Positions 1 through 30,147 of a stretch of 30,147 nucleotides of DNA are shown one piece after another. This stretch comes from a virus. Positions within the stretch are counted from its first letter, which is position 1. Every line of letters begins with the position of its first letter. The stretch covers positions 1 through 30,147 of the IMG/VR virus record IMGVR_UViG_3300025684_000048; one strand, given 5' to 3'. The notes below the pieces were generated by a model. It saw nothing but the letters and a program-made list of their open reading frames with translations. It did not search any database and had not been told where the DNA came from. The translations under genes and the position numbers were made by a program.

Positions 1-2
1 AA

Positions 3-92
3 TCAAATGACTGGGTCATAGTTGCTACAGCTTATATATCTTTGCAAGGAATAACCGATATTGTTGAAAAACTTTACAACGCAAAAAAATGA
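3..92 (+). CDS. 3' end of an unidentified gene (partial)
   Basis: A reading frame is open from the left edge to a TGA at 90-92 and gives about 29 C-terminal residues, beginning SNDWVIVATAYISLQG and ending YNAKK. The stretch is moderately hydrophobic and could be the end of a small membrane-associated protein. Its stop overlaps the start of the holin-like gene (ATGA arrangement), which suggests translational coupling into the lysis cassette. The family cannot be decided from so short a fragment. Confidence 0.5.
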   Translation, partial: SNDWVIVATAYISLQGITDIVEKLYNAKK

Positions 93-256
93 GCCTAGAC
101 GACATAAGACTTTATACGCTAAACGCTTCAGCAATGGCGGTTTCCTTCACAAACGCAGAGAGAGCATTGAAGATATTATTATTGACAGTTTCAATTATTT
201 ATACAGTATTGAAAATAATTGAAATTAAAAACAAAAAAGATGAAGCTAACAAGTAA
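89..256 (+). CDS. Small single-TM protein, probable holin
   Basis: A 55-residue protein. Residues 1-25 are mildly amphipathic (MSLDDIRLYTLNASAM). A hydrophobic segment at about 27-45 (ALKILLLTVSIIYTVLKII) is followed by a Lys-rich tail (KNKKDEANK). The size, the TM segment and the positively charged C-terminus fit small phage holins. It lies directly before an M15 endolysin and a spanin-like lipoprotein, so it occupies the expected holin slot. Holins make the inner-membrane hole that releases or activates the endolysin. The ATG at 89 overlaps the preceding stop, and the gene's own stop lies 17 bases inside the next gene. Function is inferred from context and topology, because holins share little sequence. 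Confidence 0.6.
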   Translation: MSLDDIRLYTLNASAMAVSFTNAERALKILLLTVSIIYTVLKIIEIKNKKDEANK

Positions 257-611
257 TTTTAGCAAATCTGAATTTGACAGCAAGGATGGTGCTGAAATGC
301 CAAAAGATGTTTTAGCAAATGTCAAAAAGTTAGCTAAAGCGTTACAAGTCCTTAGAGACAACACTGGTAAAAAAATAACCATAAATAGTGGATATAGAAG
401 CCCTTCTCATAATAAGAGCATCGGAGGAGCATCCAAATCGCAACATCTTTTAGGTAATGCTTCTGATATTGTTTTGGAGGATCATACCCCTAAGCAAGTT
501 TATGAATTGATAGAATTACTTATTGAAAAAGGCGAGCTTCCTGAAGGTGGTTTAAAGGCTTATAGTAACTTTACGCATTACGACATTCGTGGTAAAAAAG
601 CACGTTGGTGA
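240..611 (+). CDS. M15-type peptidase, probable endolysin
   Basis: A 123-residue protein. It shows the zinc-ligand pattern of the peptidase M15 / D-Ala-D-Ala carboxypeptidase-like fold (PF08291-like): SGYRSPSHNKSIGG at about 50-63, SQHLLGNASD with His69 and Asp76, and FTHYD with His113 and Asp115. Phage members of this family cut peptidoglycan cross-bridge peptides. No signal peptide is seen, so export would need the holin upstream. I chose the ATG at 240 over the TTG at 219, because only residues after the ATG belong to the domain and the extra leader KLKTKK looks like read-through of the upstream gene. The gene overlaps the holin gene by 17 bases and the spanin start by one (TGATG). A structural or tail-associated role for an M15 domain is possible, but the position in a holin-endolysin-spanin run favours lysis. 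Confidence 0.82.
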   Translation: MKLTSNFSKSEFDSKDGAEMPKDVLANVKKLAKALQVLRDNTGKKITINSGYRSPSHNKSIGGASKSQHLLGNASDIVLEDHTPKQVYELIELLIEKGELPEGGLKAYSNFTHYDIRGKKARW

Positions 612-1036
612 TGAAAAAAATAATCTTGCTACTTTTGCTAGCTGGTTGCGCTTCCAAAAAAACAATTACTGAATATAAAGATAGAATTGTAAACGACACA
701 ATCATTAAAACAAGAACAGAAGTTTTAGTTGAAAGATTTACTGATACTCTTACTATAAATCAACCTTGTGATAGTTTAGGCAATTTAAAGCCATTTAAGC
801 AACTTATTTCCACTAAGCAAGGTAAAGTATCATTGCAAGGTAAAAATAACGTTATAACAGCTGAAATTGACTTAAAAGCATATAAAGAGATATTAGAAAA
901 AGAATATAAAAGTAAGTTAGATAAAAATACTATTATAAAAGAAAAAGAGGTTATTCGTTATAGAACACCTCTTTGGTTAATTTTACTTTGCCCAATACTT
1001 TATGCGCTAGGTTATTTAACGGGTAAGTTTTTGTAG
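611..1036 (+). CDS. Lipoprotein with C-terminal TM, probable unimolecular spanin
   Basis: A 141-residue protein starting MKKIILLLLLAGCASKK, a classical type II signal peptide with lipobox LAGC and lipidated Cys13. The middle, about 20-118, is charged and probably partly beta or coiled (for example YKEILEKEYKSKLDKN). A second hydrophobic segment, LWLILLCPILYALGYL at about 121-136, lies at the C-terminus, followed by a short TGKFL tail. One chain with an outer-membrane lipid anchor and an inner-membrane TM is the architecture of u-spanins such as T1 gp11 (131 residues), which fuse the two membranes at the end of lysis. The residues after Cys13 (ASKK) lack the acidic surface-export signal of Bacteroidota lipoproteins, consistent with staying on the periplasmic face. 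It starts on the last base of the endolysin stop codon. Two-component Rz-like genes were not found nearby. Confidence 0.68.
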   Translation: MKKIILLLLLAGCASKKTITEYKDRIVNDTIIKTRTEVLVERFTDTLTINQPCDSLGNLKPFKQLISTKQGKVSLQGKNNVITAEIDLKAYKEILEKEYKSKLDKNTIIKEKEVIRYRTPLWLILLCPILYALGYLTGKFL

Positions 1037-1140
1037 TTTAAGCAAAATTAAAGTAAATAAATATATACGTAATTAATAAACATATAGAAAGTCAATTAAA
1101 CGTTGATTAAAACAACAATTAACAATTAAATTAAATCGAA
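1037..1140 (+). promoter_or_regulatory. AT-rich leader with CAATTAA repeats between lysis and assembly genes
   Basis: This is the largest gap in the left part of the window (104 bases). It is extremely AT-rich and contains CAATTAA three times, at 1093, 1116 and 1123, the last two in direct tandem. No match to the Bacteroidota TTG/TAnnTTTG promoter and no terminator hairpin was found. It may be a phage-specific promoter or an untranslated leader for the gene at 1141. The evidence is only position and repeats. Confidence 0.2.
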
Positions 1141-1380
1141 ATGAACAAAATCGAAAACGAAGAGTTAGAGTTATTGAAAAAAACGGTAAGTGAAATTAAT
1201 AACTTACAAATGCAAATTGGTGGTGTAGAAGCACAAAAACACGAATTATTACACGCTATAGCTAATGCTAATGGTGAATTCCAAAAAATACAGAAAGATT
1301 TAGAGGAAAAATATGGTAAGGTGTCTGTGAATCTTAACACAGGTGAAATTACTGAAGATGAATCTAATAAGGAAGATTAG
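1141..1380 (+). CDS. Small coiled-coil protein, conserved phage hypothetical
   Basis: A 79-residue protein. Residues 1-60 are a nearly continuous charged helix (ELELLKKTVSEINNLQMQI, then EFQKIQKDLEEKYGK) with hydrophobics spaced as in a coiled coil. It ends in a short VSVNLNTGEITEDE strand and an acidic tail. Small proteins of this kind, with a helical hairpin followed by an 'EEKYG.V..NL..G' end, recur in marine phage late regions, but I know of no function. The gene opens the assembly cluster after the AT-rich leader and overlaps the next gene by 23 bases, which suggests coupled expression. Confidence 0.65.
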   Translation: MNKIENEELELLKKTVSEINNLQMQIGGVEAQKHELLHAIANANGEFQKIQKDLEEKYGKVSVNLNTGEITEDESNKED

Positions 1381-1576
1381 TATAGGAAGAGATTATAAAA
1401 GTGACGCTATGCACTATTCTGTTGGGCAGGAAGTGTATGGCGGTCATTTTATAATAAATATAATTGAAGAAGAAAATAAGTATTCAATATATATAGAAAA
1501 AAATAATGAAGTATTGCCTTGGAAGGATTTTAATAAAAACATGGCAATCGCAGTTGAATATGATTTAGAATATTAA
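1358..1576 (+). CDS. Conserved small hypothetical protein
   Basis: A 72-residue protein (MNLIRKISIGRDYKSDAMHY...) that looks like a compact alpha/beta domain: GRDYKSDAMHYSVGQEVYGG, then alternating strands HFIINIIEEENKYSIYIEK, then WKDFNKNMAIAVEYDL. The combination 'DYK..AMHY.VGQ.V.GG' and 'WK.FN.NM....EY' is a pattern I associate with small proteins next to packaging genes in marine Bacteroidota phages; no biochemical role is known to me. I prefer the ATG at 1358 to the GTG at 1343, since the extra residues are not part of the domain. Its last base overlaps the next ATG (TAATG). Confidence 0.6.
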   Translation: MNLIRKISIGRDYKSDAMHYSVGQEVYGGHFIINIIEEENKYSIYIEKNNEVLPWKDFNKNMAIAVEYDLEY

Positions 1577-2169
1577 TGAAATCATTATATAATTTTATAG
1601 TAGAGCCACTAGGCAACAGATACACAAATAAAAAAGATATAGATGGTTCTGAATTAATACTAAATACAGAACTGCACAACCATAGCTACTCTAACAGAAT
1701 TGCAAAAGTTTTAGCAGTACCAACAGAAATAGCTACAGAAATAAAAGTTGGTGATGAGATTATAGTTCACCACAATGTTTTTAGACGATTTAAAGACATT
1801 AGAGGCAACGAAAAAAATAGTAGAAGCTATTACAACGAAAACATTTATTTTGTTGGTATAGACCAAGTTTTTGGATATAGAAAAGAAAATGAAATATTCA
1901 AAGCTTGTAAAGGTTTTAACTTTATTAAGCCACTAGCAGAAGACAAAATGTTTTCTATAAATTTTGAAAAAGAAGGAATAGGTGTTTTAGTTTATAAAGA
2001 TCCGGATTTAGATAAATTAAAAATAGGTTCATTAGTAGGATTTAAACCTGGTGCTGAATATGAGTTCGTTATAAATAATCATAAATTATATAGAGTTCCT
2101 ACCAAATCAATTACAATTAAATATGAATATCAAGGAAACGAAAAAGAATATAATCCTAGCTGGGCATAA
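1576..2169 (+). CDS. GroES-like co-chaperonin, two GroES-like halves
   Basis: A 197-residue protein. The first half (1-100) follows the GroES pattern: an N-terminal strand NFIVEPL; a loop with a hydrophobic tripeptide, ELILN (Leu27-Ile28-Leu29), where GroES has its GroEL-binding IVL; the NRIAKVLAVP strand; and KVGDEIIVHHNVF (57-69), matching GroES VKVGDIVIF. The second half (113-180) repeats the order: FNFIKPL, GIGVLVYKD, KIGSLVGFKPGAEYEF, then YRVPTKSI. Phage co-chaperonins such as T4 gp31 adapt the host GroEL chamber to the capsid protein, and this gene lies just upstream of terminase and the head genes. It starts on the stop of the previous gene and overlaps the next by 47 bases. GroES is only about 97 residues, so a fused or duplicated form is unusual. 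The assignment is by motif, without a database search. Confidence 0.6.
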   Translation: MKSLYNFIVEPLGNRYTNKKDIDGSELILNTELHNHSYSNRIAKVLAVPTEIATEIKVGDEIIVHHNVFRRFKDIRGNEKNSRSYYNENIYFVGIDQVFGYRKENEIFKACKGFNFIKPLAEDKMFSINFEKEGIGVLVYKDPDLDKLKIGSLVGFKPGAEYEFVINNHKLYRVPTKSITIKYEYQGNEKEYNPSWA

Positions 2170-2398
2170 AGCGGTTGAAGAATTAATTAAAGTAGCTAAG
2201 GAAAAGATTGTTGACTCAGATGATGATATATCAGCTGATAGATTAAAAAACGCAGCGGCTACTAAAAAGCTAGCGATATTTGATGCTTTTGAGATACTAA
2301 ATAGAATAAGTGATGAGCAGAATGCTTTAGATGATAAACCTAAAGAAGTGGTCACCGCTCAAACCGTTAAAGGTTTTGCTGAAAAAAGATCTAAATAA
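2123..2398 (+). CDS. Small helical protein, candidate terminase small subunit
   Basis: A 91-residue, mostly helical, charged protein. Residues 7-28 form a Lys-rich helix (KKNIILAGHKAVEELIKVAK). An acidic turn (DSDDDISADRLKN) follows, then a second helix AAATKKLAIFDAFEILNRI. The gene ends on the first base of the terL start codon (TAATG), the usual place for terS in tailed phages, and the size suits a small terminase lacking a large C-terminal domain. No recognisable helix-turn-helix could be named, so the terminase role rests on position and fold type. A virion or scaffolding accessory is an alternative. The 47-base overlap with the GroES-like gene is long but both frames look genuine. Confidence 0.5.
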   Translation: MNIKETKKNIILAGHKAVEELIKVAKEKIVDSDDDISADRLKNAAATKKLAIFDAFEILNRISDEQNALDDKPKEVVTAQTVKGFAEKRSK

Positions 2399-4611
2399 TG
2401 TACGAGCAATCATTATATAGTGTTATAACTCCCATAAGAGAAAATACCATATCTAGACTTAATAAAAGTAAGAAGTGGGAATATGGTTATAATAAAGAAC
2501 ACGACGTGGTAGTAATAAGCAAGACTGGTCAAATTGGTGAAATTTATAACATACAAAATTTAAAAATAGCTTTACCAAAAGCTCCTTCTAAAATTGAAAA
2601 AAGTATAAATAAATGGAAACCAACAGAATATCCGAAAGAGCTTAAAACTATATCTAGTATTTTTGACTGGAGAGAACTTCCGGAAAAAGTTCAAGAAAAA
2701 TGGGAACCTTATATTGACGAGGAATTTAAACGCAGGGATGACGGTCATTGGTTTTACAATAAAGATGTTCCAACATATATAACCGGTACCCACTACATGT
2801 ATTTACAGTGGACCAAAATAGACGTAGGGCATCCTGATTTTCGTGAAGCAAATAGATTGTTTTTTATATTTTGGGAAGCTTGCAAGGCGGATAATAGATG
2901 TTATGGAATGTGCTATCTGAAAAACAGGCGATCTGGTTTTTCTTTTATGGCGTCAAGCGAAACCGTAAATCAAGCCACTATTTCAAGTGACGCAAGATTT
3001 GGTATATTATCAAAGTCTGGTAGTGATGCTAAAAAGATGTTTACAGATAAAGTAGTTCCAATTTCAGTAAACTACCCGTTTTTCTTTAAACCAATACAAG
3101 ACGGTATGGATAGACCTAAAACAGAATTAGCTTATAGGGTTCCAGCATCTAGGTTGACAAGAAAATCAATACAAAGTAAAAATAAAATAGAAATATTAGA
3201 AGGTCTTGATACCACAATCGACTGGAAGAATACAGGAGATAACTCTTATGATGGTGAAAAATTAAGATTATTAATACACGATGAGAGTGGCAAGTGGGAA
3301 AGGCCTGATAATATATTAAATAACTGGCGGGTAACAAAAACGTGTTTACGATTAGGATCTAGAATTATAGGTAAGTGTATGATGGGATCAACATCGAATG
3401 CTTTAGATAAAGGTGGTACTAATTTTAAAAAATTATATACAAGCTCAGATGTTACTAAGCGAAATAAAAACGGGCAAACAGCTTCTGGTTTATATTCATT
3501 GTTTATACCAATGGAATGGAATTACGAAGGGTTTATTGATGAATATGGACAACCAGTTTTTAATACACCTAAAAAAGAAGTTGTAGGACCTTTCGGAGAA
3601 GTAATAGATATAGGAGTTATAGAGCATTGGGAAAATGAAGCAGAAGGATTACGAGGCGACCAAGATGCTTTAAATGAATATTATAGACAATTTCCAAGAA
3701 CAGAAGAACATGCTTTTAGAGACGAGGCTAAAAACAGCATATTTAATTTAGCTAAAATATACGAGCAAATAGATTACAACGAAGATTTAGGTAATTCCAA
3801 TGTAATTACAACTGGAAGTTTTCAATGGGTAAACGGTATTAAAGACTCTAAAGTAATATTTGTGCCTAACCCTAGCGGTAGGTTTAAAGTTTCTTGGGTA
3901 CCTGGTATTAATTTACAAAACAATCAAGTGTTAAGAAACGGTATCAAATACCCTGGTAATGAGCATATTGGAGCGTTTGGGTGTGATAGTTATGATATAT
4001 CTGGAACTGTAGATGGTAAAGGATCTAAAGGAGCTTTACACGGTTTAACAAAATTAAGTATGGAAGATGCTCCTGCTAATACATTTTTTTTAGAATATGT
4101 AGCTAGACCTCAAACAGCAGACATATTTTTTGAAGACGTGTTAATGGCATGTGTATTTTACGGTATGCCTATACTAGCTGAAAATAATAAACCAAGACTT
4201 TTGTATTATTTTAAAAGAAGAGGATATAGAGGTTATTCAATGAATAGACCTGATAAGATTTGGAACAAATTATCACCAGCCGAAAAAGAAATAGGAGGAA
4301 TACCAAACTCAAGTGAAGATATAAAACAAGCTCACGCGGCCGCTATAGAAAGTTATATAAATAGCTACGTAGGATTATTAGAGGATAACACTTATGGTAC
4401 AATGTACTTTAACCAGACTTTAAATGATTGGGCAGGCTTTGATATTAACAATAGAACAAAGTTTGATGCCGCCATAAGTTCGGGATTAGCAATAATGGCA
4501 TGCAATAGACATAAGTACCATCCAAAAGCGGATGTACAAAAAAATAAAGTAAACTTAAAAATATCAAAATATACTAATTCAGGTATGTTTTCAAAAATAA
4601 TAGAAAATTAA
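2398..4611 (+). CDS. terL: Terminase large subunit
   Basis: A 737-residue protein: the packaging motor ATPase and headful or end-cutting nuclease. The ATPase half shows a degenerate Walker A, KNRRSGFSF at about 175-183, with Arg-rich residues where GxxxxGK[TS] would be. It also has a good Walker B, LRLLIHDESG, with Asp295-Glu296, and a coupling-type segment KCMMGSTSN at 326-334. The RNase H-like nuclease half has GAFGCDSYD with Asp530 and Asp533, and a C-terminal FDAAISSGLA with Asp690. The length is typical of large terminases of crAss-like and uncultured marine podo-like phages, longer than T4 or T7 enzymes. The N-terminal 130 residues (KWKPTEYPKELK..FDWREL) precede the motor domain. The next gene, portal, starts five bases after its stop, as expected for terL-portal modules. 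Confidence 0.85.
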   Translation: MYEQSLYSVITPIRENTISRLNKSKKWEYGYNKEHDVVVISKTGQIGEIYNIQNLKIALPKAPSKIEKSINKWKPTEYPKELKTISSIFDWRELPEKVQEKWEPYIDEEFKRRDDGHWFYNKDVPTYITGTHYMYLQWTKIDVGHPDFREANRLFFIFWEACKADNRCYGMCYLKNRRSGFSFMASSETVNQATISSDARFGILSKSGSDAKKMFTDKVVPISVNYPFFFKPIQDGMDRPKTELAYRVPASRLTRKSIQSKNKIEILEGLDTTIDWKNTGDNSYDGEKLRLLIHDESGKWERPDNILNNWRVTKTCLRLGSRIIGKCMMGSTSNALDKGGTNFKKLYTSSDVTKRNKNGQTASGLYSLFIPMEWNYEGFIDEYGQPVFNTPKKEVVGPFGEVIDIGVIEHWENEAEGLRGDQDALNEYYRQFPRTEEHAFRDEAKNSIFNLAKIYEQIDYNEDLGNSNVITTGSFQWVNGIKDSKVIFVPNPSGRFKVSWVPGINLQNNQVLRNGIKYPGNEHIGAFGCDSYDISGTVDGKGSKGALHGLTKLSMEDAPANTFFLEYVARPQTADIFFEDVLMACVFYGMPILAENNKPRLLYYFKRRGYRGYSMNRPDKIWNKLSPAEKEIGGIPNSSEDIKQAHAAAIESYINSYVGLLEDNTYGTMYFNQTLNDWAGFDINNRTKFDAAISSGLAIMACNRHKYHPKADVQKNKVNLKISKYTNSGMFSKIIEN

Positions 4612-4615
4612 AAGT

Positions 4616-7042
4616 ATGGCTAAATCTGTTATAACAAATTATTTTCCAAGCCAAATAGCTAGTGATAGGGAAAAAATGTCAATAGACTACGGTACTTCTG
4701 TAGGTAGAGCTATTGAGAACGAGTGGTTTAGTAGCGATAACGGTTATGGTAGATTTAAAAGTAACCAAAACACTTTTCACAACTTAAGATTATATGCTAG
4801 AGGCGAGCAGAGTGTTCAAAAATATAAAGACGAATTATCAATAAACGGAGACTTATCTTACCTTAATTTAGATTGGAAACCGGTACCTATTATTCCAAAG
4901 TTTGTAGATATTGTTGTTAACGGTATATCTGAAAGACTTTTTGATATTAAAGCGTATTCGCAAGATCCATATGGTGTTGAGAAAAGAACAAAATATATGG
5001 AGTCTCTAATAAGAGATATGCAAACAAAAGAATTAAATGAGTTTGCAATACAAGAATTCGGTGTTAATTTATTTGAAAACGATCCAACAACTTTACCAAA
5101 AAATAAAGAAGAGTTAGATTTGCACATGCAACTTAGCTATAAGCAACAAGTTGAGCTAGCTGAAGAGCAAGCTTTAAATGTTCTTTTAGAAGGTAATAAT
5201 TATAGTCTTATTAGAAGAAGATGTAATTACGATTTAACTACCATTGGTATTGGTGCTGTAAAAAATACATTTACAAAAGCAGAAGGTGCAAAAATAGAAT
5301 ATGTAGATCCGGTAGATTTAGTTTGGTCTTATACAGATTCACCTTATTTTGATGATATATATTATGTAGGTGAGGTAAAACAAGTGCACTTAAACGAATT
5401 AAAAAAAGAATTTCCTTGGTTAACAAATGATGACCTTGAAGAAATATCTTCTCAATCTTACCAAAGTAATGGTTTTTATGATAGATCTATTACTAATTAT
5501 GATGAAACAGATTCCAATACTGTCCAGGTATTGTACTTTAATTATAAGACTTTTACAAATGAAGTATACAAAGTTAAAGAGACATCAACCGGAGCAGCTA
5601 AAATAATACCAAAAGACGATGAATTTAATCCGCCTGCAGAACTATACGAGGAATACGGCATAGAAAAAGTGTCGCAGTCTTTAGAAGTTTTATACGAAGG
5701 GGTTAAAATATTAGGTGGTAGAATGCTTAAGTGGGAATTGGCTAAAAATATGATACGCCCAAAAAGCGATTATACTAAAGTTAAAATGAACTACAGTATT
5801 GTAGCTCCTAGAATGTATAAAGGAAGAATAGAGTCTCTTGTTAGTCGTATAACTGGGTTTGCTGATATGATACAGTTAACACACTTAAAGCTTCAACAGG
5901 TTATGTCCAGAATGATTCCTGACGGTGTTTATCTTGATGCTGATGGTTTGTCTGAGGTTGATTTGGGTAATGGCACATCTTATAATCCTCAGGAAGCTTT
6001 GAATATGTATTTTCAAACAGGTTCCGTTATAGGTAGATCATTTACACAAGATGGAGATATAAATCCAGGTAAAATACCTATTCAAGAAATATCAACTGGA
6101 AATGGTGGCGGAAAAATACAAAGCTTAATATCAAATTACAACTATTATCTACAAATGATAAGGGATGTAACCGGATTGAACGAAGCAAGAGATGGTAGTA
6201 CACCAGACTCAAGAGCATTAGTAGGGGTACAAAAATTAGCTGCTGCTAATTCAAACACTGCAACTAGACACATATTAGATAGTAGCTTGTTTTTAACATC
6301 GGATTTATGTCAAGGATTGTCATTAAGAATATCTGATATATTAGAATACTCACCAACAAGAGAGGCTTTTATACATAAAATAGGCAACCAGAATGTAGCT
6401 GTTCTTGAAGAAATGAGTCAGTTATATTTATATGATTTTGGTATATTTATTGAACTACAACCTGATGAAGAACAAAGAGCTGTTTTAGAAGGCAATATAC
6501 AAGCTGCTGTTCAAAGCGGATCAATTGATTTATCTGACGCTATTGATTTAAGAGAGATTAAAAATATTAAGTTAGCAAATCAACTTTTAAAACTTAGAAG
6601 AAAAGAGAAGCAGCTTAATGATCAAAAAATGCAGCAAGAGAATATACAAGCTCAGGCTCAAGCTAATGCACAAGCCCAGCAAGTAGCTGCTCAAGCAGAA
6701 ATACAAAAGCAAGAAGCAATCACGCAACAAAAGATTACATTAGAGCAAACAAAAGCTCAAATAGATCAACAAAAATTAATGCAAGAAGCAGCTTTAAAGA
6801 AAGATCTTATGCAGTTTGAATTTGAAATAAATATGAAGCTGCAAGATTTAATTGCTAATGGTAAAAAATCAGAATTACAGGAAAAAGAGGATAGAAAAGA
6901 CAAAAGAACAGAATTACAAGCAACCCAACAAAGTGAATTAATTGAGCAAAGAAAGAATAACCTTCCGCCAAAGAAATTTGAGTCATCAGGAAATGACATA
7001 ATGAACGGAATGTTTAATTTAGGTTCTTTTGATCCTAAGTAA
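4616..7042 (+). CDS. Portal protein
   Basis: An 808-residue protein. It forms the dodecameric channel at the capsid vertex through which terminase pumps DNA. The assignment rests on position directly after terL and before the scaffold-like and capsid genes, the large size seen in portals of short-tailed crAss-like and marine phages, and portal-like segments: LNLDWKPVPIIPKFVDIVVN at about 83-102, the Pro/Gly-rich GNGTSYNP region in the middle, and VTGLNEARDGSTPDSRALVG near 517-536, where portals carry the stem/clip helices. The C-terminus, about 660-770, is a long Gln/Ala-rich helix (QENIQAQAQANAQAQQ..., then LEQTKAQIDQQKL), probably an extended coiled-coil barrel or crown reaching into the capsid. 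The end NGMFNLGSFDPK may be a short binding tail. No Shine-Dalgarno sequence precedes the ATG. Confidence 0.75.
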   Translation: MAKSVITNYFPSQIASDREKMSIDYGTSVGRAIENEWFSSDNGYGRFKSNQNTFHNLRLYARGEQSVQKYKDELSINGDLSYLNLDWKPVPIIPKFVDIVVNGISERLFDIKAYSQDPYGVEKRTKYMESLIRDMQTKELNEFAIQEFGVNLFENDPTTLPKNKEELDLHMQLSYKQQVELAEEQALNVLLEGNNYSLIRRRCNYDLTTIGIGAVKNTFTKAEGAKIEYVDPVDLVWSYTDSPYFDDIYYVGEVKQVHLNELKKEFPWLTNDDLEEISSQSYQSNGFYDRSITNYDETDSNTVQVLYFNYKTFTNEVYKVKETSTGAAKIIPKDDEFNPPAELYEEYGIEKVSQSLEVLYEGVKILGGRMLKWELAKNMIRPKSDYTKVKMNYSIVAPRMYKGRIESLVSRITGFADMIQLTHLKLQQVMSRMIPDGVYLDADGLSEVDLGNGTSYNPQEALNMYFQTGSVIGRSFTQDGDINPGKIPIQEISTGNGGGKIQSLISNYNYYLQMIRDVTGLNEARDGSTPDSRALVGVQKLAAANSNTATRHILDSSLFLTSDLCQGLSLRISDILEYSPTREAFIHKIGNQNVAVLEEMSQLYLYDFGIFIELQPDEEQRAVLEGNIQAAVQSGSIDLSDAIDLREIKNIKLANQLLKLRRKEKQLNDQKMQQENIQAQAQANAQAQQVAAQAEIQKQEAITQQKITLEQTKAQIDQQKLMQEAALKKDLMQFEFEINMKLQDLIANGKKSELQEKEDRKDKRTELQATQQSELIEQRKNNLPPKKFESSGNDIMNGMFNLGSFDPK

Positions 7043-7074
7043 TAATAATAGTAACAATTATATAATATTTTATT

Positions 7075-8277
7075 ATGGCAGAAATAACAGAGGAAGTTTC
7101 AGCAAAAGAAGTAAATCTTCAAGAACAAACACCAACTGAAAATAAAGCAATGTCTTACGACGATGGCATTATTAAAGTCAATTTAAATGAGTTAAATAAA
7201 CCTATAGATGCCGTTCCAGAGCAAAAAACAGATGCAGGCAATGTTGTTATCGAGCAACCCAAAGACGGTACAGGTAGCGAAAGCTTGGTTGAAGAAATAC
7301 AAAGCTCCATCCAAAATGATGAGCAACCCATTCAAAAAGAAGAAGAGTCTTTAGTTGAGGAAATAACAAATGAGCATATCCAGCAAAAGGTAGAAGATCT
7401 TAATGACCAACTTGATCAAGCTATTGATAATAACCAAGACTCCGGTGTAGCGTTACCGGAAAATATTCAAAAAGTTGTTGACTTTATGAATGAGACCGGT
7501 GGTAGTCTTGAAGATTATGTAAAATTAAATACAGATTACACTTCTTTAAATGAAGATCAATTATTAAGAGAGTATTACGAAACTACTAAGCCTCACTTAA
7601 ATAAAGAAGAGATTGAATTTTTAATGGAGGATAATTTTTCTTATGATGAAGAGCTTGATGAAGATAGAGATATACGTAGAAAAAAATTAGCCAAAAAAGA
7701 AGAGCTAACTAAAGCAAAAGATTATTTAAATAATCTAAAAACAAAGTATTACGACGAAATAAAAGCTGGGTCTAAATTAAACCCAGAACAAAGAAAAGCG
7801 ATTGAATTTTTTAATCGTTATACAAAAGAAAGCGAGGAAGCAACTAAAATAGCTGAACAACAGGTTTCTACATTTAAAAACAAAACAGAACAACTTTTTT
7901 CTAATGACTTCAAAGGTTTTGATTTCAATATTGGTGAAAAGCAATTTCGTTTTAAAGTAAACAATGTAGATCAAGTAAAAGACACCCAAGTCGACATTAA
8001 TAATTTTGTCAAGAAGTTCTTGAATGAAAAAAATGAAATAGCGGATGCTGCGGGTTATCATAAGTCTTTGTTCACTGCTATGAATGCGGACAAAATTGCA
8101 AGTCATTTTTACGAACAAGGTAAGGCTGATGCTATTAAAGAAAGTGTAGCTAGAGCTAAGAACATTGATATGGCTCCAAGAGGAACCCACGAAAATGTAC
8201 AGCCTGTTGGCGGGTGGACAGTTAAAGCAATTAATCCTGGAGTTACTTCTAAGTTTGGAATTAAAAATAGAAAATAA
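7075..8277 (+). CDS. Scaffold-like protein
   Basis: A 400-residue protein with no signal peptide or TM. The N-terminal 120 residues are acidic, Glu/Gln-rich and low in complexity (TEEVSAKEVNLQEQTPTE). The middle, about 137-235, is strongly helical: GGSLEDYVKLNTDYTSLNED, LLREYYETTKPHLNKEEI, then an acidic DEELDEDRDIRRKKLAKKEE. The C-terminus ends basic, VTSKFGIKNRK. A charged helical protein with a basic tail between portal and major capsid genes is the standard picture of an internal scaffold, which templates capsid assembly and is then lost. The middle motif (SLEDYV.LN.DY) looks conserved in related marine phages. A minor internal head protein is the alternative. It begins in the context TTATGGCA, shared with other highly expressed late genes here. 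Confidence 0.62.
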   Translation: MAEITEEVSAKEVNLQEQTPTENKAMSYDDGIIKVNLNELNKPIDAVPEQKTDAGNVVIEQPKDGTGSESLVEEIQSSIQNDEQPIQKEEESLVEEITNEHIQQKVEDLNDQLDQAIDNNQDSGVALPENIQKVVDFMNETGGSLEDYVKLNTDYTSLNEDQLLREYYETTKPHLNKEEIEFLMEDNFSYDEELDEDRDIRRKKLAKKEELTKAKDYLNNLKTKYYDEIKAGSKLNPEQRKAIEFFNRYTKESEEATKIAEQQVSTFKNKTEQLFSNDFKGFDFNIGEKQFRFKVNNVDQVKDTQVDINNFVKKFLNEKNEIADAAGYHKSLFTAMNADKIASHFYEQGKADAIKESVARAKNIDMAPRGTHENVQPVGGWTVKAINPGVTSKFGIKNRK

Positions 8278-8298
8278 AAAACTTAAAAATTAAAAATT

Positions 8299-9720
8299 AT
8301 GGCAGGTTCATTTACAGGAAGTGCAGGGGCATTAGCTCATTTAACTCCACGTCCAACACAAACATTATTTAATGATAACTATTTATCATTATCTCAATTA
8401 GATTTTACACAACAATTTTTACCGGAAGTATACGAAAAAGAAGTAGAGCGTTATGGAAACAGAACAATCTCTGGATTTTTACGTATGGTTGGTGCTGAAA
8501 TGCCAATGGCTTCAGATCAAGTAGTATGGTCAGAGCAAGGAAGATTACACATTGCTTACGATGATGTAACCGTAGTTTCTGCTACTTCTATTACTATTCC
8601 AGCTCAAAACGGGGCTTCTAAAAACCTTATTGGTCCTGGAGCTACTATCGTTATCGCTGATTCAACTGGATTGACTGTAGAGAAAGCATACGTTAGTGCA
8701 GTGTCTGTTGTCGCTGGTGTTGCAACTTTAACAATCGCTGGTTACGCAGGAGCTATCACTGTTACTGGAACTGGAAACGTTAAAGTATTCGTATACGGTT
8801 CTGAGTATGCTAAAGGTACTTCTAATGCAGGTACTTCAGTAGACGCTGCTTTCGAACAATTCAGCAACAAGCCAATTATCTTAAGAGATAAATACAATGT
8901 GAACGGTTCTGATACTGCTCAAATTGGATGGGTTGAAGTTACAACTGAAGCAGGAACTTCTGGTTACTTATGGTATTTAAAATCAGAGCACGAAGCAAGA
9001 ATTCGTTTCGAAGATCAATTAGAAATGACTATGATCGAAGCTGAAAAAGCTGCTTCTCCAATTACTCCAGCTGCTGGATTAGGTGGTGGATCTGAAATCA
9101 CTGGTACTGATGGATTATTTGCTGCTTTGGAAAACAGAGGGCTAGTATATTCTGACGCTGATTTTGGCGGTACTGATGGATTAGCTGACTTTGATTTAAT
9201 CTTACAAGAGTTAGACAAACAAGGAGCAATTGAGGAAAACATGATGTTCTTAGATAGAGCTTCTGCTTTAGGTATTGACAATATGTTAGCTGCTCAAAAT
9301 TCTTATGGTGCAGGAGGTACTTCTTATGGAGTATTCAACAACTCTGAGGATATGGCATTGAACTTAGGTTTCTCTGGATTCAGAAGAGGTTCTTATGACT
9401 TCTACAAAACTGACTGGAAATACTTAAATGACGCTACTACTCGTGGATTAGTAGGTGATGTTGAAGGAGTTATTGTACCAGCAGGAACTTCTACAGTTTA
9501 TGATCAACAATTAGGTAAAAACATTTCAAGACCATTCTTACACGTGCGTTATAGAGCTTCTGAAGCTGACGACAGAAAAATGAAATCTTGGATTACTGGA
9601 TCTGTTGGCGGTAACTACACAAGCGACGAAGATGCAATGAACGTTCACTTCTTATCAGAAAGATGTTTATGTGTACAAGGAGCTAACAACTTCGTATTGT
9701 TGAAAAAGATTTCAGCATAA
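8299..9720 (+). CDS. Major capsid protein
   Basis: A 473-residue protein, probably HK97-fold. Reasons: position after portal and scaffold, size, an N-arm (LTPRPTQTLFNDNYLSLSQL) followed by an E-loop-like segment (ERYGNRTISGFLRMVGAEMP), and a Gly/Ala-rich C-terminal half with long helices (FEDQLEMTMIEAEKAASP). Residues about 91-168 look like an inserted beta domain rich in Thr, Val, Ala and Gly (SATSITIPAQNG... GAITVTGTGNVKVFVYG), likely surface-exposed on the capsomer. Codon use differs from the neighbours: more TTC, AAC, ATC and GCT, as expected from translational selection on the most abundant virion protein. A hairpin 3' of the gene may limit read-through or stabilise the mRNA. No Shine-Dalgarno sequence; the leader is AAAAATTATGGCA. 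Confidence 0.8.
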   Translation: MAGSFTGSAGALAHLTPRPTQTLFNDNYLSLSQLDFTQQFLPEVYEKEVERYGNRTISGFLRMVGAEMPMASDQVVWSEQGRLHIAYDDVTVVSATSITIPAQNGASKNLIGPGATIVIADSTGLTVEKAYVSAVSVVAGVATLTIAGYAGAITVTGTGNVKVFVYGSEYAKGTSNAGTSVDAAFEQFSNKPIILRDKYNVNGSDTAQIGWVEVTTEAGTSGYLWYLKSEHEARIRFEDQLEMTMIEAEKAASPITPAAGLGGGSEITGTDGLFAALENRGLVYSDADFGGTDGLADFDLILQELDKQGAIEENMMFLDRASALGIDNMLAAQNSYGAGGTSYGVFNNSEDMALNLGFSGFRRGSYDFYKTDWKYLNDATTRGLVGDVEGVIVPAGTSTVYDQQLGKNISRPFLHVRYRASEADDRKMKSWITGSVGGNYTSDEDAMNVHFLSERCLCVQGANNFVLLKKISA

Positions 9721-9729
9721 TAAAGTAAT

Positions 9730-9770
9730 GTAATTCTTACCCTCGTTGTATCTACGGGGGTAATTATTAC
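9730..9770 (+). terminator. Hairpin after the capsid gene, likely partial terminator or mRNA-stabilising element
   Basis: The arms TTACCCTCG (9737-9745) and CGGGGGTAA (9755-9763) pair with one G-T wobble around a 9-base loop. After a 2x2 internal loop, GTAAT (9730-9734) pairs with ATTAC (9766-9770). The following sequence is T-rich but not an uninterrupted T-run (TCTTATTATATTTATAAC), so this could be a weak terminator or a 3'-end protector of the capsid transcript. Confidence 0.6.
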
Positions 9771-9807
9771 TCTTATTATATTTATAACTTTTTAATTTTA
9801 TTATATT

Positions 9808-10638
9808 ATGGCTAAACAAGCTACAGCAAAAGCACCTGAGGCTGTGCCTCAAGAACCTATTAGTGAAAAATTTGCACCAGTTAAAAAACAACCATCAGTG
9901 CCAAAATGGGAATATAAAGAAAGAACTTATTATTTAAGTACAGGCAAATCGCCATTAGTCTTTACATTAACAGCAAAACATAGTGGTAGAAAACCTTTAT
10001 TATGGTTTGATGAAGAATCTGGTTACCAAAGAGAATTAAGATACGCTACTAACCAAGCAAGTCCATTTGTAGACGAACAAAAAGGGCAGGCTACTTTAGG
10101 GCGAATCGTATTTAGAAACGGTGTTTTAACCGTAAAAAAAGAAGATGTTGCATTACAAAAATTATTGTCTTTGTATCATCCATTAAAAAATAAAGCTTAT
10201 GAGGAGCTCGATAAACAAGCGAATTCAATTAACGAACTTGATTGGATTGAATTTGAATTAGAAGCCCTTACAATGGCTAAAAACATTGATATAGAGCACG
10301 CAGAAGCTATATTAAGATCTGAGTTTGGCGAAAAAGTTACAACTTTATCCACAAGCGAGTTAAAAAGAGACTTAATGATTTTTGCTAAGAGAAATCCAGC
10401 TCTATTTATTGAATTAGCTAATGACGAATCTATTCAATTAAGAAACGTTGGAGCCAAAGCTGTAGAAGCTGGTATTTTAAAACTATCCGCTGATCAGAGA
10501 ACATTTACATACGGAGAGTCGAATAGAAAATTAATGACTGTTCCTTTTGATGAACATCCTTATTCAGCGTTAGCTGCTTATTTTAAGACTGACGATGGAA
10601 TGGAGGTTTACAAAGCGATATTAAAGAAACTTAAATAA
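9808..10638 (+). CDS. Virion-associated protein of unknown function
   Basis: A 276-residue protein. An N-terminal Ala/Pro/Lys-rich linker (1-32, with VKKQPSVPKWEYKER) leads into a compact domain at about 33-130: RTYYLSTGKSPLVFTL, GRKPLLWFDEESGYQREL, then RIVFRNGVLTVKKEDVALQ ending LLSLYHP. A helical C-terminal part follows (ELDWIEFELEALTMAKNI, AEAILRSEFGEKVTTLST). The pattern of strands with 'GYQRELRYATNQ.SPF' recurs after the capsid gene in related marine phages, which suggests a head-associated or head-completion protein, but no function is established to my knowledge. The C-terminal region with repeated short helices might be protein- or DNA-binding. It is preceded by the capsid hairpin and followed by another hairpin, so it may be its own transcript segment. 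Confidence 0.6.
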   Translation: MAKQATAKAPEAVPQEPISEKFAPVKKQPSVPKWEYKERTYYLSTGKSPLVFTLTAKHSGRKPLLWFDEESGYQRELRYATNQASPFVDEQKGQATLGRIVFRNGVLTVKKEDVALQKLLSLYHPLKNKAYEELDKQANSINELDWIEFELEALTMAKNIDIEHAEAILRSEFGEKVTTLSTSELKRDLMIFAKRNPALFIELANDESIQLRNVGAKAVEAGILKLSADQRTFTYGESNRKLMTVPFDEHPYSALAAYFKTDDGMEVYKAILKKLK

Positions 10639-10652
10639 GGTATGCGTTTTAT

Positions 10653-10681
10653 AGCGGTTAGGCCGCTTTTAATGTGGCCTA
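10653..10681 (+). terminator. Overlapping hairpins between head and connector genes
   Basis: A short stem AGCGG (10653-10657) / CCGCT (10663-10667) is followed at once by T residues to 10670, like a small intrinsic terminator. A competing stem, TAGGCC (10659-10664) / GGCCTA (10676-10681), uses bases of the first stem and its loop, so only one can form. This is seen directly; an attenuation role is inference. Confidence 0.5.
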
Positions 10682-10708
10682 CTAGCTATAAATTAAAAAC
10701 ACAAAAAA

Positions 10709-11398
10709 ATGGCGATTAACATAGACCAAGTCTACAAAAGCGTTCTAATTGTTTTAGAACAAGAAAAAAGAGGGGTATTAACACCTAATGAGTTTAACAA
10801 AATAGCTTCCCAAGCGCAGCAAGAGATTTTTACTCAGTATTTTGATGAGCTAAACCAATTATTGAGAATGCCACAAACCTCTTTAGCGTATGCGGACAGG
10901 ATGGCTTTGCTAGATGAGAAAATATCTTTATTTAAAAGAACAAGCGTTTTACCTGTAATTGCCGGCGCTGCAGAATTGCCTTCTCAAGTTCAAGAGCTCG
11001 GGTCTGTTGTTTACAATAATAGAGAGGTTCAGAGAATTCAAAGGCACGAATTGTACACAACAAATCAATCACCTTTAACTGCGCCTACAGCGTATTACCC
11101 AGTGTATATATACGAAAATAAACAAATTACTTTGTACCCTGCTAATTTAATTGGAGATGTTGAAGTGAATTACTTAAAATATCCTGAAAATCCTAAATGG
11201 GGCTTTACAATAGATCCAAATCTAGGTAATTATATATATAATAGCATTAGTTCTCAAGATTTTGAAATACATCAATCAGACCAACCATTATTAGTTAATA
11301 AAATATTAGGGTACGCGGGTGTAATGACAAAAGACCAACTTGCATTATCTATAGCAACACAAAAAGAACAACAAATCAATACCGACGGGCAAAAATAA
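10709..11398 (+). CDS. Connector/ring-like structural protein A (paralogue of the gene at 12008)
   Basis: A 229-residue protein. It aligns over its whole length with the product of 12008-12718: by eye about 29 of the first 55 residues match (IDxVYxxVLxxL, EFN..A.QAQ..IF.QYF), followed by shared EKISLF, SPLTAP/SDLTAP, DFEIHQSD/DFELHESE and KILGYAGV/KILELAGV. The family looks like a short-tailed phage neck or ring protein: a helical N-terminus, then beta strands (YYPVYIYENKQITLYPANL). Position between capsid and stabilization-like protein supports a head-tail connector or ring role, as for the stacked ring proteins of crAss-like phages. It forms a pair with the next gene (A-B) that is repeated as A'-B' downstream. 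The ATG follows an A-run, not a Shine-Dalgarno sequence. Confidence 0.65.
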   Translation: MAINIDQVYKSVLIVLEQEKRGVLTPNEFNKIASQAQQEIFTQYFDELNQLLRMPQTSLAYADRMALLDEKISLFKRTSVLPVIAGAAELPSQVQELGSVVYNNREVQRIQRHELYTTNQSPLTAPTAYYPVYIYENKQITLYPANLIGDVEVNYLKYPENPKWGFTIDPNLGNYIYNSISSQDFEIHQSDQPLLVNKILGYAGVMTKDQLALSIATQKEQQINTDGQK

Positions 11399-11407
11399 TA
11401 AAAGAAA

Positions 11408-11989
11408 ATGGCAGATACAAGTATAACAAACGCTTTTATATCTTTAAACGATATAATCAACAACTTTATAATCTCTTTCACCGGACCTGGTAAATTAATA
11501 CCCGACTCAAAAAGAACAGAGGTTGTATTTCACGCTAGAAGATCCTTACAAGAGTTCTCTTACGAAACATTAAAAGGTCAGTTTTTAGTAGAGCTAGCTA
11601 CGACACCTGCTACTTATGACTTACCTAAAGATTATGTAGCTATGGTATCAGTACAAGCAGATGATGTAATATTTTCAGAATCTGCTGCAAATACACCTGC
11701 GGAAAATAATTATTTTATTGACTACCCTAATTTGCAGGTTATATTAAGTGGCGATAATTTTAATGACCCAAATTTTAAAATAAAATATTTATCAAATGCT
11801 TTAACAACGGATGAATCCGCAGCTATTCCAAAGCTAGCCGAGGAAGCATTATATTCTTGTATTGTTTATGCAATACTTGCAAATAGAGAAAACACAAACC
11901 CAGGTTTGTTACAAAGATTATTAATAGAAAAGACAGATAAATTAGAAAAAGCAAAATCAAGACTAGTTTTTACTAATTTTTCTTCTTAA
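11408..11989 (+). CDS. Connector/ring-like structural protein B, short form (paralogue of the gene at 12722)
   Basis: A 193-residue protein. It shares with the product of 12722 the blocks FISLNDIINNFIISF / FISVNDIVNNFIIAY, KRTEVVFHARRSLQEFS / KRTDIVFHAKRGIQEFS, LPKDYV, KYLS/KYIS with TDE, and AEEALYSCIVYAILANR / AEEALYKYIAYSILATR. The ends are helical and the middle is beta-rich, the general build of P22 gp4 / tail-tubular-A-like connector proteins, an assignment made by analogy. It lacks about 75 residues in the middle, about 20 at the N-terminus and about 14 at the C-terminus that its paralogue has, so the copies have diverged in size. Its gene starts nine bases after A, so the two are surely co-translated. 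Confidence 0.63.
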   Translation: MADTSITNAFISLNDIINNFIISFTGPGKLIPDSKRTEVVFHARRSLQEFSYETLKGQFLVELATTPATYDLPKDYVAMVSVQADDVIFSESAANTPAENNYFIDYPNLQVILSGDNFNDPNFKIKYLSNALTTDESAAIPKLAEEALYSCIVYAILANRENTNPGLLQRLLIEKTDKLEKAKSRLVFTNFSS

Positions 11990-12007
11990 TAAAAAATAAA
12001 GCGGTAT

Positions 12008-12718
12008 ATGAGCGTAAGTATAGATACAGTTTACCAAAGAGTATTAAGCATACTTAATAAAGAACAAAGAGGATATGTAACGCCGCAAGAGTTTAATCTG
12101 TTTGCTAATCAAGCGCAAATGGATATATTTGAACAATATTTTTACGATTTAAGTCAATTTAATAGATTGCCTACTGATGGTAATGTTAATGCTGATATTC
12201 CCGCTTTAATTGAAGAAAAAATTTCTTTATTTGAGAAAACAGGCACAGCGGCTTTTAATGGTACTTACCATCAATTGCCATCAGATCTTTATCGTTTAAA
12301 TAACGTTTTTATGCGCTCCTACATCAGCCAGGATATTTATGATATAACCGAGGTTGAATTAGTAAGCCCTCAATATTTTTTACAACTTAATAAATCGGAT
12401 CTCACTGCTCCTTCTTCAAAATGGCCAATATACATACAAAGCGGTAAAAAAATTGAAATATTTCCACAATCTATATCGCAAAGCGCTAGCCTTTATTATA
12501 TTAAAAAACCAGCAAAGGTAGAATGGAAATACCAAATAGTATTTGGAGAAGCTCTGTACGATTCTACATATTCTGTAGATTTTGAATTACACGAGTCTGA
12601 GGAAACGGAATTAGTTATTAAAATACTAGAGCTAGCTGGGGTGTTGGTAAAAGACTTATCAGTATATCAAATAGCTAACGGTGAAGAACAAGAAGCTATT
12701 CAACAAGAAAAAGCATAA
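12008..12718 (+). CDS. Connector/ring-like structural protein A' (second copy)
   Basis: A 236-residue protein, the second member of the A family: MSVSIDTVYQRVLSIL, then TPQEFNLFANQAQMDIFEQY, EEKISLFEKTG, a middle beta region (KWPIYIQSGKKIEIFPQSI) and a C-terminal helix DFELHESEETELVIKILELA. It looks closer to the usual single-copy form I associate with related marine phages, so A (10709) may be the derived duplicate. It presumably forms or caps a ring in the neck between the portal and the stabilization-like protein. It is followed three bases later by B'. No catalytic motif, TM or signal peptide is seen. Confidence 0.65.
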   Translation: MSVSIDTVYQRVLSILNKEQRGYVTPQEFNLFANQAQMDIFEQYFYDLSQFNRLPTDGNVNADIPALIEEKISLFEKTGTAAFNGTYHQLPSDLYRLNNVFMRSYISQDIYDITEVELVSPQYFLQLNKSDLTAPSSKWPIYIQSGKKIEIFPQSISQSASLYYIKKPAKVEWKYQIVFGEALYDSTYSVDFELHESEETELVIKILELAGVLVKDLSVYQIANGEEQEAIQQEKA

Positions 12719-12721
12719 TAT

Positions 12722-13633
12722 ATGGGTTTAATAAATCAAACAGATGAACAGTACTACTTAGGATCTGATGGCGCTTGGAATAGTTTTGATGAAAACTACG
12801 GAAGCTACCAGTTCATTAGCGTGAATGATATTGTAAATAATTTTATAATAGCTTATGTTGGTGAACAAAAAATTATAAGCGCAATAAAAAGAACCGATAT
12901 AGTATTTCACGCAAAGCGCGGTATTCAAGAGTTTAGCTTTGACTTATTGCCATCTATAAAATCTCAAGAAATTGAAATCGGACCAAATTTAAACTTTATA
13001 TTACCTAAAGACTACGTTAACTATGTTAAGCTAACCTGGGCTGATCAAAGCGGTATAGAAAGGATTATATATCCAACAAGCAAGACTAGTAATCCATTAC
13101 CAATACTTCAGGACAATAATATGGAGTATTTATTTGACGAGCAAGACAGAGAGATACTAACCGCTGATGAATCTGAAACTAGAAAAAAATTTCAATCATC
13201 GGGAGGGCATAACAAAGATTATATAGAAAATATAAATAATGAGGACTTGCTTAATGGGGCATCGTTTGGGAGAAGGTATGGATTGAACCCGGAACATTCA
13301 CAGATTAACGGTGTATTTTATATAGATCCTTTGCAGGGTATTATATATTTTGACTCCTCTATGGTTAATAGAATCGTTACATTAAAATATATTTCAGACG
13401 GTTTAGGTACCGACGAAGAAATGGTTGTGCATAAATTTGCAGAAGAAGCTTTATATAAATATATCGCTTATTCTATTTTAGCAACAAGATCCGATACTCC
13501 GGAGTACCTTGTATCTAGGTACAAAAAAGAAGCGACCGCGGCTAGGCGAAATGCTAAAATACGTTTATCTAAAATCAAAATAGAGGAAATTACACAAATA
13601 ATGCGTAATAAATCCAAAATTATAAAACACTAG
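12722..13633 (+). CDS. Connector/ring-like structural protein B', long form
   Basis: A 303-residue paralogue of the 193-residue B. The conserved core is at about 31-105 (FISVNDIVNNFIIAYVG, KRTDIVFHAKRGIQEFS, LPKDYV) and about 220-285 (LKYISDGLGTDEE, AEEALYKYIAYSILATR, then a basic helix RRNAKIRLSKIK). Between them is an insertion of about 75 residues, hydrophilic and Asn/Glu/Gly-rich (DEQDREILTADESETRKKF, SSGGHNKDYIENIN), likely an exposed loop or small domain that could contact the tail. The last residues (MRNKSKIIKH) are strongly basic. The fold is probably P22 gp4 / connector-like by context. The downstream stabilization-like gene starts four bases after its stop, which suggests a stoichiometric assembly unit. 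Confidence 0.65.
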   Translation: MGLINQTDEQYYLGSDGAWNSFDENYGSYQFISVNDIVNNFIIAYVGEQKIISAIKRTDIVFHAKRGIQEFSFDLLPSIKSQEIEIGPNLNFILPKDYVNYVKLTWADQSGIERIIYPTSKTSNPLPILQDNNMEYLFDEQDREILTADESETRKKFQSSGGHNKDYIENINNEDLLNGASFGRRYGLNPEHSQINGVFYIDPLQGIIYFDSSMVNRIVTLKYISDGLGTDEEMVVHKFAEEALYKYIAYSILATRSDTPEYLVSRYKKEATAARRNAKIRLSKIKIEEITQIMRNKSKIIKH

Positions 13634-13636
13634 AGT

Positions 13637-16600
13637 ATGCCGGAATTGATCCATACGTTTACGTCAGGTAAAATGAATAAAGACCTTGACGAACGTTTAG
13701 TACCAAATGGCGAATACAGAGACGCTGTAAATTTAGAAATCTCTACCTCTAACGGTAGCAATGTTGGTGCTTTACAAAACATAGCAGGTAATGCTTCAAA
13801 ATTTTACAGAAGCTTAAACCCTAGTACAAATACATATACATCTTGGACAAGCGGGTATATCAATTCATTAATAAACCCTATTAAAATAGGTGAAATAAAA
13901 GACGATGTTAATGAAAAAATATACTGGTTTATAGCTAGCCAAGGAATTAGTGCTATTGCTGAGTATGATCAAAAAAATGAAATTGTATCTCCTATATTAG
14001 TTGATAAAAATAATATATTAAATTTTAGTACTAATTATTTAATAACAGGTATAAATATTATAGAAGGATTACTATTTTGGACAGATGACCAAACAGAGCC
14101 TAAAGTAATAAATATTAATGATTTTAAAAATGCTAATAAAAATAGCAATTTTTTAACGCACAGTATATTTTACGGAGCTGATGCTGATTTAGCAAGAGAC
14201 TTTATAGAATCAGATATAACCGTAATAAAGCAAAATCCTACAGAACCTTTAACCTTAGAGTTATCTAAAACTAGAGCTGTAGACGCTAATGGTAACCCTG
14301 CTGTTGTAGAAGGCACCACTAGTAAAAATTTTGTTATAGTAGATCCTAATGATCCGTTAGAAAAAATAGCTGCTCCAATCGGAACGCAGTTTACAATAGA
14401 TTGGATACCAAGCCCTTATCCTTTTTACTCTGTTGGTGATGTTTTATCATTCAAAGGTGCTGCTGAAATATCAGGCTCTTCTGTTCCTGAAGAATATGTG
14501 GTAAGAGCTAAAGTTTTAAGTGTACCTTCTGGTCCAACTCAAAAATTTGTTGATATTTCTGTATTATCAGTACCTGAAACAATACAAGATACTGCAATTA
14601 CTTGGGCTGTTACACTAGAGGAAGATCCATTTTTTGAATTTAAATTTCCAAGATTTGCATATAGATACAAATATAAGGATGGATATTATTCAGCATTTTC
14701 AACTTTTTCTGAAGTAGCTTTTTTACCAGGCGACTTTGATTATGAGCCTAAAAAAGGTTATAATTTGGGTATGGTTAATCAAATGAAACAATGCGTTATT
14801 AAGGGTTTTGCTGGATCATCCACGCCTATTGACGTTGTTGAAATTGATTTATTATATAAAGAGGCAAATAATCAAACAATATATGTTGTTGATACATTTA
14901 AAAGAAATAGTAGTATATGGAATGCAAATGAATTCAACATTAAATCTGAAATAATTTCTTCTGTACTACCTTCTAATCAAATACTAAGGGTATATGATAA
15001 TGTGCCTCGTAAAGCTAAAGCTCAGGAAATTACCGCAAACAGATTGATTTATGCGAATTATTTACAAAATTTTAATTTAGTAGATAATCTAGGTAAGTCA
15101 GTTGTTCCTGCTTTAGATGTATCTATTGCTCACAATAATAATTGGGATTGTATTTACGACGAAGAGGGTAATTGCACAGGGCATCAATTCAGTACCAATG
15201 GCGAATCACTTCAGAATATACCTTACAATTCTGTAAAAACTCAAAGAACCTACCAACTAGGAGTGGTGTTCCAGGATAAATACGGTCGTCAAACACCTGT
15301 TTTTACTTCTGAATCAGCTGCAACTACATTACAAAAAAATAATTCTATAAATTACAATAGTATAACTGTTCAAGCTAAAGGCAATAAACCAAAAGAATTT
15401 ACAAACTTTAGGTATTACGTAAAGGAAACATCGAATGAATATTACAATTTAGCGATGGATAGATGGTACGAAGCTGCTGATGGCAACATATGGATAAGCT
15501 TTTCTTCATCTGATAGAAACAAAGTTGACGAACAAACATTTTTAGAATTAAAAAAGCGTCACGACTCTAGTGATGCTGTATTGGAAGCTGCTAAATATAA
15601 AATAGTAGCTATATCAAATGAAGCTCCTACATTTTTAAAAGAAACCGTATCTGTTATTGGGCAAGTTTCTGGAGCTATAGATCCTACTAGTGCCCCGGAG
15701 TTTGGATTTCAATTGTTTAGGGTTAGAAAAGATACTGTAGATAACAGTCCGGCAAAAGCTATCTTAGATCCGTCTTCTATATCAAAAACTAGATTAATAA
15801 GGTTTTTTAATAGCCAGACTAGATCAAATTATTATAAAATATCAGGAAATGAAGCAGTTACCATAGAGGGAGTGGGTTGGTACCAGATTAGCATTGAAAA
15901 TAGTTTTGGGGACGATGTAAAATGGATGTTCGATGACTCTGATGCTCTTATCCCCGGCATTTCAACGGAATTTTCTTTGAAAGAATTTGAAAACAAACCA
16001 GAATTTGAAGGTAGATTTTTTGTAAAATTATTCAAAGATGCTACCTTACAGGAATATTTATTGAATAGTGCAAACTCTTCAAATTATGCTGTTGCTCAAG
16101 GTTTTGGTTTGGGGTGGACTGACGTTTATCTTAACCGAGGCGATATATTAAGCTCCAATTGGGAACAAGGTTTTTTTATAGATAATGGAGATGTTGCAGG
16201 CGCTCCTCCTGGTAGACAAAAGAGAGGAGGAGGGTTCACGATTGGAGGACAGGACTTAACAATAGGCTTTGCGGGTATATGGCCTGAAGGAGCTGATTTT
16301 GGAGTTGGAAAAACAGTGTATACACAATACAGGCAAGCAGTTAGTATATTAGAAAGTATAGGAGGATTATTTAGATTTAAAGAAGATCCAGACGGTGTAG
16401 TATATAAAATAAAATCAGTAGAGCCAGTAGAACGCTTTAGAAATTATCAACAACAGAAACAGAGACCAAGATTTAACGATGGCTCTAACAAAAGAAAAAG
16501 ATGGTATTTAAAGGTACAGCCTGTAGACCCCGCTAATGGAACCGGTTTATTTCAAGGCCCGTCTGGGTGGTCATTCCCCGCTCCAACCGGAACATATAGA

Positions 16601-18139
16601 GGTTGGAATCAACCTGGTTCTCCTCAAATACAGTTTTTGACAACTATAACTGATGGTACTACTTTTACATCTACAAATCCAGCTATATTCGAAACAGAGC
16701 CAAAGGAGTCTGCTGAATTAGAAATATATCATTCTGCTTCAAAAATATATCCAATTTCAGAATATGGGAATGCTCATAAGCTTAATTGGTTTAATTGCTA
16801 TTCATTTGGTAACGGTGTTGAGTCCGATAGAATACGAGATGATTTCAATGCAATAACTATTGACAACGGGCCAATAGTATCAGCGGTACTAAAAGAACCT
16901 TACAATGAAGAGCGTAGGCTTACTGGTTTAATATTTTCACAGATATTTAATTCAACATCAGGTGTCAACGACTTAAATCAATTCATTCAAGCTGAGTCTA
17001 TAACAAAAGATTTAAATCCTATATATAGCTCTATACAAAAACTTCACTCTAGAGATACCAATTTAGTAACTTTGTGCGAAGACAAATGTTTACGTATACT
17101 AGCTAATAAGGACGCTTTGTTCAACGCAGATGGAAATACAAACGTTACTTCTAACAATGCTGTCCTAGGCCAGGCAATTCCTTATGTTGGTGAATTTGGT
17201 ATTAGTAAAAATCCGGAAAGTTTTGCTTCTTACGGTTATAGAGTATATTTTACTGACAAAAGCAGAGGTGTCGTAATTAGATTATCAAATGATGGAATTG
17301 AAGATATATCAAGGTATGGTATGACTACTTTCTTTGCTGACAATTTAAAGAAATCAAGTGTTACATGGGGATCATTCGACGACGACAAAAGCGCCTATAA
17401 TATTTCTTTAGACAACTTAGATACTAAATGGAGCAGCAGGTTGGATGATGGTATTATAGAGAATGGAGTTACCACAGTATTTAACCCTACATCAACCGTA
17501 GTTAGTTTTAAAGAGGATATTAACGGATGGGAAAGCAGAAAGACTTTTAGCAACGAAGGTGGTATAACGCTGAACGACAGATATTATACATTCAAAAATG
17601 GTATCATTTGGGAACATAGGCAAGAAGGGGTTGTTCAGAATAATTTTTATGGCACTCAATATGATAGCGCGGTTACATTGTTATTAAACGAAGAACCTAC
17701 TATTGTAAAGAAATATAAAACTTTAAACTACACAGGTAGTGACTCAAGAAAATATGTGTATAGCAATGCGCAATATAGTGACCTAAGCTTAGCTGAGGTA
17801 AACGCTTTACAACTACAAAATGTAACAACTGAAAATTTAGATAGTAACGGTTGGTATACAAACTATATACAAACAGACTTGCAAAGCGGTTATGTAAAGC
17901 AATTTTTAAACAAGGAGAATAAATGGTTCCAGTATATAAAAGGGGACGCTACCTACTTCAATAGCAATACGGATAATAACATTGACTCGAAAGAATTTTC
18001 CGTGCAAGGGATAGGGAGGCCTTATTTTATAGCAGCGCAGGATGTATCTGATTTCAATGTTAAAGTCTTTGCAAGCACCGAGTGTAGTATATTAAACTTT
18101 AATGTTAGAGTATATGGTGACCCGCAATGCAACCAATAA
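13637..18139 (+). CDS. Tail stabilization protein, P22 gp10 / crAss muzzle-like
   Basis: A 1500-residue structural protein. The N-terminus carries a characteristic block, TFTSGKMNKDLDERLVPNGE at about 7-26, followed by YRDAVNLEIS and GALQNIAGN. It then continues as many beta strands with WFIASQGISAIAEYD and TYQLGVVFQDKYGRQTPVF (about 535-553), a segment typical of the stabilization/'nozzle' family. Family members form the hexameric nozzle or muzzle at the end of a short tail, plugging the channel until ejection. The length is far above P22 gp10 (about 470) but close to crAss-like muzzle proteins as I recall them. The C-terminal part (ECSILNFNVRVYGDPQCNQ) is beta-rich with two Cys and may face the cell. 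Placement after four connector genes and before fibre-like genes fits. No enzymatic motif recognised. Confidence 0.68.
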   Translation: MPELIHTFTSGKMNKDLDERLVPNGEYRDAVNLEISTSNGSNVGALQNIAGNASKFYRSLNPSTNTYTSWTSGYINSLINPIKIGEIKDDVNEKIYWFIASQGISAIAEYDQKNEIVSPILVDKNNILNFSTNYLITGINIIEGLLFWTDDQTEPKVININDFKNANKNSNFLTHSIFYGADADLARDFIESDITVIKQNPTEPLTLELSKTRAVDANGNPAVVEGTTSKNFVIVDPNDPLEKIAAPIGTQFTIDWIPSPYPFYSVGDVLSFKGAAEISGSSVPEEYVVRAKVLSVPSGPTQKFVDISVLSVPETIQDTAITWAVTLEEDPFFEFKFPRFAYRYKYKDGYYSAFSTFSEVAFLPGDFDYEPKKGYNLGMVNQMKQCVIKGFAGSSTPIDVVEIDLLYKEANNQTIYVVDTFKRNSSIWNANEFNIKSEIISSVLPSNQILRVYDNVPRKAKAQEITANRLIYANYLQNFNLVDNLGKSVVPALDVSIAHNNNWDCIYDEEGNCTGHQFSTNGESLQNIPYNSVKTQRTYQLGVVFQDKYGRQTPVFTSESAATTLQKNNSINYNSITVQAKGNKPKEFTNFRYYVKETSNEYYNLAMDRWYEAADGNIWISFSSSDRNKVDEQTFLELKKRHDSSDAVLEAAKYKIVAISNEAPTFLKETVSVIGQVSGAIDPTSAPEFGFQLFRVRKDTVDNSPAKAILDPSSISKTRLIRFFNSQTRSNYYKISGNEAVTIEGVGWYQISIENSFGDDVKWMFDDSDALIPGISTEFSLKEFENKPEFEGRFFVKLFKDATLQEYLLNSANSSNYAVAQGFGLGWTDVYLNRGDILSSNWEQGFFIDNGDVAGAPPGRQKRGGGFTIGGQDLTIGFAGIWPEGADFGVGKTVYTQYRQAVSILESIGGLFRFKEDPDGVVYKIKSVEPVERFRNYQQQKQRPRFNDGSNKRKRWYLKVQPVDPANGTGLFQGPSGWSFPAPTGTYRGWNQPGSPQIQFLTTITDGTTFTSTNPAIFETEPKESAELEIYHSASKIYPISEYGNAHKLNWFNCYSFGNGVESDRIRDDFNAITIDNGPIVSAVLKEPYNEERRLTGLIFSQIFNSTSGVNDLNQFIQAESITKDLNPIYSSIQKLHSRDTNLVTLCEDKCLRILANKDALFNADGNTNVTSNNAVLGQAIPYVGEFGISKNPESFASYGYRVYFTDKSRGVVIRLSNDGIEDISRYGMTTFFADNLKKSSVTWGSFDDDKSAYNISLDNLDTKWSSRLDDGIIENGVTTVFNPTSTVVSFKEDINGWESRKTFSNEGGITLNDRYYTFKNGIIWEHRQEGVVQNNFYGTQYDSAVTLLLNEEPTIVKKYKTLNYTGSDSRKYVYSNAQYSDLSLAEVNALQLQNVTTENLDSNGWYTNYIQTDLQSGYVKQFLNKENKWFQYIKGDATYFNSNTDNNIDSKEFSVQGIGRPYFIAAQDVSDFNVKVFASTECSILNFNVRVYGDPQCNQ

Positions 18140-18177
18140 AAATAATAACAAACTAATATATATTTAAAAATATAATT

Positions 18178-19800
18178 ATGGCAACCCAATACGAGAATTT
18201 TTCTGTTTCAGAGGTGAACTTTATCCAAGCTGAAGGTAGCGATTTAAATGACTCAGGATCACACAGTATAGTAATCACTCCAAGCTCTGGTTTCACTGTT
18301 GCAGCTTCTGATTTTAGTTTAACTAGTCCTATACCTACTGGTATTACTAATTATTCTTTTGTTCAATCTGGCAGTAACGTGGTTTTAAATTTTGAATTTG
18401 CGGATAATACTATAATGCCAGGAAACAACATTGAGTTTCCTTTATGCATTCAAGGTAATGCTTCTGGTCAATTATATATAATAGATGGTAATTTTACAAT
18501 TAATACCCAAAATGCAATACCAACCAGTGAATCGGGACAATATTCCGTATCAGGTACTTTTGCAAGCACTACAAATGTTTTAACAAAGACTGTTACCGCT
18601 AATGGAGGGTTTTACTTTTTTGAGGAACCTCAAATATCATTAGCTATAGGCAATCCTAATAATTACACAATATCATCAAATAAAGTATACGATATAAACG
18701 CTAATTTAACATCTGTTACATTCAATGTATCTTACACTTTCCCAAATCAAAATATAAGCGGAGACTCAATAGTTATTCAGGCTGAGGCTATACCTATTGT
18801 TATACCTACGCAATATATAAATGCTTTTACATTGAACGGAACAAGTGGCGATGATTATGTTGCTAATGTTAATGGCGAAACATTAGTTTTAAACCTGTTT
18901 GGTGACGTTGGAGCTATATATTCAGTAGAATTAGTTGATGTCTCTTTAAACACAACGGTTTATGCTTCTAATGTAGCAATAAGCGGTAGTGGTACAGCGC
19001 AAATAGCGAACATATTAATACCAAATTACTCAGAAAATAAACATCCATACGAATTAAAAATAACAGGTGATATAAATCCTACTATTACAAATGACGGCGC
19101 TGGTGTAACAATAAGTATATCTCAGCAAGAACCTGTGTCAATTACAATTACTGCTACTAGTTCAGACCCTAATCTACTTATAGATGGAGTCCCTGATACA
19201 TTAATTCTATCACCAAACACTTCTTACGATCCTGGGTTTTTACCAAGATTAAACTTTAGCTTTAATGCAGCTTCAGCGGTTGGTTATATTATTGAAGAAA
19301 CAGTTATTTTAACAGCAAACTCGTTCAGTCCTGTAATACCTGATCTTTCAGCTGCTGGTTATACTTATTCAATAAGTAATTTAACGTCATCTTTAAATAG
19401 TAAAAATAACGTATTTACAGTATCTGGTACCATAGAAGTTTCTTCTACCGGTGGACAGCTTATTATACATACTTTAGATTTAGACACAGTGATAGATGTA
19501 ACACCTGGTTCAACTCAGTGGGATAGTGTTATTTTCTTATCTGAATGTTATTCTGCTTCCGGTATTGGTAGAACTATTACACCTATAAATATAGGAGATG
19601 TTACTGTTGGCACTAATCTAATGTGGAATAACGGCGGCAATTTAGAAACTTTACCTCAAGGTATTTACAGAATGTCAAATAGCTTAGTTAATAACCAAAC
19701 ATATAATGTTATAGAGATTTCATCTTCTGCATATTACATTGTAGTCAACTTTGGTGGAACTATAACTGATATTATTCAAGAATGCAATAACCCAACATAA
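18178..19800 (+). CDS. Beta-rich fibre-like structural protein with internal repeats
   Basis: A 540-residue protein rich in Ser, Thr, Asn, Ile and Val with few charges, as in Ig-like or beta-sandwich tail-fibre proteins. At least three divergent copies of a unit can be traced: around 37-100 (PSSGFTVAASDFSLTSP, later PGNNIEFPLCIQG), around 137-203 (TANGGFYFFEEPQISLAIG, later FPNQNISGDSIVIQAEA), and around 372-440 (LTANSFSPVIPDLSAAGYTY, later STGGQLIIHTL). The C-terminal 95 residues differ (SECYSASGIGRTITPINIGD) and could be a receptor-binding tip; they end CNNPT. It has no signal peptide. It follows the stabilization-like protein and overlaps its small partner by one base. Likely a tail fibre, appendage or head decoration; which is not decided by sequence. 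Confidence 0.55.
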   Translation: MATQYENFSVSEVNFIQAEGSDLNDSGSHSIVITPSSGFTVAASDFSLTSPIPTGITNYSFVQSGSNVVLNFEFADNTIMPGNNIEFPLCIQGNASGQLYIIDGNFTINTQNAIPTSESGQYSVSGTFASTTNVLTKTVTANGGFYFFEEPQISLAIGNPNNYTISSNKVYDINANLTSVTFNVSYTFPNQNISGDSIVIQAEAIPIVIPTQYINAFTLNGTSGDDYVANVNGETLVLNLFGDVGAIYSVELVDVSLNTTVYASNVAISGSGTAQIANILIPNYSENKHPYELKITGDINPTITNDGAGVTISISQQEPVSITITATSSDPNLLIDGVPDTLILSPNTSYDPGFLPRLNFSFNAASAVGYIIEETVILTANSFSPVIPDLSAAGYTYSISNLTSSLNSKNNVFTVSGTIEVSSTGGQLIIHTLDLDTVIDVTPGSTQWDSVIFLSECYSASGIGRTITPINIGDVTVGTNLMWNNGGNLETLPQGIYRMSNSLVNNQTYNVIEISSSAYYIVVNFGGTITDIIQECNNPT

Positions 19801-20141
19801 TGGATCAAATAACATTAAAATTTTCATATCCTATTAATACATCCGTTCAAGTAGGAGATATAACTTACTTTACTAATGCAACTAATGCATATAAAAGTAA
19901 TGATATAAAAAAGATAGGTAAGATATTAGCAATAGACCAAGCTACTAATACGTTGGAATGTGAAATTTCGCCTTCACAAGAAAGACCTGGCGCATCAAGC
20001 TTTATATTGTTTTCAAAAGATAATACCCAAAATACAGGATCTGTACTAGGGTATTATGCTAGATTACAGTTTAGAAATGATTCTACTGAGTATGCGGAAA
20101 TATTTTCAATTGGTTCTGAAGTGTTTGACAGTAGCAAATAA
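19800..20141 (+). CDS. Small structural protein, fibre-associated
   Basis: A 113-residue, probably all-beta protein: ITLKFSYPINTSVQVGDITY, KKIGKILAIDQATNTLECEI, then a C-terminal segment GYYARLQFRNDSTEYAEIFS ending SEVFDSSK. The closing pattern (GYYA..+F+NDST..AE+FS..SE.F.SSK) is one I recognise from small tail or virion proteins in marine phages, without a known role. Translation is coupled to the fibre-like gene: its ATG starts on the last base of the upstream TAA. It probably folds with, or attaches, the 540-residue protein. Confidence 0.58.
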   Translation: MDQITLKFSYPINTSVQVGDITYFTNATNAYKSNDIKKIGKILAIDQATNTLECEISPSQERPGASSFILFSKDNTQNTGSVLGYYARLQFRNDSTEYAEIFSIGSEVFDSSK

Positions 20142-20173
20142 TACGTAATAATAAATTATAAAAACTTAATAAA

Positions 20174-20791
20174 ATGATTGGACAAATAGTTGGCGGACTA
20201 ACCGGTATTGCTGGCGGCATTATAGGTAGTGGTGCAAGAAAAAGAGAACAAAGAAGAGCGCAGCAAGACTTTAATGCAAGAAAAGACCAATATGAAAACT
20301 TAGACACTTCTAACGTGTACCAAGATATGGAGAATACTATGGAGGATCTAACGGTTAATCAGCAAGCTGCAAATTTTCAGGCTCAGCAACAACAACAAGG
20401 TTTAGCAAATACTATGGCTAGTATGGGTGGTGCTGCAGGAGGATCTGGAATTGCCGCTTTAGCTCAAGCTATGGCTAATCAACAATCACAAAACTTACAA
20501 AGTGCATCTGCTGACATTGGTAGACAAGAGTCACAAAACCAAATGGCTACCGCTCAAGAAGCTGGTAGATTACAATTGTACGAAGCAAAAGGTGAATTAA
20601 TATCTAGAGACGCTGAACAAGAAAAAACAGAAACGTTATTAGGTATGGCACAGCAAGATTTAACCGCAGCTAATAAAGCAAGACAAGAAGCAACTAACTC
20701 GATTATGGGAGGCGTAGGAGGTTTAGCTACTGCTGCTGCTCAGTTTATACCAACCAAGAACCCTTTCATGAAAAAGTTGTTTGGTCAATAA
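20174..20791 (+). CDS. Internal virion / ejection protein, T7 gp14-like
   Basis: A 205-residue protein. A Gly-rich hydrophobic N-terminus (MIGQIVGGLTGIAGGIIGSG) is followed by a basic patch (ARKREQRRAQQ), a long Gln/Ala-rich helical region (about 55-165) with a Gly-rich break (MASMGGAAGGSG), and a second Gly/Ala hydrophobic stretch near the end (SIMGGVGGLATAAAQFIP). Two membrane-prone ends on a small helical protein are typical of ejection proteins such as T7 gp14 or P22 gp7, which leave the capsid and line a channel in the cell envelope. It is the first of three consecutive genes of decreasing certainty and increasing size (205, 481, 2166 residues), mirroring the T7 gp14-15-16 order. This is analogy, not homology shown by sequence. 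Confidence 0.6.
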   Translation: MIGQIVGGLTGIAGGIIGSGARKREQRRAQQDFNARKDQYENLDTSNVYQDMENTMEDLTVNQQAANFQAQQQQQGLANTMASMGGAAGGSGIAALAQAMANQQSQNLQSASADIGRQESQNQMATAQEAGRLQLYEAKGELISRDAEQEKTETLLGMAQQDLTAANKARQEATNSIMGGVGGLATAAAQFIPTKNPFMKKLFGQ

Positions 20792-20803
20792 TAACATTAT
20801 AAT

Positions 20804-22249
20804 ATGAACGTAAATTTAGTAAAAGGCCAGGCTGCATTAGCCGAAAGCAGAAATAACAACTGGAGCGAAGCTTTACAGAAAGGTATAATGGAAGGTACTC
20901 AAGCAGGTGCTTTAGTTGCCGCTCAAGAGGCTTCTGAAAAAAGCGCTATTAGCAATAAAGTAGCATCTTATATAAATTCATTAAATGAACCAGACTTAAC
21001 CAATTTAACTCCGGAGCAAAATAGCGCTGTTACAAATTTTCTAGTAGAGCAAAGAAACCAATACGCAAATATTGCTAAAGAAATATCTAAAATAGATGCG
21101 GCAGATAATCCAACCGAATACGCTTCTCTTAGGGACAAAATGAATGGCATTCGTAATTCGTTTTCAAATTTAGCAAATCAAGTAAATGCCTATAAGCAAG
21201 ATAAATTGTCTTATTTAAAAGACTTTGATGACAAAAGATTATCTAACGGTAATTCTATAGGCTCGTTATCTAAAGCTGCAAAAATATACACTAATGAAGG
21301 AGCTATGGGTGTAGGTCCAGGAGGGCAACTATCTTTTTTTGACGAAGACGCAGGAGAGTATAAGGGTTATATGGAAATTAACAAACCATTTTTAAAAGAC
21401 TTTAAATCTGCTGACTCTATTTTAAAACTAAACGAAAGCATATACAATAGCGGCCAACCTTTGTTAGGGGCTAGAAAAACCATGGTTAAATCAAAATTAA
21501 AAAACTTAATTAGCTCAGGAGGTAGAGATACCTTAGTTTCTTTAGCTGCTGATGATTTTTTAGTTGATGGTGGTTTAAACATACAGGATAAAAAGTTATT
21601 TGAACCCGGTAACGAAGACTTGCTTGAAGAAGAAGTGTTGTCAAAATATATGGATTTCTTATCTGAAACAGCAGCACAAGGATCTTTAGATAAAAAACCT
21701 TCAGGTAAAGGAGGAGGGCAAGGAAGCGGTCAGGGTGGCTTAAAAGGAGCAATTGGTGACGAAATCAAATTTGCTCAAAATTCAGTGTTACCATCTGCTT
21801 TTGACTTTGCAAATTTAGCTACCATAAATGCTGCCCCAGAACAAACAGAGGCAAAGACTAGAGCCATTGTAAATCAAATAAATAGCGTTGATCCAAAAGC
21901 AAAATCAAAGCCATACGTATCAAGAGGAGAGCTATTTAATATGTTCTACGATGCCAACAAGGATGAGTTTGATAATATAGACCAAGCTAAAAAATCTTTC
22001 AAAAAAGAATTTGGTAATACACAAATATTTAGATATAACCCTAGTCAACCAGGGCAATCTGTTCCTTTAGAAGTTAATGTAAATAACCCAAGGGAATTGT
22101 ATAATTTTTATATAAAAAATTCAGACTTAAGTTCAAAAGCTAAAAACTATTTTATAAGCAATTTAGATAGCTACATAGGATCAGGTAACGAAGAAAAACC
22201 ACAAAAAGAAAAAAGTAAACAAGGAAGCGGCGCTTACGATAATCTATAA
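20804..22249 (+). CDS. Probable internal virion / ejection protein, T7 gp15 position
   Basis: A 481-residue hydrophilic helical protein without signal peptide or TM. The N-terminal domain, about 1-295, begins with NVNLVKGQAALAESRNNNWS and a helix EALQKGIMEGTQAGALVAAQ. A Gly/Ser/Gln linker follows at about 300-318 (SGKGGGQGSGQGGLKG). The C-terminal domain, about 320-460, holds FAQNSVLPSAFDFANLATIN and SRGELFNMFYDANKDEFDNI. The end is basic and Ser/Gly-rich (KPQKEKSKQGSGAYDNL). The two-domain layout with a flexible linker and the position between a gp14-like and a giant protein suggest the middle component of an ejection complex. No enzymatic motif is visible. Its stop is five bases before the next ATG. 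Confidence 0.55.
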   Translation: MNVNLVKGQAALAESRNNNWSEALQKGIMEGTQAGALVAAQEASEKSAISNKVASYINSLNEPDLTNLTPEQNSAVTNFLVEQRNQYANIAKEISKIDAADNPTEYASLRDKMNGIRNSFSNLANQVNAYKQDKLSYLKDFDDKRLSNGNSIGSLSKAAKIYTNEGAMGVGPGGQLSFFDEDAGEYKGYMEINKPFLKDFKSADSILKLNESIYNSGQPLLGARKTMVKSKLKNLISSGGRDTLVSLAADDFLVDGGLNIQDKKLFEPGNEDLLEEEVLSKYMDFLSETAAQGSLDKKPSGKGGGQGSGQGGLKGAIGDEIKFAQNSVLPSAFDFANLATINAAPEQTEAKTRAIVNQINSVDPKAKSKPYVSRGELFNMFYDANKDEFDNIDQAKKSFKKEFGNTQIFRYNPSQPGQSVPLEVNVNNPRELYNFYIKNSDLSSKAKNYFISNLDSYIGSGNEEKPQKEKSKQGSGAYDNL

Positions 22250-22253
22250 TTAA

Positions 22254-25200
22254 ATGGAAGAATTATATAATCAACTATATAACGACGGGAAATACACAAA
22301 AACATTCGAAGATTTCAATGTTCAATTTGGATCTCCTGAAAAATCAGAAAAGTTATACCAAGCTTTAAATCAATCAGGGGACTATACTAGGTCCTTTGAT
22401 GAATTTAAAACACAGTTTAGTATACCAGCAAAGATACAAGACTCTGCGAGTGCGGATCCAACCGCGGAGTCAAGCCAAGAAGATACGGGATCCAAATCGG
22501 AAGAGCCTTTATCGGCGTGGCAATCTATTAAGAATACATTTAAAAAAGCAGGTGAACGTATCTACGATGTCGTTGAATTTTGGGGAGGTGAAGAAGGAGC
22601 TGGGTCTGGTTTAGATATAGCTACAAATTCATTTTACTCTTTATTATCAAGCCAAGAAGCTGTCGACGAATATGCAAAAAACAACCCTGGCTTTATGTCA
22701 GAAGGCTTAGGCTCGGAAGCTACTATAGAGGCTATAGAAAAATACAAAGCAGAACAAGATGAAAGTAATTTTGCTACTAAAGGGCTTGTGGCTAGCGCTA
22801 AAGATGGTGATGTAGGCGGCCTTATAGCTGGTGGTGTCGAAGCTTTAGTAAATGCTTTTTCTAGTGGCGTATATTTTTTAGGCACAGCCGGGGCAGGTGT
22901 TTTTTCTGAAGTAGCTGCTGAAAATTACATTACATATAATGAACAAAAAGCTGAAAACTTAGGCGTGTCCTTAGATGAACTTATTAGATCAGGTGAAGCA
23001 GATAATTTAGCTCCTGTTGGATTAGGTGCTGTTAGTGTTGGTCTAGAAAGATTTGGGTTTGGAAAAGTTTTAAAGGCTACTGCTGGCAAAAATATAATTA
23101 AAAACGCTAGCGCTAAACTTATATATAATAGAAAAGCTAGGAATGTTGCTAACATATTAGCCGCTGGAGGAACAGAGTTTACTACAGAAATACTACAGCA
23201 TGCCACAGATAAAATAAATGAAGAATTCGGTAGAACCGCAGGAACAGAAGAGGATGCTAAATTTGTACAAGCCACTTTTGACGCTATATTTAGTGAAGAA
23301 GGACTAGAATCCGGACTGCAAGGCTTAATAGGTGGAAGCGGAATGGTTGGCATTGGAACGAGCTATAGAGCTATGAATACAATAAGAACCACTGTAGACG
23401 GCGATTTAATTGACAAAAATTTAGAAGATTTAAGCAAGCTAAGGGTAAAATTAAATAAAGCGACTGATAAAACAGAAAAAGCCGGTATACAGAAACTAGT
23501 AGATACAAAAATATCTGAAATAGCTGACTCCGTAAGAAAAGGTAAAGATATATACGATAACCTTTCAGAAGGGCAATTAAAAGAAATAGAAAATTTAACA
23601 GATTTAGCTGATGTAGCCGCTTCTCAAGTTATAGAGCTAGATAAAAAGCTTAGAGCAGGTGAAATTGATAAAGCGGGGTATGATTTAGCTTATCAAGGCT
23701 TTAAGTCTGAATATGATGGAGTGCGGCAACAGCTTATTGACATGAACCTAGAGCAAAATATAAAAACCGCAGAGGATATTTCTAAAGAAAAAGGTTTGGA
23801 TTTAGATGTTATGACAACAGCTGGAGTTGAGGCTTTAATGAATAGTGATAAAGTAAGCGAACAAAATAGAAAAGATTATTTTGAAAATAAAGAAAAAGGC
23901 TTTGATGTATCTGCCTTCGCAATCGGTAACAAAATAGTTATAGATAAAGATATAGCTAAAAAGACAGGCTCAATTAACGCTGGGATGCATGAAGTTTTGC
24001 ACCCTGTATTTAACAAGCTTATTGGGAATGCTGAGCAGCAAGGCAAAATGGTTCGTCAATTTAGAAGAGCTATGACATCATCACAAAGAAGATTTGTTGA
24101 CGCTCAAATGAAAGAGAGGGGATATACAGGCAAAAAATACGATACGGAATATGTTAATGTGTTTTCTGATGCGCTTCGTAAAAAACAAATTAACTACGAT
24201 AAAACAACATTTGAAAAAATAGGTGATGCTGTTACAGGTATTTTTAAACCCGCAGGTTACACTAATATAGGCTTTGAATCAGGCGAAGATGTATATAATT
24301 TTGTTAAAGAATTTGACCAAAGCGCAGAACAAGGCAAATTAACAACGAAAGCAGCTGAAGCTCTTAAAGGTGTTGATTTAAGTGATGCTGGGCTACGAGA
24401 TGAATTGCAAACCTCTAAAACATTATCTCCAGAACAAACATCAGAAGTAACAAATGATATATTAGCTGTAAAACAATTAGCCGAGGAAGAGGCTGCTGTC
24501 GCTGCTAAATTTGGCAAAGAACCCATTAAAGGAGGTAAACAAGCTAGGCTAGAACAAAAAGTTGTATCAACATTGAAGCCTATCATAGACAAGGTAGTTA
24601 CAAATAGAACTCAAGCTTTATATGATCCCATAGCACCTGACGCTAAGAAAGCTGTTTCTAGGCAAGAGTTTCAAGAATCCATGCGCTCCGACCTGGAGGT
24701 AATGGTATTGAATGAGTATAATGGGTCTCAAGACATTGAAAAGTTTTTGATCAATAGAGGCTATTTAAGAGCAAACAACTTAGCTAAAAGATTAGGTATA
24801 GAATCACAAGAGGATGGTGGCATAAAATCTGATGTAACTGCGGCAAAAGACGTTGCTTCAACAGAAGACGTACAAACTATAGATAGAAGCGGCGCTGTAG
24901 AACGCGGTCAGGCAACTTTTAGTCAATTAGATTTAGTTGATGATACATTAATATCAGATACAGAAAAAGAGATCTCTAGAGAGCTTAAAACGCGTTCTGC
25001 TAAAGGAACATTATCCGAGAAAGTACCTTTAAAACTTAATAATAAAATTTATGAAACTTCTTGGTTAGAAAATTTCGTGGATAAAACATTATTTAAAAAG
25101 GTTCTAAAAAAATGGGGGACTATTGGAGAATCAAATGGTAAAACAAAAATACCAGGAGCCTACATTGACTTCCTTAATGATCAAAAGAATTTTGACATTA

Positions 25201-28200
25201 TAATGAAAGCTTTACCTGTGAAAACAATAAAGAAAAATTATTCTAAACTGTTTACATTAGAAAAGGTAGGTAGGGAGCTTACCGCAGAGGGTAATCCTAT
25301 TTTTAAAGTTGCCCCAATTGATAAAAAAACTTTTTTACAATACTTTTTAGACGGTAAGAAAACTACAATACTTGAAAGACAAAAGCAATTAGCTAGAGAA
25401 ATAATTACTCCGATAGCAAAAGAAACTTTAGCAAAATATACTACTCCTGAAAATTTATCTACATTAAAAGAAATGCAAGAGTTAGCTCCGGATGTTTCTG
25501 CTGATATTATTAATAAAATAAGCTTAGAGGAGGCTTTACGTAATTTAGAATCTCAAATAGATAGATACAAAGGGGAAGAAAAAAGTTTTGATATTATTCA
25601 GTTTAGCAAAAGCATAACGCCTGGATACAAAAAAAATATAGCATCAGCTTTAGAAACCATTGTAAATGAAGAATCTAATTCAAGCTTTAACCAAGCTGTT
25701 GCACAGGACATATTAAATAAATTAGATGATGTAAAAACGTTTAAAGATTTAGCTAACTTACTATGGAACGCTGGAGATAAAACCCTTGGGTTAGCAGCAC
25801 TTAGGGAGTACAGGGTTGAATTACTTAAATTATTAAATAATAAATTAAATTCCCTCAACGCTGATATACCGAAATTAATAATTAGCGCTGTCTATCAAAG
25901 TCATAATAAAGTATTCAAAAAGCAACAAAAGGTCATTGGATATGCTTATGGTATGGCAAAATTCTCTAGTGATTTTAAAAACGCTAAAGGTGATGTAAAA
26001 AAAGCTATTATTGTTGAAAACTTCTTAAAATTTGTTAGTAGATCTATTCGTACGCTTAAAATAGATGGAATTACAACAAATAGAGCTATATATAATGATT
26101 TGCTTGTACCTATCATGGGAGATCCTACTAAGTATGGGTTTACGCTTACCGAAGAAAAAGTAGGTAATAGAATACAATCTTACATAAACAAAGACGGCAA
26201 AAGACTTTATGGATTAGCTGATATTACAATGATAAAATCTAATTTTGAAAACTCCAGAAGCACAATTAACAAAGAAGCTATAGAAGTTAGAAAATGGTTA
26301 ATGAACGAAGCTAAAGAAGCTATTAAAAACAAAGATATAGATGCTTTTATAGGTTTTTTATCTTTATTATCCGCGGATCAAAGAGGGGTTATACGTAAAA
26401 TGAGTAGCGCAGGGTTTAGTTTTGCAAATTTAATAGTCAAGGACACTGTATTAGAACACGAGACAGAAGCTTTAGATATATTTAATGCTTGGAAATCTTT
26501 TGCTCAAAGAAAACTAAGTGAAGCAAAATTAATAAAATTCTTAAAAGAATCTAAAGTAAATTTAGTTTCTAAAGAATTTGACGGAATATTAAAAGAAGCT
26601 AGGAAAAAAGTTTCAGGAGCAAAAAACATAGGCAAAGCTAGATACGAAAGTATTGCTCCAAAAACATACATTGCAAATCTTAAGAAAAAAGGACTTATAC
26701 TACAGCCATCTAAGAGCCAAGGTACTGAAGTAATGCAAGCTTCTAAAACTCTTAATAAAGATTTTAACAATATAATAGAGAACGAAACTAAAATAAGCGG
26801 TAAATCTACTATATCAGAGGCAAAAAGCAGAATGCTTGGTAAAAATAAAGGAGGTTGGAGGTTCTTTGTGCCGCCATCAGCGGATGACTTTGCTGGATTA
26901 ATGTATAGATTACTTGGCAAAGGTGATACTGGTAATAAGAACGCTAAATGGTTTAAAGATAATTTATTTGATCCTTATGGAAAAGGTATTAGAGATTTTG
27001 AATCTTACAAGCAGCAAACAGTACAGTCTTTTAGAAACTTAAAGAAAAGCATAAAGAACGTTCCAAAAAACCTTGGTAAAACAAATGAAACAGGGTTTAC
27101 CAACGATGTAGCTGTCAGAGTATACCTTTGGAACAAAAAAGGAATTGACATACCAGGGTTAGACAAAAATGATATAAAAGAATTAATCGGTATAGTAAAT
27201 AATAACCAAGACTTTAAAAACTTTGCAGATCAGGTTGAAAATTTATTACAAGGTTATCCAGAACCCGAAAATAATTGGTTAGCCGGTACTATTACAACAG
27301 ATGTTATTAACAAGATTAATACATCGAAAAGAGAAGAATTTTTACAGGAGTGGCAAGCTAATGCTGATGAAGTATTTTCTAAAGAGAATATTAATAAACT
27401 TAGAGCTGCTTTTGGAGAAGACTATGTAGAGGCTTTAGAAGATATGCTTTATAGAATGAAGACTGGTAGAAACCGACCGTCTGGCTCAAATAAATTAACA
27501 AATCAATTTATGAATTGGGTTAATGATTCTGTTGGTACTATTATGTTCTTTAACACTAGATCAGCATTATTACAAACGTTATCTATAGCTAACTTTATAA
27601 ACTGGGGTGATAATAATCCTATAAATGCAGCTAAAGCTTTCGCTAATCAAAAACAATTTTGGGGCGACTTTACTATGCTATTTAACTCAGATTTCCTAAA
27701 ACAAAGAAGATCAGGATTAAAAACTGATATTAACGCTGATGATATTGCAAGCGCAGCGGAAACATCAACGAATAAGGCCAAAGCAGCATTGTCATCTATA
27801 TTAAAAATGGGATTCTTACCAACACAAATAGCGGATAGTTTTGCTATTGCAATGGGTGGAGCTTCGTTCTTAAGAAATAGAATAGATAGTTATATTAAAG
27901 AGGGATTGTCTCAACAAGAAGCAGAAAGCAAAGCATTTTTAGATTTTCAAGAAGTAGCTGAAGAAACTCAGCAATCATCAAGACCTGATAGAATATCACA
28001 ACAACAAGCGAGTCCCTTAGGTCGTATTATATTAGCTTTTGCAAATACCCCTATGCAGTATATGCGTTTGACTAAAAAAGCTATACTAGACATAAAAAAC
28101 AAAAGGGGTGATTTAAAAACAAACATATCTAAAATAGTTTACTATACCGCAATACAAAACATAATATTTGCTAGTTTACAAGCAGCTTTATTTGCTTCAT

Positions 28201-28754
28201 TATTCGATGATGAAGATGAAGAAGCTATTGATAATAAGCAAACAATGGTAGCTAATTCAATGCTGGACACCCTGCTAAGAGGTATGGGTATTGGAGGTGC
28301 GGTAGTGTCTACAGTAAAAAACATTGGATTAGAAATTGATAAGCAGTCTAAAAAACCTAGACCTGATTATACACAAGCAGCTATTCGATCTGTAGATTTA
28401 TCTCCCCCGTTGTCATCAAAGCTTAGAAAGTTAATGAGTGCAGGTAGAGCGTTTAGTTATAAAAACGTTAGAGATAAAATGCAAGGATTTTCATTAGAAA
28501 ACCCAGCGTTTTATGCCGGAGGGCAGGTTGTATCTGCTGTTACTAATGTACCGCTAGACAGAGTTATTAAAAAAGCTGACAACATAAGATTAGCTATGGA
28601 CAACGACACAAAGCTTTGGCAAAAAATCGCGCTAGCTTTAGGATATAGCACTTGGGATGTAGGTATGGTACAAAAAGAAAAAGCTAAAGGCAAAAGTGGT
28701 TTTGGAAAAGTACCGACGTGGAAAAAAACAGAATGGAAAAAAGTTAAATGGTAA
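22254..28754 (+). CDS. Giant internal virion / polyvalent ejection protein with HExxH motif
   Basis: A 2166-residue protein, the largest here and likely carried in the virion and ejected with DNA. The N-terminus has two copies of a 23-residue unit (3-25 and 32-54; LY..L...G.YT..F..F...F). A Gly/Ala-rich hydrophobic patch lies at about 185-225. An HExxH zinc-protease motif, AGMHEVLHPVF (His579, Glu580, His583), has a possible third ligand Glu632 in YDTEYVNVFSDA, a spacing allowed for gluzincins. A long helical middle is followed by a C-terminal region (about 1735-2000) containing FFNTRSALLQTLSIANFINW, SRPDRISQQQASPLGRIIL, FANTPMQYMRLTKKA, and a TM-like AIQNIIFASLQAALFASLF before an acidic run. 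That C-terminal region is a pattern I recognise in giant 'polyvalent' proteins of marine Bacteroidota phages. No RNA polymerase or methylase motif was found. The T7 gp16 role is by analogy. Confidence 0.62.
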   Translation: MEELYNQLYNDGKYTKTFEDFNVQFGSPEKSEKLYQALNQSGDYTRSFDEFKTQFSIPAKIQDSASADPTAESSQEDTGSKSEEPLSAWQSIKNTFKKAGERIYDVVEFWGGEEGAGSGLDIATNSFYSLLSSQEAVDEYAKNNPGFMSEGLGSEATIEAIEKYKAEQDESNFATKGLVASAKDGDVGGLIAGGVEALVNAFSSGVYFLGTAGAGVFSEVAAENYITYNEQKAENLGVSLDELIRSGEADNLAPVGLGAVSVGLERFGFGKVLKATAGKNIIKNASAKLIYNRKARNVANILAAGGTEFTTEILQHATDKINEEFGRTAGTEEDAKFVQATFDAIFSEEGLESGLQGLIGGSGMVGIGTSYRAMNTIRTTVDGDLIDKNLEDLSKLRVKLNKATDKTEKAGIQKLVDTKISEIADSVRKGKDIYDNLSEGQLKEIENLTDLADVAASQVIELDKKLRAGEIDKAGYDLAYQGFKSEYDGVRQQLIDMNLEQNIKTAEDISKEKGLDLDVMTTAGVEALMNSDKVSEQNRKDYFENKEKGFDVSAFAIGNKIVIDKDIAKKTGSINAGMHEVLHPVFNKLIGNAEQQGKMVRQFRRAMTSSQRRFVDAQMKERGYTGKKYDTEYVNVFSDALRKKQINYDKTTFEKIGDAVTGIFKPAGYTNIGFESGEDVYNFVKEFDQSAEQGKLTTKAAEALKGVDLSDAGLRDELQTSKTLSPEQTSEVTNDILAVKQLAEEEAAVAAKFGKEPIKGGKQARLEQKVVSTLKPIIDKVVTNRTQALYDPIAPDAKKAVSRQEFQESMRSDLEVMVLNEYNGSQDIEKFLINRGYLRANNLAKRLGIESQEDGGIKSDVTAAKDVASTEDVQTIDRSGAVERGQATFSQLDLVDDTLISDTEKEISRELKTRSAKGTLSEKVPLKLNNKIYETSWLENFVDKTLFKKVLKKWGTIGESNGKTKIPGAYIDFLNDQKNFDIIMKALPVKTIKKNYSKLFTLEKVGRELTAEGNPIFKVAPIDKKTFLQYFLDGKKTTILERQKQLAREIITPIAKETLAKYTTPENLSTLKEMQELAPDVSADIINKISLEEALRNLESQIDRYKGEEKSFDIIQFSKSITPGYKKNIASALETIVNEESNSSFNQAVAQDILNKLDDVKTFKDLANLLWNAGDKTLGLAALREYRVELLKLLNNKLNSLNADIPKLIISAVYQSHNKVFKKQQKVIGYAYGMAKFSSDFKNAKGDVKKAIIVENFLKFVSRSIRTLKIDGITTNRAIYNDLLVPIMGDPTKYGFTLTEEKVGNRIQSYINKDGKRLYGLADITMIKSNFENSRSTINKEAIEVRKWLMNEAKEAIKNKDIDAFIGFLSLLSADQRGVIRKMSSAGFSFANLIVKDTVLEHETEALDIFNAWKSFAQRKLSEAKLIKFLKESKVNLVSKEFDGILKEARKKVSGAKNIGKARYESIAPKTYIANLKKKGLILQPSKSQGTEVMQASKTLNKDFNNIIENETKISGKSTISEAKSRMLGKNKGGWRFFVPPSADDFAGLMYRLLGKGDTGNKNAKWFKDNLFDPYGKGIRDFESYKQQTVQSFRNLKKSIKNVPKNLGKTNETGFTNDVAVRVYLWNKKGIDIPGLDKNDIKELIGIVNNNQDFKNFADQVENLLQGYPEPENNWLAGTITTDVINKINTSKREEFLQEWQANADEVFSKENINKLRAAFGEDYVEALEDMLYRMKTGRNRPSGSNKLTNQFMNWVNDSVGTIMFFNTRSALLQTLSIANFINWGDNNPINAAKAFANQKQFWGDFTMLFNSDFLKQRRSGLKTDINADDIASAAETSTNKAKAALSSILKMGFLPTQIADSFAIAMGGASFLRNRIDSYIKEGLSQQEAESKAFLDFQEVAEETQQSSRPDRISQQQASPLGRIILAFANTPMQYMRLTKKAILDIKNKRGDLKTNISKIVYYTAIQNIIFASLQAALFASLFDDEDEEAIDNKQTMVANSMLDTLLRGMGIGGAVVSTVKNIGLEIDKQSKKPRPDYTQAAIRSVDLSPPLSSKLRKLMSAGRAFSYKNVRDKMQGFSLENPAFYAGGQVVSAVTNVPLDRVIKKADNIRLAMDNDTKLWQKIALALGYSTWDVGMVQKEKAKGKSGFGKVPTWKKTEWKKVKW

Positions 28755-28766
28755 AATTATTATAAT

Positions 28767-28946
28767 ATGAGCAAAAAAGGAATTGGCCCTCAAGGATTAG
28801 GTTTAAAAGGCAATAATGGATTCTGGATTGGATCTCCAGCTAAATTAAAAGACAGTTGCTACAGAGAAGCTAAAGCGAAGTACGACGTTTTTCCATCAGC
28901 ATACGCATCGGGTTATATTGCTAAATGCAGAAAAAACAAGAAGTAA
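28767..28946 (+). CDS. Tiny basic protein with a PSAYASG..AKCRK motif
   Basis: A 59-residue protein. A Gly-rich start (KKGIGPQGLGLKGNNGFW) precedes a compact segment DSCYREAKAKYDVFPSAYAS followed by GYIAKCRKNKK. It has Cys31 and Cys54 and a net positive charge. The 'C...K..Y.V.PSAYASG...KCRK' pattern occurs in small proteins of many phages and some giant viruses, in my recollection; its function is unknown. It starts in the same ATAATATGA context as other genes here and ends two bases before the ATG of the next small gene, with which it looks co-translated. The regular motif and tight spacing make it a real gene despite its size. Confidence 0.62.
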   Translation: MSKKGIGPQGLGLKGNNGFWIGSPAKLKDSCYREAKAKYDVFPSAYASGYIAKCRKNKK

Positions 28947-28947
28947 T

Positions 28948-29211
28948 ATGATGTATCAATCGCCATTTAAGAAAGTAAGAAAAACTAAAGAAGGCTTAGC
29001 TTTAAAACGTTGGTTTAAAGAAGAATGGACCGATGAGAAAGGTAATGAATGCGGATCTTTAAAAAATAAAAATACTAAAAAATGCAGGCCAAGTAAAAGA
29101 ATAAGCGAAGACACTGTGAAAACTTGGGGTGAGATGTCATCTGCTGAAAAAACAAAGGCTGTAGCTGAAAAGAAAAGGGTTGGAATGGGAAACAGAGCTT
29201 CCAATATATAA
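28948..29211 (+). CDS. Small basic protein with CG...CRPS motif
   Basis: An 87-residue protein, strongly basic. It has RWFKEEWTDEKGNECGSLKN followed by NTKKCRPSKRISEDTVKTWG and a final EMSSAEKTKAVAEKKRVG. The Cys35/Cys46 pair inside 'ECG...N.....CRPSKRIS' and the closing helix recur in small phage proteins, often beside PSAYASG proteins like the upstream one, again from recollection. Nucleic-acid binding or a small zinc-stabilised fold is plausible, but two Cys alone do not make a zinc finger. The start is uncertain: ATG codons at 28948 and 28951 both fit, and an upstream in-frame start near 28918 would overlap the previous gene without adding domain residues. It is the last late-strand gene before the terminator. 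Confidence 0.6.
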   Translation: MMYQSPFKKVRKTKEGLALKRWFKEEWTDEKGNECGSLKNKNTKKCRPSKRISEDTVKTWGEMSSAEKTKAVAEKKRVGMGNRASNI

Positions 29212-29252
29212 AGAAAAAGTTAATAAATTATGTATAGCATAATATAAAAATA

Positions 29253-29280
29253 GGGGACTCAATTAAGAATCCCCATTTTT
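29253..29280. terminator. Bidirectional intrinsic terminator between convergent genes
   Basis: The arms GGGGACTC (29253-29260) and GAATCCCC (29267-29274) pair with one C/A mismatch around the loop AATTAA. On the + strand they are followed by ATTTTTTATTT. Upstream lies AATATAAAAATA, which gives a T-rich tail when read on the - strand. Placed between the end of the late genes and the end of nrdA, it would stop transcription from both sides. Confidence 0.82.
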
Positions 29281-29358
29281 TATTTACTATGTATAGAATA
29301 TTGAATTTTTTATACACATTGGTTCTTATATGTATCAAAAAGTTATAACTTCTAGCCT

Positions 29359-30147
29359 TTAACCATCACAACTCAAGCACCCTTCATCCATAGCTGCGGC
29401 AGCAATATCTCCACGCAAAACACTTTCAGTTCTAGTATAATATAAAGTTTTAACGCCTTTTTTCCAGGCTTCCATGTGAACTTTATTAATCCATTTTGGC
29501 GTTGCTTCACTAGGAAATGCTAGATTTAAACTAACAGCTTGATCAATATACTGTTGACGTATACCAGCTTGATTAACTAATTCTAATTGATTAATCTCTT
29601 TGAATGTTTTAAATACCTCTTTAACTGGTATATGATGATCGCCAACTGTAATATCATTTAGTTGATCAATGTCTTGAATAGATCCTCCGTCTTCTAATAT
29701 CTTATTCCAAATGTCATTGGTATTAAGCTTATGCTTTTTTAATATTTTAACTAACGTTGGATTCTTACGTATAAACGTTCCCTTAGCTGATTGCTCTGTA
29801 AAAACATTAGCAGCCCAAGGTTCTATTCCTGACGAAACATTCCCACTAAGCTTACTATTACTAACAGTGGGAGCAATAGCACGCAGGTGAGTATTACGCA
29901 TACCAGTACCAATACACCACAAAGGCTCACCATAAATTTCAGCAAGATTTCTGGAAGCGCGTTCGCTTTCAATTTTAATCTGTGAAAATATTTTCCTAGT
30001 TTCAAACTGAGCCAATAAACCTTCGAAAGGAATACCCTTTTCTTGTAAGTAAGTATGCCATCCGAGTACTCCCAAGCCCAATGCTCTCCCTTTTTGTGCA
30101 GATCGAACAGAGTTTTCGAATCCACGTAAACCTTTTGCTCTTTGAAT
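29359..30147 (-). CDS. nrdA: Ribonucleoside-diphosphate reductase, large (alpha) subunit, C-terminal part
   Basis: The C-terminal 262 residues of a class I ribonucleotide reductase; the reading frame stays open to the right edge, so the gene continues outside. It shows SVRSAQKGRALGLGVLGWHT, the PTVSNSKLSGN loop with IEPWAANVF, and KTLYYTRTES with the tandem tyrosines that relay the radical (Tyr730/731 in E. coli NrdA). The C-terminal cysteine pair CLSC near the end would be reduced by thioredoxin or glutaredoxin. The enzyme makes deoxynucleotides for phage DNA synthesis. The active-site Cys/Glu loop lies in the missing part. Being on the opposite strand from the late genes, it probably belongs to the replication and nucleotide-metabolism arm. 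The TAA stop reads as TTA at 29359-29361 on the + strand. Confidence 0.92.
   Translation of the reverse strand: MQRAKGLRGFENSVRSAQKGRALGLGVLGWHTYLQEKGIPFEGLLAQFETRKIFSQIKIESERASRNLAEIYGEPLWCIGTGMRNTHLRAIAPTVSNSKLSGNVSSGIEPWAANVFTEQSAKGTFIRKNPTLVKILKKHKLNTNDIWNKILEDGGSIQDIDQLNDITVGDHHIPVKEVFKTFKEINQLELVNQAGIRQQYIDQAVSLNLAFPSEATPKWINKVHMEAWKKGVKTLYYTRTESVLRGDIAAAAMDEGCLSCDG

Follow-up and report, generated by a model that had tools for sequence, protein, structure and literature searches.

How a phage comes to carry two pairs of paralogous genes at its neck, where its nearest relatives carry one, and what the second pair contributes, are the questions raised by the IMG/VR virus record IMGVR_UViG_3300025684_000048, a marine virus of bacteria whose entire stretch of 30,147 bases we refer to as the window. 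Its genes run in the order terminase, portal, 400-residue protein, MCP, SCA, A, B, A′, B′ and muzzle protein. The major capsid-like protein, MCP (8299–9720), owes its name to its position and its PHROG category, its BLASTP match to crAss001 gp32 is only a weak one (E = 0.03), and SCA (9808–10638) is our label for the small protein that follows it; as conserved upstream neighbours, the two (8299–10638, plus strand) define the background that we call clade I. On the same strand follow A (10709–11398, 229 residues), B (11408–11989, 193 residues), A′ (12008–12718, 236 residues), B′ (12722–13633, 303 residues) and the muzzle-type protein (13637–18139, 1500 residues), a putative distal barrel partner that matches phrog_14478 and, with 33.8 bits at a curated cut-off of 27 bits, the Pfam family PF25729 (crAss_MUZ_C).

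Several features of the wider locus deserve mention. Just upstream of the terminase lies a gene for a co-chaperonin GroES-like protein (1576–2169; phrog_13932, E = 7.5e-15), and a GroES is annotated near the equivalent place in Panino and Elemovirus. Both also encode very large proteins where the window has a 2166-residue protein (22254–28754) without convincing family match. The reading frame at 19800–20141 and residues 1288–1390 in the C-terminal part of the muzzle protein match different parts of phrog_18548, which, as far as these alignments go, suggests that the two parts are fused in other phages or that the muzzle protein was split.

Paralogy of the two gene pairs

A and A′ align over their whole length with 38% identity (231 aligned positions, E = 6e-51), and B and B′ with 30% identity over 252 positions, 75 of which are gap positions (E = 8e-26). 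Moreover, A and A′ both match phrog_14543, while B and B′ both match phrog_13977, the match of B′ spanning nearly its full length; both are virion-protein PHROGs. These alignments bear out the preliminary description of the locus as two paralogue pairs in the order A-B-A′-B′, including its count of 29 identities among the first 55 residues of A and A′. Its view that B′ had gained about 75 residues, by contrast, has to be reversed: the long form is ancestral, as it is found in single-pair relatives, with lengths of about 269–290 residues for B-type proteins in cultured single-pair phages, and it is the cassette-type B, mostly 189–211 residues long, that lost an internal stretch of about 80–110 residues which resident B′ proteins retain. 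A profile comparison between A-type and B-type proteins, asking for a common ancestor of all four genes, gave no signal.

The same gene order with homologous A-type and B-type genes, but with one pair only before a muzzle-like gene, is found in Maribacter phage Panino, in Elemovirus and in the Cellulophaga phages phi38:1 (Pervagoviridae) and phi13:2 (Pachyviridae), the A-type gene of phi13:2 being assigned by its position only. One pair also occupies this place in all 80 of the IMG/VR loci nearest to A′. We refer to A′, which has its orthologue in these 80 loci, and to B′, which has its orthologue in the single-pair relatives, as the resident genes, and to A-B as the cassette (10709–12007, plus strand), about 1.3 kb that begin with the start codon of A and end immediately ahead of that of A′. 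A search for annotated phage DNA resembling the region at the nucleotide level found none.

Origin and borders of the A-B cassette

The adjacent tandem order, with both A and B paralogous to their neighbours, invites the conclusion that the pair was duplicated in place within this lineage, as had been proposed earlier. The identities of the individual genes point elsewhere. Compared with L085, a locus of the distant clade II, the window shares 85% identity in A and 86% in B, against 56% in the portal, 57% in MCP, 57% in SCA, 38% in A′ and 49% in B′; compared with the clade I locus L003, which is without separate A or B, identities are 84% in the portal, 86% in MCP and 67% in SCA. In phylogenetic trees, all cassette A sequences form one clade (support 100/100), as do all cassette B sequences (100/100), and both clades are nested inside clade II, where the sister of the window copy is that of L085 (support 99/94 for A and 100/99 for B). 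Accordingly, AU tests rejected a grouping of the cassette copies of the window and of a second clade I carrier, L235, with the resident genes of clade I (p = 0.0024 for A and 2.4e-25 for B). Genes duplicated in place should be mutual closest relatives within their lineage; in the trees and AU tests they were not, A and B being nearer to clade II than to their neighbours, and the single pair in all 80 nearest loci likewise speaks against such an event. Trees, AU tests and per-gene identities thus reject duplication in place, to which we assign next to no probability; what stands of the earlier proposal is that A-B as a whole is paralogous to A′-B′.

The nesting in clade II, together with the AU tests, rather indicates that A-B is a cassette that was duplicated once, elsewhere, and then exchanged sideways. 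Most simply, to judge from the trees, its history would comprise a single older duplication of the pair in clade II, followed by transfer; we infer both the donor, a clade II phage near L085, and the direction of the transfer. The amino-acid divergence is consistent with transfer, dN amounting to 0.10 for A and 0.08 for B, but to 0.31 for MCP. A and B both have low dN/dS and are thus maintained by selection. Synonymous sites are saturated, which prevents a dating of the transfer.

The cassette is bordered by two start codons, those of A and A′. Ahead of A, the window has a leader like that of the single A′ in clade I; where A begins, similarity switches to clade II (L085), this match fades past the stop codon of B, and clade I sequence resumes at the start codon of A′. 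The first border lies just downstream of a hairpin (10649–10690, plus strand) that precedes the first neck gene and is common to clade I leaders; across clade I it is conserved with compensating changes, and in 5 of the 14 pairs of its consensus structure both bases are altered in one sequence or more. It may be a processing site or a weak terminator that separates the neck genes from those of the head. At the equivalent place, clade II leaders, among them that of L085, have a different G+C-rich inverted repeat.

Such an exchange is also seen in a near-isogenic pair, L085, which has the cassette, and L174, which is without it. Their MCPs are 99% identical, their DNA is 95.7% identical upstream and 92.7% downstream of the cassette, and the swap again occurs at the start codon. 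A′ and B′ also diverge more than the flanks in this pair, and a longer block may therefore have been exchanged. The idea that the cassette causes an altered muzzle was discarded, as the muzzle starts of L085 and L174 are almost identical.

Since the window is one metagenomic record, and we found no second contig with its cassette on its background, one might suspect an assembly chimera of a clade I and a clade II phage. Such an artefact would need two in-frame switches exactly between genes, the same as in dozens of independent contigs. Furthermore, a scan with an alignment of cassette B sequences uncovered two more clade I carriers, L235 and L243, with MCPs 90% identical to that of the window and the same gene arrangement. 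The L235 cassette differs from that of the window (67% identity in A, 56% in B), and the L243 contig ends within B. As these loci carry a different cassette on a clade I background, the window is no lone chimera, and we consider this explanation very improbable. AU tests rejected the cassettes of the window and L235 as sisters for B (p = 8e-83), but not for A (p = 0.22); clade I thus probably received the cassette twice.

Two MCP-based scans imposed no selection on the neck genes. Near the window, 52 of 53 decidable loci were without cassette and one was ambiguous; near L085 in clade II, the cassette was present in 3 of 51 loci. Scans with A and B retrieved about fifty A-B-A′-B′ loci, some of which share one contig, in a database sampling that is biased by the queries used; these loci are members of clade II, and outside it cassette-type A and B are rare. 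On a quick MCP tree of 119 loci, cassette presence changes at least 15 times, 14 of these changes being forced by well-supported branches. A scan of genome contigs confirmed no cassette A in bacterial genomes.

A few loci depart from the common layout. L327 (8395–10308) has a single pair, in which a cassette-like A (256 bits to A) stands beside a resident-like B2; its neck is possibly a hybrid that arose by recombination between A and A′, going by these similarities. In L367 (9063–9434), A, A′ and B′ are intact, but the open frame of cassette B is shortened to some 120 residues, perhaps reflecting a decaying cassette or a sequencing error. In L108 and L149, which lie on the same contig, the portal gene is split over four open frames and the gene after it over two, which looks like sequencing frameshifts of that contig.

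The variable segment of the resident A′ protein

Cassette carriers also stand out in the resident A′ gene. In the window, residues 48–165 of A′ (12149–12502, plus strand), which take in the last part of helix 2, helix 3 and the greater part of the beta-sandwich, are less than 40% identical to every single-pair relative searched, while the N-terminal end reaches 96% and the C-terminal end 82%. Likewise, the carrier L235 and the single-pair locus L279 have MCPs that are 96% identical, but only 33–34% identity in the A′ segment; here, the two ends of A′ that flank the segment are conserved in their DNA, showing that the segment itself was singled out. Between the two carriers, the window and L235, the segment is 57% identical. 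In all 12 of the closest pairs of loci with and without cassette, the segment is less alike than MCP identity predicts, its mean percentile being 0.03 in these pairs and 0.38 in pairs that are both without cassette, compared with 0.22 for B′ in the with/without pairs.

The cassette brings, or selects for, a different domain in the neighbouring A′. In part, the change in the segment could reflect the linked exchange of a longer block. The segment does not seem to stem from clade II, as its best matches are weak and belong to clade I, none exceeding 39% before L235 was considered. Nor is it a perfect marker of the cassette: its tree requires 13 state changes, compared with 18 for the MCP tree and 14 for B′, and carriers vary in the segment among themselves, as exemplified by L093 and L367. 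Based on these sequence comparisons, the segment of helix 3 and beta-sandwich is likely the surface that meets a cassette ring.

Predicted ring folds and their implications for the neck

The preliminary description had assigned both gene types to the neck or connector, and the predicted folds agree with this. We made AF2 monomer models of A′ and B and compared them to known structures with Foldseek. Both models show the helical domain and beta-sandwich of the ring fold. The A′ model (pLDDT 87) best matched the phiCrAss001 ring proteins R4/5 gp34 (7qoj_E, E = 2.9e-9) and R3 gp35, followed by SU10 adaptors, and the B model (pLDDT 79) best matched R1 gp43 (7qog_B, E = 3.7e-7), followed by other podovirus adaptors; the matches of the two models extend to the adaptors of SU10 and T7 and to related ones. 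The TM-scores are moderate (0.56–0.61 for A′, at most 0.47 for B), and the fold is common to all podovirus adaptors. At the sequence level, BLASTP against the crAss001 rings gave E-values of 0.2 and 1.3 only, PDB profile searches did not return these chains, and neither single proteins nor profiles gave anything meaningful when searched against PDB chains, leaving the fold search as the only successful approach. With sequence similarity to the crAss001 rings undetectable, our claim concerns fold and place, not orthology. Against the Pfam family PF24175 (SU10_adaptor, cut-off 27 bits), A scored 29.7 bits, A′ (18.8) and B (15.1) stayed below the cut-off, and B′ had no match. On the basis of the models, A-type proteins are predicted to be R4/5-like and B-type proteins R1-like tail-barrel ring proteins.

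In phiCrAss001, four ring proteins build five stacked dodecamers of about 23 nm (PMC10172136), whereas most phages with adaptors of the SU10, P22 gp4 or T7 gp11 type have been described with one ring of one protein (PMC10172136). The window resembles phiCrAss001, with its R1 gp43, R2 gp40, R3 gp35 and R4/5 gp34, in the predicted fold, in having several paralogous ring genes and in a similar gene order, with the ring genes (A, B, A′ and B′, before the crAss_MUZ_C protein) placed between capsid genes and muzzle gene. However, the ring genes of phiCrAss001 are scattered and were duplicated singly within the genome lineage, whereas here an R4/5-like and R1-like pair was duplicated as a unit, travels from phage to phage, and is found in some loci but missing from others of nearly identical background. 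Multi-ring necks and the paralogy of ring genes are already known from Crassvirales; the limited open-access literature that we searched holds no transferable ring pair that is present or absent on near-identical capsid backgrounds.

Taken as a whole, the data are in our view best explained by a transferable two-gene neck-ring cassette that adds two internal rings, a reading that we hold to be rather probable. The A-B pair would have arisen once, by duplication of an A′-B′ pair in marine clade II, and recombination would insert or remove it directly in front of the resident A′, at its start codon; the window would have obtained its copy from a clade II phage near L085. As in the phiCrAss001 barrel, each protein would form a dodecameric ring, with A resembling R4/5 and B resembling R1, and the cassette would give rise to a barrel of four rings instead of two. 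Portal and muzzle can stay as they are whether the cassette is there or not, which makes an internal position of its rings most likely; portal, B′ and muzzle would then constitute the fixed ends, with a cassette ring contacting the A′ beta-domain, for example, as a guess, in the order portal, B′, A, B, A′, muzzle. If the additional stretch of B′ docks something at the portal end, cassette B would be a plainer spacer ring. The formation of rings, their number and order, and the longer barrel are likewise inferred.

The imported proteins could instead be incorporated into mixed rings, A with A′ and B with B′, leaving barrel length unchanged and, for instance, reconciling the 12-fold symmetry of the barrel with the 6-fold symmetry of the muzzle. 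The residues that define the fold are the same in A and A′, covariation of the A′ beta-domain with the cassette would also be expected from side-by-side contacts, and gp34 of crAss001 adopts two conformations at the muzzle (PMC10172136). Yet the multi-ring barrel of phiCrAss001 consists of homomeric stacked rings (PMC10172136), A and A′ are only 38% identical, and the lack of the long B′ stretch in cassette B is awkward for alternation within one ring, making mixed rings unlikely in our opinion. Still less probable, we think, is that the imported products add no rings at all, but take the place of A′ or B′ in part of the virions, or act in assembly or as spare parts. The cassette is indeed patchy and dispensable at the level of the clade, and the resident A′ of the window is divergent, as if its constraint had changed; however, every complete carrier retains all four genes with open frames, purifying selection acts on A and B, and the ends of the resident A′ are strongly conserved.

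If the cassette does add two internal rings, the exchange of this ready-made two-gene unit may let viruses of this kind acquire or shed neck rings. We give roughly even chances to the wider claim that neck length is exchangeable in this way, a two-ring module being gained or lost as one cassette while a matching A′ beta-domain is swapped or re-evolved, and that near-isogenic two-ring and four-ring phages exist whose capsid and muzzle are the same. The authors of the phiCrAss001 structure proposed that a barrel encoded by fewer ring genes could be shorter, and that its length may aid the tail in crossing the host capsule (PMC10172136). As L085 and L174, and likewise L235 and L279, differ in the number of ring genes on an almost unchanged capsid background, this idea becomes directly testable. 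The phage neck, commonly regarded as a rigid core of co-adapted parts, would here act like a plug-in module that, to judge from the sequences, probably docks on the A′ beta-domain.

Follow-up and report, generated by a model that had tools for sequence, protein, structure and literature searches.

Does the HExxH motif in the giant open reading frame (ORF) of this virus belong to a working metallopeptidase and, if so, what might that peptidase cut? The window, by which we mean the whole stretch of DNA that was analysed, is a single virus record of 30,147 bases. A preliminary description of it had pointed out an exact HExxH in the peptide AGMHEVLHPVF (residues 576-586 of the giant ORF, holding H579, E580 and H583), together with Glu632 as a fitting partner. 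It had proposed a zinc protease that travels in the virion and processes capsid partners, cuts envelope proteins or disables a host defence protein. The positions of both elements were confirmed in the translation of the giant ORF: E632 sits in KKYDTEYVNVFSDA (= YDTEYVNVFSDA), and the stretch 23988-24149 comprises precisely the codons from H579 through E632. The features that we refer to are collected in Table 1.

Table 1. Position in the window of the features discussed in the text
Feature	Position	Strand	Remark
Structural module: terminase large subunit, portal, capsid/virion and tail proteins	2398..22249	+
Giant ORF, 2166 aa, probable virion-carried polyvalent protein	22254..28754	+	ends the structural module
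Zincin-like metallopeptidase domain, residues 490-712	23721..24389	+	construct that was modelled
HExxH, H579-E580-V-L-H583	23988..24002	+	H, E and H identical in 95/95 rows
Glu632, predicted third zinc ligand	24147..24149	+	on the second C-terminal helix of the core
Tag copy 1, QTSKT (residues 719-723)	24408..24422	+	just after the peptidase domain
Tag copy 2, QFSKS (residues 1116-1120)	25599..25613	+
Tag copy 3, QASKT (residues 1495-1499)	26736..26750	+	where the conserved C-terminal module begins
Most conserved, all-helical C-terminal module, residues 1494-2140	26733..28673	+

The HExxH motif and its domain

The giant ORF has just 5 histidines in its 2166 residues, and any HExxH arises in 9 of 10,000 shuffles of these residues. 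Since the window also holds a second, chance-looking HExxH (HELLH, in an ORF of 79 amino acids at 1141-1380), the motif alone is insufficient as proof of a protease.

To judge conservation we used an alignment of the window and 94 loci, that is, 95 rows with 82 distinct domain sequences; some of the 94 loci lie on shared contigs. The pattern V[YFI][NE]F[ILV]K[EDR][YF][ND], which does not contain the HExxH, recruited 81 of the 94 loci (80 viral loci and one contig of a Flavobacteriaceae MAG), and the remaining 13 were recruited through peptides elsewhere in the giant protein. All four residues, H579, E580, H583 and E632, are identical in all 95 rows, while the identity to the window falls to about 14%. 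The 13 loci found through other peptides are IMG/VR loci whose proteins are related to the giant over its whole length, and each of them keeps the Glu of the E..xxFSD segment as well as the HExxH. The loss of these residues in close homologues had been named beforehand as an argument against the protease; neither in the 13 whole-protein relatives nor in the 95-row alignment is any of them lost.

A second set, recruited solely through the C-terminal module, comprises 124 distinct full-length giant ORFs. An HExxH inside the domain is found in 106 of these, 13 are without any, and 5 are undetermined. HExxH was the selection criterion for the 106, and the independent test is that of the Glu alone, which is kept in 106 of 106. 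It follows the second His at a distance of 45 to 96 residues, with a median of 55. In these 106 giants, H, E, H and E are the only columns of the domain with an identity of at least 90%.

Some giants carry a second HExxH at the extreme C-terminus (for example IAHEKKHQEDMKSG..LPWEKAANNAEK), which may be another zincin and which is absent from the window protein. It is seen near the C-terminus in L006-L010, L012 and L011, and also in L149, L154, L156, L163, L170 and L172. The giant of L203 has HEMVGH at residue 1011, an HExxxH form like a variant mentioned in a passage of Iyer et al. (PMC5512222).

The AlphaFold model of residues 490-712, calculated from an alignment of 74 sequences, has a pLDDT of 85.9 and a pTM of 0.82. 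Its elements follow each other as helix 2-24, strands 27-31, 65-68 and 71-75, the HExxH helix 87-100, further helices and helix 137-153, on which residue E143 of the model (= E632) lies. This confident model predicts a zincin core, made of an N-terminal helix, three strands, the HExxH helix and the Glu helix, with Glu632 as the likely third zinc ligand. Structure prediction had been suggested as a check in the preliminary description, and in the model the HExxH and Glu632 do fall on the two expected helices.

When the domain model was searched against the PDB with Foldseek, there was no match at E <= 0.001. We re-aligned the top 350 Foldseek chains using VIA-align, and the best matches were lethal factor domain I (Z 5.9), Certhrax (5.5), PPEP-3 (4.8), PPEP-2 (3.7) and YbeY (3.5). 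The top rows are mostly zincin folds, with every Z below 8, and absence from these rows excludes no zincin family. PPEP and lethal factor domain I (clan of zincins), which are among the top structural alignments with Z 3.7-5.9, are 8-16% identical to the window domain and are secreted bacterial proteins, not phage virion proteins. Among viral models, the second Foldseek rank is taken by a structural protein of the Flavobacterium phage elemoC_14-1A (E 4.4e-3); this sister of elemoA matches the window domain by fold.

With Pfam and PHROGs, nothing on the giant ORF rose above the cut-off, and the window protein holds no Pfam domain. Pfam searches with 14 domain sequences gave nothing useful and no match to MPTase-PolyVal; those with 20 giant relatives gave single-member matches only, including a P-loop kinase/zeta-toxin-like domain in one of the 20 and a weak LPD18. 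In INPHARED, tblastn found no match to the domain and one weak match to the C-terminal module, and the search of PDB sequences with the domain profile returned three chance-like matches only. At the curated cut-off of PF18818 (MPTase-PolyVal), none of 22 records matches. We also compared our 74 sequences with 30 PF18818 members taken from other genomes, using hhalign: the probability was 5% and the HExxH stretch alone was aligned, in register, with a score above those of 40 column shuffles and one reversed profile. Membership in PF18818 by sequence is thus unsupported beyond the HExxH stretch.

Passages of Iyer et al. (2017; PMC5512222) describe zincin-like peptidases as the domain met most often in polyvalent proteins. 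These peptidases have a core of an N-terminal helix, a three-stranded sheet, the HExxH helix and the Glu helix, with a variable insert before the last. The window domain has the same core and likewise lies in a giant multidomain phage protein, with a similar proposed role in processing; unlike that class, it is unmatched by the Pfam model. The large multidomain setting with swappable domains is seen here too, as homology blocks are exchanged between giant relatives. By its architecture the window domain resembles a polyvalent-protein peptidase, but by sequence it does not qualify for PF18818. The domain is of a known kind, while its family is new, widespread in uncultured marine phages and missed by the Pfam and PHROGs profiles. 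With four residues identical in 95 of 95 rows and a predicted zincin core, the zinc-protease-like domain of the preliminary description holds up, and we regard it as almost certain that the HExxH of the giant ORF belongs to a genuine zincin-type metallopeptidase domain.

Genome context and probable carriage in the virion

Next, we consider whether such a protease could travel in the virion, as had been proposed. The genes of the window are ordered as GroES-like, terminase, portal, capsid and tail genes, with the giant ORF last, and the order of the structural genes is that of Flavobacterium phage elemoA and Cellulophaga phage phi18:3. The last place of the giant ORF fits an ejected virion protein of flavobacterial podoviruses. 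The terminase matches 87 phage records, 68 of Flavobacterium, 15 of Cellulophaga, 2 of Tenacibaculum, 1 of Maribacter and 1 other. Proteins of the window match the portal, gp104, gp112, gp113, gp114 and gp115 of phi18:3, all annotated from MS/MS. The giant ORF has the position of phi18:3 gp123, which the record annotates as a virion protein by MS/MS. Because of this synteny and of the annotation of gp123, carriage in the virion is suggested, and by analogy the giant protein is probably part of the particle. Neither phi18:3 gp123 nor phi38:1 gp101, each the last structural gene at the same genomic position, has an HExxH or detectable sequence homology to the window protein, so that virion carriage does not need the peptidase.

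An HExxH is present in the giant genes of elemoA, Gundel_1 and MW202828.1. The giant of elemoA (gp21, 3694 aa) lies at the same place in the structural module and matches the profile of the window domain. That of MW202828.1 (3859 aa), also at the same place, has two HExxH, both HEFGH and unmatched by the window profile. In Tenacibaculum phage Gundel_1 the giant (gp074, 2482 aa) lies directly upstream of the terminase gene and shares part of the C-terminal module; its single HExxH, again HEFGH, is unmatched by the profile as well.

A study of a crassvirus is of interest here, as it reports that virions of this Bacteroidota phage store large cargo proteins and, in the part that concerns us, proposes that the cargo is ejected partly unfolded. 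The strings "cleav", "proteoly" and "protease" have zero occurrences in its main text.

Some other features of the window may be recorded. The tail module contains a tandem duplication, in which 10709-11398 pairs with 12008-12718 (38% identity) and 11408-11989 with 12722-13633 (30%); elemoA and phi18:3 have one counterpart of each kind. Downstream of the giant ORF, at 28755-29211, there are small basic coding stretches with KDSCYREAKAKYDVFPSAYASGYIAKCRK and RWFKEEWTDEKGNECG..CRPSKRISEDTVKTWGEMSSAEK segments. A fragment of a ribonucleotide reductase large subunit lies on the minus strand at the contig end (29359-30147).

A motif at the module borders

Within the giant protein a short motif recurs, which we call the tag. 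Its strict form, [QKR][FLMYAT]S[KR][ST], was defined after inspecting the window and its close relatives, and the sets in which it was counted overlap in contigs. In 56 nonredundant giants (127,750 aa) the strict tag occurs 79 times, compared with a mean of 8.7 and a maximum of 18 in 300 shuffles, an enrichment of about 9-fold. In another 295 ORFs from the same loci, each 250 aa or longer (168,301 aa in all), it occurs 10 times, which is near background, and in the 18 other window ORFs that were scanned (6938 aa) there is none. The giants of elemoA, Gundel_1 and MW202828.1 have no strict tags, unlike the window protein; phi18:3 gp123 has one and phi38:1 gp101 none.

The placement of the tags can be seen from comparisons with single relatives. 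The window protein is homologous to that of L021 in residues 1-724, 863-1121 and 1494-2140, to that of L024 in 1-724, 764-1489 and 1494-2163, and to that of L026 in 1-724, 764-1133 and 1494-1871. In all three, homology ends at residue 724, beside tag copy 1, and with L021 it also ends at residue 1121, beside copy 2. Copy 3 lies on the low-confidence and probably flexible edge of the model of the C-terminal module; the pLDDT of this model, 63.8, stands for low to middling confidence.

The same tendency was quantified in 133 giants. There, 69 of 147 tags are no more than 12 aa away from a homology breakpoint, whereas circular shifts gave a mean of 16.2 and a maximum of 29 in 1000; for other S[KR] sites the number is 297 of 2134. 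If only the middle region is considered, 61 of 120 tags are near a breakpoint versus 243 of 857 other S[KR] sites (Fisher 1.6e-6, a value that ignores relatedness).

A HAD-like segment with DxDxT is inserted in 52 giant relatives, although Pfam supports HAD only weakly (E 0.025, under the cut-off). A relaxed tag stands 1-45 aa upstream of the DxDxT in 28 of the 52, compared with 10% of random middle windows. In one giant (L057:10986-12113) a kinase/zeta-toxin-like P-loop domain (AAA_33, E 1.4e-10) lies inside the HAD-like module, and the two look like a kinase-phosphatase module. A border motif of this kind was not found in the literature that we searched, and none recurs in the passages of PMC5512222 on these proteins.

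Does the tag go together with the peptidase? In the second set, 68 of the 106 intact-zincin giants contain a strict tag, and none of the 11 zincin-less ones does (Fisher 3.4e-5). For this count, L292 and L325 were dropped from the zincin-less giants as short ORFs (575 and 706 aa), and L172, L203, L207, L331 and L352 were dropped as undetermined. The zincin state changes 8 times on the tree; in 7 independent pairs, the tag changes in the same direction in 4.8 on average and in the opposite direction never (median sign-test p 0.06). The contrast is weaker for the relaxed tag (80 of 106 versus 4 of 11, p 0.011), and for [QK]FS[KR] there was no contrast by zincin state in the first C-terminal set of 67 giants (p 0.69). 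Within that first set, L202 is zincin-bearing by profile, but having no HExxH it was counted as zincin-less in the contrast. The intact-zincin giants without a strict tag are clustered on the tree. In view of the weaker contrasts, the post hoc definition of the tag and the shared contigs, we grade the link between tag and zincin as suggestive.

Degenerate copies of the domain are also found. In L187 and L282 the domain is kept with its first His changed to Glu (EELFH), possibly a pseudoenzyme, and relaxed tags are kept with it. L201 and L202 have only the C-terminal half of the peptidase domain.

What the peptidase may cut

While the zincin domain with Glu632 and its probable carriage in the virion were supported, the targets named in the preliminary description were not. 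As regards capsid partners, the absence of the strict tag from all 18 other window ORFs speaks against cutting at the same motif, and nothing was found that points to envelope or host-defence proteins. The only target-like signal that we found is the tag at module borders inside the giant protein itself.

The explanation that we favour is a polyprotein that processes itself. The giant ORF would encode a virion-carried polyvalent protein, a long chain built from several modules and delivered into the host together with the phage DNA. An active zincin-like metallopeptidase would occupy residues 490-712, approximately; H579, H583 and E632 would bind zinc, and E580 would activate the water. It would process the giant protein, in cis or between neighbouring copies, at tags of the form [Q/K]-[F/L/A/T]-S-[K/R]-[S/T], which mark the borders between modules at residues 719, 1116 and 1495. 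The cuts would separate the N-terminal part, which holds the peptidase, from two middle modules and from the conserved helical C-terminal module, and would be made while the protein is still in the head, ahead of ejection, or once it is inside the host. Passages of Iyer et al. (PMC5512222) propose autoproteolysis for such domains in general, be it prior to packaging, within the head or following injection.

Self-processing of the giant protein in general has, in our opinion, an even chance of being right. The enrichment and placement of the tags suggest them as cut sites, and the complete model with its cut sites is offered somewhat more tentatively. There are points against self-processing. 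The tags may be no more than markers of linkers; 38 of the 106 intact-zincin giants have no strict tag; and according to a passage of PMC5512222 the N4 virion RNA polymerase, a protein related in kind, is packaged without processing.

If the tags are linkers only, the domain could be a true zincin that acts in the host cell as an effector after ejection, a reading that we consider rather unlikely. It agrees with the conservation of the domain and with the predicted fold, and action on host proteins is also among the options listed in the passages of Iyer et al. (PMC5512222). Moreover, some relatives have lost the domain or carry a broken one: 11 of the 124 giants are without HExxH, and two of these 11 keep the domain with EELFH. 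This would be easier to understand for an accessory effector than for an assembly protease that the phage cannot do without. On the other hand, an effector leaves it unexplained why the strict tag is missing in all 11 zincin-less giants and why tags are located at homology breakpoints, and no result suggests a host target.

Other phages have prohead proteases that recognise short motifs, and a separate head-maturation protease from another part of the genome might cut the giant at the tags while the zincin has another role. The tagged sites at module borders would be in keeping with this, and there is room for such an enzyme, as several structural ORFs are without an assigned function and the rest of the genome lies outside the window. 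A capsid protease, however, should also have capsid or scaffold proteins among its substrates, and the strict tag is absent from the other 18 window ORFs and near background in the 295 ORFs from related loci; besides, the presence of the tag goes with the zincin. We therefore disfavour a prohead protease as the cutter, for want of the strict tag in other structural ORFs, and consider this reading improbable.

It is more improbable yet that the fold is zincin-like but serves as a structural or inactive remnant in the window phage. The degenerate copies in L187 and L282 (EELFH) and in L201 and L202 (C-terminal half) show that such remnants occur in relatives, but the window protein has kept all four catalytic residues, and no other positions of the domain are as constant as these. 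A chance HExxH in an unrelated domain, for which one could cite the chance-looking motif at 1141-1380 and the lack of a significant PDB or Pfam match, is set aside because all four residues are conserved in 95 of 95 highly diverged rows and the core is predicted as well, so that this reading is in practice refuted.

What would self-processing at the tags mean? So far the substrates of polyvalent-protein zincin peptidases are mostly guesses. Relative to the general autoproteolysis proposal in the passages of Iyer et al. (PMC5512222), what is new here is a candidate recognition motif with positions. Even if the tags are linkers only, there remains a new and widespread peptidase family of uncultured marine phages. 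If they are cut sites, there is a concrete substrate motif for this peptidase family, and this class of peptidases would have, in the tag, its first proposed recognition motif. It is possible, although we would not yet call it probable, that a resident zinc peptidase recognises a conserved tag, [Q/K][F/L]S[K/R][S/T], that brackets every exchangeable module of a virion polyprotein. With similar reserve we suggest that phages may swap effector modules (HAD-like phosphatase, kinase and others) between the tags, each of which would be freed on delivery. If this is true, the module borders of unannotated giant proteins would become readable from sequence alone, and there would be a direct test of how several effectors are packaged as one polypeptide.
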